From IMG/VR virus record IMGVR_UViG_3300032053_000073, positions 1 to 61,172 of that record: a stretch of DNA of 61,172 nt, one strand, 5' to 3'. This DNA is from a virus. Positions 1 through 61,172 of the stretch are shown here, piece after piece. The notes beneath the pieces were generated by a model. That model ran no database searches. It was not told the origin of the DNA and saw nothing but the letters and a program-made list of their open reading frames with translations. Both the position numbers and the translations under genes were made by a program. Positions within the stretch are counted from its first letter, which is position 1, and each line of letters starts with the position of its first letter.

Positions 1-1
1 T

Positions 2-520
2 ATGTCTGGAGTTGCAGGAGGTGATTTATCTGGACTTTTTCCTAATCCCTCCGTTTCTAAAGTAAATAATGTGTCTGTTTCAGGAACCCCTATTGCGGGA
101 CAGGTAATTACAGCGTTAAGCGGGACAGCCTCAAGTTGGCAGACACCTGGCACAGGTTCTTCTACGGCAAATAAAGGCACTTATCAATGTGATGTAAGCG
201 TTAATCTTCATGATGTTGTTTATCTTAAAGCATCTGATGGTTATGTCTATTCCGCAGACGCAGATGATATATCAAAACAGCCTGTTATTGGTATAGTATC
301 ATTAAAACCAACTGCAACAACTGCTGAAGTGACTTATTCCGGTGAAGTGTCTGGATTTTCCGGATTATCACTATCAAGCACATATTATTTATCGATTACT
401 CCGGGGCAAATATCAACATCAACCCCGATAACAACCGGTTCAATTATTCAACATATAGGGTTTGCTAAATCAAGCACAGTTTTAGTTGTAATGATTGATC
501 GTGATTTCGTCATGTTATAA
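2..520 (+). CDS. Tail fibre-like protein, 5'-truncated by window edge
   Basis: The readable part is 172 residues and ends at a TAA stop. It opens with a GDLSG.FPNP.V motif that is typical of long phage tail fibres. In the three large paralogues further right this motif lies about 100 residues into the protein, so the ATG at position 2 is probably internal and the true start lies outside the window. The C-terminal part (about residues 60-170) resembles the C-terminal domain of the fibre at 869-2917, with alternating hydrophobic and Ser/Thr/Gly residues expected of beta-rich trimeric fibres. It carries one DGY tripeptide. The precise role (fibre shaft or tip) is inference. Confidence 0.65.
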   Translation: MSGVAGGDLSGLFPNPSVSKVNNVSVSGTPIAGQVITALSGTASSWQTPGTGSSTANKGTYQCDVSVNLHDVVYLKASDGYVYSADADDISKQPVIGIVSLKPTATTAEVTYSGEVSGFSGLSLSSTYYLSITPGQISTSTPITTGSIIQHIGFAKSSTVLVVMIDRDFVML

Positions 521-590
521 GTCAATAATTAGGTAATATATTAAGTTGGTTAATTTCGCCTCATATAACCAAGGGGCAATTGGAGATAAA

Positions 591-812
591 ATGGCTAGAT
601 TCAAATATATGGGTGAGATGAATAGGAATGCTGTCGTAAGCTATGGCCCAACAAAAACCATAAATGTTCCGCTGAAGAATGGGACGCACCTGGTAATAAA
701 TGCAGCCGATCAAACAGCTGGATTTACACTGAACACAGATATTGGTGTTGAAATAACCGATTCAAGAGCGTTAACATGTCTTCGCGCAGATACTAGGTTT
801 CAAGAAATTTAA
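591..812 (+). CDS. Small protein between fibre genes, unknown function
   Basis: This encodes 73 residues beginning MARFKYMGEM. An upstream TTG at 546 would extend it to 88 residues, but the ATG at 591 has a GGAG Shine-Dalgarno element about 6 bases upstream, so I prefer the shorter form. The protein is a compact alpha/beta-looking chain with no cysteine pair, signal peptide or membrane segment. The final residues (RADTRFQEI) suggest a head- or tail-associated structural peptide only by context. I do not recognise the family. It sits between two fibre genes on the same strand and is probably co-transcribed with them. Confidence 0.6.
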   Translation: MARFKYMGEMNRNAVVSYGPTKTINVPLKNGTHLVINAADQTAGFTLNTDIGVEITDSRALTCLRADTRFQEI

Positions 813-868
813 GTTTAAAGCAGTATAAAGTTTTAGTTTAACAATTTAATTGACAAAAGGATATAATA

Positions 869-2917
869 ATGACTTCTTATCGTTCACTTACAATACAATC
901 TGGTGTTGTCAAACAAGTTCAAAATGGTGATACACTCACAGTTGGAGCTGGTGTTGACACGGCTTCAGGCGATTTAACCTTAACCCCGACAGGAACTAAC
1001 GTAACTGTTGCTTCTGGTAAAGTTCTTTTATCTGGAGGTGGAACCGGAGCCCTTAATTTCGGTACTGCGTCTGGTGTATTTACAACATCAACAGGCACAA
1101 ACACACTTAGTGGTGACGTTTCTGTTGCGGCAGGTAAAAATATATCTGCAGCATCAGGCGCAGGTAATTTCGATTGGTCACTTTCAACTGGTACATTCAA
1201 AACAAGCACTGGGGCGGTCACAGTCGGCGGAGCAGCATCATTTACCGCAGCAGGCACGGCATTAGCGGTAACAAATAATGCAACTATAAGCGGAACCCTT
1301 ACCACCGGATTAATTGATAATAGCGCCGGCACATTAATAATTGGCGCAAATACAACTGCAACAACAATCGGTAAATCTGGAACAACCACCACAATCGCAG
1401 GTGATTTAAGTGTTTCCGGTGCACAAACCGTAGTTGGGACAACAACTTTTGCAAACCCAGTTACATTCGACGGTTATGTTATCGTTGGTGATGGTGTTGG
1501 CGGACCAGATTATTTCTCTCTAGATACATCAACTGGTTATTTAGGTTCATCGGCTCGTCCAGATATGCGATGGGCACCAGAAATGGCTCACCAATTCTAC
1601 GTAGCTGGCTCAACCACTACAAACGCTGCTGGCGGAGCGCTTACAGTAGCTGGTGGTCTTGGCAATGGCACAGCGGCAGGTGGCGTTCTTGCTGTTGCAG
1701 GCGGCCAAGGCGGGGCAACTGGGGCTGGCGGAAATCTAACCCTAACAGCTGGTGCAGGTGGTGCAACAAGCGGCAATGGCGGCAATTTAGTTCTAGCGGC
1801 AGGCGGCGTTACTTCAGGCACAACCGGTACAATGTCAGTCGGCGCAACAAATACCTCGGCAATCGGTATCGGCGCTAGCGGAATTACAACCACCGTAACC
1901 GGCAACCTAACACAAGTAACAGGTGCAGTGAGCTTAAGTGGTAACGCAGCTTCATCACTAACCACATCAGCCGGCGCACTTACATTAACTAGCGCAGCGG
2001 CGGCAACATGGTCAACAGCGGCAGGAGTACTTTCAGTAAATGGTTTTGCGGGAATTAACTTACAAAAGGGCGGATCAACTCTACTCGATGTTGGTGTTAC
2101 TTCAGCCACGGCATTAACAGTATCGGCTGGTACAAACGTTACTGCAGCGTCAGGGTCCACGATATTTAATTTTGGTTCTGCCACTGGTGCATTTACAACC
2201 TCAACAGGTACAAACACACTTAGCGGCGATGTTACTGTTGCAGCTGGTAAAAACCTATCTGCAGCAGCTGGGGCGGGCAATCTAGATTGGTCAGCTTCAA
2301 CTGGTACATTTAGAACCTCATCAGGTGACGGCTACCTAAACGGGAATACAGTGGTTGCAACCGGTAAGACACTGTCAACAACCGGCACAGGCATGATTGA
2401 TCTCCCTTCTCTATTCAAGATCAATACATCTGCTGTCAGCGCAAATGTTACAGCTACAAACCTAAATACCTTAACAGCTGGGGCGGCTTCTAACGCTGAC
2501 GCACTGCACACTCACTCAGGGGTAGTAGCAAGTAACCTTTTAATCTCAGGCTTAACCGCAACTGGTTTTGCTGAGGGCGACATTGGTTATGCAAGCGCCA
2601 ACAACGTGCTTACAAAAGCCATTGCAACATCACTAGCGGCAGCAAGCTTCCTTGGCGTTGCTCCTTCTGGCAATCCAACAACCTCAACATACGTCAGCGG
2701 TTCGGCAAATGTTAGGTTTGAAGGGAGCTTAACACTTGCAGCAGGGGATCGTGTTTATATCTCGGCCTCAACAGCTGGATGGGCAACAAACGTAGCTCCA
2801 TCAACTGCAGGTCAAGTAGTTGCATGTATTGGTATAGTTCTTGATACAACTGGTTATACAACTGCCGGAACAAAGGCCCACGTAGTTCTCTTCCCACAAG
2901 CACCAGTAGTTCTATAA
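869..2917 (+). CDS. Low-complexity tail fibre protein
   Basis: This 682-residue protein is dominated by Gly, Ala, Ser and Thr in short alternating patterns, as in beta-helical or collagen-like shafts of phage fibres. A roughly 39-residue block (TNTLSGDVSVAAGK and following) occurs twice, about 371 residues apart. A Gly/Ala-rich stretch lies near residues 250-320. The last 150 residues look like a folded tip domain and resemble the end of the truncated fibre at the window start. The start has an AAAGG ribosome-binding site. Its codon and base composition is more GC-rich than most neighbours, owing to the GGC/GCA repeats. A terminator-like hairpin follows. A role in host adsorption is inferred from composition and neighbourhood. 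Confidence 0.75.
   Translation: MTSYRSLTIQSGVVKQVQNGDTLTVGAGVDTASGDLTLTPTGTNVTVASGKVLLSGGGTGALNFGTASGVFTTSTGTNTLSGDVSVAAGKNISAASGAGNFDWSLSTGTFKTSTGAVTVGGAASFTAAGTALAVTNNATISGTLTTGLIDNSAGTLIIGANTTATTIGKSGTTTTIAGDLSVSGAQTVVGTTTFANPVTFDGYVIVGDGVGGPDYFSLDTSTGYLGSSARPDMRWAPEMAHQFYVAGSTTTNAAGGALTVAGGLGNGTAAGGVLAVAGGQGGATGAGGNLTLTAGAGGATSGNGGNLVLAAGGVTSGTTGTMSVGATNTSAIGIGASGITTTVTGNLTQVTGAVSLSGNAASSLTTSAGALTLTSAAAATWSTAAGVLSVNGFAGINLQKGGSTLLDVGVTSATALTVSAGTNVTAASGSTIFNFGSATGAFTTSTGTNTLSGDVTVAAGKNLSAAAGAGNLDWSASTGTFRTSSGDGYLNGNTVVATGKTLSTTGTGMIDLPSLFKINTSAVSANVTATNLNTLTAGAASNADALHTHSGVVASNLLISGLTATGFAEGDIGYASANNVLTKAIATSLAAASFLGVAPSGNPTTSTYVSGSANVRFEGSLTLAAGDRVYISASTAGWATNVAPSTAGQVVACIGIVLDTTGYTTAGTKAHVVLFPQAPVVL
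1091..1207 (+). repeat. Internal duplication in fibre gene, copy 1 (copy 2 at 2204-2320)
   Basis: The stretch 1091-1207 recurs at 2204-2320 (offset 1113 bases, in frame) with synonymous and conservative changes. Both encode the TNTLSGDV..AAGKN block followed by a DWS.STGTF segment. The substitution pattern, mostly at third positions, shows the repeat is kept at protein level and is not a recent DNA duplication. Confidence 0.75.
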
Positions 2918-2954
2918 TAATTAGTAACAATCAGTAAAAAGAAGTGATATATAA

Positions 2955-2988
2955 AGAGGCGAGACAGAAATGTTTCGTCTCTTTTTTA
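2955..2988 (+). terminator. Rho-independent terminator after fibre gene
   Basis: An 11-base stem (AGAGGCGAGAC paired with GTTTCGTCTCT, including G-T wobbles) with a 6-base loop is followed directly by TTTTTT. It lies 38 bases after the fibre stop codon and before the ribosome-binding site of the next gene, so it separates the fibre gene from the small coiled-coil gene. Confidence 0.75.
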
Positions 2989-3011
2989 TTTAATACAGGA
3001 GCAATACCAAA

Positions 3012-3341
3012 ATGGCAAAGAAAACCAAGAATCACGTTTCAGATGCAGCCTTAACAAAGCCTGACGTAATTGCATTAAATCAAGACCAGGTAGAAAAACT
3101 TCGTGAGCTTGAGCAGGCAGTTCTTAAATATAAGCTTCAATTGGCAGATTTAGAAATGAGTATTAGTGATATTGCATTAAAGAAGAATTTGTTAATGGGT
3201 ACGGTTACATCAGAAACATCAAAAATGATGGAGTATATTAAGGAAGTTGCCAGGACATATGATATCGATCCTGATGGCGACTCCTCTTCTGAGCAATGGC
3301 ATTTAAACACTTCAAATATGGTGTTTTCGCGCATTAAGTAG
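3012..3341 (+). CDS. Small coiled-coil protein, unknown function
   Basis: This 109-residue protein has heptad-like spacing from about residue 25 to 80 (LRELEQAVLKYKLQLADLEM), giving a predicted coiled coil or helical hairpin. A short acidic C-terminal region (DPDGDSSSEQWHLN) follows. The start has an AGGAG ribosome-binding site about 10 bases upstream. Small helical proteins of this kind are common among large-phage virion or chaperone genes, but I do not recognise a specific family. It lies between a terminator and the first large fibre paralogue. Confidence 0.6.
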   Translation: MAKKTKNHVSDAALTKPDVIALNQDQVEKLRELEQAVLKYKLQLADLEMSISDIALKKNLLMGTVTSETSKMMEYIKEVARTYDIDPDGDSSSEQWHLNTSNMVFSRIK

Positions 3342-3464
3342 GCCCGTCAACATATTTTGTATCTAATTTAATTATATTGTTAATACCGTTAAATTAACAT
3401 CAATATAGATGTGTATTTTTCTTTGTGGCCGGCTGACATCGTAATAAATAGAAATTCTTAATAT

Positions 3465-6173
3465 ATGGCAACCTACAATAATATAGTTGTGTTCAAATCA
3501 TCAACCGGTACGATGGCAGCATCACAGACGGGAGATACTCAACAAATTGGGCAAAATCTATATTTAACAGGTGTGACCATATCTCTAAAGCTTGACGGCT
3601 ACATAGTTATGAATATGATGTCTGCCCCTCCCGTTTCTACGGCAGGAACTGGCCGTATATATTTTGATCAAAGCACTCTAAAATTCAAAGTATCAGAAAG
3701 TGGCGGGGCATATGCAAATTTAATATCTGCTAATGCGTTTGGTCCGGCCGGAGGCGATTTATCCGGAACATACCCTGGCCCAACAGTCATAAAAGTAAAT
3801 GGTACGTCTGTTCCAGCATCCCCAGCCGCTAATACAATATTGGTTGCTACATCTGGAACAACAACTACATGGGCTCAGGTTGTTGATGGATATATTTCGG
3901 CATCTGCGGCTATTTCTGGAAGCAAAATAAACCCTCTATTTGGCACGCAGACGTTAACGGCCGGAACATCTAACTTAGGCACGTCAACGTCTGCAAGTTC
4001 GATTGCAGGGTCATTAACGCTCACTACGAAGACGTTTGCAGGTAGCGGTACAATTGATGCTACAACAAAAGATTTGATTATTTATGCGGACACTTCTGCA
4101 GGGGCTATTTCATTAACTTTGCCGGCTCCAACAAGCGGAAGATTTTTGATAATTAAAGATAAAAAGCAAACGTTTAACACAAATAATTTAACTTTAATTA
4201 GAAATGGTTCAGAAAAGATTGATGGTTATGCTGGGTCCGTAGTTTACGACAAAGTAAATCATAATTTAATGATTACTAGTGATGGGACAGATTGGTATAC
4301 AAATGATTCAAATAATTTGCCAAGTGGAACGGCAGGTGGAGATTTAGCTGGAACGTATGCATTTCCAACTGTTAATACAATAACTGGGACTGGCGGGGTA
4401 ATTCCGGTTTCTGCAAATACTATAAGGTGGGCAGTAAATTCGTCGCCCTCTATACTTCAAGTTAATCAAACTGCGGCATCAACGAATGGGCAACCATTAA
4501 CAATTCAGGCTCAAAATGCAACGGGGGCAACTTCAACAGGCGGAAATTTAATTATTACAGCTGACGTTGGGACTGTATTAAACAACGAAGTTGATGTTCA
4601 AACTGGTTCAACTCTTGCATTTCGACAAGGCCCCAATATTAGTTTTTTCTCCCAAGTTTTATCAAGCGGAGGCAGATCAGGATCAACTACAACCGCTTAT
4701 TTATGTTCCGGTATAGAAAATACTATAGGTATGTCTGAAACTGCCGATTCTTTATTTGGATATTATTATAGTCCTGGTGGATCGGCCGGGTCTTATTTTG
4801 GATGGTGGTTATTTCAAGGTTTCGGATCATCTTTACATTCAATATATGGGATATCTGCTGGTAGAGCCTCAACTTCCACTGGCCTAGCAAAGCTGGGCCC
4901 AGGTTTGTTTTGGATAGCAAGAGGATATCATTTCGGAGGTAATTTTGTTGGATTAAGTATAAAGAACCACCATTATCCAAGCGCAACAGCAGCAAATTCG
5001 GATTATCACATTAGAGGTTTATATAAAATTACGGGAGATAGGGTGACGCTCACTGACAACGGGCTTTCCGGCGCCAATAGACATTTTGAGAAAACGGTGG
5101 TTGCAGATGGATATGACGGTGTATTATGGGCATCCTCTACCCAATACGTAACTGGAGGGATATATGGTAATGCACAAGGAGTGCAAACAACCCTTGCTAC
5201 AGGAATTATTCCAACCACAAATAATTCAGGAAGAAAGTTTTTTCAAGCACAAACTACGGCAAATTCTGGTACAGTTCAGCCAAATTGGGATGGATATCAA
5301 ACATTGGGAGCCACATTAGTTGACGGGGGGGTGACGTGGGAAAATACTGGATCTGCATGTACTTATGCCCATATGAACAAAATACAAGGGAATATCAAAA
5401 ATGGTACAACTTCCGGAACAATTGCGTGGGCCCTATCTGATGAGTTTATAGTTGCTACAAATATTACTGCCAGTAATGCCATTTCATTTTTTGCATGCAA
5501 TGGCCCGGATTATCAAAATTATCATACTATAAAAGATGGTTATGGTATTTTTTCACACGGCGTAGGACTGGCAATTAATAGCGCAGCCACACCAAATGTA
5601 CCCATGGATGGAGATGGATATACTTATAATTTTAGGCACGATTATGGTTCAATATCCATTCAGCATACAGGTAATAGTAAATGGCTTATTGTTAATGATG
5701 CCAAAATATATGGAATATCAAGTAGTTCTAATGATTTTGCATCAACTGGCAGCAGGTTAGATTTAGCTTCACAAGAAATAGTATTAGGGTCTAGCACTAC
5801 ATATCCTGTTAGAACATTTTCAACATCAGTTCAAACATCTGGTGCCACATTTACCACTATTGCTAGCTATACAATTCCAACAAATTCAATAGCGGATTGG
5901 CAAATAACAATAACCGGATGGAATGTAAATGGCGGGACTCCAAACGGTGATTATTTCAGATGCAATTTATCATTTCAATCGTATAGGCTATCGGGTACTC
6001 CAACATTAAACCCTGCTTCTCCATCGGCAATAAACACTATTACAAATGGGGGAGGATCCTCATATACTGTTCAGGTAATATTAACAACCAATTTAATGTC
6101 AATACAAGTTAAAGGAGTTGCCGCCACGTCTGTAAATTGGGCTTGTATTGGACAATATCAAAAGGCTTCCTGA
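3465..6173 (+). CDS. Large tail fibre, paralogue A
   Basis: This 902-residue protein is the first of three tandem paralogues. From the N terminus it has a conserved NNIVVF/IGQNLYLTG domain (1-90), a GGDLSGTYPGPTV fibre repeat (about 95-115), a TKDLIIYADTS..LTLPAP beta domain (about 195-280), and a second GGDLAGTY repeat. A divergent central region (about 380-560) follows, then a conserved PNWDGYQTLG region. The C-terminal domain ends NWACIGQYQKAS. The divergent centre between conserved flanks is what one expects of a receptor-binding or surface-exposed part. Seven DGY tripeptides are present. No clear Shine-Dalgarno lies before the ATG. The fibre role is from motif knowledge; receptor specificity is unknown. 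Confidence 0.8.
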   Translation: MATYNNIVVFKSSTGTMAASQTGDTQQIGQNLYLTGVTISLKLDGYIVMNMMSAPPVSTAGTGRIYFDQSTLKFKVSESGGAYANLISANAFGPAGGDLSGTYPGPTVIKVNGTSVPASPAANTILVATSGTTTTWAQVVDGYISASAAISGSKINPLFGTQTLTAGTSNLGTSTSASSIAGSLTLTTKTFAGSGTIDATTKDLIIYADTSAGAISLTLPAPTSGRFLIIKDKKQTFNTNNLTLIRNGSEKIDGYAGSVVYDKVNHNLMITSDGTDWYTNDSNNLPSGTAGGDLAGTYAFPTVNTITGTGGVIPVSANTIRWAVNSSPSILQVNQTAASTNGQPLTIQAQNATGATSTGGNLIITADVGTVLNNEVDVQTGSTLAFRQGPNISFFSQVLSSGGRSGSTTTAYLCSGIENTIGMSETADSLFGYYYSPGGSAGSYFGWWLFQGFGSSLHSIYGISAGRASTSTGLAKLGPGLFWIARGYHFGGNFVGLSIKNHHYPSATAANSDYHIRGLYKITGDRVTLTDNGLSGANRHFEKTVVADGYDGVLWASSTQYVTGGIYGNAQGVQTTLATGIIPTTNNSGRKFFQAQTTANSGTVQPNWDGYQTLGATLVDGGVTWENTGSACTYAHMNKIQGNIKNGTTSGTIAWALSDEFIVATNITASNAISFFACNGPDYQNYHTIKDGYGIFSHGVGLAINSAATPNVPMDGDGYTYNFRHDYGSISIQHTGNSKWLIVNDAKIYGISSSSNDFASTGSRLDLASQEIVLGSSTTYPVRTFSTSVQTSGATFTTIASYTIPTNSIADWQITITGWNVNGGTPNGDYFRCNLSFQSYRLSGTPTLNPASPSAINTITNGGGSSYTVQVILTTNLMSIQVKGVAATSVNWACIGQYQKAS

Positions 6174-6231
6174 TAACATATAATCTATTGATATATATTG
6201 TTTTGCAGGTTTATTACTTTTGAACCTCATC

Positions 6232-6256
6232 GCATAAAATAACATTTAATATAAAT
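6232..6256 (+). promoter_or_regulatory. Conserved 25-bp element upstream of fibre paralogue B
   Basis: A 25-base AT-rich sequence containing CATTTAATATAAAT is identical here and at 9010-9034, each time 35-75 bases before the start of a large fibre gene. It is followed here by a 7-bp inverted repeat (GCGTTAA at 6257-6263 with TTAACGC at 6274-6280). It resembles a phage late promoter of the TATAAAT type and could be read by the phage sigma factor encoded at 31895-32542, but this is inference. Confidence 0.45.
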
Positions 6257-6307
6257 GCGTTAAATAAAGCGGCTTAACGCTATGAAAAATTAAGATAACG
6301 AGTTCAC

Positions 6308-8974
6308 ATGGCAACCACCTGGATAAATAAAATAATTGTGTTTAATGAGGCTGCCGGGACTCATACAGTTGCGCATGCCGATGACACTCAGCAAATAGGC
6401 CAAAATTTATATTTAACCGGAACTAGCACAACGGCTACATTAGATGGTTATTTTATAATAAATGGAATAACTGTCCCTGCTTTAGCGCCAGCATCATCTG
6501 GACGTATTTATTTTGATAGCACGGGTAATGTATTTAAAGCATCAGAAAATGGCGGCGTATATTTTAATTTAATTGGAGCTAGTGGTCCGGCCGGAGGAGA
6601 TCTTTCTGGTACATACCCTAATCCAACCGTTGCTAAAATAAATGGAGTCTCTGTTCCGGCAACTCCATCTGCAAATCAAATATTATTCGCCACTTCTGGT
6701 ACGGTTGCAACATGGGGTCAAATAACAGATGGCAACGTATCCGTAACCGCTGCAATTTCTGGAAGCAAAATATCGCCTAATTTTGGAACGCAAACATTAA
6801 CTGCTGGTGGATCTGCATTTGGAACTACTACAACAGTTAGTTCAATTGTGGGGTCATTAAAATTTACAACGAAAACATTTTCAGGTCCTTCTGATGGTTA
6901 TATAGATACTGGTACAAAAGATTTAATTATTTATGCTGATACATCTGGCTCGGCTTTTCGATTAATATTGCCGATTCCAACAAATGGCCGAACAATAATA
7001 GTAAAAGATAAAAAACAGTCATTTGCCGCTAATAACTTAACATTAACAAGAAATAGTGCCGAAAAGATTGATGGATATGCCGGGAACTTAGTTTTAAGTA
7101 TTAATAATAAAAATTTAGTTATTACCAGCGACGGAACTGATTGGTATACAAATAATTCCGGTTATAAGTTTACTGATGTTATGGGTGGAACAGACTTAAC
7201 TGGCTCATTTGCAACTCCAACAATTATAAATCTATCTGGTAATGCCAGCGGAATTGTAACTCATCGCACAAATAATCTTCAGTTTAATATTGGGGTTGTT
7301 GCACCTACAATAACACAGGGGGATAATACAGCTGCATCTGCAACTGCTCAAAATTTAATAATTAAGAGCCAAAGGACGGTAAATGTAGGTACTACTGGCG
7401 GAAATTTTTCATTAAAATCCGGCACTGGGACTTCCGGCGCAGGATCAGTATTATTTCAAATTAACGGAATTACTAAATTTCAAAACTCTACCGCTTTTTG
7501 TTCCTCGTCTTCGGCACATACCGGTGGATTTAACATATATTCTTTTTTACAATCCGACGCTAACGGTTTATGGGGTATGCAAAATGATGATGATGGAGGT
7601 GGCTCCAATTATTTTTCTCATAGATATTCTCCATCCCCTGCAACATCAACTGACAGATTTGGTTATTACGGATATTTTACATTCCAATATACACCAAATA
7701 CAACTGATAAAATAGCTTATGCAGTTGCAGCAGGCAGAGCTTTTGAAGGGTCTTGTGCCTTTTGGCTTCCTAGAGGATATTTATTTGGCGTAGGCACAGG
7801 AAAACACTATGTATTTCCCGGCCGCAATGTAGCCCAATATTCTAAAATAAAAAAAGGATATAGAACAATAGGTGATCGTGTAACAATATCAGATCTTGCT
7901 ACGGCAAATGGATATTATGAGAAAATAGTTACAGCTGATGGCTATGACGGGTCGGAATGGCAAGCAAGCGCATCCGAATATTTGGAAGCATCTACTGGTA
8001 ATTTTGCATTTGTAATTTTACCAATAATAAATAATTCTAGCAATCACGCTTTTCAAGTATTATCAAACCCAACAAGCGGGCTTAGTGGGGCTGTACGTCC
8101 AAACTGGGACGGATATCAAACATTAGGAAATACGCTTGTTGATGGTTATGTTACTTGGCAAAATGTTGGAACTGCATGTACATACACTAAAGCAAATAAA
8201 ATACAGGGCAATATAACGTCAGTAACTACCACATATACCGTTCTCAGTTCTGATGAGATTGTAAATATAACAAATATTACGGCCCCATTTACTATTTCGT
8301 TACCATCATCTCCAATATTAGGCCAAACACATACAATAAAAGATGGCTATGGAGGATGTTTCACAAATAATATTACTATAGACGGTTATCTTAGTGGTGC
8401 CGGTAAAACAATTGATGGTGTTAATACAATTTTAATGAATCAAGATTGGAGTTCCATTACTGTTTATTATAACGGAACACAATGGAATGTTATTAAAGAC
8501 GCAAAAACTCATGGTATTACGGCTTCCACTAATGATTTTTCTGCCACTGGAACTCGTTTAGATATTGTACCAAAAGAATTAGTTCTTGGTGCAAATACAT
8601 TAGTCCCGCTTCGAAATTTTGTAAGTTCGGCACAGACAACTAGCGCATCTTTCGTGACAATTGCAAGCTATACTATTCCAACAAATTCATTGGCCGATTG
8701 GTCATTTACGGTTTTGGGATGGAACGTAACCGGTGGAACTCCTGATGGTTATTATTACAGAGCAGATTTCGTTTTTAAATCTTCACGATTAACTGGAGCG
8801 CCAACATTAACACCATCATCACCAACAGCAACAAACGTTGTATCTAATGGCGGAGGATCGGCGTATAGTGCCCAAGTAATATTATCAACAAATTTAATGT
8901 CAGTACAAGTAAGTGGCGCCGCTGCAAAAACTATAAATTGGTCGTGTATTGGCAAATATCAAAAAGTTTCGTAA
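6308..8974 (+). CDS. Large tail fibre, paralogue B
   Basis: This 888-residue paralogue follows the fibre at 3465-6173 after a 134-base gap. Domain order is the same: N-terminal IGQNLYLTG domain, GGDLSGTYPNPTV repeat, TKDLIIYADTS beta domain, divergent centre (about 390-540), PNWDGYQTLG region, a SLPSSP/TIKDGYG beta domain, and a C terminus ending NWSCIGKYQKVS. It carries nine DGY tripeptides, two of them at sites where the paralogues have other residues (LVDGYVTW; PSDGYIDTG). The start is preceded by ATAACGAG, a sequence shared with the next fibre gene but not a canonical Shine-Dalgarno. It probably contributes an alternative or additional receptor-binding fibre. Confidence 0.8.
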   Translation: MATTWINKIIVFNEAAGTHTVAHADDTQQIGQNLYLTGTSTTATLDGYFIINGITVPALAPASSGRIYFDSTGNVFKASENGGVYFNLIGASGPAGGDLSGTYPNPTVAKINGVSVPATPSANQILFATSGTVATWGQITDGNVSVTAAISGSKISPNFGTQTLTAGGSAFGTTTTVSSIVGSLKFTTKTFSGPSDGYIDTGTKDLIIYADTSGSAFRLILPIPTNGRTIIVKDKKQSFAANNLTLTRNSAEKIDGYAGNLVLSINNKNLVITSDGTDWYTNNSGYKFTDVMGGTDLTGSFATPTIINLSGNASGIVTHRTNNLQFNIGVVAPTITQGDNTAASATAQNLIIKSQRTVNVGTTGGNFSLKSGTGTSGAGSVLFQINGITKFQNSTAFCSSSSAHTGGFNIYSFLQSDANGLWGMQNDDDGGGSNYFSHRYSPSPATSTDRFGYYGYFTFQYTPNTTDKIAYAVAAGRAFEGSCAFWLPRGYLFGVGTGKHYVFPGRNVAQYSKIKKGYRTIGDRVTISDLATANGYYEKIVTADGYDGSEWQASASEYLEASTGNFAFVILPIINNSSNHAFQVLSNPTSGLSGAVRPNWDGYQTLGNTLVDGYVTWQNVGTACTYTKANKIQGNITSVTTTYTVLSSDEIVNITNITAPFTISLPSSPILGQTHTIKDGYGGCFTNNITIDGYLSGAGKTIDGVNTILMNQDWSSITVYYNGTQWNVIKDAKTHGITASTNDFSATGTRLDIVPKELVLGANTLVPLRNFVSSAQTTSASFVTIASYTIPTNSLADWSFTVLGWNVTGGTPDGYYYRADFVFKSSRLTGAPTLTPSSPTATNVVSNGGGSAYSAQVILSTNLMSVQVSGAAAKTINWSCIGKYQKVS

Positions 8975-9009
8975 ATTATCCGATATATCCTGTTTAGGAG
9001 CACAGGCTT

Positions 9010-9034
9010 GCATAAAATAACATTTAATATAAAT
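9010..9034 (+). promoter_or_regulatory. Conserved 25-bp element upstream of fibre paralogue C
   Basis: This is identical over 25 bases to the element at 6232-6256. It is followed by a different inverted repeat (ATCAAT at 9033-9038 with ATTGAT at 9051-9056), so the position of a hairpin is kept while its sequence is not. A partial match (AAAAT.ACATTTAAT) also precedes the gene starting at 14763. A late promoter or processing site is the likeliest role. Confidence 0.45.
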
Positions 9035-9069
9035 CAATAAAAGCTTTTGAATTGATATAACGAGACTAC

Positions 9070-12000
9070 ATGGCAAATACTTGGGTAAATAATATAGTCG
9101 TTCTTGGATCATCCGGAGCATTTACGGTTCCTCGCAACAACGATACTATCCAAATAGGACAAAACTTATATGTGGTAGGATCCGATAAAACAATAAAATT
9201 AGACGGGTTTCTTACCATTAATGCTAGATCGGCCCCTCCAGTATCATTATCTAATACTGGAACGATATATTTTGATACTGGAACAAATAGACTTTTAGCA
9301 TCTGAAAGCGGGGCTACATTCGCAAACATAATTGGTGCGTCTGGAGCGGCATCAGGAGATCTTTCTGGTACATATTCTACCCCAACGGTAAGTAAAATTA
9401 ATTCTACCTCTGTTGCGGCTTCTCCCTCTGCAAATCAAGCTTTGGCAGCCACATCATCAACAACATCGGCATGGTCTCAAATAACCGATGGATATGTATT
9501 ATCTTCCACTGTAATTGCTGGCAGTAAAATAAATCCTGCTTTTAGCCCCCAATCATTAACCGCAGGAACATTTGCCTTAGGGCTTACATCATCCGCTAAT
9601 TCTATAGATGGTTATGTAAATCTAAATACAAAAACATTTACTACTACTGGCACAATTGATACAACAACAAAAGATTTAATAGTTTATGCCGATACTACTA
9701 CAGTTGGATTTACGCTTACATTGCCGGCGCCTGTTAATGGTAGAATTATTATTATAAAAGATAAAAAACAATTATTTTCAACTAAAAATTTAACAATTGC
9801 AAGAGCCGGTGCTGAAAAAATTGATGGCGTTGCGGCGTCATTGGTATTAAGTAAAAATAATAAAACTTTAATTATTACAAGTGACGGAACTGATTGGTAT
9901 ACTAACGATTATACATCATCGCTTGCCGGTGCTGGAGGCGGCGATTTAGGCGGCACTTATCCAAATCCTACTGTTGTTGGATTAACTGGCACGGGTAATA
10001 TAGTTACTACTAGTGCCGCAACAATACGTTTTAATAATAATGTTGTGGCACCTACGATTAATCAGATTGATCGTAATGTCGGCGATGCAGTTTCAAATGG
10101 ACCTACTTTTATTATTCAAGCACAAAATGCTACCGGCACCACCTCAGTTGGCGGCAATTTAATATTAAAATCTGGTACCGGAACATCGACTCATGGCAAT
10201 ATACAGCTGAAGCATGTTGGGTTTAACGGCACTACAATTACTCAAAACACCGTGTTTGCTTCTGTAACAAGCTCAACCTCAGCTCCAGGAGTGTTGTTAT
10301 ATGGCTATTTGAAATATAATGTTAATAGCGCTTGGGCACTAGCTACATCGCACGATTCATTTGCCAATTCATTGACATATTTTCCAGTTGGCGATACAAA
10401 TGCCCCTGGTTGGTGGACATCTATATATGCAGATTCATTTTCTTATTGCGCTTACGCTGTTTCCGGTGCACAAGCTGTAGAAGGAGCGGGGATTATGTGG
10501 TATCCGAGAGGATATGGAATGACAATAGTAAATAATGGCACACAATATGCCCCATATACTTTTCCGAATCTAATTTCTGCAAAATCAAGCCAAATTAGAA
10601 GCGGATATCGTTTTACAGCAGATAGGGTAACATTAGCAAATACCGCGGCTCCAAATGCATATTATGAAAAAGTAATAACATCTGATGGTTATGATGGAAA
10701 TGCATGGGTCGCAACTACAACATATATTGGCGCAAATCCGGCAGCTGGTTTTGCAGATACAATTATTCCAACATCAAATAATGCCGGTTCTAGAGCTTTC
10801 GAATGTCTGGTTGGAGGAACAACGGGCAGCTCTCAACCAAATTGGGACGGATACCAAACTACCGGAAATACTCTTGTTGATGGAACCGTGACGTGGAAAA
10901 ATGTAGGTGCTTCTGCTACCTATAACATGATGAATAAAATACAGGGTAATACAACGCCAATAACAACGACATATACAGTATTATCGACTGATGAATTAGT
11001 TCTTATTACAAATATAACTGCACCATTTACTATATCATTACCAACAAATCCAACCGCTAAAGATTATTATACAATTAAAGACGGATATGGGTGCTCAACA
11101 AATAATATTACTATAGATGGTTATCAGGGTGGTACCGGTAAATTAATTGATGGGGCCAATACAATTTTATTTAATCAAGATTTTAGCGCGGTCACAGTTT
11201 ATTATAATGGCACACAATGGAATGTCACGAGTCAAGTAAAAACAGAGGGACTTACTTCTGCAGACAATGATTTCGCTTCAGGAACTCGCCTAGATGCTGT
11301 TCCATCTGAAATAGTTTTAGCATCAACATCATCACTCACATCTGTTCCATTTAGACAATTTACTACTTATGCTCAAACAACAAGCGCAACATATGTGACA
11401 ATTGCTAGCTATACAATTCCAACAAACTCTATGGCTGATTGGAATTTAAGTCTCGCCGGTTGGAACGTAAATGGCGGCACTCCTAATGGTGATGGATATA
11501 GGGCCGATATAAAATTTCAATCTTCACGATTAACTGGGGCACCTACATTATATCCTGCATCTCCATTGGGTACAAATGTAAGTTCAAGTGGAGGCGGCTC
11601 AGCATATAGCACGCGAATTACATTATCAACAAATTTAATGTTAGTTGAAGTTAGTGGCGCGGCAGCAACGACAGTAAATTGGTCGTGTATTGGTAAATGC
11701 ATAATCATTGGCAATACCGTGGCGGTTGCGACAGTATCTTCAGTGTCATCAGCGGGAACGTCTACACAGTGGGATAATGCTCAAACACTAACAATAACTG
11801 GTACTAATTTTGTTTCAGGGTCTATTGTATCAATTGGTGGATCCGCAATGTCAACAACATTTGTATCATCAACCAGCCTTACATGTACAGCTACAGCGAC
11901 AGTGTATCAAACAAGCGGCACTAAATCAATCACCGTGGACGCATCATCGGCATATACGGGATATTCGGTTACTGCATGGACTATAACTGATCTTCCAGGG

Positions 12001-12648
12001 ATTACGGGGCGTTGGCGAGCTGATCTTGGCATCACTTTAACAAGCGGAAAAGTCTCTGACTGGGCTAATCAAGGCTCTGGTGGTGGATCTGTAACAGACG
12101 GCGGATTTTCTACAAGGCGTCCTACCCCAACAACACGGAATGGTAAGGACGTATTGCAGTTTCACCTTAATTTCTTAATTGGCGGAGTTGTGTGGTCAAG
12201 CATTATCTCGGCAGCTACGTATTACGCATTTGTCACATTAGAATCTACCGATACCACTACCACTACAGGCGCCTCATTTTCAAATCCAGCAGTAATGGGA
12301 TCTTCGTATGTTTCATGGGAAATTACAAAAGATGTGGTACGAACTGTCAATTATGATGGTACTACAGATACATCTCCTAACGTTACATTTACGCCAAACG
12401 CTCGACATCTAGTTGCATATCAGCATACTGGTGGCAATGTGGCATGTGGATTAGATGGGTCTACGCCTACTACAACGGCCAGCGGAGATACGGCGAACAG
12501 AACAGAAGCTGCGCGTATAGGGTGTAATTACAATAATGGATTCTTTTTTGATGGATATATTAGAGAGATTGTAATATCCACAAGCTCTATTACTGCCAAC
12601 GAAATAACGCGTGTAACTAATTACATGACTGCAGATTTCGTAACGTAA
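9070..12648 (+). CDS. Large tail fibre, paralogue C, with extra TIG and lectin-like domains
   Basis: This 1192-residue protein follows the same plan as the two previous fibres up to about residue 874 (NWSCIGK), where its siblings stop. It then continues for about 318 residues. An IPT/TIG-type Ig-like domain (about 880-975, with LTITGTNFVSGSIVSIGG) is followed by a concanavalin A/laminin-G-like domain (about 980-1192, with GRWRADLGI, SGKVSDWANQGSGG and a final FFDGYIREIVI..SSITANEI). Such C-terminal domains commonly bind glycans or cell-surface structures. The junction looks like a gene fusion or domain acquisition. Eight DGY tripeptides are present. Adhesive function is inferred from family knowledge. 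Confidence 0.8.
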   Translation: MANTWVNNIVVLGSSGAFTVPRNNDTIQIGQNLYVVGSDKTIKLDGFLTINARSAPPVSLSNTGTIYFDTGTNRLLASESGATFANIIGASGAASGDLSGTYSTPTVSKINSTSVAASPSANQALAATSSTTSAWSQITDGYVLSSTVIAGSKINPAFSPQSLTAGTFALGLTSSANSIDGYVNLNTKTFTTTGTIDTTTKDLIVYADTTTVGFTLTLPAPVNGRIIIIKDKKQLFSTKNLTIARAGAEKIDGVAASLVLSKNNKTLIITSDGTDWYTNDYTSSLAGAGGGDLGGTYPNPTVVGLTGTGNIVTTSAATIRFNNNVVAPTINQIDRNVGDAVSNGPTFIIQAQNATGTTSVGGNLILKSGTGTSTHGNIQLKHVGFNGTTITQNTVFASVTSSTSAPGVLLYGYLKYNVNSAWALATSHDSFANSLTYFPVGDTNAPGWWTSIYADSFSYCAYAVSGAQAVEGAGIMWYPRGYGMTIVNNGTQYAPYTFPNLISAKSSQIRSGYRFTADRVTLANTAAPNAYYEKVITSDGYDGNAWVATTTYIGANPAAGFADTIIPTSNNAGSRAFECLVGGTTGSSQPNWDGYQTTGNTLVDGTVTWKNVGASATYNMMNKIQGNTTPITTTYTVLSTDELVLITNITAPFTISLPTNPTAKDYYTIKDGYGCSTNNITIDGYQGGTGKLIDGANTILFNQDFSAVTVYYNGTQWNVTSQVKTEGLTSADNDFASGTRLDAVPSEIVLASTSSLTSVPFRQFTTYAQTTSATYVTIASYTIPTNSMADWNLSLAGWNVNGGTPNGDGYRADIKFQSSRLTGAPTLYPASPLGTNVSSSGGGSAYSTRITLSTNLMLVEVSGAAATTVNWSCIGKCIIIGNTVAVATVSSVSSAGTSTQWDNAQTLTITGTNFVSGSIVSIGGSAMSTTFVSSTSLTCTATATVYQTSGTKSITVDASSAYTGYSVTAWTITDLPGITGRWRADLGITLTSGKVSDWANQGSGGGSVTDGGFSTRRPTPTTRNGKDVLQFHLNFLIGGVVWSSIISAATYYAFVTLESTDTTTTTGASFSNPAVMGSSYVSWEITKDVVRTVNYDGTTDTSPNVTFTPNARHLVAYQHTGGNVACGLDGSTPTTTASGDTANRTEAARIGCNYNNGFFFDGYIREIVISTSSITANEITRVTNYMTADFVT

Positions 12649-12733
12649 AGCACAATTAATTCAATTGACAGCACTACTAACATTTTAGCATATATAATGT
12701 AATTTCATAATATTTTTTTAAGGCCCAGCAAAT

Positions 12734-14719
12734 ATGGCAAAATATCCTGCCCAGCTTGATACTACAATATCCCTTCCAACAGTTAATGATAATTCTACTG
12801 CGATAAAGGGAATTACAGTAAATAGACTCAGGGATGCAATTTTAGCTATTGAAACAGAGCTTGGGATTAAGCCCTCTGGAACATATGGAAATGTTAGATC
12901 AAGAATAGATAATTTAGAGATTTTTGCTAATACAACTGGCAATGTAGTTTTCTCTCATGATTTATCTGGAACATCATCAAATCAAACGGTAGTTGGGCTA
13001 CGTGGGAATCCAATTTCAGTTACTCCTCCAGCAATTGGACAATCAATAATTTGGAACGGAACTAACTGGGCGCCAAGCACTAATTTTATTGATCAAAATA
13101 TTATAACTACAGGATCTATTCTTGGAGGTTTTACCAGTTTTTCTTCTGTCGATACCACACTATTTACATTAACAGGAAAAATGGTAGTAGATAGTATTCC
13201 TACAACATCATTTACTTCTGATTTAAATCAAGGTATAATTTATTTTGATTCAGTTGCCCATAAGTTCAGGGTATCTGAAAACGGCGGGGCTTATGTCGAT
13301 TTAGTTACAACGGCGCCAGGTGGAGGCCCTTCTGGAACGGCGGGTGGCGATTTAGGCGGCAGCTACCCCAACCCAGATGTCATTAAACTGCGTGGTAAAT
13401 CAATATCGGCCGCTGCCCCATCCGCAGGCCAAACGCTAATCTGGGACGGTTATGCGTGGACTCCAAATACAAATTTCATGTTCCAAAATATTGCCACTTC
13501 TGGAAATATAATATCTAATTCTTCATTTACGACAATGTTAGATGCTTCATTAATATTATTATCTGGAAAATTGGTAATGGACGGTATTACGGCACCAATT
13601 ATTTCTGACCCAAATGAAGGTATAATTTATTTTGATCAAGCCACAAATCATTTCTTGGCATCTGAAAATGGCGGAGCATACGGGGCAATTGGCGCTGGCG
13701 GTAATTACGGATCAACAAACATAACAACAACCGGATCATCGTCTGCAAACTCTTTAATATCTAATGGTACCATAGTTGTTAATGAGATATCTACGCCAGC
13801 TGTTTCCGCTATAAATCAAGGTATTATTTATTTTGATAATATTGCAAATAAATTTAAAGTGTCTGAAAATAGCGGGGCATATATAGATTTAGTTGCGGCG
13901 GTTGGTGCTGCCGGTGGAGATTTAACCGGATCATATCCAAATCCAACTGTAGTTAAATTACGAGGTCGCGATATAGCTACTGATACCCCTACAGTTGATC
14001 AGTTTTTAGGATATACTGGTTCAGCATGGAAGCCTTTAAATATAAATTCTGATCAAATTGCGCAGACATTAGTGTTTTCAGTGATACCAGATGAGAGTTT
14101 AGTTGAAGTTGGGGTTATATTAAACCGGCCAATATTTACCGGCATATATAATCAAAACATTTCTGCATCTCAGTTATCTGATAGCGTTGGAGGTACTCCT
14201 GTAGATGTAAAAGCAGGATATACAGTATTAAGTTCGCCTGTGTTTCCGGCATCAGCTCCATTTACTAATAGATTTTATATGGACGAATCCTACACATATA
14301 GTACTTATGGATCTAGTGTAACATTTTCATTAACATCTACAGCCGTTTCAACAATAGCCATTCCAAGTCCAGCTACAAAGGTAACAGCTACAACTGTAAC
14401 ATGGGCACAAAAAATGTTTTATGGTATTGGGGCAGCCGGCGGTAATTCAGAGGCATTTATTGAGGCGCTTTCAAACAGCTTTCTTACCACATCACGAACA
14501 ACTCATTTCGAGGTTAATCCAGGCGTCTCTCAATATATTTATGTTGCTTTCAGGTCTGCTTATGGCCCGGCCACTTTCTTTGTTGATGGCTTTGAGGGTG
14601 GATTTGCATTAGTATCAAGCACTATTTCAGTGACTAATCAATATGGATTTACTGAAAACTACACTCTTTATGTAAGTGATAACGATAATTTAGGTTTATC
14701 GCACGTTTCAGTCTTTTAA
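12734..14719 (+). CDS. Tail fibre protein with NRLRDAI-type N-terminal domain
   Basis: This is a 661-residue protein. Residues 1-65 (YPAQLDTTISLPTVNDN..., VNRLRDAILAIETELG, SGTYGNVRSRIDNLE) match a widespread N-terminal module of very long phage fibres. Three degenerate repeats of about 130 residues follow, each with GIIYFD and VSENGGAY motifs plus GGDLGGSYPNPDV or GGDLTGSYPNPTV elements. The same units occur once each in the large paralogues. The last 190 residues form a separate beta-rich tip. It starts at an ATG with AAGG upstream. It is probably the final large component of the fibre module. Confidence 0.75.
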   Translation: MAKYPAQLDTTISLPTVNDNSTAIKGITVNRLRDAILAIETELGIKPSGTYGNVRSRIDNLEIFANTTGNVVFSHDLSGTSSNQTVVGLRGNPISVTPPAIGQSIIWNGTNWAPSTNFIDQNIITTGSILGGFTSFSSVDTTLFTLTGKMVVDSIPTTSFTSDLNQGIIYFDSVAHKFRVSENGGAYVDLVTTAPGGGPSGTAGGDLGGSYPNPDVIKLRGKSISAAAPSAGQTLIWDGYAWTPNTNFMFQNIATSGNIISNSSFTTMLDASLILLSGKLVMDGITAPIISDPNEGIIYFDQATNHFLASENGGAYGAIGAGGNYGSTNITTTGSSSANSLISNGTIVVNEISTPAVSAINQGIIYFDNIANKFKVSENSGAYIDLVAAVGAAGGDLTGSYPNPTVVKLRGRDIATDTPTVDQFLGYTGSAWKPLNINSDQIAQTLVFSVIPDESLVEVGVILNRPIFTGIYNQNISASQLSDSVGGTPVDVKAGYTVLSSPVFPASAPFTNRFYMDESYTYSTYGSSVTFSLTSTAVSTIAIPSPATKVTATTVTWAQKMFYGIGAAGGNSEAFIEALSNSFLTTSRTTHFEVNPGVSQYIYVAFRSAYGPATFFVDGFEGGFALVSSTISVTNQYGFTENYTLYVSDNDNLGLSHVSVF

Positions 14720-14762
14720 TGTTATCTAAACTAAAAAACAACTAACAAAATGACATTTAATC

Positions 14763-15296
14763 ATGCCGACTAATGTAATATCTATAATTAAGCCTAAGAA
14801 TAATGGGACTTTTCCGACCCATGAAGATACAGATGGATACGGCGGATTTCAAGTTAGAAATGACGCAACAGACAGAAACTCTATACCGTCCGGTCGTAGA
14901 AAACAAGGGATGTTGGTATATCTTAATTCTGACGGTTATTTCTATCAATTAGCAGCAGATTTAAATACATGGAATCTGGCTAATTTTGGAGTTTCTGGCG
15001 GTGGGCCTACAATACCAAATACAAGATCAATTACCGGGGCAACGACTATAGTAAATGCTTCTGATGATATGATTTTTATTACAACAATATCAGCTCCATT
15101 TACAATAACACTTCCTGCGACCCCAACTGCCGGACATGTATTTACAATAAAAGACGCATCTGGAACGGCTTCTTTAAATGCTGTTACACTAGCGGGTAAT
15201 GGGCATACGATAGACGGATCTTCAACATTCCCAATAAACCAAAATTATGAATCTATTAATATTGTTTATAACGGAACTAGTTGGAGCATTATCTAA
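14763..15296 (+). CDS. Short fibre or tip protein sharing a domain with the large fibres
   Basis: This 177-residue protein has an N-terminal domain with RRKQGMLVYLNSDGYFYQL, a pattern often seen in fibre or tip proteins that report a surface-exposed strand pair. The C-terminal half (about 85-177) contains APFTITLPATPTAGHVFTIK, then TIDGSSTFPINQ and a final YNGTSWSII. That half is homologous to the late beta domain of paralogues B and C. It therefore shows what that domain looks like without the DGY substitutions. The stop codon overlaps the 3' end of the opposing gene at 15289-15672 by 8 bases, so transcription converges here. Confidence 0.7.
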   Translation: MPTNVISIIKPKNNGTFPTHEDTDGYGGFQVRNDATDRNSIPSGRRKQGMLVYLNSDGYFYQLAADLNTWNLANFGVSGGGPTIPNTRSITGATTIVNASDDMIFITTISAPFTITLPATPTAGHVFTIKDASGTASLNAVTLAGNGHTIDGSSTFPINQNYESINIVYNGTSWSII

Positions 15297-15672
15297 ACCT
15301 ATTATTTTTACAAGCATAGCACGTCATATTACCATCTTTATCCGGGGATGCTTGGCTCAAAAACTCATTGCACCTGCTGCAGAATGCCCCGTCCATAACA
15401 TATTCAATGGAGGCGATATTCTCGTTGGTTATATATGCAATCTCTTCATCTAAGAATTTTTTATTAATTCCAAGTCTAGTTATTTTTGAACAATCAACAG
15501 TTAATGTATTATTAAGCATTATATAATGTGGAATATAGACGTGATATCCAACTTTATCAAGAGCTACGATTTCAAATGTTTTTTTGAAATCAAAATCGCT
15601 TGCGTATGTGCTTATTATTGAACTATTTTTAATTTTGCATACAACTCGATCACCGGGCTTTAATATGCTCAT
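15289..15672 (-). CDS. Small protein with C-terminal zinc ribbon
   Basis: This encodes 127 residues. The N-terminal 50 residues (LKPGDRVVCKIKN...) look like an SH3-like barrel. The C-terminal 35 residues carry CSRCNEFLSQASPDK followed by CYACKNN, a four-cysteine zinc ribbon. No catalytic motif is visible. It is the last gene of the leftward-transcribed block and converges on the fibre module. It may be a nucleic-acid- or protein-binding accessory factor; I do not recognise the family. Confidence 0.65.
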   Translation of the reverse strand: MSILKPGDRVVCKIKNSSIISTYASDFDFKKTFEIVALDKVGYHVYIPHYIMLNNTLTVDCSKITRLGINKKFLDEEIAYITNENIASIEYVMDGAFCSRCNEFLSQASPDKDGNMTCYACKNNRFR

Positions 15673-15689
15673 AAATTAATGTGAATATA

Positions 15690-16166
15690 TTAAAAGCTTT
15701 GCATGTAAATAGATACGCTGACTCCATCATTAATCATTACATCGTCTAATTTTGCATTAATCTCTGGCATTTGATCAACTAAGAATTGTGATACGTGAAT
15801 TGATGCCTTTTCTTGTTTAGCTAATTGATGCACGCGTTTTAGACAACTATCAAGAGCATCTGAATTTAAGGTGCCACTCTCATCTTGACATAGCATTGTA
15901 ATTACCCAGGTATCACTCTGAACAGCTGTAATGCTAATTGATCCCAGCTTAAAATTTTCACGAGAGGCGAACCACCCTTTTGATTCTGCTTTAATTTTCG
16001 GCCATTTACGATCTAATACTTTCATCAGATCTCCACTAGGCTTTCCGCTCATACTTAGATAATTTAATATAAACCTTAGTCCTGCCACTTGTGGAAGCAG
16101 GATTGTTCCGTTTATTTCCTTTTTCTTGCCCTTTTGAGAAAATCGATCATTTTGGTTAGTTGTCAT
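15690..16166 (-). CDS. Degenerate macro-domain protein (ADP-ribose-binding fold)
   Basis: In this 158-residue protein, residues 48-157 follow the pattern of bacterial Appr-1''-p processing (macro) proteins. LDRKWPKIKAESKGWFA aligns with the 'SKRWP...Y..WF' helix. LGSISITAVQSDTWVITMLCQ aligns with the 'LG.VQ...V..D.WVANMI.Q' strand. LDSCLKRVHQLAKQEKASIHV aligns with the helix and strand before the active-site loop. However, the usual Asn at the first strand and the PRIGCGLAGG loop are replaced (FILNYLSMSGK; VSQFLVDQMPE), so classical hydrolase activity is unlikely. It could bind ADP-ribose, NAD-derived signals or ADP-ribosylated targets. The fold assignment is from pattern recognition; function is unknown. 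Confidence 0.55.
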   Translation of the reverse strand: MTTNQNDRFSQKGKKKEINGTILLPQVAGLRFILNYLSMSGKPSGDLMKVLDRKWPKIKAESKGWFASRENFKLGSISITAVQSDTWVITMLCQDESGTLNSDALDSCLKRVHQLAKQEKASIHVSQFLVDQMPEINAKLDDVMINDGVSVSIYMQSF

Positions 16167-16225
16167 ATTATATTTACCTTTATATTAATTTTATTAGCAC
16201 GGAGTGGCATTTCAATTTATATATA

Positions 16226-16924
16226 TCAAGTGATTGTGGGCCGCCAACGCTTAACATAAGATTTGCACATAATATCAAAAGCAGAATCGCCAAAATCATT
16301 TAATGCAAGATTAACTATTAAACATACAATCCTTATATTATTTTTAGTATATCCGGCATTACAATTTATACGATCTATTGATGGCGCAAAAGCCCTTTTC
16401 GTATTACCAAATTTAGTTAAATTAAAATATATGCCAGTTAAAGCGCATTTGCCATTTTGTTCATTGTATAAGTCTATTAAAAATGGTAAGTCTATATCAC
16501 AATCAATTTTTAATTTTTTAGAACGACTGTTTGCATTTTTTCTGAGAACCCCAAGAAACTTTACATAACATTTTTCAATTGGTATTGCATCAAACATAGC
16601 TTCCGTTTTCTTATATCTTTTTGTATTATTTTCGCTATGCCTCTTAAGATGTGAAATATATTCTGACTGATTTGGATTATTTTTTAATTTTATGATTTTA
16701 TTACGACTTGCATTGCTTTTACATATCTTGCAGCGCGGTGAAAATTTGTCAAACTCAACTTCCAATTTAAAAATATGACAATTTGTACATGTCCTATCTC
16801 CAGAATACCTTTGTTTATAGCTGTATTTTTCACAAGATCGGCAAACGTTTCTATTTTCTCTAAAATTTTTTGTTATTTTAACTGAAGTACATACGGTGCA
16901 TTGCTTACTATTAGTTATAATCAT
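16226..16924 (-). CDS. HNH homing endonuclease with N-terminal zinc fingers
   Basis: This 232-residue protein has three CxxC pairs in its first 70 residues (CTVC, CRSC, CTNC, CKIC), forming small zinc-binding modules. A C-terminal HNH-type nuclease domain follows (CALTGIYFN, then APSIDRINCNAGYTKNNI, with Asp and Asn in the place of classical HNH residues). This is the layout of free-standing phage HNH endonucleases that nick DNA near their own insertion site. Its ATG overlaps the TGA stop of the glycosyltransferase gene (ATGA), so it is translationally coupled to it. It probably spreads by homing between related phages. Confidence 0.8.
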   Translation of the reverse strand: MIITNSKQCTVCTSVKITKNFRENRNVCRSCEKYSYKQRYSGDRTCTNCHIFKLEVEFDKFSPRCKICKSNASRNKIIKLKNNPNQSEYISHLKRHSENNTKRYKKTEAMFDAIPIEKCYVKFLGVLRKNANSRSKKLKIDCDIDLPFLIDLYNEQNGKCALTGIYFNLTKFGNTKRAFAPSIDRINCNAGYTKNNIRIVCLIVNLALNDFGDSAFDIMCKSYVKRWRPTIT

Positions 16925-17892
16925 AGCTCATCTAAATATTCGTGTAAAAACTTAACTTCTTTTTTATAATGTATTTTTATTTTATTTGGGACTATATTCT
17001 GTTTCTTCGTTCCATATACACCAATACCGGTTTTACATCGCTTACTTATATAGGTACCAAGTAAACATTCAATATCATTAAAGTCCGGCATTATCAAAGA
17101 ATATTTACGATTATAAAATGCATCTGCCAAAAAACTATCATGACCCTGACATAAGAATAAATTACTATTTGTTAGATTACAAATATATTCTAATTCATTA
17201 TCCAGATTTTTCATCACTAATTTATCATATTTTTCTTCATCAAAATTAGAAAATAACACAGGGTCATTGAATTTATTTAGAAAAATATGAGGTTTACGAT
17301 CTTCGGTCAACGTTGCGCCCACTATTTCGTGGTTGCATGGTTTTGATTTATCTCCAATTAAATAATACGGCCTAACCCATTCATATCCAGAGTTTAATTT
17401 TGGTGTGTTTTCTGCGTCCATAAAATGAGAGTATACAAATTTTCTATCTGCCGTATTAAGCGCATCATTCAAAGTAATATATACAGTACAATCATAATTG
17501 AATAATATGGAAAAATTATATCTTAAACACAAATAATGCTTATCTACTCTGTCCATTCCATGAAAAAGCATCTTTGGATTTACTTGCCAAATTTTAATGT
17601 TTAATTCTTTTGCAATATATGATGTATACGGCTCTAAATCACTAATAATAAGATCTGGCTTAAATTGCTTTACCTGATTATAATATACAGCAAGGTTATC
17701 ACTATCAAACCTATATTTTAAACTGGCTACATCTTTAATGCTATCTAAAGTCCAATCAACAATATCCAGAATGCCAGATTTTTTATAAGCAGCAACTTTT
17801 ACATTATATTTCCCATCTATACAACGTAAAAATCTCATCATTCTTATTTTGGCGCTATAAGAATCTGATGCTGCGTACAATATCTTTAACAT
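16921..17892 (-). CDS. GT-B-like glycosyltransferase
   Basis: This is a 323-residue protein. The N-terminal half begins with a Rossmann-like MLKILYAASDS and contains PDLIISDLEPYTSYIAKEL followed by KIWQVNP. The C-terminal half has FLCQGHDSFLADAF and YSLIMPDFNDIECLLGTY with a glycine-containing GIGVYG. That is the order seen in GT-B enzymes related to UDP-sugar transferases, where the C-terminal domain binds the nucleotide sugar. Many large phages carry such proteins to modify their own DNA bases or virion surfaces. The donor and acceptor cannot be told from sequence. It is flanked by an exonuclease gene upstream and an HNH endonuclease downstream. Confidence 0.6.
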   Translation of the reverse strand: MLKILYAASDSYSAKIRMMRFLRCIDGKYNVKVAAYKKSGILDIVDWTLDSIKDVASLKYRFDSDNLAVYYNQVKQFKPDLIISDLEPYTSYIAKELNIKIWQVNPKMLFHGMDRVDKHYLCLRYNFSILFNYDCTVYITLNDALNTADRKFVYSHFMDAENTPKLNSGYEWVRPYYLIGDKSKPCNHEIVGATLTEDRKPHIFLNKFNDPVLFSNFDEEKYDKLVMKNLDNELEYICNLTNSNLFLCQGHDSFLADAFYNRKYSLIMPDFNDIECLLGTYISKRCKTGIGVYGTKKQNIVPNKIKIHYKKEVKFLHEYLDEL

Positions 17893-17898
17893 TATTTA

Positions 17899-18546
17899 TC
17901 AATCAATCTTATCAGCGTCAAATGTAGACCCGTACAGTTTGACTGTTTTTTTAGATTTATCAATTAATGACCGATATATTTCAACTTGTTTATCAAATAA
18001 TTTTATTGTCGCCTGAACGTCTGATGCCGCCGTATGTTTCTTTTCATTTTTGATGCCGTATTTTTTTGCCAATCCAGATAAGCTATATCCTTCAGACATC
18101 GTTCCTTTGCAGTAATCCATAAAAAATTCAATACATGCGGTATCGACACAATATTTTTCAGATAAAGGGAATGTTTCATATGAATTACATTTTTTCCATA
18201 ATTCTTGTAACATTGATTTGTCAAACGGAGCATTATGTCCAATTATAATTCTATGTGTTGGAGGAGAGTCATCAGTATTGAGCCAATTTTCAATTTCTAT
18301 GATAACCTTTTCTGGTGGTAAAAAGGTTTCATTGCCATGTTTTGTTAGGCCCTTAATATCATCTATGTTGTAGCCATTTATTCGAAGAGCACCAGCATCA
18401 ATTGTTTCAAAATTAGTTGGTCGTAAAAACCATGTTCCCTGTGACCCATCAGATAAACGACAAATCGATATTTCAATTGGTGAGTGCTCTGTAGGAACTA
18501 AGCCGGTTGTTTCAGTATCAACGCAGTAAAGTTGAAAATTTAACAT
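17899..18546 (-). CDS. DEDDh 3'-5' exonuclease, first of two
   Basis: This 215-residue protein has the three exonuclease motifs of the DNA polymerase III epsilon / RNase T superfamily. Exo I is YCVDTETTGL (about 7-16), Exo II is IIGHNAPFDKSML (about 105-117), and Exo III is HTAASDVQATI (about 170-180) with the catalytic His and Asp. Four acidic residues coordinating two metal ions are therefore present. It is a stand-alone exonuclease without a polymerase domain and could act in proofreading, RNA processing or host DNA degradation. A TTAGGAG ribosome-binding site lies upstream. A second paralogue lies at 51432-52085. Confidence 0.9.
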   Translation of the reverse strand: MLNFQLYCVDTETTGLVPTEHSPIEISICRLSDGSQGTWFLRPTNFETIDAGALRINGYNIDDIKGLTKHGNETFLPPEKVIIEIENWLNTDDSPPTHRIIIGHNAPFDKSMLQELWKKCNSYETFPLSEKYCVDTACIEFFMDYCKGTMSEGYSLSGLAKKYGIKNEKKHTAASDVQATIKLFDKQVEIYRSLIDKSKKTVKLYGSTFDADKID

Positions 18547-18643
18547 AAATTAATCTCCTAATATGGAAGGGTAGAGAAATATTAATCTAATTATTAATAA
18601 TATAAATGTCAACTAGTGGCGAATTATTTTTTAATTACAGCAC

Positions 18644-18991
18644 TTATATTGAGTTATGTTTAATTTCTCGTTTTAAGGCCGCAAATGTAGTTAGGTTCCC
18701 AGACTTGCATTGTTTTATCAAAAAGTTAACGCCCTGTACAGTTCGCAAAAACATGCGTTCTTTGTTCGATAGTTTAGCTCCCTCGATAGTAAAAACAATC
18801 TTCGCATCTTCCATAATACGCCATCGCTCAATTTTATTTGCTGTAAGAATATGTTTTACCCTAATAACCTTATTGGCAACGTCATCCTCCTCATGATAAA
18901 GGTCATATTCATATTTACTAAGAATATGCTTCGTGCCAGGCTGTTCTTTTGTTTCTTGATCTCCGTATGAAAACTTATTATTAGCCACCAT
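18644..18991 (-). CDS. Unknown small protein
   Basis: This 115-residue protein is charged throughout, with an acidic run (YHEEDDVANK) near residue 35 and a basic helical C terminus (LKREIKHNSI). I see no cysteine pair, signal peptide, membrane segment or catalytic motif. The ATG has a GAGGG ribosome-binding site. It follows the FAD oxidoreductase gene with a 12-base gap and precedes the exonuclease, so it is part of the same leftward operon. I do not recognise the family. Confidence 0.6.
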   Translation of the reverse strand: MVANNKFSYGDQETKEQPGTKHILSKYEYDLYHEEDDVANKVIRVKHILTANKIERWRIMEDAKIVFTIEGAKLSNKERMFLRTVQGVNFLIKQCKSGNLTTFAALKREIKHNSI

Positions 18992-19003
18992 AGTATTCGC
19001 CCT

Positions 19004-20218
19004 CTATTTACAAATTGCGTCTCCGGCAGCAACACCCATAATTGCGGCGGACAATAACCCATTAATTCCTGCAGTTTCACCAGCTGTATACATTCCCTCA
19101 ATTTCAGTTTCCAAATTTTTGCCTATATTTATTGTAGGGGTAAACGGATGAATTGTTGGGATGTAATAATAGGCTTTTGTTATTAACTCCGGAATAATAT
19201 TAGACATATCTTTTATTGAATCGACCAGCCAATCATATTCATGCAGTACCGATATTTGACTTTTCTTTGATAATATTGTTGAAACCTTTTCTTTTGAAAT
19301 TCGATCATTAGATAATAGATATGTTAATTTTCCAAGCCTATCAGTTTGCTCTGATCCCTTATTAGGATAATATCGACTGCCTATTATAGAGAACGCAACC
19401 TTATCACTATTCCATCTATTTTCATTAGATCTTAATGTTGTTATTGCCAAGTCAACATGGTCTTCGTGAATTATAGTCCCATTCCATGTCATAGGCCCGA
19501 TTGTTAATTCATCGCCCTTTGTTATTGTGCAGTTTGAATGATTATATTCTTTCATATGACCAACGTTCATTTCAACCATAACTCCGAATTTGGCATAATC
19601 ATTATTCTCTATAATATCAAATTTTTGAAATATTTCTTTTGCCCAACGCCACCCTGATCTTCCAACTGCCATTAACAATCTTTTACATCTATATTCTTCT
19701 GTTGCAGATTTAACCACAAACATACCTTTTTGTTTTGATATATCTATAATCTCAGTATCAAAACAATATTTAGTATTTCCGGCACTTTCAATTTCATTTG
19801 ATAATAATCGAGACAGGGCGTGAATATCTTTTGGATACATTTGCATATAGTCATTTAATGTTAAATTGAAACCATATTTCTTAATTTTCTTTTCGACTGA
19901 TACTTGTGGTTTCCTGTCCTTTATTACTTTGAATTCGTTTATGTTAGATAAATAATCTTCTACCCATTTGAATGATGAGTTAGCTTTGCGGTTTGTTATT
20001 AATGAGGCTACTTTAGAAATATCATTCATATATAATTTGCCATCGCTATTTGGTAGGACTCCAAGATACCCGATAAGGAATTGTCTCCGTTTCTGTGGCG
20101 CCCTACCAATATCAAATATAATCGTTTTTAGATTCTTATTTTCTCTTGCTATTTTTAGATTGGCGAATGTACCGGCTAATCCAGATCCTATTATCGCGAT
20201 ATCATATGTATTCTGCAT
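19004..20218 (-). CDS. FAD-dependent oxidoreductase (COG2509-like)
   Basis: This 404-residue protein opens with an FAD-binding Rossmann motif YDIAIIGSGLAGTFANLKIA. It has a central RRLLMAVGRSGWRW-type segment (actual residues KRLLMAVGRSGWRW), as in uncharacterised FAD-dependent dehydrogenases. It ends with a second FAD-binding signature, EGMYTAGETAGINGLLSAAI followed by MGVAAG. Such full-length flavoproteins are unusual in phage genomes. The substrate is unknown; tRNA modification, lipid or quinone reduction and redox support are all possible. Its ATG overlaps the TAA stop of the preceding GIY-YIG gene (TAATG), which couples their translation. Confidence 0.75.
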   Translation of the reverse strand: MQNTYDIAIIGSGLAGTFANLKIARENKNLKTIIFDIGRAPQKRRQFLIGYLGVLPNSDGKLYMNDISKVASLITNRKANSSFKWVEDYLSNINEFKVIKDRKPQVSVEKKIKKYGFNLTLNDYMQMYPKDIHALSRLLSNEIESAGNTKYCFDTEIIDISKQKGMFVVKSATEEYRCKRLLMAVGRSGWRWAKEIFQKFDIIENNDYAKFGVMVEMNVGHMKEYNHSNCTITKGDELTIGPMTWNGTIIHEDHVDLAITTLRSNENRWNSDKVAFSIIGSRYYPNKGSEQTDRLGKLTYLLSNDRISKEKVSTILSKKSQISVLHEYDWLVDSIKDMSNIIPELITKAYYYIPTIHPFTPTINIGKNLETEIEGMYTAGETAGINGLLSAAIMGVAAGDAICK

Positions 20219-21000
20219 TATTTAATATGTCTCCAAGTTGCTCCACTAATCACATGGCCAATTCCTCTTCTGCTGACCCCATACAATTTACTTATTTCTT
20301 CTTGTGTATATTCTCCGGAAGCATACATTTCTCTAATCTTTATAACACCTTCTGTTTTAAGCTTTGCGCTTTTGCTATTTTCACCGCGTATTAATTCTTT
20401 AGTTTCTTCCGTATGTTTCCTGCCAAAGAAACTATTTTCCTTACCCATTCGCTTACCTTTTTGCCCAAGAGATATGTTTTTCCTGTGTTCCTCAGTGAAT
20501 CGCATGCCTGTTCTTGCTTCGCTAAGTTTTTTTTTGTGTTCTTCTGACAGTGGTATTCCAATTTTTATTTTGGACATATTTCTAAGCTGCTCAGTTGTCC
20601 TTTTTAATTGTTCTGGTGATAATTTTTTACCCATATGCTTATCGCTAATTCGTTTTTTTGTTTCTTCTGTATGTGTATATCCTTCAATAGAATCTCCGCC
20701 ATTGGTTAGATTATACCCCGCTTTACTTTTTGAATTAAAAAATTTTATCCAGTAAATTTCTGCATTATCACAATCATTTTTATTATTTAATATTTGAATT
20801 ATAGAAAATACAAAATTTTCTAATCCATATTTTCTCATTGCTTTATGAATATATTGGCAATTTATATTATTATCTTTGGCGTTAGATATATGGGATAACC
20901 AACGACGTTTAATATCCTTAGTCATTCCGACATAGACTTTATTATTTTTAATATTATGAATTAAATAAACGTAATATTGTGCCGATGAAATATTTTCCAT
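20218..21000 (-). CDS. GIY-YIG homing endonuclease (Seg-like)
   Basis: This is a 260-residue protein. The nuclease domain (1-95) has YYVYLIHN and KVYVGMTKDIKRRW, giving the GIY-YIG pair and the conserved Arg. GYNLTNGGDS then marks the end of the domain. Residues 100-200 hold several NUMOD3-type DNA-binding repeats (HTEETKKRISDKHMGKKLS and similar). The last 45 residues form a helix-turn-helix (TQEEISKLYGVSRRGIGHV). This is the standard layout of free-standing phage GIY-YIG homing enzymes. It lies between the membrane metallopeptidase gene and the FAD oxidoreductase gene. Confidence 0.9.
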   Translation of the reverse strand: MENISSAQYYVYLIHNIKNNKVYVGMTKDIKRRWLSHISNAKDNNINCQYIHKAMRKYGLENFVFSIIQILNNKNDCDNAEIYWIKFFNSKSKAGYNLTNGGDSIEGYTHTEETKKRISDKHMGKKLSPEQLKRTTEQLRNMSKIKIGIPLSEEHKKKLSEARTGMRFTEEHRKNISLGQKGKRMGKENSFFGRKHTEETKELIRGENSKSAKLKTEGVIKIREMYASGEYTQEEISKLYGVSRRGIGHVISGATWRHIK

Positions 21001-21034
21001 TCAGCAGATAATATATCAGTCTAAATTAATAATT

Positions 21035-21688
21035 TCAGCAAACTTCGATGATTTTGTCTATCATATCAAAAACAGGATCTTCATATGGTCTTTTGCCATT
21101 TTTTATAAGCTCTACTCCGGCTGCGAACTCTTTATCAAGCCCGTTAAATATCCAAGTAAAGTAATATGCCGGTCCCTTAAAATATTGCAGACATTCATGA
21201 GCGCCATTATCTATATCAAATTTGAACTGTTTTTTATTTGACAGTTTCCAATAACTGTATAAAGAAACTAAATATGCTCGCTTTTCAAAATACATTCTAA
21301 AATAAGCAGGAATAGGCAAGGCGCAAAGAATGATAATTGGCAAAAATATCATCCAAGACACAAATAACATAGGTAATAATAAAATAGATAATATTTGTGG
21401 AAATAGATATAAAAACGAAAAAGCTATGCCTGTATATTTCTTGGCATCATAAACATGTATTAATTCATGCAAAAAAATAACTAAAGAACTAACCGGTCTA
21501 ACAGTTTCAAATTTCTTGGATGGGAAATAAATTGTTTCGCCAATTGTTGTTGTAAATTGTGTCATGAAAGAAGGGTTAAAAAACATTAATTTGCCCATTA
21601 TTTTCATTAATGTAGATTCGTCTTTATATCTAAGTTTAAGGCCCGGAAAAAATTCATGAGCTTTATCTAAAATTTCTTGGGATATCAT
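21035..21688 (-). CDS. Membrane-anchored zinc metallopeptidase-like protein
   Basis: In this 217-residue protein, residues 74-80 read HELIHVY, a zincin HExxH motif. Two hydrophobic stretches (about 86-128) likely span the membrane as a hairpin. A glutamate at about 135 (YFEKRAY) could be the third zinc ligand, as in gluzincin-type small peptidases. The rest has no signal peptide. The ATG is preceded by AAGGAG. A phage membrane protease could act in lysis, superinfection control or virion maturation; none of these is shown by the sequence. Confidence 0.6.
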   Translation of the reverse strand: MISQEILDKAHEFFPGLKLRYKDESTLMKIMGKLMFFNPSFMTQFTTTIGETIYFPSKKFETVRPVSSLVIFLHELIHVYDAKKYTGIAFSFLYLFPQILSILLLPMLFVSWMIFLPIIILCALPIPAYFRMYFEKRAYLVSLYSYWKLSNKKQFKFDIDNGAHECLQYFKGPAYYFTWIFNGLDKEFAAGVELIKNGKRPYEDPVFDMIDKIIEVC

Positions 21689-21814
21689 GAGGGCTCCTTA
21701 TTTGCCGGACTAATAAATGACTTTGTCCCGATTTAGTTATTTGAAATTAATAGTATTTTTAAATCGCTTATTATGTATTTTCATCAAAATCAATAAAGTC
21801 AATATTTAGCTTTA

Positions 21815-22303
21815 TTAATCTTCCCATTTAATAATTAAATTATATCCTGCGTTTATTATTAACTTTTCACGCGCCAATGTTTTATTATGTAATTCTTTAT
21901 ACGTTGTTTTTGTCATTGGATTAATATCATTTGGATTAAAGCTTTTTGGACAACCATGCCAAAACTTACCATGAAACTCATAAACTGTATTTATTTCTGG
22001 AACATAAGCATCAGCCTTTATATATTTTTTACCAATCTTTATTTTTGCTTGTCTATATTTTTGATCTATATTTAATGAGTCAAGCCATATAGTTTCTGGT
22101 TTAGAAATAATATGGGTGCATTTTGGACAACCTTGACCTTTCAGATGATGATTTGGAGTTTGTTCAAAATCACCATGAATAAGGCACGTTATCGTTACCT
22201 TGGTTTTGTTATTTATATAAATAATTTTTCCGTAACTACATTTATTTAATGGATGAACAGCGTTTGCTTTTTGTATGAAGATGTTTGCTTTAACTGCTTC
22301 CAT
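21815..22303 (-). CDS. Vsr-like endonuclease with one zinc-ribbon repeat
   Basis: In this 162-residue protein, residues 1-60 form one copy of the repeat KVTITCLIHGDFEQTPNHHL followed by GCPKC, a four-cysteine ribbon. Residues 65-160 form a nuclease domain with ETIWLDSLNI, YEFHGKFWHGCP and a final LIIKWED. That pattern resembles Vsr-type nicking endonucleases and the EDxHD homing enzymes. It is the shortest member of a family with copies at 33737, 47760, 49672 and 60111. Its ATG overlaps the TAA of the gene at 22303-22479 (TAATG). It is probably a mobile endonuclease. Confidence 0.75.
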   Translation of the reverse strand: MEAVKANIFIQKANAVHPLNKCSYGKIIYINNKTKVTITCLIHGDFEQTPNHHLKGQGCPKCTHIISKPETIWLDSLNIDQKYRQAKIKIGKKYIKADAYVPEINTVYEFHGKFWHGCPKSFNPNDINPMTKTTYKELHNKTLAREKLIINAGYNLIIKWED

Positions 22304-22479
22304 TACTTTGAAACATCTGAAATCATTTTTTTGAATTCGTCAGCTGTCATTTCGGCAGAGTTTACTATTTTTTTAGATTGGTTTATGTGATCTTTAGCTG
22401 AAATAATAATTAAAATTTTACCGGCCTCATCAGACTTCCTTGCTTCTACATAACTTCCATCTTCAAAATCAATTCTCAT
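22303..22479 (-). CDS. Small unknown protein (58 aa)
   Basis: This 58-residue reading frame begins MRIDFEDGSYVEARKSDEAG, continues with a hydrophobic strand (KILIIISAKDH) and ends with an amphipathic helix (MTADEFKKMISDVSK). Both ends are locked to neighbours. Its ATG overlaps the TGA of the gene at 22476-22670 (ATGA), and its TAA overlaps the ATG of the Vsr-like gene (TAATG). That packing and the clean alpha/beta pattern support a real gene. The function is unknown. Confidence 0.65.
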   Translation of the reverse strand: MRIDFEDGSYVEARKSDEAGKILIIISAKDHINQSKKIVNSAEMTADEFKKMISDVSK

Positions 22480-22670
22480 TTTATCTTTCTGAATAAAACA
22501 ACAATATATTCTTCATTGTTTTTAACTTTAATAACGCTAGATTCAATGTATCCATTATACATTAATTGATTTTTTAAAAGGAAAGATATTCCATCATACA
22601 AACTATTACATTTGTCAGTTTTTGAATTGCCATCTGGTGCTACAAAAATTGAAAAATATTGTTCTTGCAT
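22476..22670 (-). CDS. Small unknown protein (64 aa)
   Basis: This 64-residue protein begins MQEQYFSIFVAPDGNSKTDK and has a basic end (EEYIVVLFRKIK). Alternating hydrophobic residues suggest a small beta-rich fold. It is packed 1 base after the gene at 22672-22899 and overlaps the next start codon by 4 bases. I do not recognise it. It is one of a run of four small genes at 22303-23176, probably a single operon of early accessory genes. Confidence 0.6.
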   Translation of the reverse strand: MQEQYFSIFVAPDGNSKTDKCNSLYDGISFLLKNQLMYNGYIESSVIKVKNNEEYIVVLFRKIK

Positions 22671-22671
22671 T

Positions 22672-22899
22672 TTATTTCTTTAAGCTAGATTTAATTGGTG
22701 CATCAACAATTTTTTCTTCTTCCAAACCAATTTCATGCATAAAATCATCAGACATAATTATTTCAAATATTTTTCTATCTATTTTTGGAATTAGGGCCAT
22801 AGCTTTATATGCAAACGCTTTTGGAACGATTAAAGAATCAATCGTTAGTGCCATATATTTACGAATAATTATAAGATTATTTATTCTTTCGAAATCCAT
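22672..22899 (-). CDS. Small unknown protein (75 aa)
   Basis: This 75-residue, mostly helical protein has a short hydrophobic centre (NNLIIIRKYMALTIDSLIV) and an acidic/basic tail ending IKSSLKK. No known motif is seen. It is separated by 1 base from each neighbour in the small-gene operon. Confidence 0.6.
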   Translation of the reverse strand: MDFERINNLIIIRKYMALTIDSLIVPKAFAYKAMALIPKIDRKIFEIIMSDDFMHEIGLEEEKIVDAPIKSSLKK

Positions 22900-22900
22900 A

Positions 22901-23176
22901 TTAACCCTTTACAAGTCCGCCGCGAATAAAACTACCATCTTCATTCAAAAGATCTACCGATGGACTTAGACCGTATTTCATAAAAAGCTGAAGAACTACG
23001 TATTTATAAGATACTTCTGCAGATTCGTGCTGCGCTAATGCTTTTTCTGCTGTAACTAAAGCCAGCTTCTTATTTGATTTTGCAAGTTCTAAGGCAAAAC
23101 GATCATCATCTGAAATATGTTCAGTTTGCATCTTGGTTGGCATGGTGGCATCGGTATCTAATACTTGTTGTGTCAT
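22901..23176 (-). CDS. Small unknown protein (91 aa)
   Basis: This 91-residue protein has a disordered N terminus (MTQQVLDTDATMPTKMQTEH). A helical segment follows (DRFALELAKSNKKLALVTAE), then YKYVVLQLFMKYGLSP and a short GSFIRGGLVKG tail. A good AGGAG ribosome-binding site precedes the ATG. It is the first gene of the leftward small-gene run and faces the divergent HNH gene at 23242. Many large phages have helical proteins of this size in their early regions; I cannot assign it. Confidence 0.6.
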   Translation of the reverse strand: MTQQVLDTDATMPTKMQTEHISDDDRFALELAKSNKKLALVTAEKALAQHESAEVSYKYVVLQLFMKYGLSPSVDLLNEDGSFIRGGLVKG

Positions 23177-23241
23177 ATAATTTCTCCTGTTTAACGTTGC
23201 ATTGAGTTATATATCATTGAAAAGAAAGCCATACATGTAAA

Positions 23242-23967
23242 ATGAAAAATAAAAAAATATTAGACCAAGAAAAACAATACAAAAAAGAGTACTACGAAGC
23301 GAACAAAGTAATGATTTCTGAAAAGAACAAAAGGTATTATGAGGAAAATAAAGAAGATATCATTAAACTAAATAAGCAATATCGCCATGAACATGCGGAT
23401 CGCATATCTGCACAAAGAAAAATATATCGAGAGATTAATCGGCAGAAGATATCCGACAAAAGGAAAATATATTATCAAGAGAAAAGGCAGGCCATTTTAA
23501 ACAAAAGAAAACAATATAGAAAATATAACAAAGAAAAAATATTAAAACAAAATAATGAATATACAAAATTAAAATTAAAAACAGACCCGGGTTATAAATT
23601 AAGAAAAAATATAAGTAGATCTATTTCTGCCCATCTCAAACGTCAAGGCTTCGCCAAGAACTGCTCTATCATCAATGCCCTGCCGTATACCATAGAAGAG
23701 CTTAGGGGGCACCTAGAAGCCATTTTTGAGCCGTGGATGACTTGGGAGAGCCATGGTACGTACAAAGTCGATTTATGGGACGATTCTAATGAAAAAACTT
23801 GGACATGGCAAATTGACCACATTATCCCACATAGTTATTTTAAGTACTCAACAATGCAAGATGATGATTTCAAAAAATGTTGGGCTTTAAATAATCTAAG
23901 GCCATACTCATCTAAACAAAATATTTTAGATGGGGCAAAAAGAGACGTCAAATATTTCCAGCTTTAA
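23242..23967 (+). CDS. HNH endonuclease with basic repetitive N terminus
   Basis: In this 241-residue protein, residues 1-120 are a highly charged Lys/Glu/Tyr-rich helix with repeated KR.YY and K.YR units, probably a coiled coil that contacts DNA. The C-terminal domain has TWQIDHIIPHSYF, then CWALNNLRPYSSKQN. That is the HNH layout with the conserved DH, N and final N/K residues. It is the only + strand gene within the long - strand block and lies between divergent and convergent neighbours. Its 3' end overlaps that of the gene at 23948-24916 by 20 bases. Orientation and type support a mobile gene. Confidence 0.85.
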   Translation: MKNKKILDQEKQYKKEYYEANKVMISEKNKRYYEENKEDIIKLNKQYRHEHADRISAQRKIYREINRQKISDKRKIYYQEKRQAILNKRKQYRKYNKEKILKQNNEYTKLKLKTDPGYKLRKNISRSISAHLKRQGFAKNCSIINALPYTIEELRGHLEAIFEPWMTWESHGTYKVDLWDDSNEKTWTWQIDHIIPHSYFKYSTMQDDDFKKCWALNNLRPYSSKQNILDGAKRDVKYFQL

Positions 23968-24916
23968 TTATGTTGTTAGAATCAATGTTTTTATTTAAAT
24001 ATTTAATGTTATTATCTATTAACGCCTTCATAATAATTTTTTTAATTTGTTGAGGCCCATATTTTCCCGCATGATATGGAATAGCGGGAATACAAACAAG
24101 TTTAATCCCCTCTTTTTCGCACATTTGTTTTTTGAATATATCTCTTTCTATATAATCCGCCAAAGATTTTTTGCTCATCTTAAATGAGCCAACTATTTTG
24201 CTATGTTGCTCACCTTGGTATTCTATTCCTACATTTAGCGATTTATTAAACATATCAATTTCAAGATTTCTCATTGTTTTTGGAAATTTTAAGAAATCTG
24301 GCCGAATTTTAATAAACTTTTCACCCGTTAATTCCTCAACAATATATCTAACAATCTTTTCGCGCCTACTTGATGAACAATAAGGACATCCCCTGTGCTG
24401 TTTTAATTTGTCTAAACAGCATTGAAATATATGATTTTGATAACAGCGTATATTTAGTTTGGTCCTAGCGTTCGTATAATTTTTAGATAAACATGTGAAA
24501 CCTATAGATGTACAATAATCTATAACCTCTTTTATCCCTGGTTTCTGTAATCTTAAACAAACCCTACATCCTTTGCCCATTTCTAGATCTCTAAAGTTTT
24601 TTAATATTTGGTGGCCTTTTGGACATATAAATGTCATTTTAGAATAACAATTAATATATGTTGTTTCTAGACATTTCCACCCACTTTTATTACAAAAATC
24701 TAAAATATATTCCATAGTTTTAGGCTTGCGGTTAGAACAATAAACGCACCTTCTTTTGTAATAAAACAAGTTATTAAAACTAATGGCACAATTATGACCA
24801 TTATCGCAAATTAAACTTAATTTGTATTTGCCGCCAGTATATTCTGTGGAAATACAAATATAGTTAATTGATTCGCAATAATCTTTAATGAACCCTATAG
24901 TTATTTCGTTTCTCAT
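23948..24916 (-). CDS. Zinc-ribbon PD-(D/E)XK-like endonuclease
   Basis: This 322-residue protein has three cysteine-rich modules in residues 1-180. Each has a CxxGH-type strand and a CVYC, CRVC or CPYC pair, preceded by a helical unit such as IKEVIDYCTSIGFTCL. Residues 190-320 hold a restriction-fold core with LEIDMFNKSLNVGIEYQGEQ, H, and a later KLVCIPAI, matching the D..(D/E)xK-like arrangement of phage endonucleases. The start lies 3 bases after the tandem TGA-TGA end of PhoH. It is a probable homing or self-protective nuclease. Confidence 0.65.
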   Translation of the reverse strand: MRNEITIGFIKDYCESINYICISTEYTGGKYKLSLICDNGHNCAISFNNLFYYKRRCVYCSNRKPKTMEYILDFCNKSGWKCLETTYINCYSKMTFICPKGHQILKNFRDLEMGKGCRVCLRLQKPGIKEVIDYCTSIGFTCLSKNYTNARTKLNIRCYQNHIFQCCLDKLKQHRGCPYCSSSRREKIVRYIVEELTGEKFIKIRPDFLKFPKTMRNLEIDMFNKSLNVGIEYQGEQHSKIVGSFKMSKKSLADYIERDIFKKQMCEKEGIKLVCIPAIPYHAGKYGPQQIKKIIMKALIDNNIKYLNKNIDSNNIIKAGNI

Positions 24917-24919
24917 TCA

Positions 24920-27277
24920 TCATAATATATCGGCAGAAATAGTGGCCAATCGACTTCTTTCGCCCTTAGTAAAAGTAACGTGCCCTGCAATTTGTTGATC
25001 TTTAAATTTTTCGATAACATATGCCAGACCATTATTTGTTGCGTCCAGGTCTTTACTATCAATTTGGTCAATATCACCGGCTAGAATTATTTTTGTTCCT
25101 TCTCCGGCTCTTGTTAAAATTGTTTTTGCGTCTTCTTTAGTAATATTTTGCATTTCGTCGATGAGCATAATAGCGTTTGGAATGCTGCGACCACGAATAT
25201 ATGTTAGGGCCTGCAATTCAATTTTACCCTTCTTTTTAAACATTTCAAAATCACGCAGCCAATTATCTCCATTCGAATTTTGAAATAGAACCTCGAAATT
25301 ATCCATTATAGCCTCAAACCATGGTGATAATTTTTCTTCCATAGTATTATGAGTTAAAATAAATTCGTCAGTTGCATATAGATGATCATCTGATTCAATA
25401 AGAATGCATTTTGTGTCTTTAAACCCAACTGTAGTAATATCAGTTATCATACGGTGCAATTGATGTTTTCTTGGTTTATATCTGCTAATTTTTCTATCCA
25501 ATCTAAACGGGCACATATAATTTGGTAAAGAAACGCTAACCACGTTTGATATTAATTCTTTTTCAATTCCATCATAAATGTACGAACTGTGTTTTTTATT
25601 TATTTTTGCAATTCCGCCTAAAGATTGAACTATAAATTTTACGTCCTGTGCAAGCTGATCAGATGTTGTAGAATAACTAACATCATTACCATCCGATGAA
25701 ACAAATCCGTCCGTATCCATCAATCCTTGTAATAGAGATAATCTATTAACTATAGAATTAATTTTATATTCTTTTGGTATAAATTTGGTTCTTGATTTTG
25801 ATCCAAGTAAACCTAACTTTTTTATTTCTTTGGCAAAAATATTATCCTGCCTATGTTCATTATTTAAATTATTTTTAACAATAAAAGAATAATTACAGCT
25901 GCCATTTACTTTATTTTTTATTTTACATAACATATCTGAAGGAATTAATTTTTTACAATTTTCAGCTATTTGTTCATCTGATGATGTAAAATAAACAGAG
26001 GAGTTTTCAGATAAAGTACCATCCCCCAATAAAATTCCCATGATGTATGGATCAATTACAGTTTCGTTATTTTCAAAGTTGACCGGGTTAATTAATTTAA
26101 TTTTATGATTATTTATTTTAGATTTATATACCTTAAGAGTTTCTTTAATTTCTTTTAAGGATTTTATGCTTCCCATTCCATTTTGTCTTTGTGACTCTTG
26201 TAATGATGTTGTTTCCCATAAATGGTCTTCACAACATTCTGTAAAAGAATTATCTGAAAAATGAACTTTAAAAACTTCCTTTTTGCCCTTTGGAAATATT
26301 TTTAATACTTTTTTAGGATTGCCGTCTGAGCCAATGACATAATCATTTACACTAATATCTCCCATTGTAGTCCAACCATTTGGGGTAAAAATTTTAGCAT
26401 CCAATGGTTGTGGCCCGGGTAAATAGCCTAAATCATTCCCTACCGCCTGAATTGGCCTATAAACAATAAGTTTATCATAATGTTTACTTGTAACTAATTC
26501 TAAAGCGGTTGCCAGAGCTATTATGCTTTTACCAGAACCAGCTTTACCGACCAATGTAACTAATGCCACGCCTGGATCTGAAATTAAATCAATTGCATAC
26601 GCTTGTTCATTATTCCTGGCATTTATATTCCATGGATAAGATTTCTTAATAATTTTTATTTTATTTTTTGATATTTTACGACCCATGGAAACTATGTCGC
26701 CATCTTCATCTAAAAATGTAACGCACTCATTCATTAACATATCTATGCCGGAAGTTTTGGTATCAAGGTGTCCGTTTGCCAATAGTTCCGTTCCAATTTC
26801 TTCATTTACTATCACCCTGCTTCCAGAGTATAATTCAGATATTGATGTTTTATCATATTCGTACGCTTCCGCTTTAATACCCAATGATCTTGCTCTAACA
26901 CGACAGCTTATATCATTGGTTACCAGTGTTACATGACTATTTATATTATAGGCCAATGCGCATGAAATAATTCTCGTATCGCCATATAATGCAGACCCTA
27001 GGCTTTCGGGAATTACATATGACGTGGTATCAATTTTAAGAATAACGCCATTTTCTATTTTTATTCCATCATAGATATTTCCACGCGCACTAATTTCATC
27101 CAATGCACGAATACAGACTCTTGCGCCCATCGATCTTTTATCAGAACCTTTTTTGAGCTTATCTAACTCATCTAACACTGTAATCGGAATAATAACTTGA
27201 TTATTATGAAAATTCTTAAAACAGAACGGATCGTCAATAAGTGTACATGTGTCGAGAATTATAGTTGTGTTGGTCAT
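24920..27277 (-). CDS. phoH: PhoH-like ATPase with PIN domain, interrupted by an intein
   Basis: This is a 785-residue precursor. Residues 1-150 form a PIN ribonuclease domain (ILDTCTLIDD, LDELDKL, then GDTRIIS and TNDISCR with the acidic residues). Residues 220-288 and 645-785 form the PhoH ATPase, with Walker A VGKAGSGKS at about 243-251, VYRPIQAVGNDLGYLPG, then TMEEKLSPW and Walker B IMLIDEMQN. Between them an intein (residues 289-644) interrupts the conserved LPG-TMEEK sequence. After splicing the product would be about 429 residues, normal for PIN-PhoH proteins. These couple an ATPase/helicase to an RNase and are common phage auxiliary genes. The upstream ATG is in good context. Confidence 0.9.
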   Translation of the reverse strand: MTNTTIILDTCTLIDDPFCFKNFHNNQVIIPITVLDELDKLKKGSDKRSMGARVCIRALDEISARGNIYDGIKIENGVILKIDTTSYVIPESLGSALYGDTRIISCALAYNINSHVTLVTNDISCRVRARSLGIKAEAYEYDKTSISELYSGSRVIVNEEIGTELLANGHLDTKTSGIDMLMNECVTFLDEDGDIVSMGRKISKNKIKIIKKSYPWNINARNNEQAYAIDLISDPGVALVTLVGKAGSGKSIIALATALELVTSKHYDKLIVYRPIQAVGNDLGYLPGPQPLDAKIFTPNGWTTMGDISVNDYVIGSDGNPKKVLKIFPKGKKEVFKVHFSDNSFTECCEDHLWETTSLQESQRQNGMGSIKSLKEIKETLKVYKSKINNHKIKLINPVNFENNETVIDPYIMGILLGDGTLSENSSVYFTSSDEQIAENCKKLIPSDMLCKIKNKVNGSCNYSFIVKNNLNNEHRQDNIFAKEIKKLGLLGSKSRTKFIPKEYKINSIVNRLSLLQGLMDTDGFVSSDGNDVSYSTTSDQLAQDVKFIVQSLGGIAKINKKHSSYIYDGIEKELISNVVSVSLPNYMCPFRLDRKISRYKPRKHQLHRMITDITTVGFKDTKCILIESDDHLYATDEFILTHNTMEEKLSPWFEAIMDNFEVLFQNSNGDNWLRDFEMFKKKGKIELQALTYIRGRSIPNAIMLIDEMQNITKEDAKTILTRAGEGTKIILAGDIDQIDSKDLDATNNGLAYVIEKFKDQQIAGHVTFTKGERSRLATISADIL
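25346..26413 (-). mobile_element. LAGLIDADG intein in PhoH
   Basis: This in-frame insertion of 356 residues ends with the canonical intein terminus FILTHN followed by Thr (+1). It contains the two LAGLIDADG motifs YIMGILLGDGTL (about 411-422 of the precursor) and LQGLMDTDGFV (about 516-526). The N-terminal block reads PQPLDAKIFTPNGWTTMGDI. The first residue is Pro or Gln, not the usual Cys or Ser, so splicing would have to use the alternative route known from inteins lacking an N-terminal nucleophile. The insertion site lies in the nucleotide-binding region between VGNDLGYLPG and TMEEK. Confidence 0.9.
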
Positions 27278-27327
27278 CTGTCCCTAGTTTATATGTTATA
27301 AGCCTTTTGCAATTTAATATTTTATTG

Positions 27328-27699
27328 TTATTCTTCTTCTACATCGCCATCAAAAACGCTCCACCAGTCACAATGCATTTCAAGATATAATTTTTTATTT
27401 GGGTCTAATTCAGATAAGTCCCGTTTTAGGATATAATGACACTTATTCCACTCTCCAACAATTTCATTATCAACATATATTTGCATACGGCCATCAGAAT
27501 AATCAATAATTTTAATATTATATGTATTTAGAATGGACAGTAATTTAATTTTACCGTCTATTGTTAATTGCTCATGTACCCAGGCTTCATCAATAGGTAC
27601 ACCCATAATTTCAAGGATGCTTTTAACGAATTTGGATTTTTCTTCCTCTTCGACCTGCCTTGTATTTTCATTAGAATTAAGTAATAAGGTGCTCTTCAT
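27328..27699 (-). CDS. Unknown protein (123 aa)
   Basis: This is a 123-residue acidic protein. The N-terminal 25 residues are probably disordered (TRQVEEEEKSKF). A helical part follows (VKSILEIMGVPIDEAWVHEQ), then a beta-rich C-terminal half (RMQIYVDNEIVGEW, KKLYLEMHCDWWSVF). No known motif is visible. It lies between PhoH and the ribonucleotide reductase small part, all leftward. I do not recognise it. Confidence 0.6.
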   Translation of the reverse strand: MKSTLLLNSNENTRQVEEEEKSKFVKSILEIMGVPIDEAWVHEQLTIDGKIKLLSILNTYNIKIIDYSDGRMQIYVDNEIVGEWNKCHYILKRDLSELDPNKKLYLEMHCDWWSVFDGDVEEE

Positions 27700-27739
27700 C
27701 TTACCACTAAATACATAAAAATGCTATGGGTTACGTATT

Positions 27740-28387
27740 TCAGTTACATTTAGAATATTGACAACTTAAACAAATGCTACACCCACTTTGATAAACGAGT
27801 GTATTTTCAGCATTACAATTTGAACATATTTTATCGGCTGTTGAGGTAGTCCCATCTTTAATGTAAGACTTTAATACTCTTGAAATAACCCTGGAAAAAG
27901 ATGTCATTTCCGAATACTTATCTTTACCCAGCTGTTCCACTACATATTGAAGGGGGATTCCGTGGCGCAATGATAATGACAATAAGCGAGTAAAGCTGCC
28001 ATAATTCTTATTTTCGAATACGTTAGCTATATCTTTAATGGTCATTTCATCATCTGTCTCTCCAACAGACAGATTATACGTAGCAATGCCATCAACCTTA
28101 CCATTTTTTAATATTTTGCCGGATTTATATTTATTTTGAATATCAACATATTTAGACAAGCCTCCAAATATTTCATATGGCTTATTATTTAACATGCCAA
28201 CGAAAATAGTCCATTGCTCACCTTGAACTTTAACCTTTTTGATATCGCAAATTAATTCTTTCGGTCTCTTTGGAGCCGATATGTATTTAATATCATCTGG
28301 CCTTGCTTCTGCAGGCATATTATTTATTTCGTTGGTTTTAACAAGTTTCCAGTTAATAATTTTCTTTTCAATTTTACATGTTACCAT
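27740..28387 (-). CDS. nrdJ: Class II ribonucleotide reductase C-terminal subunit (TSCPD domain)
   Basis: This 215-residue protein matches the C-terminal part of B12-dependent reductases. It has a PYEIFGGL block, then YGSFTRLLSLSLRHGIPL and YVVEQLGKDKYSEM (the TSCPD-type domain). It ends in a zinc ribbon with CSNCNAENTLVYQSGCSICL and CQYSKC, which supplies the cysteines that re-reduce the active site. It overlaps the end of the large-subunit gene by 14 bases, so the reductase is split in two polypeptides, as in some NrdJa/NrdJb systems. The split is seen directly; the redox role of the final cysteines is from family knowledge. Confidence 0.8.
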   Translation of the reverse strand: MVTCKIEKKIINWKLVKTNEINNMPAEARPDDIKYISAPKRPKELICDIKKVKVQGEQWTIFVGMLNNKPYEIFGGLSKYVDIQNKYKSGKILKNGKVDGIATYNLSVGETDDEMTIKDIANVFENKNYGSFTRLLSLSLRHGIPLQYVVEQLGKDKYSEMTSFSRVISRVLKSYIKDGTTSTADKICSNCNAENTLVYQSGCSICLSCQYSKCN

Positions 28388-31300
28388 AAATACCCTCTTT
28401 TAGCGCATCAAATAAATTAGCAACATTATGTGTTTCACCATCGTATTCAACTGAGTCCGACCCCTTTAGCACTACCTCAGACCCGCCCTCAAGCGTAAAT
28501 GTATATTCGGAATTATCTAAATCTTTCTTTTGCATCAATACACCGCTAGAGATTTCCGCATTTGGACGATATGTTGTTATACCTTTGAGACCAAGCTTCC
28601 ATCCTTCGAAATATACGCTCTTAAAATCTTCAAATGAATAATCGGCAGGGACATTTATTGTTTTTGAAATTGCACTATCACACCATTTTTGGGCGGCAGA
28701 TTGAACAATTAAATGATCCATAACTGTCAAATCATCTGTGACCCTCCAATATTTAGGAAGCTCTTTATCCCCAAACATCTCTTTCCATAGATAGAATGAA
28801 TAATCACAGACCTCTTCTTGTGTTTTAGTTTTCTTTTGCGGGTCTCTTATATTTCGTAGATAAGAATTAGCAAATACTGGCTCTATTCCATTTGAACAAT
28901 TATTACCCCATGTCAGCGAAAGTGTGCCGGTTGGAGCAATTGATGTTGCATGAGAATATCGTAGTCCGTATGTAAGTATATCGGACATTACCTGTTCTTT
29001 ATCTGGTAGCTCACCCAATAATCGTTTCATATAGCCAGATTGCATAACAAGCTTTCTAGCGCTAACATCGTTAAATATTGGCGCAGGACCCTTTTCTTTG
29101 GCCAATAATATATTTTCCCTTAAACTTGCATCGGCTAATATAAAAGATATTTTATCTGTTAGTTCAACGCTTTCTTTTGAGCCATAACTGATGCCTAACA
29201 TATTAAACACGGATCCAAGCCCGGTAATTCCTAAACCATGACGACGTTTTAGTATGATTTGATCTTGTAGTTCTTTTAATGGTAAATTGTTTAATTCTAC
29301 TACGTTATCTAGAATGCGCGAAGTAATTTTAACGTCATTTGCTAGCTTATCAAAATCAAATGTGGCGTTATTAGAAAAAGGATTGCCAACATAAGAAGGG
29401 AGAATCATGGATCCTAATAGACAAGAACTGCTTGGATTCAAGAATTGCTCACCACAGTTTCTTAAAAAAATTCCATCGTAAGATATTTTATCTGAGTTTA
29501 TTTTTGTTATTACTCCAACAGTATGGTTATCATCTACGGTAATATTATATACAGTTTGTGTTTCATTTAATTCAACAACAGACATTACCTTGTGATTATA
29601 ATTTTCACCGGCCTCTTTTATTTCTGCAAATTTTTTATATCCAAATTTTAATGTTTTTCCAATTCGATATGATAAATTATTTTTTGAGCACTCTTCCGCC
29701 CACTCAACAAATTTCGGGTCACGATTCAATTTAAATTTTAAATCTGAATAAATTTTTGCTTGAGCCGCTTTAAGTTTAATAGAACGGGTTTTATAAAAAT
29801 TACAATTTTTATTTCTATTGTTTTCTATCCAAACGGCATTATTTGCATTATATTTACCTAAACATTTTGATGAGCAAAATGTAGTTTCTCTTGTAGAGCA
29901 ATGTGTATCAAAAATATTATTACAAATTTTACATGTTTTTTCAATATAAACAGTATTATTTTTAATTTTTGCGCTATATCCTTGTTGTAACATGCTTTGG
30001 TAAGATTTTATTGTTCTTGGGTCATTATAAATATGTTCCATGTTTAATTCTAGCGCACAAAGGCATGACAGTTGTTTAACGGTTCCTAAAACATCGGACC
30101 TAAATTTAGAAGTCTGCTGAGGCAATCCATTGTTGTCTGCATAACAACGCCATTCGCTCACAGAAAATCTTCTTCCGAGTGATTTAGTAAGCTTCATAGC
30201 GTGATTTTTAATATCTTCCGAAGTAATTCCAGAATATCGTGGATTTCTTTCGCCGGAATTATCTCGTTTACCATGCATAATAGCATGATCTGAAAAAGTC
30301 ATCACCTCTAAATTATCCGGATTATTGTTAATTGAATTATAATCTTTATGATGAATTACTATTCCACCCGTTTTAGCAAATCCATTTTTTTTTGTTTGGT
30401 CATATAGCGCTTTAAATTGTCCTGGGTAAAAAAACTTATAAATTAACCGGTGTTCATATTCTTGATTTTCACGGTAATTATGTATATTGCAATGAACAGA
30501 TAAATACTTTCTTCCGCCTTTCTTTATAATCTTAGCGTCTTTTTTAAACCTCGGCAAACTATCTCCATATTTAAGATTTTTTGCCTCAATAACAGATCCA
30601 TCTATTAAAATACACTTATGATCAGGGGTTATTTCTACAGCACTTCCATCATCTAAAGTAACTCTGATCATTTTTTTATTTGTGCCAGTTATCCTTGGAT
30701 TCCTGCCAATTTTTATTGATACTTTCCCTTTCTTATCAACTGAATAAACAGGTACGTCTTTACCTTCTTCAGCTAATTGTTTAATTGATACCGCGTTGCG
30801 ACCATCTGCAACGGCAATCATAGTGTCCCCAGAGAAACATGGGTTAGCTGCACGCATAACTTCACAGAACCATAGATTATTTTCGATATTCACCCTATCA
30901 ATTAACATAAATCCCGGTTCCCAAAAATTATATGTTGACTTAATAATCAAATCGAATAAATCTTTTGCTTTAATTGTCTTATAAACTTTCTTAATAAATA
31001 CAGTATCAGTTAAACAGTTTTTGAACTCAACCTCTGCATGATCTTTTGCAAATGAGAAATAATTATATTGTGGATAATTATAAGGTATATCATCTTTTTT
31101 AATAATGCAAACGTCTACATCTTTGGCATTCAAATCACAATTCTTTTCCCAGAACCATAAATCCCAATCTAGATCATCAGCAACGGCTTTCATAAACTTA
31201 TCTGTGACTAAAATCGAGCAATTAAAATATCTTAGAACGCCATCTTGTCTTTTGGCAGTTATAAAGCTTTCAATTTCCGGAGAACATATATCAAGGCAGG

Positions 31301-31811
31301 CCATTTGAGCGCCACGTCGAGAGCCACCAGACATAATGGTTGAGCACATTGAATCAAAAATCTTCATAAAAGAAATAATGCCGGATGTTGCTGATCCTGC
31401 GCCAAATACATGCGCTCCTGCCGGTCTAATAGTGCTGAAATCATAACCAACGCCACAGCCAGATTTTAATGTTAATGCCGCCTCTTTTGCCACCTGCATA
31501 ATTCCTTCAAGAGAGTCCGGGATTTGGCGCATGACCGTACAATTAATTGGTGATGTTTCTTTTTTATACTCGCTTGCACCAATATTTGCCATAATTCTTC
31601 CACCTCCGGCAAACTTAGTTCCCATGACGGACATAAATTGTTTATAATATTTCTCTTGATTTTCAGGTTTTTCCTGGGCGGCTAATGTTAAAGCAACTCG
31701 TTTACATGTGTCCTCTGGAGTTTTATCAATATTATTGCCGTAATTATCTTTCAAACGATATTTACCAGATTCGCCGCCCCAAATTTCAAAAGAAATATTT
31801 TGCTTAAACAT
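28374..31811 (-). CDS. nrdJ: Class II ribonucleotide reductase large part, interrupted by an intein
   Basis: The precursor is about 1145 residues. Reductase motifs include SPINCTVMRQIPDSL, LTLKSGCGVGYDFSTIRPAG, SGGSRRGAQMACLDICSPEI and, after removal of the intein, ANP-CGEQFLNPSSSCLLGSM. These give the catalytic cysteines and the NPCGE loop of adenosylcobalamin-dependent enzymes. It reduces ribonucleoside di- or triphosphates to supply dNTPs for phage replication. The upstream ATG at 31823 is possible, but the ATG at 31811 has GGAG at good spacing and is preferred. The TSCPD/zinc end is encoded by the next gene. Confidence 0.9.
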   Translation of the reverse strand: MFKQNISFEIWGGESGKYRLKDNYGNNIDKTPEDTCKRVALTLAAQEKPENQEKYYKQFMSVMGTKFAGGGRIMANIGASEYKKETSPINCTVMRQIPDSLEGIMQVAKEAALTLKSGCGVGYDFSTIRPAGAHVFGAGSATSGIISFMKIFDSMCSTIMSGGSRRGAQMACLDICSPEIESFITAKRQDGVLRYFNCSILVTDKFMKAVADDLDWDLWFWEKNCDLNAKDVDVCIIKKDDIPYNYPQYNYFSFAKDHAEVEFKNCLTDTVFIKKVYKTIKAKDLFDLIIKSTYNFWEPGFMLIDRVNIENNLWFCEVMRAANPCFSGDTMIAVADGRNAVSIKQLAEEGKDVPVYSVDKKGKVSIKIGRNPRITGTNKKMIRVTLDDGSAVEITPDHKCILIDGSVIEAKNLKYGDSLPRFKKDAKIIKKGGRKYLSVHCNIHNYRENQEYEHRLIYKFFYPGQFKALYDQTKKNGFAKTGGIVIHHKDYNSINNNPDNLEVMTFSDHAIMHGKRDNSGERNPRYSGITSEDIKNHAMKLTKSLGRRFSVSEWRCYADNNGLPQQTSKFRSDVLGTVKQLSCLCALELNMEHIYNDPRTIKSYQSMLQQGYSAKIKNNTVYIEKTCKICNNIFDTHCSTRETTFCSSKCLGKYNANNAVWIENNRNKNCNFYKTRSIKLKAAQAKIYSDLKFKLNRDPKFVEWAEECSKNNLSYRIGKTLKFGYKKFAEIKEAGENYNHKVMSVVELNETQTVYNITVDDNHTVGVITKINSDKISYDGIFLRNCGEQFLNPSSSCLLGSMILPSYVGNPFSNNATFDFDKLANDVKITSRILDNVVELNNLPLKELQDQIILKRRHGLGITGLGSVFNMLGISYGSKESVELTDKISFILADASLRENILLAKEKGPAPIFNDVSARKLVMQSGYMKRLLGELPDKEQVMSDILTYGLRYSHATSIAPTGTLSLTWGNNCSNGIEPVFANSYLRNIRDPQKKTKTQEEVCDYSFYLWKEMFGDKELPKYWRVTDDLTVMDHLIVQSAAQKWCDSAISKTINVPADYSFEDFKSVYFEGWKLGLKGITTYRPNAEISSGVLMQKKDLDNSEYTFTLEGGSEVVLKGSDSVEYDGETHNVANLFDALKEGIYGNM
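29457..30839 (-). mobile_element. HNH-containing intein in ribonucleotide reductase
   Basis: This 461-residue insertion lies exactly between ANP and CGEQ at the catalytic cysteine loop. The N terminus is CFSGDTMIAVADG (Cys1). A splicing block (VEITPDHKCILIDGS) follows. The C-terminal block is VYNITVDDNHTVGV..., ending GIFLRN before Cys (+1). The central domain is an HNH nuclease with HHKDYNSINNNPDNL, followed by a zinc-binding CKIC...CSSKC segment. It differs in endonuclease type from the LAGLIDADG inteins in PhoH and GuaB, so the three were acquired independently. Confidence 0.9.
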
Positions 31812-31894
31812 AAAAATCTCCATTTCCCTTATTAAAACTATACCTTGCGCTAATTAAATTATAATTAAAGTCTATTGTTTACAGCAATTTATTT

Positions 31895-32542
31895 TTATAA
31901 CTTAATTGTTTGTTTAAGTTCTTTCAGAGCATCACGTAAAATATGAACCACTACTGACCTTGTTAAATTAAGTGATTTACATATTTTATTTGTTGATGCT
32001 GGACGCTGCCCACCAAAGCCAAACGCAAGTTCTATTACTTTTCGTTTATTCTCTGGCAAATTACTTATTGCATTTCTAATGAACATTTCCGTATTTTTAT
32101 TTTCATATTCGAGATCTGGCATATGAACATCGTCGATTAACGCAGGTATTACAGTCAATGTAGGTATCGTAGTTTCTTTTCTTGGGTGCGTGGCTCTTGC
32201 ATATTTAAGCGGGAATCTAATAACAGTATGTAAACTTGCGCTTCGAGAAATTTTAGTATCTATGTATTTATGAGCCCAATAAAAGAATATACCTTTTTTT
32301 GGATTATAATTTAGCATTGCTCTCGTTAACGCTTCTAAACCCTCTTGAATTAAATCTTGATAATTATGGAATTGCTTATATTTACTTGTGCGCATCATAA
32401 CTAAATATTTGAAATTATCAACGCAAATATTTTTGTGCAATTCTAGCGCCCTAATATCAGAGCTAGATTTAGTTTTTTTTGCCTGATTATTAAGCTCAAT
32501 AAACTTATCCATTAAGTCTTGCGCCTCTTTTTCATTTAACAT
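31895..32542 (-). CDS. Sigma-70 family RNA polymerase sigma factor
   Basis: This 215-residue protein has region 2 at about 65-115 (NYQDLIQEGLEALTRAMLNY followed by YWAHKYIDTKI), which contacts core polymerase and melts the -10 element. Region 4 lies at about 160-212 (LPENKRKVIELAFGFGGQRP, then a helix-turn-helix TNKICKSLNLTRSVVVHILR). The region between them is short. The size and layout fit phage-encoded late or middle sigma factors such as T4 gp55-type proteins. It would redirect host RNA polymerase to phage promoters, possibly including the 25-bp element before the fibre genes (inference). It is transcribed leftward, just upstream of the ribonucleotide reductase. Confidence 0.85.
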   Translation of the reverse strand: MLNEKEAQDLMDKFIELNNQAKKTKSSSDIRALELHKNICVDNFKYLVMMRTSKYKQFHNYQDLIQEGLEALTRAMLNYNPKKGIFFYWAHKYIDTKISRSASLHTVIRFPLKYARATHPRKETTIPTLTVIPALIDDVHMPDLEYENKNTEMFIRNAISNLPENKRKVIELAFGFGGQRPASTNKICKSLNLTRSVVVHILRDALKELKQTIKL

Positions 32543-32695
32543 TCAGATTGGTACCTTCCAGGTTTAGATAAGGGTATATGCTATTATTACTATGCTTCAT
32601 TACTTAGAAGCTTATCACAATTTATAGATGATTGAGATGCTTTTATTTGCTGCGTTTAAATTATGTAAATGTATGAAAATACAACGAAAATATAT

Positions 32696-32842
32696 TTAAT
32701 TAATTTCTTCTTCGAGCATTTCAACGACCGACTCGATAATAGATTTTATTAATTCATTATCGTCTGTTGTTGATGCAAATTTCAATAAATCAACAATTCG
32801 TTTTAACCGTTGTTTTTTAGTTGTTTTATTGGAATTTTCCAT
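32696..32842 (-). CDS. Small helical protein (48 aa)
   Basis: I place the start at the ATG at 32842, just after the TAA of the FmdB-like gene, rather than at an earlier in-frame ATG inside that gene. The protein is basic at the N terminus (NKTTKKQRLKRIVDLLKFAS) and acidic at the C terminus (IIESVVEMLEEEIN), as in small helical adaptor or chaperone proteins. No motif is recognised. Confidence 0.55.
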   Translation of the reverse strand: MENSNKTTKKQRLKRIVDLLKFASTTDDNELIKSIIESVVEMLEEEIN

Positions 32843-32843
32843 G

Positions 32844-33041
32844 TTATTTTGAGTAGCGATCCCGTGCCCACCCACCGCCATTTAGGATAAATCCATTCTG
32901 AGACGCAATTAATCGCTTTACTTTTGCTGGAGCCCTTCCTTCTTTAATACATAAAGGGCATTCTTCAATCTGTTCCGTTATCGAATGATACTCTTCAAAT
33001 TCCTTGTCGCAGCTTGGGCAAAAATAAATGTATGTGGGCAT
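32844..33041 (-). CDS. FmdB-type zinc-ribbon protein
   Basis: This 65-residue protein has the pattern MPTYIYFCPSCDKEFEEYHS followed by ECPLC, the FmdB regulatory-protein zinc ribbon often found in phage genomes. The C terminus (ASQNGFILNGGGWARDRYSK) is the basic glycine-rich tail common in the family. It is thought to bind nucleic acid or protein. A second FmdB-type gene lies two genes away. Confidence 0.75.
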   Translation of the reverse strand: MPTYIYFCPSCDKEFEEYHSITEQIEECPLCIKEGRAPAKVKRLIASQNGFILNGGGWARDRYSK

Positions 33042-33047
33042 GATATT

Positions 33048-33275
33048 TTAGTTAATATTGTATTGTGTGTGCAACTTAATCTCTTTTTTTAATTCGTCAA
33101 TGGCTTCCTGAATTGTTTGTATTTCAAAATGAATTTCTCTAATTCTTATTAATTTATCTTCCGCTGATTTAGCAGATACTTCTAATTCATTTAATTCTTC
33201 CATTAGTGATAATAACTGCTCTGACAAAGATTGCAAGGTTAACGCAATATTTAGTTTTTTGTCAGAATTAAACAT
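33048..33275 (-). CDS. Coiled-coil small protein (75 aa)
   Basis: In this 75-residue protein, nearly the whole length (about 10-70) is a predicted helix with regular leucine and isoleucine spacing (SLSEQLLSLMEELNELEVSA, IREIHFEIQTIQEAIDELKK). It has no cysteine or other motif. It lies between the two FmdB-like genes and is probably a structural or scaffold-like adaptor. Confidence 0.6.
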   Translation of the reverse strand: MFNSDKKLNIALTLQSLSEQLLSLMEELNELEVSAKSAEDKLIRIREIHFEIQTIQEAIDELKKEIKLHTQYNIN

Positions 33276-33580
33276 TATTTACCACGACGATCAATTTTTC
33301 GCTGCAATTTCTCATATTGTCCTTCGCCCAATAAATTTGAATATAATTTTTCGGATCTTGATGCGTCAGCCTGTAATTGCTTTGCGTCACCCTTAATTTT
33401 ATTAAGCAAGTCTTGCCCGTATAGCTCAACAGTACCCCGGTTAGTGCCACAGATAACCCTCTTAGCGGTCTCTTTGCTGCATTTTGGGCATGTGGTCGGT
33501 GGCTCCTTGGTAGTGCTGTAAAAGTCTTCCCATTCGTTATTACATGAATCGTCAGTGCAAATATGAGCGTATGTAGGCAT
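33275..33580 (-). CDS. FmdB-type zinc-ribbon protein with helical tail
   Basis: This 101-residue protein carries a ribbon MPTYAHICTDDSCNNEWEDF and CPKCSK in residues 1-40. A helical, charged C terminus (LLNKIKGDAKQLQADASRSE, YEKLQRKIDRRGK) follows. The ribbon spacing is wider than in the gene at 32844-33041, because an insert (CTDDSC) extends the first pair. The function may be DNA- or protein-binding. It abuts the coiled-coil gene with a shared base. Confidence 0.7.
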   Translation of the reverse strand: MPTYAHICTDDSCNNEWEDFYSTTKEPPTTCPKCSKETAKRVICGTNRGTVELYGQDLLNKIKGDAKQLQADASRSEKLYSNLLGEGQYEKLQRKIDRRGK

Positions 33581-33581
33581 T

Positions 33582-33758
33582 TTATATCTCTAAAATTAAT
33601 TGTTTGTCAACTACTTTAAATTCTATATCACGAGTCCAATCTTTTTTAATAGATTGTTTATATTTTTCGTTAGTTATTTCAAAAACCAAATATAGCCTAT
33701 CTTCTTTTTCGATGTATTCAACTCTAACGGCAGACCCTACAACTTCTTTGTTTTGCAT
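33582..33758 (-). CDS. Small unknown protein (58 aa)
   Basis: This 58-residue reading frame begins MQNKEVVGSAVRVEYIEKED and continues LYLVFEITNEKYKQSIKKDW, ending KVVDKQLILEI. It has strong alternating beta character and ordinary codon use. Its start lies 22 bases inside the end of the repeat-rich nuclease gene. It is positioned like a genuine small gene upstream of the FmdB cluster. The function is unknown. Confidence 0.6.
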   Translation of the reverse strand: MQNKEVVGSAVRVEYIEKEDRLYLVFEITNEKYKQSIKKDWTRDIEFKVVDKQLILEI

Positions 33759-35686
33759 AACGTTTCCTTATATTTAACCCAATCACTTTCCCATATTGAA
33801 ATGACTTTTAATCCAATGCTTTTTAAGAAATTTTCTTTTTCAACGGTTTCTTCGTACAATTGAGAGAATTTTATTTTATTTAACTTGTTTATACCGTCCG
33901 GAGGATATATATTTGGGTTTCCGTGCCAATAATCTCCGTTATATTCGTATATTATATTGTTAATAGTATCATATCCGTCCGGAAAGAACGATCTGCCATT
34001 TATTGTCAATTTGTTGTTTCTAAATTCAGAGGGTATTTTAAGATGATCTAACCATTCAGACTCTCCTCGTGAAACTAATTTAGAACAATTAGGGCACCCA
34101 CTACCTCTTAAATGGGAGGCTACGGTTTGTGTGAAAACATTGTGGCGTGGACAAATTATTTTAATTTTATCCATAACAATACAGAATTTAACTAAATCAT
34201 ATATATATTTACCCCTGTGAATTAAGTAAGCCTTTTGATTAAATTGATCTAATGTTAAGCGTTCCGTCTCATATGCGCATTGCCTACATCTAGAACCATT
34301 CATATGTGAAAACGCTTTAACTTTAATCAAATTATGTTTAGGGCACAATATGCGTATTATATCATTAAAAGATTTTATTGAAATTACCGGCGAATAATCG
34401 TAAAAATTATTATGAGACGATCCTGCTTTTTCTTTAAAAAAAATTGCGTTGCGTTTATATCTAGTTTCCGCCTTGCATTTTGGACAACCATATCCGCCTA
34501 AATGATGGTGCGGAATCACGGAGAACGGCCCGTGCGTTTTACAGCCTATATTCACCGCACAGTTTAGGTTTTTAAAATCAAGATCAAGATAAGTATATTT
34601 ATTTCCATGATATTTAACAGAATTTTTAATAAACTTATACTTTCTAGCCGGAATTGTAGAATTGATAACCTCATGCTTTCTGCATCTTGGACATCCGGTT
34701 ATTAAATGATGTTTCGCTTTCTGCTTAAACTTGCCATGAGTTAAACATGTGATGGTTATTAAGTCGTCCATTTTTTTAAAATTAACTAATGAATAATCGC
34801 ATTGGCCATTAAATGTTTTTTGTGATTTAATTGTGAATTCATGTACTGATAGTGATCTTTTTTCTGCTCGAAGTTCTTTGCGACAACCTGGGCACCCAAA
34901 TCCTTTTAAATGTACTATGGGCGCTTGCCAAAATTTTCCATGATCTTTGCATAATACTAATACTTTAGTGCTTCGATTCACATATTCGCTTAAGTAACTA
35001 TACTTGAAATTGTAAACTATATTCGCTAACGCTTTAAAATTTTTATAATATTTAGATTTTTTCTTATTTGCGGAGCTTCTACTACATTTTGGACAACCAG
35101 CACCATTTAAGTGATTTGCTGGAATTTGCCAAAACTCGCCATGCACTGGACAAATAATTAATATGGGCGCGCTTCTATTCACGTAAATTGATTTCGAGTA
35201 GTCATACCCATTATGTTTTTTTAATGCTTCAATAATAAAGGCAGCTATTGGTTTTGATCGTTTTCGTGCAGAGTTTTTTTTAGAACATTCCACGCAGCCA
35301 TGCCCAATCAAATGGTTTGACGGAGACTGTGAAAAATCTCCGTGCATTAGACATGTTATTGTTAACGCGGTAGTATAATCAACATATACAGATTTAAGAT
35401 AAGAATATTTATTATTATGTATTTTCCCTGCCCTTTTAAAAAAGATATTTCCGGTTAATGTTATTTTTTTTGCGCCGGCCTCTTTGCCACATTCTTTGCA
35501 TCCGTGTCCTACTAAATGGTTTAATGGAAGTTGATAAAATTCTCCATGAATTGGGCAAATAATTAATATTTTCGTTTTAGCGTTAATATAAATAGATTTT
35601 GAATAATCAAATTTGTTTCCAAATTTATTTTTCGCTCTCTTAAGGAAATGCTTAAAACAATTTTCTGTGCTTTTACTTCCATTCAT
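33737..35686 (-). CDS. Vsr-like endonuclease with eight zinc-ribbon repeats
   Basis: This 649-residue protein has eight divergent repeats of about 65-70 residues in positions 1-540. Each has the pattern C-x2-HG-x-F-x-15-H-L-x-G-x-G-C-x2-C (for example CPIHGEFYQLPLNHL and CKTHGPFSVIPHHHL), preceded by a helical K..Y.Y segment. The C-terminal 105 residues form the nuclease domain (ESEWLDHLKI, YEYNGDYWHGNP, VISIWESDW). It shares this architecture with the genes at 21815, 47760, 49672 and 60111. Its repeats are much more divergent, so the expansion here is older. Its ATG overlaps the stop of the DnaB-like helicase gene (TAATG). Confidence 0.75.
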   Translation of the reverse strand: MNGSKSTENCFKHFLKRAKNKFGNKFDYSKSIYINAKTKILIICPIHGEFYQLPLNHLVGHGCKECGKEAGAKKITLTGNIFFKRAGKIHNNKYSYLKSVYVDYTTALTITCLMHGDFSQSPSNHLIGHGCVECSKKNSARKRSKPIAAFIIEALKKHNGYDYSKSIYVNRSAPILIICPVHGEFWQIPANHLNGAGCPKCSRSSANKKKSKYYKNFKALANIVYNFKYSYLSEYVNRSTKVLVLCKDHGKFWQAPIVHLKGFGCPGCRKELRAEKRSLSVHEFTIKSQKTFNGQCDYSLVNFKKMDDLITITCLTHGKFKQKAKHHLITGCPRCRKHEVINSTIPARKYKFIKNSVKYHGNKYTYLDLDFKNLNCAVNIGCKTHGPFSVIPHHHLGGYGCPKCKAETRYKRNAIFFKEKAGSSHNNFYDYSPVISIKSFNDIIRILCPKHNLIKVKAFSHMNGSRCRQCAYETERLTLDQFNQKAYLIHRGKYIYDLVKFCIVMDKIKIICPRHNVFTQTVASHLRGSGCPNCSKLVSRGESEWLDHLKIPSEFRNNKLTINGRSFFPDGYDTINNIIYEYNGDYWHGNPNIYPPDGINKLNKIKFSQLYEETVEKENFLKSIGLKVISIWESDWVKYKETLCKTKKL

Positions 35687-37095
35687 TATTCTAATTTTTC
35701 AAGCTTTTCAGAAATATCATCTATACTATATAAATCATACGTGCTTGTGTCAGGCTCATATCTTTCATCAATTAGAGTTGCGCATTTTAGATTTTTTATT
35801 AACCTGCCTTTACCGAGCATGCCATCTCTATTCTTAATAATAGCGTACTCCATGCAAGAATGGAGATCTTCATTCTTGTTATGTTTTATTAATTGTAAAG
35901 CAATATTCGCGTTCATAATCACAAGGGCCGATCTACCGATTCTATGCATACCAACGGCATCTTCAGATTCTTTACCCGCCTTTATTCTATTTAATTGTAC
36001 GGCGCTTAAGACAATAATATTATGAACGCGGGCAAACTCATGGATTTTCTCGGCAATTTTTCCAAGTTTCAGCCAATCATCCATATCTTTTCCACCATCA
36101 TAATCCATTAGACCGAGATAATCTATGACCACAACCTTTGGATTAAATTGAGATTTTGCATCTTCAAACATTTGTTCCATTGCTTCCATTGTTGCGCCAC
36201 GAGGAATATCAATGATTTCAAATTGATTAGGGTAGTTTTTAATAAATTTTAAGGCTTTTTTTATTCTACCCATATCCTCTTGATTTAATTTAGCATTTCG
36301 AATTTTTTGTGATGGAACATTGGCAAGTCTTGACATGACACGATTTAATGTTGGTTTGAAAGGCATTTCTAATGAAAAATACAATACATCGATTCCTTTG
36401 GTAAATTCCGATTCCATATCTATTGTATTATTTTGCATCCATAATTGTATTGCCATATTCATTAGCAGCATACTTTTACCGCCACCACTTTCTGCGCCAA
36501 TCAATAAAAGCTCTCCTGGTCTTAATCCATCTGTAGCATGATCAAGAAAAGAGTATCCTGTAAGAAGCCCTTTGTCAAAGGTAGGGTTATCCATCTTTGC
36601 ATTATATTCTTCTTTAAATTGACCGACAGAGTCTTTTAATGTTTTGCGCTCATATGATTTTACTTGATTTAGCGCTTTGACATTCTGTGTGACTTTTTGA
36701 AGTTCAACCAATTGTTTATTTACGTCTATTCTGCCTACTTCTAAACCGGCCAATTTATCTTTTAATTCTAGGAGTTCTTTTTCAGCATATCTTTTTTTAA
36801 GTCTTTCAAGATCGAATTTATATTCCCTATCATCATAAGATACAGAGTCTATTTCTTTCCAAACATTTTCAACATAATCAATTAATTTATTATTAGTTTT
36901 ACCAAGTTTTTCAATAATAACCCGTTTAGTCGGTGTATCTTTATATGTTTTGATGTAAGATAGGATTAGTGTTGCAAAATTCCAAATATCTGGTTCAAAT
37001 AATTTGGCATCATATTCGTTTGCAAAATCAGCCGAATGTTTTTTATTTGATATCAGAGTTTTAAGAATATGTAAATCTAAAGTTGAGAATGACAT
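35686..37095 (-). CDS. DnaB-like replicative DNA helicase
   Basis: This protein is about 469 residues from the chosen ATG at 37095, after the loader stop codon. An earlier ATG at 37137 lies inside the loader gene. The N-terminal domain (about 1-165) is helical. The RecA-like C-terminal domain has Walker A GAESGGGKS (about 200-208). It also has LYFSLEMPFKPTLNRVMSR, the Walker B VVVIDYLGLMDY and the motif IIVLSAVQLNR. The enzyme unwinds DNA ahead of the phage replisome. It lies directly after its DnaC-like loader, and a Vsr-like endonuclease has inserted at its stop codon. Confidence 0.9.
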   Translation of the reverse strand: MSFSTLDLHILKTLISNKKHSADFANEYDAKLFEPDIWNFATLILSYIKTYKDTPTKRVIIEKLGKTNNKLIDYVENVWKEIDSVSYDDREYKFDLERLKKRYAEKELLELKDKLAGLEVGRIDVNKQLVELQKVTQNVKALNQVKSYERKTLKDSVGQFKEEYNAKMDNPTFDKGLLTGYSFLDHATDGLRPGELLLIGAESGGGKSMLLMNMAIQLWMQNNTIDMESEFTKGIDVLYFSLEMPFKPTLNRVMSRLANVPSQKIRNAKLNQEDMGRIKKALKFIKNYPNQFEIIDIPRGATMEAMEQMFEDAKSQFNPKVVVIDYLGLMDYDGGKDMDDWLKLGKIAEKIHEFARVHNIIVLSAVQLNRIKAGKESEDAVGMHRIGRSALVIMNANIALQLIKHNKNEDLHSCMEYAIIKNRDGMLGKGRLIKNLKCATLIDERYEPDTSTYDLYSIDDISEKLEKLE

Positions 37096-37102
37096 GTAGT
37101 AA

Positions 37103-37813
37103 TTAACCTTTCTTGATCTTTCTAAAATCTTCGCCAAAAACAGGCACTATTTGCATGCTGTTTGAGAATAAGCTTCCAAGGCTTTGTTTTAATGCCCCGG
37201 TAAAACTCTCTAATATATTTGGGCTATTGGTACAGATAATAGTTGGTAGTTTATTTTGTTTTCTGGTTCTGAATATTGATTCAAGGTTTTTTGCGTATAA
37301 TTCATTTGCAGCTTCCGAAGAAGAGAAGAAGCGGATATCAACTTCATCAATTACTAGAAAATCAACAATTGACAGCTCTCGTTTGGCAAGGAACTTTTCT
37401 TCGGACGATGCCTGTGTTATTACAGATATAATATTTGTCATTTCGGAATATTGACAAGAGAATCCTTTTTGTGAAGCTTTTTTAAGTATTGAAATTGATG
37501 AAAAGCTTTTGCCTACTCCATGTGGGCCGGCAAAACAAATTGAAGTGCCGTTAGTATAGGCAAATTTCAAATCATTTACAACTTCTTCATATTTTGCTAA
37601 TAATGATTTATCGCCAATAAAATCTCTTTCCATTTTTAGCTCCCAGTATTCTAATGGAATATTTGATTCGGCATATCGATTATAGGCTATTGATTTTATA
37701 TTTTTGGTATCTGTCGAATCATTTGAGTTTTCTATTGTTAATAATTTTTCCTGTATTTTTCTTTGAGGTATATTGTTTAATGCTTTTGATCTGGAAAAAT
37801 AATCTTGCGACAT
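37103..37813 (-). CDS. DnaC-like helicase loader (AAA+ ATPase)
   Basis: This 236-residue protein has Walker A FAGPHGVGKSFSS (about 95-107), Walker B VDFLVIDEVDIRF and sensor-type TIICTNSPNI. That is the IstB/DnaC layout of AAA+ ATPases that load DnaB helicases onto DNA. It is immediately upstream of the helicase gene, and its ATG follows the TAA of the gene at 37814-38197 directly. The partner relationship is inferred from gene order and family. Confidence 0.85.
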   Translation of the reverse strand: MSQDYFSRSKALNNIPQRKIQEKLLTIENSNDSTDTKNIKSIAYNRYAESNIPLEYWELKMERDFIGDKSLLAKYEEVVNDLKFAYTNGTSICFAGPHGVGKSFSSISILKKASQKGFSCQYSEMTNIISVITQASSEEKFLAKRELSIVDFLVIDEVDIRFFSSSEAANELYAKNLESIFRTRKQNKLPTIICTNSPNILESFTGALKQSLGSLFSNSMQIVPVFGEDFRKIKKG

Positions 37814-38197
37814 TTATTTTGACCCCGTAAATGGATTTTGGTATTTTATTTGTTTGGAATATATTGGAGAGTGTTCTTTTAACTTTTCTGATATAATCTT
37901 TTTTTCTTGTTCTAATTGAAGTTTTCTAAGTTCAATTAATGATTTTATTTTAAAATATTTATCATCTTGATTAATGGTTTCCGGTTGTTTTTCCACATGT
38001 TGTTTTGGCTTTGGCTTTATAATATCAAGAAATATTTTAACGGCTATTACATCTTCAGAAACATTTTGAATTATGAAACGCGATTTACCATCCATAGATA
38101 TTAACACCGCATTTTGGTTTGTCCAATGTTCCACAAATCCATCTGCGCATATTGAATTTTTAAAAAATACCTTAACAAATTGATTTTTTTCTATCAT
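37814..38197 (-). CDS. Replication-linked unknown protein
   Basis: This 127-residue protein begins with an Sm/Hfq-like beta pattern (VKVFFKNSICADGFVEHW, AVLISMDGKSRFIIQNVSED) over about 65 residues. A proline/lysine linker and a helical part follow (SLIELRKLQLEQEKKIISE), then a short NPFTGSK tail. It sits directly before the helicase loader, which suggests a replisome accessory role, but no family is recognised. Confidence 0.6.
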   Translation of the reverse strand: MIEKNQFVKVFFKNSICADGFVEHWTNQNAVLISMDGKSRFIIQNVSEDVIAVKIFLDIIKPKPKQHVEKQPETINQDDKYFKIKSLIELRKLQLEQEKKIISEKLKEHSPIYSKQIKYQNPFTGSK

Positions 38198-38234
38198 TAT
38201 ATATTTTTAATCCTTTTTTTTAATATTCAAAATT

Positions 38235-38434
38235 TCAAATAAAAGCGGCTAATAATTCTATTTGTTCTTTGGTCAACCTAATATTATTAGGAAATTTATT
38301 CGCTCATGTTTAATCCAATATTCAAAATATGTTCCGTTATTAAGTTCAACAGCAGGACCATCTTCTCGATGCCATTTGCCGTTTTTATACCAAAACTTAT
38401 TTCCGTATTCGTCTATTTCTAATCCATTTTTCAT
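38235..38434 (-). pseudogene. Frameshifted DGPA-repeat protein remnant
   Basis: From ATG 38434 the frame reads MKNGLEIDEYGNKFWYKNGK with one HREDGPAVE repeat, and stops after 53 residues. A shift of one base restores an uninterrupted end (KFPNNIRLTKEQIELLAAFI) that matches the intact protein at 53675-54151. The span is 200 bases, one short of a multiple of three, so a 1-base deletion has broken it. Confidence 0.7.
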
Positions 38435-38444
38435 ATTCAAGATC

Positions 38445-38630
38445 TCACATGAAAGTGATATATAGTTCCATTTGGTCTTTTGTTAATCTAATATTATTCG
38501 GAAAATTAAGTTGTTTTCCATCAAGCCAATATTCAAAATATGTTCCGTTTTTTGTTTCAATAGCAGGACCATCTTCTCGATGAAATTCGTCGTTTTTATA
38601 CCAGTTTACGGAATAATCTATAAGTTCATG
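38445..38630 (-). pseudogene. Start-less DGPA-repeat protein remnant
   Basis: This frame encodes NWYKNDEFHREDGPAIE and then YFEYWLDGKQLNFPNN with a terminal LTKDQMELYITFM, closely matching the end of the intact gene at 53675-54151. No start codon is available, because an in-frame TAA lies just upstream and the initial residues are degraded (HELIDYSV). It appears to be a broken copy next to the frameshifted one at 38235-38434. Confidence 0.65.
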
Positions 38631-38634
38631 TTAA

Positions 38635-39972
38635 TCAAATGACTTTTTTCAACGTTTCAAAACTAAATCCAATAATTTTTAATTCTTCGAATGCCGCCAA
38701 CACCCTTTCCCCTGGATTTTGCATTTGAACTAAAAATGCTAGATCCCCGTATGTATTAATGCTTAATCCGGCCTTATCAAGAATTGATTTATATTCAATT
38801 GGTAAAGGAAAAGATCTGCTTAATTGAATTTTATGGCTATTTGTAAACAAGTATTTCATCTTATATTCGACCGACAGGCTTTCTACTGTTAAAAACGCTA
38901 TCGATGTTAATTTTCGTTTAGCTTCCTTTACACGTGTCTTAAAAACCCAATCAATATAAGATTTTAATATTTCCGGATCCGAGCTTATCATTGATGCTAA
39001 CTTTTTAATCTGAAACATTTCATAACAATTAGATGGTTTAGGGCTATTGAATTTAAACTTATATTTTTCATTATAATGCTGCTCGTATTTATTACAAAAA
39101 TACGCCAATACATTAATCGGTCTCCATGCCTTTATCTCCAATTTATCTGTTTCCAAAAACTTATCAAAAAACTTCTTATAAGCATCATTTGGGTAATCAG
39201 AGAAGCTTCCAACAATATCATCATTATTTTGAATCGTCTTCGCCATCTTGCGCAACCTTTTATTTGTTAAAATTTTGTTAATCTTTTTTGTTATTTTAGT
39301 ATCAATCACAATGTAAGAAAATGTAAGCCGCTTAACTATGCTAAACATATTAGAAGTTGAAACATTATATATTTTAGCTAATTTTGTTATTGAATATTTG
39401 CCAGTAGAAAAATCAGATAATATATTTATTGCTATATCTTTGTTTATTTTTTTTCTTTTGCTTGACTTGTATTTTTTACATCTTACGCGCTCAATTAACT
39501 CTTTAGGTATTTCATGATCTTTAGAGAATATTAATCTTGTGATATCAAAAATTCTATAGTAAGAGATACCATGTTTATTAGCCATGTCTCTAACCTTTAA
39601 CCCTTCACAATAACCTGTCAATACGTCGCAAATTAACTTTTTATTAAGCGATAATTTATAAATCGATCCAGCTTTTCCCCCGGACGTTTCATTATAGCCA
39701 TATTTAGCTTTATTTGATTGGTATTGGTTTATATATTTGACTTCGGCAGCGTAAGCTAAATCAGAACTTCCGAACTTTTCAAGCTCAATTATATTAAAAT
39801 TATCCTTGCCATACTTAGCAATAGCGTGATTGATGGCATATTTGTTTTTATCATTTTTGAAATTGGAAATTTTTGCATGTTCAGCAAATCTCTGATCTAT
39901 TGTCTTTTTAGTAACGCCAACGTAAACTTTGTTATTAACAGAGTTTCTAATTAGATAGCAGCAATGTTCCAC
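38635..39972 (-). CDS. GIY-YIG endonuclease fused to a phage replication-region protein
   Basis: This 445-residue open frame starts with GTG. Residues 1-105 form a GIY-YIG domain (CCYLIRNSVNNKVYVGVTKK, GYNETSGGKAG). Residues 110-240 hold two helix-turn-helix units (VRDMANKHGISYYRIFDITR; ITKLAKIYNVSTSNMFSIVK). From Met243 (base 39246) the sequence changes to an unrelated helical protein of 203 residues (MAKTIQNNDDIVGSFSDYPN, WRPINVLAYFCNKY). That Met has AAAGG about 9 bases upstream, so the C-terminal part may also be made separately. The C-terminal part is probably an original replication-region gene invaded at its 5' end. Confidence 0.7.
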   Translation of the reverse strand: MEHCCYLIRNSVNNKVYVGVTKKTIDQRFAEHAKISNFKNDKNKYAINHAIAKYGKDNFNIIELEKFGSSDLAYAAEVKYINQYQSNKAKYGYNETSGGKAGSIYKLSLNKKLICDVLTGYCEGLKVRDMANKHGISYYRIFDITRLIFSKDHEIPKELIERVRCKKYKSSKRKKINKDIAINILSDFSTGKYSITKLAKIYNVSTSNMFSIVKRLTFSYIVIDTKITKKINKILTNKRLRKMAKTIQNNDDIVGSFSDYPNDAYKKFFDKFLETDKLEIKAWRPINVLAYFCNKYEQHYNEKYKFKFNSPKPSNCYEMFQIKKLASMISSDPEILKSYIDWVFKTRVKEAKRKLTSIAFLTVESLSVEYKMKYLFTNSHKIQLSRSFPLPIEYKSILDKAGLSINTYGDLAFLVQMQNPGERVLAAFEELKIIGFSFETLKKVI

Positions 39973-39977
39973 GATGT

Positions 39978-41474
39978 TTATTCTGCGTGCCTATCAAGCT
40001 TATACATTTCTTTTGTCTTAAATATTTTGAACCCATTTTCGTTTTTATAAATACCATATCTTAACTCGGCATGCTTTTTTAGAAACTTAACTTGATCATA
40101 AAAATCAACAATGGCCGCAACCTTCTTACCAGGATATGAACGAATAACGCGGCCAATTCTTTGCAATGTACGAATACTGCTCTTTCCTCCGCCAGCTAAA
40201 ATTAGAGCATTAAGTACTGGTAAGTCTACTCCAATATCAAATATAGTGCTGGCCAGTATTAAGCTTATCTCTTTATTTTCCAACATTTTCTTAACTTCGG
40301 TCCTTCTTTCTAACGAATCATTACCATCTAATATTTCACATTTAATTCCACGTTCCTTCATCATCTCGAATAAAAGTGCCCCATGCTTTATCTGTTTAAA
40401 TAAAATAAGTGGAGTATATTTCTTTTCAAGCAATTCTTCTGCTTGCTGAATTATTAAATTATTCCTGGCCTCATTATCAACTATGTATGCCTTATATACT
40501 GTTTGATATTGCGCCATCTGCATATGTATTGGCGGAACTGAAATAAACTTAATTATTGGCTGAGCAAGAACTCCGCTTTTAATTAATAATGATGCACTAA
40601 CATCAATAATTTTTTCTCCAAGAATACCAGTAATAAGCATATCTGTTCCGTCATCACGATAAGGCGTACCAGAAAACCCAAGAATATGCTCAGGATCAAT
40701 TGTGTTAAGTATGTGCTTTATTGTGTCGGTAGTAATAACATGACTCTCATCAAAAATATGTAGCTTAGATATTTTTAACATATTCACAACCTGAGCCGCT
40801 TGTTCTTGGCTCGGCTCTTTCTCAACTAAATCATCCTCTTCATCAACAATGCCCTTTGGATTTAATTTTAATGATCTTCCAACTGTCCATATGCTTGCAA
40901 TGTTTATTCTCCTAACATTACATATTCCGTTTCCAATAAACCCAATCTCCTCATCAAATAAAGAGGAAAATAGATCGTGAAATTGTTGCAGCAAATCTAG
41001 CCCAATAACATATATGATGGTAGGCTTATTAACTTTTGCAGTTATCATAGCGGTGCAGATGGTCTTGCCACTACCTGTACACGCCCTAACTATACCCTTT
41101 GAATTATTTAACGATACCTCAACTATTTTTTCTTGATAATCTCTTGGAGTTATATTTATATTTTTTAATTTTTCTGTTAAATCAATACTTTCATTTGTAA
41201 TTACTTTTTTTCTATTGTCTGTAATTGTCGGATAATCTTTATTTTCAGCCAAAAACTCTTTGACATTGCTTAATAAACCAAGTAAAAAATATCCGTGTTT
41301 ATCCATTAAATATGTAATGCCACTCCACCCATTCTTATAAGCAGCTGTATATTCAACACCAACTGCCTTGTATGATAAATGTCTCTTGAGCTTGTTAAAT
41401 ATAACTATATTGTTCGTAATATACTGACAATGCTTATTATCATGAATTATTAGCTGGCTTACTGTTTCAATCAA
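39978..41474 (-). CDS. UvsW-like superfamily 2 DNA/RNA helicase
   Basis: This 498-residue protein starts with TTG, directly after an in-frame TAA, with a GGAG about 11 bases upstream. Motif I is ACTGSGKTICTAM (about 128-140), motif II is LHIFDESHVI (DESH variant), motif III is LGFSGTPYRDDG, and motif VI is TLQRIGRVIRSYPG. These mark an SF2 helicase like T4 UvsW, which remodels recombination intermediates and R-loops. The N-terminal 100 residues form a small accessory domain. It lies in the leftward replication block between DHFR and the GIY-YIG fusion. Confidence 0.85.
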   Translation of the reverse strand: MIETVSQLIIHDNKHCQYITNNIVIFNKLKRHLSYKAVGVEYTAAYKNGWSGITYLMDKHGYFLLGLLSNVKEFLAENKDYPTITDNRKKVITNESIDLTEKLKNINITPRDYQEKIVEVSLNNSKGIVRACTGSGKTICTAMITAKVNKPTIIYVIGLDLLQQFHDLFSSLFDEEIGFIGNGICNVRRINIASIWTVGRSLKLNPKGIVDEEDDLVEKEPSQEQAAQVVNMLKISKLHIFDESHVITTDTIKHILNTIDPEHILGFSGTPYRDDGTDMLITGILGEKIIDVSASLLIKSGVLAQPIIKFISVPPIHMQMAQYQTVYKAYIVDNEARNNLIIQQAEELLEKKYTPLILFKQIKHGALLFEMMKERGIKCEILDGNDSLERRTEVKKMLENKEISLILASTIFDIGVDLPVLNALILAGGGKSSIRTLQRIGRVIRSYPGKKVAAIVDFYDQVKFLKKHAELRYGIYKNENGFKIFKTKEMYKLDRHAE

Positions 41475-41521
41475 TTATATGCAGTCTCCTCTGCAATATA
41501 TATCGATATGCCAACCAATTA

Positions 41522-42013
41522 TTAACTCTTAGAGAACTTAATTACATGCATATTTTCCGATAATTTTTCATAATATTCATGTCGGAAAATCAGCGGATTC
41601 ACCCATGGAAATCTGACAACTGAATCGTACAATGTCTCGTCTATTGTTATTGGAATAATAGTGAGGTATATTTCAGATGCAAACTTTAACGCATCTTTAT
41701 ATATTGACCCACCACCTATGAACCAAATATCTTTGTCTATGTCTGATAATGCGACTGCTTCATCTGTTGATTTTACAATATGATTAAATAATGATGTCGG
41801 CCCAAGAATATTTGAAACAACTATATTTTTTCTGTTTGGAAGCGGCTTACCAATATCAATACAGGTTTGTCGCCCCATTATGATATTATGTCCAGTTGTC
41901 ATTTTTTTGAAAAACTGCATGTCCTCTTTATAATGCCATGGAATCATTGATCTGTCTTTTGTCTTTACTCCGATAATGCCGTTCATGGAAACTGCCGCAA
42001 TTATTTTTATCAT
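41522..42013 (-). CDS. folA: Dihydrofolate reductase
   Basis: This 163-residue protein has the family motifs IIAAVSMNGIIG at the N terminus and IPWHYKEDMQFFKKMT, with the catalytic acidic residue in that region. Further motifs are IIMGRQTC, LPNRKNIVVS and DIWFIGGGSIYKDAL. It reduces dihydrofolate to tetrahydrofolate with NADPH, regenerating the cofactor used by the neighbouring thymidylate synthase. Its ATG overlaps the TGA of that gene (ATGA), showing coupled expression. Confidence 0.92.
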   Translation of the reverse strand: MIKIIAAVSMNGIIGVKTKDRSMIPWHYKEDMQFFKKMTTGHNIIMGRQTCIDIGKPLPNRKNIVVSNILGPTSLFNHIVKSTDEAVALSDIDKDIWFIGGGSIYKDALKFASEIYLTIIPITIDETLYDSVVRFPWVNPLIFRHEYYEKLSENMHVIKFSKS

Positions 42014-42867
42014 ATTGCCATATTTCCTTTTATTGCTGGGTGGCTAATATATCCGTCTAATTTAAAATTTTCAAATGACAAATCTTCCATATCTTCAATT
42101 GAACCTATATCTTTATTTATATTAAGCTTGGGGAACGGATATGGCTTACGAGATATTTGCTCTTTAACCTGATTTATATGATTGTTGTAAATATGAGTGT
42201 CGCCGCCAACAAATATTAATTCATTTGCTTTTAGACCAGATGCTTTTGCCATTAAATGAGTTAACGTGGCATAACAAACTAAATTATATCCAAGCCCTAA
42301 AAAGCTGTCAACGCTACGCATTTGAAATTGACAGCTTAATTCATCCCCGCTGACGTAAAATTGCATGAAAAAATGACATGGGTCCAATACGCAAAGCTTT
42401 GAAACATTGGGATTGTATGCACTAATAATAATCCTGCGACTCTCAGGATCCGTTTTAATTAATGACAATGCGTTTTTTAATTGATCCTCTCCGACTGTCT
42501 TTCCATCGCCAAAATTCCTCCATTGCGCTCCATACATCGGCCCAATCATACCTTCGCTGTAATGAAATAAATTACGACTATCCAAAAATTTGCGGCTTGT
42601 ATTCCCTCTCCAAATATTAACGCCTTTTTCCTCAAGCAATTTTGTATTCGTATCTCCTCGAATAAAAAACAATAGCTCCTCAATAATACCACGAACATGC
42701 ATTTTCTTTGAGGTTAATAATGGTATAGTGTTTTCCTTAAGAGAAAACCTTAATATTGTGCCGAAAATAGATTTAGTGCCAATTCCAGTCCTGTCATTTC
42801 GAGTCTCGCCATTCTCTAATATGTTTTTTAATAAGTCAAGGTAGTTCCGCTCCTCTTCGTTTTCCAT
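42010..42867 (-). CDS. thyA: Thymidylate synthase
   Basis: This is a 285-residue protein from the ATG at 42867, which overlaps the TGA of the GuaB/GuaC-like gene (TGATG). An upstream GTG at 42870 is less likely. Motifs include GETRNDRTGIGTKSIFG, FIRGDTN, WRNFGDG, the active-site DPCHFFMQFYV and QMRSVDSFLGLGYNLV. It methylates dUMP to dTMP using methylene-tetrahydrofolate. Together with DHFR, dUTPase and ribonucleotide reductase it makes the phage self-sufficient for thymidine. Confidence 0.95.
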   Translation of the reverse strand: MENEEERNYLDLLKNILENGETRNDRTGIGTKSIFGTILRFSLKENTIPLLTSKKMHVRGIIEELLFFIRGDTNTKLLEEKGVNIWRGNTSRKFLDSRNLFHYSEGMIGPMYGAQWRNFGDGKTVGEDQLKNALSLIKTDPESRRIIISAYNPNVSKLCVLDPCHFFMQFYVSGDELSCQFQMRSVDSFLGLGYNLVCYATLTHLMAKASGLKANELIFVGGDTHIYNNHINQVKEQISRKPYPFPKLNINKDIGSIEDMEDLSFENFKLDGYISHPAIKGNMAI

Positions 42868-45065
42868 CACTTAGTCCTAACGTCATGAGGATAAGACTCT
42901 ACTAATCCTGCATTTGTTATTCTTGCCATTCTGTGTTCTATTTTCAAATCAGATAAATTGCTGACACCTTGATACGCCATTCCAGATTGAAGCCCCTCAC
43001 ATAACCTTTTAACAATATTTCGTACAGGTCCTTTTGTTGGCACTAATGCAGCAACCCCTTCTATTCTCGATGTTTTATGAGTAGAACTCCCAACATATTC
43101 TTTATATTGCATCCCATCAATGGTCAGAATTGTTCCAGGCGTCTCGTCTGTGCCAGAGAATAAGTTTCCGGCCATAACAAGGTCCGAATAACAAAGCGCT
43201 TTAACACAGTCTCCAGAATTTTTCACGCCACCGTCAGCCATGATAAAAGCTTTTTTATTAGTTTTATGTTCAAACTCTACCTTGGCAGAATATGCATGCA
43301 TAATTGCGGTTAATTGAGGAACTCCATTACCCGTTTCAATTCTAGTTGTGCAAAGAGAATTGTGCACAATCATATTATTAGCTATAAAACTATGAGTACA
43401 ACAATCAACAGTAATATCATATACTGGAATTTCCATATTTAACTCTTCATATTTTAATATTTTAACTATTTGATAATCATCAGTCAATCTTTTTTCACCA
43501 GATTTTAATGTGCGCGATAGGTATGCCTCATTCATATTATCTATGTTACATCCTTTTAATCCTCCTATTCTCTTGCCGATAAAAGTATTATTTGGTAAAT
43601 GCCCGTTCAGCATAAAATGAATTACGTTAAATAATTCAATTATTTTAATTGAAGTGCTTGTTACACTTTTTCTCCCGTCGGTGGCATAGTGTCCATCACT
43701 ATCTAAAAGTCCATCATACAATCCAGTTAAATATTTTTTATTATTTACGAATAAATTTGCAGGTAAATGTTTGTTTTCTTTTTTATCAAATGTAAGTAAA
43801 AAGTCCGCTAAAGGTTTGTAATAAAATTTAACATCAATTGTATTTTTTGTCTCCACGATAATAGCGTCTTTATTAAAGATACTTTTAATAGATTTGACTA
43901 CTTTATTCGCGATATCAATTTCTTCTTTTCCAAAATACCATGATACCATTCCGGAATGGCTGCCTTTAGTAACAGTGCAGGATGCACAGCCGTTACCTAA
44001 AAATGTTCCAAATAAATATCCACTATCGTAATTTGGAACTATTTGAACATCTTCTGAATAAAAATATCCAGTCACACAATTACCAGCATCTCTTTTATTT
44101 AAAGATAAGTTAAAAGTTTCTGGCATTGTGAAATTTATATTTTTGGGGAAAAGCAGTACGTCATTTTGAGCATCAGAAATACGCTTCCATTTATATTTAG
44201 ATTGCTTCGGAATAGTTTTGCTTTTCCGATCTAAAATTTTAGCGTAACCGCTTGAAGATAAAGTATTATCTGACACCGATGATAAATCCCCAACCCAAAA
44301 TTGATGGTCCGTGGTAACATAAGTGTCATTATAAAATGAATTATTTTTTAATTTTACAACATTTTTTGTGCCAGTAGGAAAAGAAGCTAATACTTTAACT
44401 GATTTTCCATTTTTATTAATAACATAATCGCCAGGTATTATATTTTCAATATTTTTATATAAACCATTAGACATTAATATCCTTGTTCCAGCTGCAAAGC
44501 AACCAGGCCCAATACCAACTTTAACCATATCAGCACCGGCTTCAAACAATCTCATGGTGCCATCATAAGTCGCCACATTACCAGCAATCAAAAATACATT
44601 TGGATACTTTGAAGCAATATATTTAATCATATTAACGCACATTAATGAATCACCATGAGCAATATCAATACAGATTATTTTAACTCCTGCTTTAATTAAT
44701 TTGTGAAGATTGTCGTAATCTTCTGGTTTAACACCAACCGAAAATCCGACGTAGTCTAGAGGGTTTGAAGCAATATTACGATTAACTAATTTTGTGGCTA
44801 ACTCTATTTGATCTTCAATCGGCATAAATCTATGAACGACAGCCATTCCTTTAAGATTAAAAATCTCCTCCGCCATATCATAAGACGTTATAGTTTTCAT
44901 ATTGGCTGGAACAATCGGTATTTTTAATTTAATTCCTTTAGATAATTGAACTGATAAATCAATTTTAGAACGGCTTTCTATTTCTGAATACTGTGGAATT
45001 AATAAAATATCATCATATGTAAGCCCCTCAGCAAATGTTAAGCCTGTTTCAAATTGTTCAGTCAT
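42867..45065 (-). CDS. IMP dehydrogenase / GMP reductase family enzyme with intein
   Basis: The start is set at the ATG at 45065, which has GGAGG 7 bases upstream; the earlier ATG at 45080 overlaps that site. The spliced enzyme would be about 351 residues without CBS domains, close to GMP reductase length. Motifs are LTYDDILLIPQYSEI, the barrel strand IICIDIAHGDS, FLIAGNVATYDG and the catalytic loop GIGPG-SLCTTRIETGNGVPQ interrupted by the intein. FIMADGGVKNSGD and KTSRIEGVAALVP follow. It would convert IMP or GMP in purine interconversion. The precise reaction cannot be told from sequence. Confidence 0.8.
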   Translation of the reverse strand: MTEQFETGLTFAEGLTYDDILLIPQYSEIESRSKIDLSVQLSKGIKLKIPIVPANMKTITSYDMAEEIFNLKGMAVVHRFMPIEDQIELATKLVNRNIASNPLDYVGFSVGVKPEDYDNLHKLIKAGVKIICIDIAHGDSLMCVNMIKYIASKYPNVFLIAGNVATYDGTMRLFEAGADMVKVGIGPGCFAAGTRILMSNGLYKNIENIIPGDYVINKNGKSVKVLASFPTGTKNVVKLKNNSFYNDTYVTTDHQFWVGDLSSVSDNTLSSSGYAKILDRKSKTIPKQSKYKWKRISDAQNDVLLFPKNINFTMPETFNLSLNKRDAGNCVTGYFYSEDVQIVPNYDSGYLFGTFLGNGCASCTVTKGSHSGMVSWYFGKEEIDIANKVVKSIKSIFNKDAIIVETKNTIDVKFYYKPLADFLLTFDKKENKHLPANLFVNNKKYLTGLYDGLLDSDGHYATDGRKSVTSTSIKIIELFNVIHFMLNGHLPNNTFIGKRIGGLKGCNIDNMNEAYLSRTLKSGEKRLTDDYQIVKILKYEELNMEIPVYDITVDCCTHSFIANNMIVHNSLCTTRIETGNGVPQLTAIMHAYSAKVEFEHKTNKKAFIMADGGVKNSGDCVKALCYSDLVMAGNLFSGTDETPGTILTIDGMQYKEYVGSSTHKTSRIEGVAALVPTKGPVRNIVKRLCEGLQSGMAYQGVSNLSDLKIEHRMARITNAGLVESYPHDVRTK
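43359..44501 (-). mobile_element. LAGLIDADG intein in the catalytic loop of the GuaB/GuaC-like gene
   Basis: This 381-residue insertion starts CFAAGTRILMSNGLYKN and ends FIANNMIVHN before Ser (+1). It carries LAGLIDADG motifs YLFGTFLGNG and LTGLYDGLLDSDGHY. It separates GIGPG from SLCTTR, placing the splice site two residues from the catalytic cysteine, a position that allows no sloppiness in splicing and so favours persistence. Cys1, Asn-Ser junction and HN terminus are all canonical. Confidence 0.92.
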
Positions 45066-45160
45066 AAATAACGCCTCCAAAGATTAACATATATCCATAT
45101 CCTGATATTGTTAATGCATATCTTTCAAGTTAAATTAATTAAAAATCCAAGGCAAAATAC

Positions 45161-46051
45161 ATGTCATTTTCAAAAATCTTAGATATTTTCAGCAGCATTT
45201 TCAATAACAAAAATATAACAGATGTCTCAAAAGTTGCCGCAGCTGTTTTATCTGAAACTACCACGCAAACTATTGATACTGCAGAAATTATTAAAGTTAA
45301 TGATTTCGCTAATATACCAGCAAAGTCTTCTGATGCGGCTACAGGTTCAAAGTTTCTTCATGATAATATGAAAAATGACCACTCGTCTCGCGAAGCAAAT
45401 ATACTGCATGAGTTTCAAAAAGGCAATGTCCCAGATTTTTTAAGAAATTTTCAGCCAGTTCATGTTTCCTTGGGTGCAAATACAATTACTTACTTTGTTT
45501 CCCCAGATTATTTGAGCATTGGAACTAATAATGATTATTGTAGGATGCCTATGAACCCGATAACTGCCCAAAAAATAGCGGATTTATATGGCTGCGTTCT
45601 TCCAACAAAAAAAATGGTTGATGATATCTATAGATCTGCCGCAATAAAACTAGAGGCTGTTCCTCATGGCCCCCCGTATAATGAAGAAATGGAGGGGACT
45701 GCAAGATTCGAGTGGAGTAATGAACAAATCAAAAATCAATTGATTGGGAAAGAACCTGGCACATTAGTTGCAGGTCATAAGAAAGATATAATAATTGATA
45801 AAAGCCTATTGTCTCGTCGTGGTAATGTTTCCATATATGGTTGGTTCGCTCATGGTAAACCAATACAGGGAGTGAATAGTGTTAGTCATAGCATCAATTA
45901 TTCGGATTATGCACATGGAGTTAGACTAATATATTCAAAAGCAACTGTTAATGGTGCTGAAAAAAATATTTATGATATATTAAATGATGGATCGGTTTCA
46001 TCTTTAATTAACTCTGACGGGGCTTTTGATGCAAGAAAAATATACCGTTAA
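45161..46051 (+). CDS. Conserved uncharacterised protein (HKKD family), copy 1
   Basis: This 296-residue protein has a core at about 95-280 that follows a pattern I recognise from uncharacterised bacterial and phage proteins. It runs FLRNFQPVHV, YFVSPDYLSIGTNNDY, AQKIADLYGCVLPTKKMVDD, LVAGHKKDIIID, and YGWFAHGKPIQG then YSDYAHGVRL. Conserved His, Asp and Lys residues suggest an enzyme, possibly a cell-wall or surface hydrolase, but no function is established here. The N-terminal 60 residues are specific to this copy. Its last 26 bases overlap the start of the GIY-YIG gene. A paralogue lies at 46813-47757. Confidence 0.65.
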   Translation: MSFSKILDIFSSIFNNKNITDVSKVAAAVLSETTTQTIDTAEIIKVNDFANIPAKSSDAATGSKFLHDNMKNDHSSREANILHEFQKGNVPDFLRNFQPVHVSLGANTITYFVSPDYLSIGTNNDYCRMPMNPITAQKIADLYGCVLPTKKMVDDIYRSAAIKLEAVPHGPPYNEEMEGTARFEWSNEQIKNQLIGKEPGTLVAGHKKDIIIDKSLLSRRGNVSIYGWFAHGKPIQGVNSVSHSINYSDYAHGVRLIYSKATVNGAEKNIYDILNDGSVSSLINSDGAFDARKIYR

Positions 46052-46820
46052 AAAATATTACGTTTACAAAATAACTAATACAATCAACGGAAAAATATAT
46101 ATTGGAAAAGGTGGTGGACGAAAACAAACCCGTTTCTTAGATCACATATACACTTCCACTAAACCAAAATCAAACTCATATTCGTTCTTACATAAAGCTA
46201 TCAATAAATATGGCAAAGATAACTTCACATATGAAATCATTAATTATTTTGATTCGGAAGATGAAGCTTATAGCCATGAAGAAAGTATGATTGGTTTGTT
46301 AAATTCTAACGACCAAAGTATTGGGTATAATTTATCTTCTGGCGGTAGGGCCGGTAGACATTCCACAAAATCGATAGAAAAAATGAGGTTAGCACACATT
46401 GGTTTCAAATATTCTGAAGAGTCAATCCAAAGAATGCGCGACTCTCACAAAGGAAAAATATCACAAGGCAGAATGTTCTCCAATGAACAGGTTAAAGATA
46501 TTAGAACCGAATACAATAATGATAGAATGTTAAAGAAGAAAAATATCATAAACAAATTATCGGCTAAATACGAATGTTCTTTTGCTACAATATGCGCAAT
46601 AGTTCGTTATCAAAATGCATACATGGAGGTCGTTGTTCCAGAGGCCAGCTTACCCGAAAACCATAAGGCTTGCTCGGTTTGTAATTTAGTGAAAAATAAT
46701 AATGAGTTTAATAAACAGGCAAAGTCCCCCGATAGTTTGGCATATAGGTGTAGGTATTGTGAAAATAAAGTAAAAAAAATAAGTAGAGATAAACTAAAAG
46801 ATTTGGACAATAATGGCTAA
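46029..46820 (+). CDS. GIY-YIG endonuclease with C-terminal zinc ribbon
   Basis: This protein is 263 residues from the ATG at 46029. A TTG one codon earlier is also possible. The domain begins YYVYKITNTINGKIYIGKGG, ends GYNLSSGGRAG, and is followed by NUMOD3-like repeats (STKSIEKMRLAHIGFKYS). A helix-turn-helix (IINKLSAKYECSFATICAIV) and a four-cysteine ribbon (CSVC...CRYC) follow. It starts inside the end of the first HKKD-family gene and overlaps the second by 8 bases. It thus sits between two paralogues, an arrangement consistent with homing into a duplicated region. Confidence 0.88.
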   Translation: MQEKYTVKKYYVYKITNTINGKIYIGKGGGRKQTRFLDHIYTSTKPKSNSYSFLHKAINKYGKDNFTYEIINYFDSEDEAYSHEESMIGLLNSNDQSIGYNLSSGGRAGRHSTKSIEKMRLAHIGFKYSEESIQRMRDSHKGKISQGRMFSNEQVKDIRTEYNNDRMLKKKNIINKLSAKYECSFATICAIVRYQNAYMEVVVPEASLPENHKACSVCNLVKNNNEFNKQAKSPDSLAYRCRYCENKVKKISRDKLKDLDNNG

Positions 46821-47757
46821 TTTCCCGTCAAGACCAGCAACAGCATTACCGGGGTCGATTTTTATATCAAGCATAATGAAAATGGTAGGTTCTGGAAATC
46901 GTGATGATTTAATTTCTAACGAGATTATTCGTGGCAATTTTCCAAACTTTCTTCGCTCCCTAATACCTATAACAATATCTGAAGGCGGCTCTACGTTGGT
47001 TTATAACGTGCTTTCTGACTATATAGCGGTTGGAGACGATATCGATTATGTGCGAACTCCTCTAGGCGGTCCAGCAGCTCAGAAAGTGGCAGATGCTTTT
47101 GGGTGTATATTGCCAACTACAAAAATGTCAGATCAGATATGGAAATCGGCAAAAACAAAATTGCCGCCAAAACCATTATCAGGGGCACCTCAAACTATAG
47201 GTGGCAAAACTTATTCTGTTCAACAATTTCTTAGTGGAAAAATGACGGATACAGATACTTTTGAGCATCATAATCAAATCATTCAACAGCAATTAAAAGA
47301 ACGTGGGCATGTGCCTGGAGAACTTGTTGCAGGTAGTAAAAAAGATATAGTCCTTTCTAATGACATAGCTCCGGGCAAACTTGGGATTCATGGTATGCAC
47401 GAAATAGATGGAAGACCTCTACAACCAGGCGCCGCGTCTCCTCATATAGAGGATTATAACGATTATAGTTCTGGTGTACGATTAGTAGATCGTCAAGCAA
47501 AGTTAAACGGTAAACCTATTGATTTGATAAGAGATATATTGCAAAATCCAGAATATTCACATTTTGTTACTGATGGCGGAGTGCTACACAACATCGCTTA
47601 TAACTATGATGGTAAGCAAGATGTTAAATCGAAAGATATACCAGAAAAACGGCCAACGGAAATGATAGCTTTACAAAATAAGCCGACATCTTCATCATCT
47701 GGTAAAATAATGTTATTGAATCGGCTATATGATTTCCTAAATAAAATAAATATTTAA
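46813..47757 (+). CDS. Conserved uncharacterised protein (HKKD family), copy 2
   Basis: This 314-residue protein shares with copy 1 the motifs FLRSLIPITI, YNVLSDYIAVGDDIDY, AQKVADAFGCILPTTKMSDQ, LVAGSKKDIVLS and YNDYSSGVRLVDR. It differs in one conserved position: HKKD is SKKD here and AHG is SSG. If those His residues are catalytic, copy 2 may be inactive or have another role. The C-terminal 50 residues are different (KRPTEMIALQNKP, a Ser-rich linker, then a hydrophobic helix). Low-level paralogy with copy 1 suggests an old duplication. Confidence 0.65.
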   Translation: MANFPSRPATALPGSIFISSIMKMVGSGNRDDLISNEIIRGNFPNFLRSLIPITISEGGSTLVYNVLSDYIAVGDDIDYVRTPLGGPAAQKVADAFGCILPTTKMSDQIWKSAKTKLPPKPLSGAPQTIGGKTYSVQQFLSGKMTDTDTFEHHNQIIQQQLKERGHVPGELVAGSKKDIVLSNDIAPGKLGIHGMHEIDGRPLQPGAASPHIEDYNDYSSGVRLVDRQAKLNGKPIDLIRDILQNPEYSHFVTDGGVLHNIAYNYDGKQDVKSKDIPEKRPTEMIALQNKPTSSSSGKIMLLNRLYDFLNKINI

Positions 47758-47759
47758 TT

Positions 47760-48830
47760 TTAATCTCCTTCCCATTTAACAATTAATTCGTATCCAGCAT
47801 TTTTTATTAGATTTTCTCTATCTAATGTTTTTTTGTATAATTCGCCATAGGTTGTTTTTGTTCTTGGATTAATATCATTTTGATTAAAGTGTTTAGGGGA
47901 ACCATGCCAAAACTTACCATGAAATTCATAAACTGTATTTGTCTCTGGAACATAAGCATCGGCTCTTATATTTTTTTTACCAATCTTTATTTTTGCCTGC
48001 CGATATTTTGGCTCGATATTTAATGAGTCAAGCCATATGGTTTCTGATTTGGAAATAATATGGGTGCATTTTGGACAACCATGACCTCGCAGATGATCAA
48101 TTGGAATTTGTTTAAAATCACCATGAATACGACATGTTATCGTTACTTTCGTATAGTTATTTTTATAATCAACTTTTGTATAACTACATTTATCTCCATA
48201 CTTTCCAATGGCTTCTTTTATAAATTGTTCGGCATCTTTTGTCTTTGCGTATATAGCACATTCTGGACAACCTTGGCCTTGCAGATGATTACTTGGAGTT
48301 TGTTCAAAATCACCATGAATACGGCATATCATTATTACTTTTGTATAGGCATTAATATAATTAACTTTTGTATAAATCCATTTATCTCCATACTTTCCAA
48401 TGGCTTCTTTTATAAATTGCTCTGTATCTTTTTTTACATTTCCAGCACATTCTGAGCAGCTCCGCCCTTTCAGATGGCTACTTGGAGTTTGTTCAAAATC
48501 ACCATGAATACGACATGTTATCGTTACTTTCGTATAGTTATTTTTATAATCAACTTTTGTATAACTACATTTATCTCCATACTTTCCAATGGCTTCTTTT
48601 ATAAATTGTTCGGCATCTTTTGTCTTTGTGTATATAGCACATTCTGGACAGCCTTTACCTTGCAGATGACTATTTGGAGTTTGTTCAAAATCACCATGAA
48701 TAGGGCAAATTATGATTACTTTAGTTTTAGAATGAACATAATTAACTTTTGTATAACCATATTTTTTTAATGGATGAACAGTATTTGCTTTTTGTATGAA
48801 TTTTACCGTTTGTGTTAAGTCATTTACCAT
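47760..48830 (-). CDS. Vsr-like endonuclease with four zinc-ribbon repeats
   Basis: This 356-residue protein has four repeats of about 63 residues (for example DAEQFIKEAIGKYGDKCSYT, KVTITCRIHGDFEQTPSSHL, GCPEC). The nuclease domain follows (SETIWLDSLNI, YEFHGKFWHGSP, LIVKWEGD). Repeat pairs are nearly identical at DNA level: 48121-48246 recurs at 48502-48627 with one mismatch, which shows recent duplication of a two-repeat unit. It converges with the gene at 46813-47757 with a 2-base gap and is divergent from the GIY-YIG gene at 48868. It has the same domain order as its paralogues. Confidence 0.8.
   Translation of the reverse strand: MVNDLTQTVKFIQKANTVHPLKKYGYTKVNYVHSKTKVIIICPIHGDFEQTPNSHLQGKGCPECAIYTKTKDAEQFIKEAIGKYGDKCSYTKVDYKNNYTKVTITCRIHGDFEQTPSSHLKGRSCSECAGNVKKDTEQFIKEAIGKYGDKWIYTKVNYINAYTKVIMICRIHGDFEQTPSNHLQGQGCPECAIYAKTKDAEQFIKEAIGKYGDKCSYTKVDYKNNYTKVTITCRIHGDFKQIPIDHLRGHGCPKCTHIISKSETIWLDSLNIEPKYRQAKIKIGKKNIRADAYVPETNTVYEFHGKFWHGSPKHFNQNDINPRTKTTYGELYKKTLDRENLIKNAGYELIVKWEGD
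48121..48642 (-). repeat. Near-identical duplicated repeat units in the Vsr-like gene
   Basis: Two stretches of about 126-140 bases (48121-48246 and 48502-48627 plus flanks) are almost identical at an offset of 381 bases. That equals 127 codons, or two repeats. This is direct evidence that the zinc-ribbon array grows by duplication of repeat pairs. Confidence 0.85.
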
Positions 48831-48867
48831 ATCTGATTGTTATATAGCATGTAGAGATATTATTAAA

Positions 48868-49653
48868 ATGTTTTATGTTTACTTAATTCAAAATAAATTA
48901 AATAATAAATTATACATCGGCAAAACCAATAATTTAACTCGAAGATGGAGCGAGCACAAAAAGGTTGCGTTTGGCGGAAAAGAAAAATATGGCAGAGGGT
49001 TTAGAGCTATTCATTGTGCTTTATCAAAATACGGAGCCGATAATTTTATATTTTTTGACATTGAGAGATTTGATAATGAGGTAGATAGTTATGATGCCGA
49101 GAAATTTTGGATAGAATTTTTTGGGTCTAATAAAAAACAATTAGGATACAATGAAACGTCTGGAGGGGAAGGGCTTGGATCCGGAGTCAGTCACCCTTTG
49201 TATGGAACTCACCCCACAAAAGAAACTCGGGAAAAACTTAGGGCCGCACAAAAAAGAAGAGTTCCAGTGCTAGGGCGTAAACATAGTATTGAAACTAAAA
49301 AACAATATAGTATAGATAGATCTGGTGAAAAAAATGCTATGTTTGGGAAAAAACAAACGGGTGTGGCTAAACTAAAAATAAGTATGGCTAAATTGGGCAA
49401 AAGCAATTCAATGAAAGGGACCAAAAAAACATATGAGCAAAGAAAAATAATTAGCGAAAATGTATTAAAATCTCTTTCAAAATTAAAGGGAGAAGATCGG
49501 CCAAATGCCAAATTAAGCAATGTGCAAGCGGCCGAAATTAGACATATATTTAAAAATAAAACGAAATCGCCAAAAGAAATTTGTCAAATATATAATATAA
49601 GTAAACCTACGTTATATAGAATAATTGGATTTAAAACCTACAAAATAGATTAG
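48868..49653 (+). CDS. GIY-YIG homing endonuclease
   Basis: I place the start at the ATG at 48868 (MFYVYLIQNKLNNKLYIGKT), since the upstream ATG at 48796 would add 24 unrelated residues. The protein is 261 residues. The nuclease domain includes NLTRRWSEHKK and GYNETSGGEGLG. NUMOD3-like repeats follow (HSIETKKQYSIDRSGEKNAM) and a helix-turn-helix ends it (SPKEICQIYNISKPTLYRII). It is transcribed opposite to both flanking Vsr-like genes, a cluster of mobile genes at 47.8-50.6 kb. Confidence 0.88.
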   Translation: MFYVYLIQNKLNNKLYIGKTNNLTRRWSEHKKVAFGGKEKYGRGFRAIHCALSKYGADNFIFFDIERFDNEVDSYDAEKFWIEFFGSNKKQLGYNETSGGEGLGSGVSHPLYGTHPTKETREKLRAAQKRRVPVLGRKHSIETKKQYSIDRSGEKNAMFGKKQTGVAKLKISMAKLGKSNSMKGTKKTYEQRKIISENVLKSLSKLKGEDRPNAKLSNVQAAEIRHIFKNKTKSPKEICQIYNISKPTLYRIIGFKTYKID

Positions 49654-49671
49654 TCTAGTTTTCTATATTAA

Positions 49672-50561
49672 TTACCCGTTATTTTTTAAAAAAACATCTT
49701 CCCACATTATTACTAAATTATATCCGGCATCTTTAATTAACCTTTCGCGGTCTAATGTTTTTTATATAATTCGCCAAAGGTTTTGTTATTTGTTTTATTA
49801 ATATCTTTCGATTTATATATTCTTGGATTTCCATGCCAATAATTACCATGAAACTCATAAACTGTATTTGTTTCTGGAATATAAGCATCAGCCTTTATAT
49901 ATTTTTTACCAATCTTTATTTTTGCTTGACGATATTTTGGATCTATGTTTAAAGAATCAATCCATATAGTTTCAGGTTTAGAGATAATATGGGTGCATTT
50001 TGGACAGCCACGACCTTGTAGATGATTATGTGGAGTTTGTTCAAAATCACCATGAACAGGGCATGTTATCGTTACTTTTGTATAGGCATTAATATAATCA
50101 ACTTCTGTATAAATCCATTTATCTCCATGCTTTCCAATGGCTTCTTTTATAAATTGTTCGGCATCTTTTGTCTTTGCGTATATAGCACATTTTGGACAAC
50201 CTTGGCCTTGCAGATGACTATTTGGAGTTTGTTCAAAATCACCATGAATAGAACAAGTTATCGTTACCTTTATAATGGCACTAATATAATTTACTTCTGT
50301 ATAAATCCATTTATCTCCATATTTTTTAACAGCTTCTTTTATAAATTGATCTGTGTCTTTTTTTGCAACTCCAGCGCATTTTGGACAACCTTGACCTTGT
50401 AGATGATTATGTGGAGTTTGGGAATAATCACCATGAATATCACATGTTATTATTACTTTTGTTTTTGCGCTAACATAAATAGTTTTATTATAATTCCATT
50501 TTGACTGGTGAATAACATTAGCCTTTTGTATGAAAATATTTGTTTTATTCAGAATCCCCAT
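49672..50561 (-). pseudogene. Frameshifted Vsr-like endonuclease with three zinc-ribbon repeats
   Basis: The open frame 49752-50561 (269 residues) has three repeats (KVIITCDIHGDYSQTPHNHL, GCPKC and two similar) and most of the nuclease domain (YEFHGNYWHGNP). It stops early after LYKKH. In the next frame the expected end is intact: TLDRERLIKDAGYNLVIMWE, terminating at 49672. A run of A residues at the break (TATAAAAAACATTAG) explains the loss of one base. It starts immediately after the TAG of infA. Slippage in the homopolymer could restore the frame, but loss of function is the simpler reading. Confidence 0.75.
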
Positions 50562-50774
50562 CTACTCTCGTTTTCTATAAACAATTCGTCCTTTTGTTGT
50601 ATCATATGGAGAGATTTCAACTTTTACTTTATCACCGATTAATATTTTAACGCTGTTCATTCTAATACGGCCAGCAAGTGTACACGTTATAACATGAGAA
50701 TCGCTAACCTTTACATTAAACAGCCCCTTAGATGAATCTACGACCTCTCCCTCAAATTCTAACATATCCGCCAT
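50562..50774 (-). CDS. infA: Translation initiation factor IF-1
   Basis: This 70-residue protein has the OB-fold of IF-1, with FEGEVVDSSKGLFNVKVSDS, CTLAGRIRMNSVKILIGDKV and the signature VEISPYDTTKGRIVYRKRE. This matches bacterial IF-1 over its whole length. IF-1 binds the 30S A site with IF-2 and IF-3 during initiation. A strong AAAGGAGG ribosome-binding site precedes the ATG. Phage copies are rare and could tune host ribosomes towards phage mRNA, as an inference. A Vsr-like gene begins right after its TAG. Confidence 0.92.
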   Translation of the reverse strand: MADMLEFEGEVVDSSKGLFNVKVSDSHVITCTLAGRIRMNSVKILIGDKVKVEISPYDTTKGRIVYRKRE

Positions 50775-50779
50775 ATAAA

Positions 50780-51445
50780 TTATCCTCCTTTTAATATTTT
50801 GTTAATTAAACCACTTTCACGATTTATAATTTCCATAACCATTTCGTGAGGCGGATATACAGTTAGCCACCCCTTTTGTTTTTGACAAGGGAACATAACA
50901 AACCCTTCGATTTTTTGCTCAATAAAAAACTGAACATTTTTATTCTGCACAATAAGTGTTAAAGTCTCAAGTCCAAGATTAAGCGGTGAGCATATATTAA
51001 TTTTATTATTATAAACGTAATAAGTTCTTAAAAAATTATCAATACCCAAGAGTGCGAAAACGATATTATCTGTAAATATATCCTCATCTTTTCCTAATGC
51101 CACATATAATAATTTACTTATTTTTGCAATTTTATAAATAGGTAAATTATGATATAAGTCGGTGCAAATAATTCTTTTTCTATCTATACTTAAATCATCA
51201 AAAATTATACTTACTTTTTTATCTTCAGAAATATTAAGAGAATTACCGAACTCATCAAACCACTTATTATCAAGTTTATAATTTGTTGGCAAGCGTTTGG
51301 ACTTTAGCATTATTGATGGTTTTAATCGGCATAATCTGATGATATCGCTAAGATTTTCGTATCTTGAATAAGACTCTACTAATAATATTTTTTTATATAT
51401 CCTGTCATATAATCGTTCAATTCCTAAAGCTTTATTCCTGGGCAT
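50780..51445 (-). CDS. Unknown protein (221 aa)
   Basis: This 221-residue protein is rich in helices and hydrophobic beta segments, with no cysteine cluster, signal peptide or motif that I recognise. Its start overlaps the end of the DEDDh exonuclease gene by 14 bases, and it ends 5 bases before infA. It is therefore in an operon exonuclease-unknown-infA. A role with translation or nucleotide turnover is only suggested by that order. Confidence 0.6.
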   Translation of the reverse strand: MPRNKALGIERLYDRIYKKILLVESYSRYENLSDIIRLCRLKPSIMLKSKRLPTNYKLDNKWFDEFGNSLNISEDKKVSIIFDDLSIDRKRIICTDLYHNLPIYKIAKISKLLYVALGKDEDIFTDNIVFALLGIDNFLRTYYVYNNKINICSPLNLGLETLTLIVQNKNVQFFIEQKIEGFVMFPCQKQKGWLTVYPPHEMVMEIINRESGLINKILKGG

Positions 51446-52085
51446 CGAACTCTGAATTATCTTCTTCTTTTGGTGTTCTATGCGGATGATTTTTTATCAA
51501 TGGCAAATGATCGACGCCTTTATTTTTAATCAAATCATTCCATAAAAGGTAAGTATTGCGGGTATCAGAAATAGCAGAGTGTTTTTCAGCAAATTTTCTA
51601 ATTTTCATCATATCGCAGCAGGCATGAAGATTTACGGCTGTTCTACCAGTTGCGGTTTTAATTAATTGCGTTTGTTGACCAATTGGCGATTTAAGATATT
51701 CTTGGGTCATCTTAATGGTATCTAAATACAGGTCTGCAGGAAACTCTTTATCTTTTGATCCCCATAGATTATGCAAAAAACGTTTATCGAATGATATTAT
51801 GTTATGTCCAATGATACATCTTGCATTTGGGGCCTGACCATCTTGCTCAAAAAAACGATTAACTTTATTTATGACATCAGATTTTGAAAGCCCTTTTTTC
51901 AAATCATCAATTGTTTTATTTGTTAATCTGAGGGCGTCATAACTAGCCCTTTCTGGATAATCGCATTTTACCATTTCCGTTAATTGAACTTTATCGGAAC
52001 ATCTAATTATTGATATTTCGGTAATTTCATTCAACTGGGAATTTAAACCGGTCGTCTCTAAATCCAGCACATAAAAATGCAGCAT
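51432..52085 (-). CDS. DEDDh 3'-5' exonuclease, second of two
   Basis: This 217-residue protein has Exo I YVLDLETTGLNSQ (about 5-17), Exo II IIGHNIISFDKRFLHN (about 95-110) and Exo III HSAISDTRNTYLLW (about 180-193). The four acidic residues and the catalytic His are present. It is only distantly similar to the exonuclease at 17899-18546 (different Exo II context and length of inserts), so the two are not a recent duplication. It may proofread or degrade single-stranded ends. Confidence 0.88.
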   Translation of the reverse strand: MLHFYVLDLETTGLNSQLNEITEISIIRCSDKVQLTEMVKCDYPERASYDALRLTNKTIDDLKKGLSKSDVINKVNRFFEQDGQAPNARCIIGHNIISFDKRFLHNLWGSKDKEFPADLYLDTIKMTQEYLKSPIGQQTQLIKTATGRTAVNLHACCDMMKIRKFAEKHSAISDTRNTYLLWNDLIKNKGVDHLPLIKNHPHRTPKEEDNSEFDAQE

Positions 52086-52088
52086 ATG

Positions 52089-52931
52089 TTAACTAAGCTC
52101 CTTGGGTTTGTATGATTTATTATTTAATATGTTATGTATGGAAGAATTATTTACGTGAAACATTTTGCTAAGATTTTTTATTTTAATTCCAGATGATTTT
52201 AATAATCGTATTTCATCGGCAATTTCAATATTTAGTTTGCGCGTTTTTGGTTTCCAGTTATTTATCCAGCTCATGCACTCGTTATATTTTCTTTCTAATT
52301 TTAGGTCATTGCATTTATCATAGACATAACCAATGAATTTAATGGAGTGTCTACCGCTAATTTGAATGGATTTATTATTTTTTGGTATACAGCTATCTAT
52401 TCCAAACAAATTACAAAAATTTTTAATATCAATCTTCATTTGATTTGAAACAGATGAAATTATTATACGTGGTCTTTTAATTTTATTATTAAACTTACGT
52501 ATATGGCCATCCCCCTCAAACAACCCTCTAAGAAAGCACCATTTAAGTTTATTGTTTAATTTAGGCATAGATATAGTAGAATCTTTTTTTCCAAAAGATA
52601 TTGACAACGCTTTAATTATATCTTTTGTCATGGCAATTGAGCTAACGTCTAATATGCCCCATTCTTTATTATTATATTTTTTACAATGAACTGGCAAATT
52701 AGAACTTAATGACTTACTAAAAACTTCAAGAACATAACTATCATCATATTTTAATTTAATAGTAAACCTTTTTCGTCTTATATGTCCATCCGAGGCAATC
52801 CATCCTAAAAAATACGCTTTGTCTTCTGAGTTAATTTTAGAGAAATATTGTTCATTTTTAGTATACTTATTAAGGCGATTATTGGCTACATGCGAAAATT
52901 GTTTAAAATTAGATATATCGGTCAATATCAT
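52089..52931 (-). CDS. LAGLIDADG homing endonuclease (free-standing)
   Basis: This 280-residue protein has two LAGLIDADG motifs, YFLGWIASDGHIRR (about 39-52) and FLRGLFEGDGHIRK (about 137-150), with the two catalytic Asp residues. The C-terminal 45 residues form a helix-turn-helix (LKSSGIKIKNLSKMFHVNNS). It is not inside an intein or intron. The ATG follows the TAG of the SET-domain gene directly, so it behaves like the other coupled endonucleases here. Confidence 0.9.
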   Translation of the reverse strand: MILTDISNFKQFSHVANNRLNKYTKNEQYFSKINSEDKAYFLGWIASDGHIRRKRFTIKLKYDDSYVLEVFSKSLSSNLPVHCKKYNNKEWGILDVSSIAMTKDIIKALSISFGKKDSTISMPKLNNKLKWCFLRGLFEGDGHIRKFNNKIKRPRIIISSVSNQMKIDIKNFCNLFGIDSCIPKNNKSIQISGRHSIKFIGYVYDKCNDLKLERKYNECMSWINNWKPKTRKLNIEIADEIRLLKSSGIKIKNLSKMFHVNNSSIHNILNNKSYKPKELS

Positions 52932-53417
52932 CTAACCATGCTCTTTTATTATATAGGATGGAACAACATCAAGTTTTTGATATTTTTCTTTAATTGTTTT
53001 GTTCAGATATTGATAACCGCTAATAATTTTGCGACAACAAAATTGGCCACATTTACAATTCATTTGCCATTGTTCAAGCGTATCATTTGATGATGTTGAA
53101 TAATCAAATGTTATTTCCGTATCTGCTTTAATAACATAAAGTGACAATAAGAATGCTCTAGAGCCAACAATCACAAGGCCGCAGTTTGGATTGCAGCTGT
53201 GATTAATATAGTCATCAAATCCTCCTGACGGGCCAAGAAACTTATTTTTCCCAATTTGCAAAGTATATGATTGGTCATGTTTTAAAGTATCTCGTGTAAA
53301 AAAATCACCTTTAAATTCAAATATAATTGTTTTTGCCGGGACATCAACCAATGTATTGACACCATTACCATTTGCCGTTTCAATTATTATAAGATTTCTA
53401 TTAAAAACACTACTCAT
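52932..53417 (-). CDS. SET-domain protein (putative lysine methyltransferase)
   Basis: This 161-residue protein carries the SET signature. The pseudoknot motif is YINHSCNPNCG (70-80) and the second is KADTEITFDYSTS (98-109), with the Tyr that lines the methyl channel. A cysteine-rich end follows (CKCGQFCCRK, about 121-130), as in post-SET regions. The N-terminal part (IIETANGNGVNTLVDVPA) fits the pre-core SET-N strand pattern. SET enzymes use S-adenosylmethionine to methylate lysines, and phage examples are rare. The target (host ribosomal or transcription protein, or phage protein) is unknown. The ATG overlaps the TGA of the gene at 53414. Confidence 0.85.
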   Translation of the reverse strand: MSSVFNRNLIIIETANGNGVNTLVDVPAKTIIFEFKGDFFTRDTLKHDQSYTLQIGKNKFLGPSGGFDDYINHSCNPNCGLVIVGSRAFLLSLYVIKADTEITFDYSTSSNDTLEQWQMNCKCGQFCCRKIISGYQYLNKTIKEKYQKLDVVPSYIIKEHG

Positions 53418-53665
53418 CGCAATATACCTACAAGATTTTTAACTAGCTTTATCATGGAGCATCCAGCATCATATACGGTTAGCTTTATATCTTTCCTTCC
53501 AACTAATTTGTATTTAACACCATTTGGATGAGCGTTCTTTGTCATTTCAGCGGCCTCTTCTGGTGATTCGGCAAAAATACGATATATTAGTGTTGCCGGT
53601 AATTGAGCTGTAATATGCACATCATAATACATTTTCTTTTTAATTATATTTTTTTCTTTTTTCAT
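53414..53665 (-). CDS. Unknown small protein (83 aa)
   Basis: This 83-residue protein has a lysine-rich N terminus (MKKEKNIIKKKMYYDVHIT) and a compact alpha/beta core (YRIFAESPEEAAEMTKNAHP, DAGCSMIKLVKNLVG). The ATG at 53665 has GAGG about 8 bases upstream. The family is not recognised. Its TGA overlaps the start of the SET-domain gene, so the two are coupled. Confidence 0.6.
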   Translation of the reverse strand: MKKEKNIIKKKMYYDVHITAQLPATLIYRIFAESPEEAAEMTKNAHPNGVKYKLVGRKDIKLTVYDAGCSMIKLVKNLVGILR

Positions 53666-53674
53666 TTTTCATCC

Positions 53675-54151
53675 TCACATGAAAGCAATATATAATTCCA
53701 TCTGGTCTTTTGTCAATCTAATATCATTCGGAAAATTTAATTGTTTTCCATCAAGCCAATATTCAAAGTATGTTCCATTCTTTTCTTCAAGGGCAGGACC
53801 ATCTTCTCGATGTTGTTTGCCGTTTATAAACCAAAACTTATCTCCATTGGCATATTCAATAGCAGGACCATCTTCTCGATGACATTTGCCATTTTTATAC
53901 CAAAACTTATTTCCATTGGCATATTCACAAGCAGGACCATCTTCTCGATGTAGTTTGCCGTTTTTATACCAAGACTTATCTCTATTGACATCTTCAACAG
54001 CAGGACCATCTTCTCGATGTAGTTTGCCGTTTTTAAACCAAACCTTATCTCCATTGGCATATTCAATAGCAGGACCATCTTCTCGATGTCGTTTGCCGTT
54101 TTTATACCAAAACTTATCTCCGTATTTGTCTATTTCTAATTCATTTTTCAT
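53675..54151 (-). CDS. Tandem DGPA-repeat protein (MORN-like)
   Basis: This 158-residue protein has five to six repeats of 23 residues in the first 125 positions. The consensus is HREDGPA.EYANGDK.WYKNGK; it is MORN-like in spacing and aromatic/Gly pattern. The C-terminal domain is YFEYWLDGKQLNFPND followed by LTKDQMELYIAFM. At DNA level the 69-base units are nearly identical, so the array is young. Two broken relatives lie at 38235-38434 and 38445-38630. Such repeats form beta-hairpin stacks that bind proteins or lipids. The function is unknown. Confidence 0.75.
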   Translation of the reverse strand: MKNELEIDKYGDKFWYKNGKRHREDGPAIEYANGDKVWFKNGKLHREDGPAVEDVNRDKSWYKNGKLHREDGPACEYANGNKFWYKNGKCHREDGPAIEYANGDKFWFINGKQHREDGPALEEKNGTYFEYWLDGKQLNFPNDIRLTKDQMELYIAFM

Positions 54152-54693
54152 TTTATTAATTCGTTAAATCTTTTTAGAAATAATTCTTTTGCTTGTTTTG
54201 GTGGCAATGGTGTTATTTTATTTGGCATTGGGCTATATTGATTTAAATATTCTGCCCATTCAGGATGAATTACTGCTAATAAATCTCTTGCTTCAGTAGA
54301 TAAGGCAATTAAATCTGCTAATTTAACTTCGTCAGGCTCATCTTCACTTAATCCATATTTTTTATAAATTGCCGCCTGATATTTTTTTTCACATAATCTA
54401 TACTGTTCAAATATGGATGTTTTTTTTAATGGACTAGCTATATCGCTTAAAATAGCTTCACTACAGTCATGCAATAAACCTTTTAATTTATATTTCTTTT
54501 TGCATATATCTGAGACTAATACAGAATGTTGAGCTATGGAATAAAATACTAAACAATGGCCATTAAATCTACATAAATTAGATAATGAATGAGCCATATC
54601 ATATATATCTATTTTATCAGGCTCGGGATTTAATGGAAATATTTTTTTTCCAGAAAATGTTTGAACCCAACATTCTTTATCTTTAGAATTCAT
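54148..54693 (-). CDS. HD-domain phosphohydrolase
   Basis: This 181-residue protein has motifs FYSIAQHSVLVSD (about 50-62), LLHDCSEAILSDI with the HD pair (about 73-86), and a later Asp in VKLADLIAL. These give the H...HD...D metal-binding set of HD hydrolases, in the YfbR/nucleotidase-like branch. It probably dephosphorylates deoxynucleoside monophosphates. It overlaps the dUTPase stop by one base and so belongs to nucleotide pool control. Confidence 0.8.
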   Translation of the reverse strand: MNSKDKECWVQTFSGKKIFPLNPEPDKIDIYDMAHSLSNLCRFNGHCLVFYSIAQHSVLVSDICKKKYKLKGLLHDCSEAILSDIASPLKKTSIFEQYRLCEKKYQAAIYKKYGLSEDEPDEVKLADLIALSTEARDLLAVIHPEWAEYLNQYSPMPNKITPLPPKQAKELFLKRFNELIK

Positions 54694-55271
54694 TATTTAC
54701 CTTCTGATGTAGAGCCGAATCCGCCGGTTTTCCTTACGGCATTTCTTCTAATACACTTTTCATCATACTGCTGATTGCTTAATGGAATTACTGTTACATC
54801 TAATCGTTTAACTGGAATAATTTGAGCAATCGGATCACCAAAATTAATAACTAAGTCTTTTCCTAAAGAACATACGTCTGGAAGATATTGAGCAACCAAA
54901 GTTGTTATCCCTTCCCATGATTCATCAATAATTCCGATCAGGTTATGCATGTATTTTTTTGCAAACGAGCTGCTTCGTGGATGTAGCTGATAATACCATC
55001 CATCTGGACAATATGATCGAAACCCTAATGGCACTTTAGCATATTGACCAGCCTTAATAATAATTGGGTTTCTATCTAATTGTGCCGCTCTAACATCATA
55101 CCCTGTTGCTAGTGGTTCACCTTTAGTCGGAATAAATCTTAAATCATCTTTTAAGTCTTCTCGCAATGCAAAATGAAAAAATGGTGGATCTATTTCTTTT
55201 TCAATTAGATTTATCCTATCATGTAATGATTCAATTAAATCAAATATATTTTCATTGTTTTTAAAATTCAT
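54693..55271 (-). CDS. dut: dUTP diphosphatase (dUTPase)
   Basis: This protein is about 192 residues from the ATG at 55271, which has GGGAG 6 bases upstream; an ATG two codons earlier is too close to it. The five dUTPase motifs are visible: ATGYDVRAA, HPRSSSFAKKY, GIIDESWEGI, GDPIAQIIPV and the C-terminal KTGGFGSTSEGK. It hydrolyses dUTP to dUMP, preventing uracil incorporation and supplying ThyA. It is divergent from the gene at 55310, with only 38 bases between them. Confidence 0.9.
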   Translation of the reverse strand: MNFKNNENIFDLIESLHDRINLIEKEIDPPFFHFALREDLKDDLRFIPTKGEPLATGYDVRAAQLDRNPIIIKAGQYAKVPLGFRSYCPDGWYYQLHPRSSSFAKKYMHNLIGIIDESWEGITTLVAQYLPDVCSLGKDLVINFGDPIAQIIPVKRLDVTVIPLSNQQYDEKCIRRNAVRKTGGFGSTSEGK

Positions 55272-55309
55272 AAACATCTCCCTTTATTTAACATTGAAGT
55301 ATTAACGGC

Positions 55310-55660
55310 ATGAAAACATATATCTTCATGATCCCATTACCATCAGGCCTAATATTTTCCAACAATGTAAGCCCAGGTATCCAGAAAAAACTAGAACAGC
55401 AGTTATATATCCATGAAACTATCTCTGGTCAAGAGTTTGATGATCGATTTTCTGCTGACCCAAATTATCCGGAAATAATAAAATTACAAAATCTTAGAAT
55501 ATTAGTGCTAAGAGATTTTTTTAATATAACAAATAGGAACGTAGCTTCTTTGGTTATCTTTGTCAAGCTTGGGATTTCCAGCATATTGAAAAATAATTTT
55601 GGGCCACCGGGAGCGTCATATATCGTTGAAAACCTTCACTGGGATCAATTAATTAAATAA
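55310..55660 (+). CDS. Unknown protein (116 aa)
   Basis: This 116-residue protein begins MKTYIFMIPLPSGLIFSNNV and contains a helical part (ILVLRDFFNITNRNVASLVI). It has no signal peptidase site, cysteine cluster or recognised motif. It is the first gene of the rightward block facing dUTPase. I cannot assign a function. Confidence 0.6.
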   Translation: MKTYIFMIPLPSGLIFSNNVSPGIQKKLEQQLYIHETISGQEFDDRFSADPNYPEIIKLQNLRILVLRDFFNITNRNVASLVIFVKLGISSILKNNFGPPGASYIVENLHWDQLIK

Positions 55661-55720
55661 TCAGAGCAATATTTTAACATTTAAGTTAGGCATTTTGACA
55701 TTACTTATGGACAAGGAATC

Positions 55721-56479
55721 ATGAAAAATAAGAAATTGACTGAGAAAGTAGAATTGTTTTATCGATTAGCGTCTTATGGAAATCGTTCTAACTTCCTAAA
55801 AGCTATCGCTCAGGAAAGCCCAATGACATTTCCAGGTGATAATTTAGGCCAATTATTACAAGAATTATCGATAAGGCTTAATAACTTGTCTACAAAATGG
55901 GAAGATGCAGAGCAAAAAAGCGTTCCGGAGGCTCAAAGCTTAAAAGACTATGCGCGCTCTTTCGAAAAATATATGCAATCACGATATCTTATGGGACGAT
56001 CAGAATTAGACGAAGCATCACAAGATCTTAAACGGTTTGTATCATCAACCAATTCATTACTATTAAAAGTGCCGGCTTCTATGCAATTAGATGTTAAGAC
56101 GGTAAAAGACGCGTTAGATCGAGTTGATGGTGGTATCGCAAACTTCTATAGAAACGTGGCCAATTTACCGTACGAATCAGAATCATCAAAATCTATCCCC
56201 GATCAAACTGCACCAAAAGCACCAGCACCAGCACCAGCACCAGCACCACAATCATTTCCCGTTAAAACACAAGAACAATTAAATGAATTGGCTATGAATG
56301 GTGAAATATTTTTACTAAAACCATTAGAATTAACCGGCAAATTAGATAAGCCGACACAAGATGCTCTAAATTCATTAAAAAAGAAACTTAATTTATCTGA
56401 AACTGAATCTGCAAAAAATTTAATTAATATTGTTGAAAATCGCGTAAACCTAGGTCCAAAAAATCCGTACTTAAAATAA
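55721..56479 (+). CDS. Putative virion protein with proline-alanine linker
   Basis: This 252-residue protein begins with an amphipathic helix (KLTEKVELFYRLASYGNRSN), like the one at the N terminus of the kinase-like protein at 57548 (KIDEIIKLADHFFKVAKSKK). This may be a shared virion-targeting segment. A long helical part follows (about 45-160), then a PAPAPAPAP linker (about 167-178) and a compact helical C-terminal domain (about 185-252). An AAGGA ribosome-binding site precedes the ATG. Structural role is inferred from this layout only. Confidence 0.6.
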   Translation: MKNKKLTEKVELFYRLASYGNRSNFLKAIAQESPMTFPGDNLGQLLQELSIRLNNLSTKWEDAEQKSVPEAQSLKDYARSFEKYMQSRYLMGRSELDEASQDLKRFVSSTNSLLLKVPASMQLDVKTVKDALDRVDGGIANFYRNVANLPYESESSKSIPDQTAPKAPAPAPAPAPQSFPVKTQEQLNELAMNGEIFLLKPLELTGKLDKPTQDALNSLKKKLNLSETESAKNLINIVENRVNLGPKNPYLK

Positions 56480-56500
56480 TATATAGTTTTTAAGGGAGTT

Positions 56501-56539
56501 ATGAAAGTCCCTATGCCAGCTTATGTAATTTGGTATTAA
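56501..56539 (+). other. Possible 12-residue leader peptide
   Basis: ATG 56501 is preceded by a good TAAGGGAG Shine-Dalgarno and encodes MKVPMPAYVIWY followed by TAA. A strong terminator hairpin starts 11 bases later. The arrangement is like a transcription-attenuation leader or an orphan short open reading frame. Such a short frame could also arise by chance. Confidence 0.3.
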
Positions 56540-56763
56540 CAATCTTTCTTATGGCGAGTCTGCGGATTCGCCATTTTTATTTTTAATTATAGAATTGCCT
56601 TGGCGAAGATGGCGCGCGTTTGATTGGTCGGCTGCCTATGACAATGCCATTTGCTGGGCCGTAAACCATATTTAGAAATTACTTTGAGTTCCAATGGGCT
56701 CACGATAGGTTAAAGCGTCTTTGGGGCCTTCCTGGTTCGATTATGAAAAAATACATGAAATAA
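56529..56763 (+). pseudogene. Broken GC-richer ORF of unknown origin
   Basis: One frame reads ELPWRRWRAFDWSAAYDNAI followed by CWAVNHI, then meets TAG at 56673. One base further on, in the +1 frame, the sequence continues RNYFEFQWAHDRLKRLWGLP and GSIMKKYMK, ending TAA at 56763. Both parts are rich in Trp and Arg and look like one protein split by a single-base change. The local composition is more GC-rich than the surroundings. No start codon with a ribosome-binding site is evident. It may be a decayed foreign gene, or a +1 frameshift gene. I do not recognise the family. Confidence 0.45.
56551..56579 (+). terminator. Rho-independent terminator
   Basis: A 10-base stem (ATGGCGAGTC with GATTCGCCAT, one G-T pair) closes a TGCG loop and is followed by TTTTTA. 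It lies 71 bases after the stop of the gene at 55721-56479 and would end that transcript. Confidence 0.85.
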
Positions 56764-56811
56764 GGTATAATCTGAATTAGTTTAATGTGAAATACTTAAA
56801 CATTGTTCTTA

Positions 56812-56886
56812 GGTTGATCTCGACAAAATCACTAGTCCGAGGTTGATCTCGACAAAATCACTAGTCCGAGGTTGATCTCGACAAAA
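56812..56886. repeat. 29-bp tandem repeat, 2.6 copies
   Basis: The unit beginning GGTTGATCTCGACAAAATCA is repeated head to tail at 56812 and 56841, with a partial third copy from 56870 to 56886. Each junction contains CGAG-GTTGAT-CTCG, which forms a small hairpin. The tail AAATCACTAGT of the unit reappears at 57131-57141, just after the second repeat array, linking the two arrays. Confidence 0.9.
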
Positions 56887-56970
56887 CCGTAAGGACTATA
56901 GGATTTAAGATTATCAAGAGAATTAGTGTTTTAAGAATTTTGTTCTATGAAAGTTGTTTTTAAATTAACT

Positions 56971-57130
56971 TCTCTGTTAACTCAGAGGTTCTTAGGAGGG
57001 ACAACATAGTTAACTTATTGTTTTTATTATTGTTTTCTCTGTTAACTCAGAGGTTCTTAGGAGGGACAACATAGTTAACTTATTGTTTTTATTATTGTTT
57101 TCTCTGTTAACTCAGAGGTTCTTAGGAGGG
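56971..57130. repeat. 65-bp tandem repeat, 2.5 copies
   Basis: Units start at 56971, 57036 and 57101 (the last is 30 bases). Each contains the hairpin CTCTG-TTAACT-CAGAG, then GGTTCTTAGGAGGG, a strong Shine-Dalgarno-like sequence. A second GTTAAC palindrome and an AT-rich tail follow. No reading frame follows the Shine-Dalgarno copies. The array is identical between copies, so it is recent or selected. It could be an RNA element, an origin-like iteron, or a recombination site. Confidence 0.9.
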
Positions 57131-57272
57131 AAATCACTAGTAAGCCATTGAAATTATTTGTTTAATTGTTAAGTTTTTAGTTTATTCAATTATTAAAAAA
57201 TATTTAACCACTTGATTTATTTTTTGCCATGAATAAGTTGCCTTGAACATTCACGCTGTAAAATAGAAATCA

Positions 57273-57512
57273 ATGCACCTATCACAATTTTTAGCATATA
57301 AACCGTGCTGCCCAATATGTGAATCAAAATTATCAACCAATTTGTTTTCAACTAGAAAATATCATTGTAGATATGAAGATACTAATTTGGTTTATTCGAC
57401 TAATATTAATTTTGCCTTTTCATTGGGAAAGAATAATAAACCAATTAATATAGATATAGTAATGAATTATGTTGATGATATATTTTATGGATTACGCCGT
57501 AAAACCCCGTAG
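57273..57512 (+). CDS. Small zinc-ribbon protein
   Basis: This 79-residue protein has one clear CPICESKL pair and a second Cys (CRYEDTNL) in positions 10-35. It resembles the start of the small zinc proteins at 58272-60075. Its C terminus (VDDIFYGLRRKTP) lacks the K-I-E-I-(F/Y)-E-(I/V)-F ending of those genes and runs into a hairpin (57504-57526) that contains its stop codon. It may be a truncated member of the family. Confidence 0.55.
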   Translation: MHLSQFLAYKPCCPICESKLSTNLFSTRKYHCRYEDTNLVYSTNINFAFSLGKNNKPINIDIVMNYVDDIFYGLRRKTP

Positions 57513-57526
57513 TTTAAGCTCGGGGT
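57504..57526 (+). other. Hairpin overlapping the end of the small zinc gene
   Basis: ACCCCG (57504-57509) pairs with CGGGGT (57521-57526), with an inner AG/CT continuation and a TTTAAG loop. It is not followed by a T run, so it is not a typical terminator. Similar GC-rich hairpins occur near the right ends of some IS200/IS605 elements, but no transposase or TnpB is visible here. Confidence 0.5.
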
Positions 57527-57547
57527 AATTGACAATTCAGTGAAATA

Positions 57548-58216
57548 ATGCTCATAAAGAAATATAATATCATGCGAACAAAAATAGATGAAATTATAAA
57601 ATTAGCAGATCACTTCTTTAAAGTAGCAAAATCTAAAAAATCGCCAGATAAGTCGGATGATGTTGACAATATATTAGCCGATATTGAAAAACTTGATACA
57701 TTCGCCGCAAGAAAAAAGCTTGCAGAGAAAAACTTTAAAAGATTATCATCTGGCTCATCAAGGATCGTATATAAATTAAATGATAGGTTTGTTATTAAGC
57801 TAGCTAAAAATAAAAAGGGTATAGCTCAAAATAAAACTGAATCAAACCCGGACATGAAGTCAAAATATATTAATAAGGTTGTTGAAACTGGCAAAAAATA
57901 CTTGTGGATTAAAACTTTTTATTTGGATAAAATAACCGAAAAAGATTTTGAGGAATTGACAGATGTGAATTTTAAAGATTTTGGAAATGCAATTAGTTAT
58001 GGGCTAAGAGAAATATCATCAGATGAATCAAAGAAACCTGGATGTTTTGATGATGTTAGAAAAACAAAAGTATATAAAGAGTTTGATAGGCTTGGTAAAA
58101 AATTCAAATTATTACCAGGTGATATTAGCAGAATTTCAAGCTGGGGCAAATCAGGCGATAATGTTATACTGATCGATAGCGGCCTTTCTAGAAAAGTTTT
58201 TGATAAATATTATTGA
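57548..58216 (+). CDS. Protein kinase-fold phage protein
   Basis: In this 222-residue protein the core after residue 64 has a glycine/serine loop and strand LSSGSSRIVYKL, then a lysine in VIKLAKNKKGIAQNKTE. A GDISRISSWG motif lies near 191, and LIDSGL at 208-213 sits in the place of the kinase DFG. This is a pattern repeatedly seen in large phage genomes and likely adopts a kinase-like nucleotide-binding fold. Phosphotransfer is not proven, because a canonical HRD motif is not visible. The N-terminal helix resembles that of the gene at 55721. A second ATG at 57572 is a possible start. Confidence 0.6.
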   Translation: MLIKKYNIMRTKIDEIIKLADHFFKVAKSKKSPDKSDDVDNILADIEKLDTFAARKKLAEKNFKRLSSGSSRIVYKLNDRFVIKLAKNKKGIAQNKTESNPDMKSKYINKVVETGKKYLWIKTFYLDKITEKDFEELTDVNFKDFGNAISYGLREISSDESKKPGCFDDVRKTKVYKEFDRLGKKFKLLPGDISRISSWGKSGDNVILIDSGLSRKVFDKYY

Positions 58217-58271
58217 TATGGTTTATTTTTTTATATTTTGACTTGCCGATTACGATGCTTAGAATACCTGT

Positions 58272-58601
58272 ATGTATTGTAAATTATGTAATTGCAAAAT
58301 GGATAAGGCAGAGTCGGCTTCTGGCACATATATAAACTTCAATTGCCCATGTCATAAATATTTTTTAATATATAAGCACAGTGTTTTGTATATTGAGAAA
58401 GCATATACTGAAAATTATGAAATAATATTAAATCATATAAAAAATCAAAGTCGTTTTTATTGTCGTTTAGATATTAATAATTTAGATATGAACAATATAA
58501 CTAGGAATAGCCACGCGCCTTTATTCATAACTGGTGCATTTTCATTTTCAAATTTAAATGATCTTGAAAAAAAGATAGAAATATTTGAGATTTTCCAATG
58601 A
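58272..58601 (+). CDS. Small zinc-ribbon protein, paralogue 1
   Basis: This 109-residue protein begins MYCKLCNCKMDKAESASG and has a second cysteine set (NCPCHKYF), a zinc ribbon in residues 1-40. The end reads LNDLEKKIEIFEIFQ, shared in pattern with the next three genes. The centre has hydrophobic strands. It lies 56 bases after the kinase-fold gene and overlaps the next start codon (ATGATG). The function is unknown. Confidence 0.6.
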   Translation: MYCKLCNCKMDKAESASGTYINFNCPCHKYFLIYKHSVLYIEKAYTENYEIILNHIKNQSRFYCRLDINNLDMNNITRNSHAPLFITGAFSFSNLNDLEKKIEIFEIFQ

Positions 58602-58933
58602 TGAAAGATTGTAATATAAATTGTAAATTATGTAATAATGCCTTATGTTTTTTTGACTCTTGGGGAGAAACTGACGAAAAAGAAACATTCTATGAGTATA
58701 TGTGCTATAGTTGTACAAATTATAAAGTAATTAAAATGAATGATGGTTTTTATAGCGAGATAGCTTATCTTGGATCAACAATGATAGTTAATGAATTTGC
58801 AGACAATAAATGCGTTATTCGTTTTAAGCATATTTACGGGGCAAAAAATAGCCCGATAATAACAGAATTCATTCAGTTTAATAATAAAGAAGAGCTGTTA
58901 CATAAAATAGAAATATATGAGGTATTTAGATGA
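58598..58933 (+). CDS. Small zinc-ribbon protein, paralogue 2
   Basis: This 111-residue protein has a CKLCNNALCFF ribbon and a second MCYSCTNY pair in the first 50 residues. Its ending HKIEIYEVFR matches its neighbours. Low but evident similarity to the previous gene in order of strands and cysteine spacing indicates tandem duplication. There is no catalytic motif. Confidence 0.6.
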   Translation: MMKDCNINCKLCNNALCFFDSWGETDEKETFYEYMCYSCTNYKVIKMNDGFYSEIAYLGSTMIVNEFADNKCVIRFKHIYGAKNSPIITEFIQFNNKEELLHKIEIYEVFR

Positions 58934-59005
58934 GAAAATTAAAGTTAATTCGAAAACGCCTAAACTTATGCTAAGCGATAGTAATATTATATTTTTGTTA
59001 ATAGC

Positions 59006-59617
59006 ATGCAAATCAATAATGGGCGTAAGCAATTTCACTCACCAATGAGACAGTTAACTATAAAAGATATAGCGTCATATTATTCCCCATGCTTAGCTTG
59101 TAAGTCAAAAACCACTCTAATATTGTCGGTTTATTCTGCTGAATTTGGATATCAAGAAATTGTTCCTAAAATAATTGGAAAATCAATGAATATTGATCTT
59201 AAAATTTCTTATTATAGTAGGTTTGTGCTAAACATAGATATCATGTCTCATAAGTTTTTAACTTCAAATATTACTGAATTTATGAAATATGCTGCTGAGA
59301 ATGTTTTTTGTTTATTTGTTTATTGTAAATCCTGCCATTCATATGTAGAAACAACTAAGTTAGAATTTAATATAACAGATAGAATATTAAAACCAATTTC
59401 CTTAGTTAAAGAAGGGTGGTCATTTATTGAGGATGACAGTATATATAAAGTTGACACTATAATGGATTTAGATCAAACAAAAATTGTGGTAGATAAAATT
59501 TCAGGAGTTAAACCAATTTCTCCATGGTCGCAAATAGTTAGTGCATTACCAATTCACAGATTTGGATCTAAGGAAAATATGATAGAAAAAATTAAATTAT
59601 ATATGGTATTCTCATGA
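59006..59617 (+). CDS. Zinc-ribbon protein, paralogue 3 (longer)
   Basis: This 203-residue protein has CLACKSKTTL near residue 35 and YCKSCHSYVE near 115, giving two cysteine pairs about 80 residues apart. That spacing fits a ribbon interrupted by an inserted domain. The end reads MIEKIKLYMVFS. It overlaps the next gene by 4 bases (ATGA). The start is uncertain, because no clear ribosome-binding site precedes ATG 59006. Confidence 0.6.
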   Translation: MQINNGRKQFHSPMRQLTIKDIASYYSPCLACKSKTTLILSVYSAEFGYQEIVPKIIGKSMNIDLKISYYSRFVLNIDIMSHKFLTSNITEFMKYAAENVFCLFVYCKSCHSYVETTKLEFNITDRILKPISLVKEGWSFIEDDSIYKVDTIMDLDQTKIVVDKISGVKPISPWSQIVSALPIHRFGSKENMIEKIKLYMVFS

Positions 59618-60075
59618 TTATTGAAAAATGTATCATTTGTTCATCAGAATTATCTAAATCTGTTGCCTGTATTGGAGAAAGATTTATTAAAAAGAAAAGC
59701 GGTTTACACTCCCTTAAACCACCGTATAAAGAAATTTGGTCATGTCCTAAATGTTGTAATAACAATTTCTATAAAAAGAACCCTTCCTCGCTAGAAACAA
59801 TAACAGAAAATGAATCATATATAATTTTTGAAGTTTACGCAGATTTATCTAAAAAGAAAATTGGCAAATGTATTAAAATCCATAAAGACAATATTACTTA
59901 TCTATATCAAGCTGAATTTAAAGTAAATATTTGGATTAATCAATTTATGGTTGCCGATCTGGGGAAACCAATAGATCAGATATTTATACAAAAAACTGAA
60001 GATTTGAAAATGTTTGAATTTAACAACATTGATGAGATGATTGATAAATTGTTAATTTATTTGACTTTTTCGTGA
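59614..60075 (+). CDS. Zinc-ribbon protein, paralogue 4
   Basis: This 153-residue protein has pairs CIICSSEL (about 6-13) and CPKCCNN (about 44-50), forming a four-cysteine ribbon. A hydrophobic beta region and a final NIDEMIDKLLIYLTFS follow. It is the last of four small zinc genes arranged head to tail with overlaps. Their shared end suggests a common interaction helix. The role is unknown. Confidence 0.6.
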   Translation: MIIEKCIICSSELSKSVACIGERFIKKKSGLHSLKPPYKEIWSCPKCCNNNFYKKNPSSLETITENESYIIFEVYADLSKKKIGKCIKIHKDNITYLYQAEFKVNIWINQFMVADLGKPIDQIFIQKTEDLKMFEFNNIDEMIDKLLIYLTFS

Positions 60076-60110
60076 TATAATTCATGTAGTACACACTCGT
60101 CCATAATATC

Positions 60111-61172
60111 ATGAAAAAAAAAGATACCAAGCAATTTATAAAAGAAGCTGCTGAAAAATATGGAGATAAATGGGTTTATGCAAAAGTAATTTATATTAAT
60201 GCCTATACAAAAGTAACGATAACATGTCTTATTCATGGTGATTTTGAACAAATACCAAATAACCATCTGCAAGGTCATGGTTGTCCAAAATGCGCTGGAG
60301 TTGCAAAAACAAAAGACACCAAGCAATTTATAAAAGAGGCTGTTGAAAAAAATGGAGATAAATGGATTTATACAGAAGTTAATTATATTAATGCCATTAC
60401 AAAAGTAATAATAACCTGTCTAATTCACGGTAATTTTGAACAAAGACCAAATGACCATTTATCTGGCAAGGGCTGTCCAAAATGCGCTGGAGTTGCAAAA
60501 ACAAAAGATACCAAGCAATTTATAAAAGAGGCTGTTGAAAAAAATGGAGATAAATGGATTTATACAGAAGTTGATTATATTAATGGCAAAACAAAAGTAA
60601 CGATAACCTGTTCTATTCATGGTGATTTTGAACAAATACCAAATAACCATCTGCAAGGTCATGGTTGTCCAAAATGCGCTGGAGTTGCAAAAACAAAAGA
60701 TACAAAACAATTTATAAAAGAAGCTATTGAAAAATATGGAGATAAATATGGTTATGAAAAAGTAATTTATATTGGTGCCCATAAAAAAGTAACGATAATT
60801 TGCCCTATTCATGGTGATTTTGAACAAACTTCAAGTAACCATCTGCAAGGTCATGGTTGTCCAAAATGCGCTGGAAATACAAAAAAATATATTGAGCAAT
60901 TTATAAAAGAAGCTGCTGAAAAACATGGAGATAAATGGATTTATACAGAAGTTAATTATATTAATGACAAAACAAAAGTAACGATAACATGTCCTATTCA
61001 TGGTGATTTTGAACAAACTCCACATAATCATCTACAAGGCTGTGGCTGTCCAAAATGCACCCATATTATCTCTAAACCTGAAACTATATGGCTTGATTCT
61101 TTAAATATAGATCAAAAATATAGACAAGCAAAAATAAAGATTGGTAAAAAATATATAAAGGCTGATGCTTAT
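60111..61172 (+). CDS. Vsr-like endonuclease with five zinc-ribbon repeats, 3' end beyond window
   Basis: The frame is open from ATG 60111 to the window end (354 codons). Five repeats of about 63 residues, such as DTKQFIKEAVEKNGDKWIYT then KVIITCLIHGNFEQ and GCPKCAGVAKTK, are nearly identical in the first four copies, and the last is followed by the nuclease domain (SKPETIWLDSLNIDQKYRQA). The catalytic YEFHGKFWHG segment is cut off by the window. The ATG lies in a weak context. This is the only family member here on the + strand. Confidence 0.8.
   Translation, partial: MKKKDTKQFIKEAAEKYGDKWVYAKVIYINAYTKVTITCLIHGDFEQIPNNHLQGHGCPKCAGVAKTKDTKQFIKEAVEKNGDKWIYTEVNYINAITKVIITCLIHGNFEQRPNDHLSGKGCPKCAGVAKTKDTKQFIKEAVEKNGDKWIYTEVDYINGKTKVTITCSIHGDFEQIPNNHLQGHGCPKCAGVAKTKDTKQFIKEAIEKYGDKYGYEKVIYIGAHKKVTIICPIHGDFEQTSSNHLQGHGCPKCAGNTKKYIEQFIKEAAEKHGDKWIYTEVNYINDKTKVTITCPIHGDFEQTPHNHLQGCGCPKCTHIISKPETIWLDSLNIDQKYRQAKIKIGKKYIKADAY

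Follow-up and report, generated by a model that had tools for sequence, protein, structure and literature searches.

Enrichment of a strict Asp-Gly-Tyr motif across the virion proteins of related jumbo phages, a possible acceptor tag for tyrosine-linked glycosylation

Introduction

The left end of the window, by which we mean the whole stretch of 61,172 nucleotides analyzed here (IMG/VR record IMGVR_UViG_3300032053_000073, positions 1 to 61,172), carries a module of fibre-type genes in which the tripeptide Asp-Gly-Tyr (DGY) recurs far too often. An earlier note on this DNA had attributed the excess to selection on the peptide, with repeated gain, and had proposed either a structural cause (an aromatic residue exposed on a tight turn) or a site that is modified or contacts a ligand. 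This raises the question of what reads the tripeptide, and whether it belongs to the fibres at all. The seven DGY-bearing proteins of the module are encoded as follows (positions of the DGY codons are those of the window).

2-520, + strand: fibre-type ORF, 172 aa, which may be cut short by the start of the contig and shares a GGDLSG-type domain with the large fibres; DGY at 236
869-2917, + strand: fibre-type ORF, 682 aa; DGY at 1469 and 2327
3465-6173, + strand: large fibre paralogue, 902 aa; DGY at 3594, 3885, 4221, 5106, 5289, 5535 and 5613
6308-8974, + strand: large fibre paralogue, 888 aa; DGY at 6443, 6893, 7070, 7937, 8108, 8141, 8342, 8381 and 8744
9070-12648, + strand: large fibre paralogue, 1192 aa; DGY at 9487, 9607, 10684, 10846, 11080, 11116, 11491 and 12550
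12734-14719, + strand: fibre-type ORF, 661 aa; DGY at 13445
14763-15296, + strand: fibre-type ORF, 177 aa; DGY at 14832 and 14931

Results

A recount gave exactly the 30 in-frame DGY of the earlier note (1, 2, 7, 9, 8, 1 and 2 per protein), and the module's remaining two + strand ORFs (546-812, 88 aa; 3012-3341, 109 aa) had none. Residue frequencies predict 0.93 occurrences, in agreement with the previous estimate of about one, and the mean was 0.9 (maximum 7) over 2,000 residue shuffles and 0.90 (maximum 5) over 5,000 within-ORF codon shuffles, well under 30, which eliminates chance and composition as the source of the excess. DGY ranked first among the over-represented tripeptides of the module, where it accounts for 30 of 53 DGx and 30 of 47 xGY, while the window outside the left module contains 2 DGY in 13,692 aa against 2.04 expected. 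Codons at the 30 sites (GAT 21 and GAC 9 for Asp; GGT 14, GGA 12, GGC 4 and GGG 0 for Gly; TAT 26 and TAC 4 for Tyr) were close to module usage, GGG being the absent one. Since codon choice at the sites follows the background, selection acts on the peptide, as had been claimed; a nucleotide-level cause was discarded, the degenerate positions being third codon positions.

The paralogue contrasts quoted previously (LVDGYVTW against LVDGGVTW and LVDGTVTW; PSDGYIDTG against GSGTIDAT) are real. The 24 DGY sites of the three large paralogues correspond to 14 homologous positions, of which 3 have DGY in all three proteins, 4 in two and 7 in a single one. When the fibre domain was aligned over 19 homologues, KDGYG was found in two window paralogues only, the others having KDANG, KDTTG and similar residues; the relatives thus lack DGY at the same columns, which supports repeated gain. 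The fibre encoded at 6308-8974 matches the PHROG 972 tail fibre family at 638-735, and the predicted structure of its DGY-bearing domain (8078-8527) was matched by Foldseek to the tailspike TSP4 of phage CBA120. This well-modelled domain, in which the DGY sites are predicted to lie at strand-loop junctions, matches CBA120 TSP4-like and T4 gp10/gp9-like fibre attachment domains in fold, but DGY is not claimed as part of that fold and the homologues are mostly devoid of it. Among INPHARED isolates, neither this large fibre nor the window glycosyltransferase described below found a match.

The excess was not confined to fibres. Eleven further records from this jumbo-phage lineage had it in their sheath, baseplate and fibre proteins, and the proportion of DGY among all DG ranged from 0.14 to 0.29 in all 12 lineage records, counting the window, versus 0.03 to 0.12 in 10 control records. 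The controls were mostly without excess, the exception being phage 023Pt_psg01 at 3.5x (7 versus 2.0 expected). In 10-kb bins, the excess was restricted to virion-type gene blocks, the other bins being mostly at or below expectation. A fibre-only explanation was therefore abandoned, together with the earlier view of a gain local to the fibre module. The DGY-bearing proteins (sheath, baseplate, Kelch, fibre and capsid-like) have very different folds; DGY lies ahead of IYMFGG-type strands in the Kelch repeats of record G005 and in tandem runs in baseplate-type proteins. For these counts, ORFs were called on segments no longer than 20 kb; those running over a segment end were truncated there and left unjoined, and overlaps were resolved longest first. 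A scan for DGY clusters returned at least 80 loci, including many low-complexity or out-of-frame matches. A search for intermediate outgroups using distant DnaB proteins yielded none, matches beyond the lineage having only about 20-30% identity. Regarding the host, a search in genome contigs matched a single Bacteroidia MAG contig, too weakly to name a host, and an IS200 transposase in record G052 gave no help in this respect.

Each position of the motif is under a strict residue requirement. Over 47 tail proteins DGY was enriched 17.0x, as compared to 1.1x for DGF, 0 for DGW, 1.3x for NGY, 0.2x for EGY and 0.6x for DAY, and over 55 proteins chosen for carrying at least two DGY it reached 20.7x. 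DGF, DGW, NGY, EGY and DSY showed no enrichment, and DGT was mildly enriched in two protein sets (1.7x and 2.4x). Calcium loops of the dockerin/EF-hand type (DxDGDGY; DG, NG, DN or NN before DGY) were rejected, as they cover only 12 of 604 DGY sites. The sites themselves turn over: among 64 site groups, 25 were found in one genome only and 2 in all. Between the closer relatives G008, G009 and G010, DGY sites were kept at 0.73-0.87 versus 0.52-0.56 for other tyrosines, and in deeper comparisons they were kept no better than other tyrosines. Turnover and retention were counted on 8 of 15 orthologue clusters, G004 and G007 being dropped as near-copies of G005; lost sites were pooled over eight genome pairs, so that a single site may count more than once.

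The lineage is linked to glycosyltransferase and sugar genes. One candidate enzyme adjoins the fibre module.

16921-17892, - strand: putative glycosyltransferase, 323 aa, with a predicted GT-B fold (Pfam, AlphaFold2, Foldseek/VIA)

This protein scored 26.1 bits with Pfam PF13528 (cut-off 25), and five relatives ranged from 15.8 to 33 bits, one having no hit. Its AlphaFold2 model (pLDDT 91.9) aligned over the whole chain with UDP-glycosyltransferases (Z up to 21.5 by Foldseek/VIA), which points to a GT-B fold. Homologues were detected in 6 of the 11 other lineage records and were not found in G006, G009, G049, G053 and G065, three of these records being fragments (G006, 41 kb; G009, 85 kb; G065, 120 kb). 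The search for this type of enzyme took in 50 of the 80 DGY-cluster loci listed, 40 with in-frame clusters and 10 without. As G053 and G049 (about 300 kb each) are DGY-rich and had no match, this enzyme was dropped as sole writer.

A GT4-type glycosyltransferase gene, in contrast, was present in all 11 other lineage records by a profile search (the profile being built from nine of them, G004 and G006 not included), and the window fragment lacks it. The G005 protein (encoded at 301125-302270 of that record) scored 31.5 bits with Pfam Glycos_transf_1 (cut-off 26.4) and the G065 protein 39.9 bits, with two matching stretches in G049 and G053. A same-strand ORF with at least two DGY lay upstream in 57 of 57 GT4 loci having at least 6 kb of upstream DNA, within 1.5 kb in 48, the full set of 65 loci including near-identical contigs. 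Shared ancestry and gene order could by themselves be enough to keep the GT4 gene beside a DGY-rich tail gene. The lineage also encodes a GDP-mannose 4,6-dehydratase (443.4 bits; NCBIfam cut-off 415), a GDP-fucose-synthase-like and a dTDP-glucose-dehydratase-like protein; the nucleotide-sugar genes lie elsewhere, and other sugar and transferase families are also present. By fold and family matches, both candidate enzymes resemble GT-B glycosyltransferases, of the UGT-like GT1 type and the GT4 type, but with solved UGTs the window enzyme shares about 10% identity. Four core glycosyltransferase groups are reported in PMC12619734 for a jumbo lineage, the 'moraphages', presumably another one, which indicates that glycosyltransferases are common in large phages and weighs against a specific link with DGY.

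Three small phages, G012, G013 and G052, also displayed a DGY excess (10 versus 1.7, 10 versus 1.9 and 23 versus 3.0). They have the fibre domain in common with the jumbo lineage and differ in packaging and replication genes. The GT4 family was not found in these three records. G012 encodes a formyltransferase, a GT9-like protein and two homologues of the G005 sugar cassette, and G052 a 101-aa fragment with 80% identity to the dehydratase of G005; in the 37-kb record G013, no glycosyltransferase was seen among the ORFs read. G015, G016 and G018 possess the fibre domain and are not DGY-rich; the window-type glycosyltransferase had no match in them.

Discussion

The enrichment, its strictness, its restriction to virion-type gene blocks and the turnover of sites strongly support that DGY is recognised as a motif. 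We consider it an even call whether DGY is the acceptor tag of a tyrosine-linked virion glycosylation carried out by a phage-encoded glycosyltransferase. Modification of DGY, its glycan nature, the role of tyrosine as acceptor, the identity of the enzyme and the purpose are what we infer rather than observe, because the link is confounded by gene order and ancestry and no glycosyltransferase was seen in one of the small DGY-rich phages.

On this model, DGY would be a short linear acceptor motif (sequon) in the virion proteins of the lineage, written by a glycosyltransferase of the same late operon, most probably the GT4-type enzyme whose gene closely follows the DGY-rich baseplate/tail genes, with possible help from the UGT-like enzyme of the window. 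The writer would read Asp-Gly-Tyr in exposed loops and add a sugar, most simply on the tyrosine hydroxyl, the dehydratase and synthase-like products supplying or altering the donor. The number of tags would matter and their position hardly, so that sites come and go and density stays, and a sugar coat would result over capsid, sheath, baseplate and fibres. More tentatively, and with the balance leaning against it, the system may be complete and self-made, coating the whole virion in the bacterial cytoplasm, the small unrelated phages having obtained the code through exchange of fibre and sugar genes.

The same small phages could instead have converged with the jumbo lineage because an enzyme of the bacterial host reads DGY. 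Their distinct packaging and replication genes agree with this, as does G013 with its lack of a glycosyltransferase among the ORFs read, and the common fibre domain suggests overlapping hosts. We find such a host enzyme unlikely, however, as the jumbo lineage has its own glycosyltransferases in the tail operon. It is rather improbable that DGY is instead a docking motif bound by a common partner, for example an assembly chaperone or a decoration protein coating tail and capsid: docking motifs typically show such strictness, repeated gain and multivalency, and tandem runs would raise avidity, but the sites occur on very different folds and no conserved partner was identified. A structural preference, with DGY favoured in beta-rich virion proteins as a beta-turn plus the start of a strand and then fixed through descent, would fit the strand-loop junctions of the modelled fibre domain and the mild enrichment of DGT. 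Near-equivalents such as DGF, DGW, NGY and EGY are nevertheless flat, and beta-rich virion proteins of other phages, including G015, G016 and G018 with the same fibre domain, show no excess; this structural account appears very improbable, and of the two causes proposed earlier the tight turn is weakened whereas a modification or ligand-contact site stands. Least probable of all is another tyrosine or aspartate modification (sulfation, phosphorylation, hydroxylation or cross-linking) by some further enzyme, since glycosyltransferases but no sulfotransferase or kinase were seen linked to the tail operon, although the strictness and turnover would suit it equally and a conserved FAD-dependent enzyme (window 19004-20218) has homologues in 8 of 9 lineage records compared.

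A tyrosine glycosylation read from DGY would resemble known systems in part. O-glycosylation in Bacteroidetes uses the sequon D-S/T-x (D-S/T-hydrophobic), and has likewise a short motif, an acidic residue near the acceptor and multiple sites per surface protein. DGY is not that motif, as Gly follows Asp and DSY is flat; it contains no Ser/Thr, the acceptor would be Tyr, and the proposed enzyme would work in the cytoplasm during phage assembly. Freeman et al. are said to have described, in 2023, a phage-encoded glycosylation of mycobacteriophage virions, in which capsid and tail-tube subunits carry the glycans at their C-termini. The likeness lies in glycans on structural proteins of the phage particle, which we propose from sequence, but the tripeptide is here scattered through many structural proteins. 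A literature search did not find DGY paired with phage tail fiber and, judging by titles and abstract openings, works on Asp-Gly-Tyr or DGY as motif, repeat or sequon included none on phages.

We know of no phage with a readable code for the sites at which its own particle is modified. If the glycosylation model is true, DGY would be such a code, virion glycosylation would become predictable from sequence in uncultured jumbo phages, and a small cytoplasmic tyrosine glycosyltransferase directed by a tripeptide would be available as a tool. Sugars covering the capsid, tail and fibres could influence host recognition as well as the encounters of particles with bacterial surface defences. Even if no sugar is involved, an approximately twenty-fold, strict and lineage-wide motif with turnover is a strong pointer to a recognition event on the virions.

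DGY is in excess in the fibre module and throughout the lineage

On the plus strand of the left module (2-15296), seven of the nine ORFs of at least 80 aa carry the Asp-Gly-Tyr (DGY) tripeptide, in 1, 2, 7, 9, 8, 1 and 2 copies, the same total of 30 and the same split per protein as in the earlier note. Residue shuffling (2,000 shuffles) gave a mean of 0.9 and a maximum of 7, and the excess also withstood the codon shuffles (5,000; mean 0.90, maximum 5), while elsewhere in the window there are 2 DGY for 2.04 expected. The codons used at DGY sites match the module's own codon usage; the peptide is therefore the unit under selection, which bears out what had been proposed from the sequence alone. 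In the three large fibre paralogues, two of which share 50 and 54% identity with the middle one, the 24 DGY sites fall at 14 homologous positions, 7 of them occupied in a single paralogue only.

Records linked to the window by DnaB are referred to as the lineage; a close DnaB (40-100% identity) was found on eleven contigs, including records of 359, 301, 210 and 130 kb, and G014, G049, G053 and G065 joined the set later on this basis. Since its DnaB is 100% identical, the 24-kb contig L011 (IMGVR_UViG_3300031707_000172) is probably the same phage as the window or a very close one. In all 12 lineage records read, window included, DGY represents 0.14-0.29 of all DG and 2.9 to 4.6 times the first-order expectation. 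The corresponding figures for ten control phages are 0.03-0.12 and 0.7 to 3.5 times, the outlier at 3.5 being 023Pt_psg01, a marine phage with a fibre domain in common. The excess is clustered in blocks along G005, G007, G008, G010 and G014, among whose proteins are a baseplate wedge (PHROG 6, Pfam Baseplate_J) as well as a tail sheath (PHROG 279), many other proteins of these blocks having no family match and being called virion proteins by position only. In G065, proteins of 3,245 and 5,319 aa hold 26 and 38 DGY.

Three small phages of 31-41 kb (G012, G013 and G052) have the fibre domain in common with the lineage and few other genes; they contain 10 DGY for 1.7 expected, 10 for 1.9 and 23 for 3.0, respectively. 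By position and likeness to G012, the DGY-bearing ORFs of G052 would, in our own reading, resemble capsid, sheath-like and baseplate proteins. In G015, G016 and G018, whose only copy of the domain is a distant one, DGY stands at 0.7 to 1.5 times expectation.

Several other DGY-bearing proteins were observed. A jumbo-phage Kelch-type beta-propeller (G005 69016-70266; L055 9016-10266) has DGY preceding IYMFGG-type strands, and a DGY-rich tail protein found in members of the lineage (G008 81051-83999; L074 1051-3999, and orthologues) contains a Dockerin type I match. Another DGY-rich array, with a five-residue period and 41 and 48 copies, is found in contigs L273 and L295, which gave no BLAST hits to the lineage.

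Glycosyltransferases accompany the DGY-rich proteins

Candidate enzyme of the window
16921-17892: glycosyltransferase, 323 aa, directly adjoining the fibre module; PF13528 just above cut-off

This enzyme gave a confident GT-B model with whole-chain likeness to UDP-glycosyltransferases (Z about 21), and is present in 6 of the 11 other lineage records. GAYGGNTAY occurs in 35/35 IMG/VR contigs carrying it and, on one strand, usually far outnumbers the backwards control; the two shortest carriers, of 6 and 13 kb, are uninformative, as are a few others. An IMG/VR scan for three GATGGNTAY within short gaps matched at least 80 loci; among the matches listed, 7 contigs were also among these 35 carriers and many were low-complexity or out-of-frame. 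Neither G049 nor G053 gave a match to the window-type enzyme, which therefore cannot be the sole DGY writer.

A GT4-type enzyme is present in 11/11 other lineage records. Scanning for it gave 65 loci, with a DGY/DG of at least 0.12 in 61 of the 63 having at least 10 DG; a same-strand upstream ORF with at least two DGY was found at all 57 loci having at least 6 kb upstream, at most 1.5 kb from the GT4 gene in 48. GT2-type genes and a dTDP-glucose-dehydratase-like gene also follow in most of the records. Against a functional link, the gene order conserved in the lineage may alone hold the glycosyltransferase next to a tail gene.

As for sugar genes, G005 encodes a GDP-mannose 4,6-dehydratase (above the NCBIfam cut-off) and a GDP-fucose-synthase-like protein (below it); homologues of both occur in G008, G009, G049, G053 and G065, and one of the dehydratase in G010. 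These genes belong to a large jumbo-phage sugar cassette (L058 5101-16665; G005 125-137 kb) that also includes a DegT aminotransferase, O-acetyltransferase-like and acyl-CoA-ligase-like genes and several glycosyltransferases. Among the small phages, G012 has a formyltransferase, a GT9-like gene and two genes resembling the G005 cassette, G052 has a 101-aa piece with 80% identity to the G005 dehydratase, and none of these sugar or glycosyltransferase genes was seen among the ORFs read from the G013 record. The small phages suggest either their own enzymes or one of the host.

The motif is strict and its sites turn over

DGY is a strict motif. It reached 17.0 times expectation in 47 tail proteins, which were taken by orthology from clusters with at least three DGY in total and are thus partly motif-selected. 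Replacing Tyr gave 1.1 (DGF), 0.9 (DGH) and 2.4 (DGT) times expectation and no copy of DGW; replacing Asp gave 1.3 (NGY) and 0.2 (EGY), and replacing Gly 0.6 (DAY), 0.8 (DSY) and 0.5 (DNY). Flanking residues show mild preferences only. A mere preference for a turn or an aromatic should tolerate F, W or N, whereas DGF, DGW and NGY are not enriched.

Across eight groups of orthologues drawn from G005, G006, G008, G009, G010 and G014, 25 of 64 DGY site groups are confined to a single genome and 2 are common to every member, orthologues without the motif having DGT, NGQ, AGT, DNV or gaps instead. Adding up eight genome pairs, 125 sites were lost without a gap; of these, 32 retain no residue of the tripeptide, 22 retain DG only, 10 GY only, and 6 D and Y. 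Retention among G008, G009 and G010 is 0.73-0.87 for DGY versus 0.52-0.56 for other tyrosines; in deeper pairs DGY is retained no better than other tyrosines. Retention among close relatives together with turnover therefore indicates that single sites are constrained for a time yet replaceable, a pattern consistent with dosage rather than with fixed positions.

For the fibre domain at 8078-8527, an alignment of 19 homologues showed KDGYG confined to the three window paralogues, with DGY elsewhere, at an IDG turn, in L198 and L210, and upstream of the domain in L048 and L176. In the model of this domain (pLDDT 73 for the whole, 86-94 where it is folded), each of the two folded DGY sites lies where a strand ends. 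Foldseek matched the domain with the CBA120 phage tailspike TSP4 and, less strongly, with gp10 and gp9 of T4.

Other genes of the window

The window is a 61-kb virus record of a large phage, with intein-bearing ribonucleotide reductase and IMP dehydrogenase, PhoH, a DnaB-like helicase and many homing endonucleases.

Other features of the window
19004-20218, minus: FAD-dependent oxidoreductase, HI0933/GidA type, kept in most of the lineage
24920-27277, minus: PhoH-like ORF; residues about 290-650 match terminase large subunit and primase profiles
28374-31823, minus: ribonucleotide reductase with intein
42867-45080, minus: IMP dehydrogenase with intein
53675-54151, minus: repeat protein, KHREDGPA-type units
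16226-16924, 20218-21000, 21815-22303, 33737-35686, 38635-39972, 46026-46820, 47760-48830, 48796-49653, 49752-50561, 60111-61172: homing-endonuclease-like ORFs

ORFs resembling HNH and GIY-YIG homing endonucleases are very numerous, part of these assignments being made by eye; several form one repeated family of the KTKDTKQFIKEA type, and at least one of the two enzymes' inteins contains a homing endonuclease domain. The PhoH-like ORF resembles the terminase ORF of G052 (12311-14791), which suggests that these two unrelated genes probably carry related inteins.

Meaning of the motif

DGY is very probably a recognised motif of some kind; that it means virion glycosylation, a modification which we infer, has about an even chance of being correct. 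Being strict, limited to virion-type proteins, freely gained and lost, multivalent and accompanied by sugar-attaching enzymes, DGY has the traits expected of a glycosylation sequon; as phenylalanine does not substitute for tyrosine, the latter is the likely acceptor. No phage paper describing a DGY motif came up in our literature searches. Phage virion glycosylation is already known in mycobacteriophages (as cited in PMC12619734), and a tripeptide sequon distributed across the virion in a lineage of jumbo phages would, if true, represent a new form of it.
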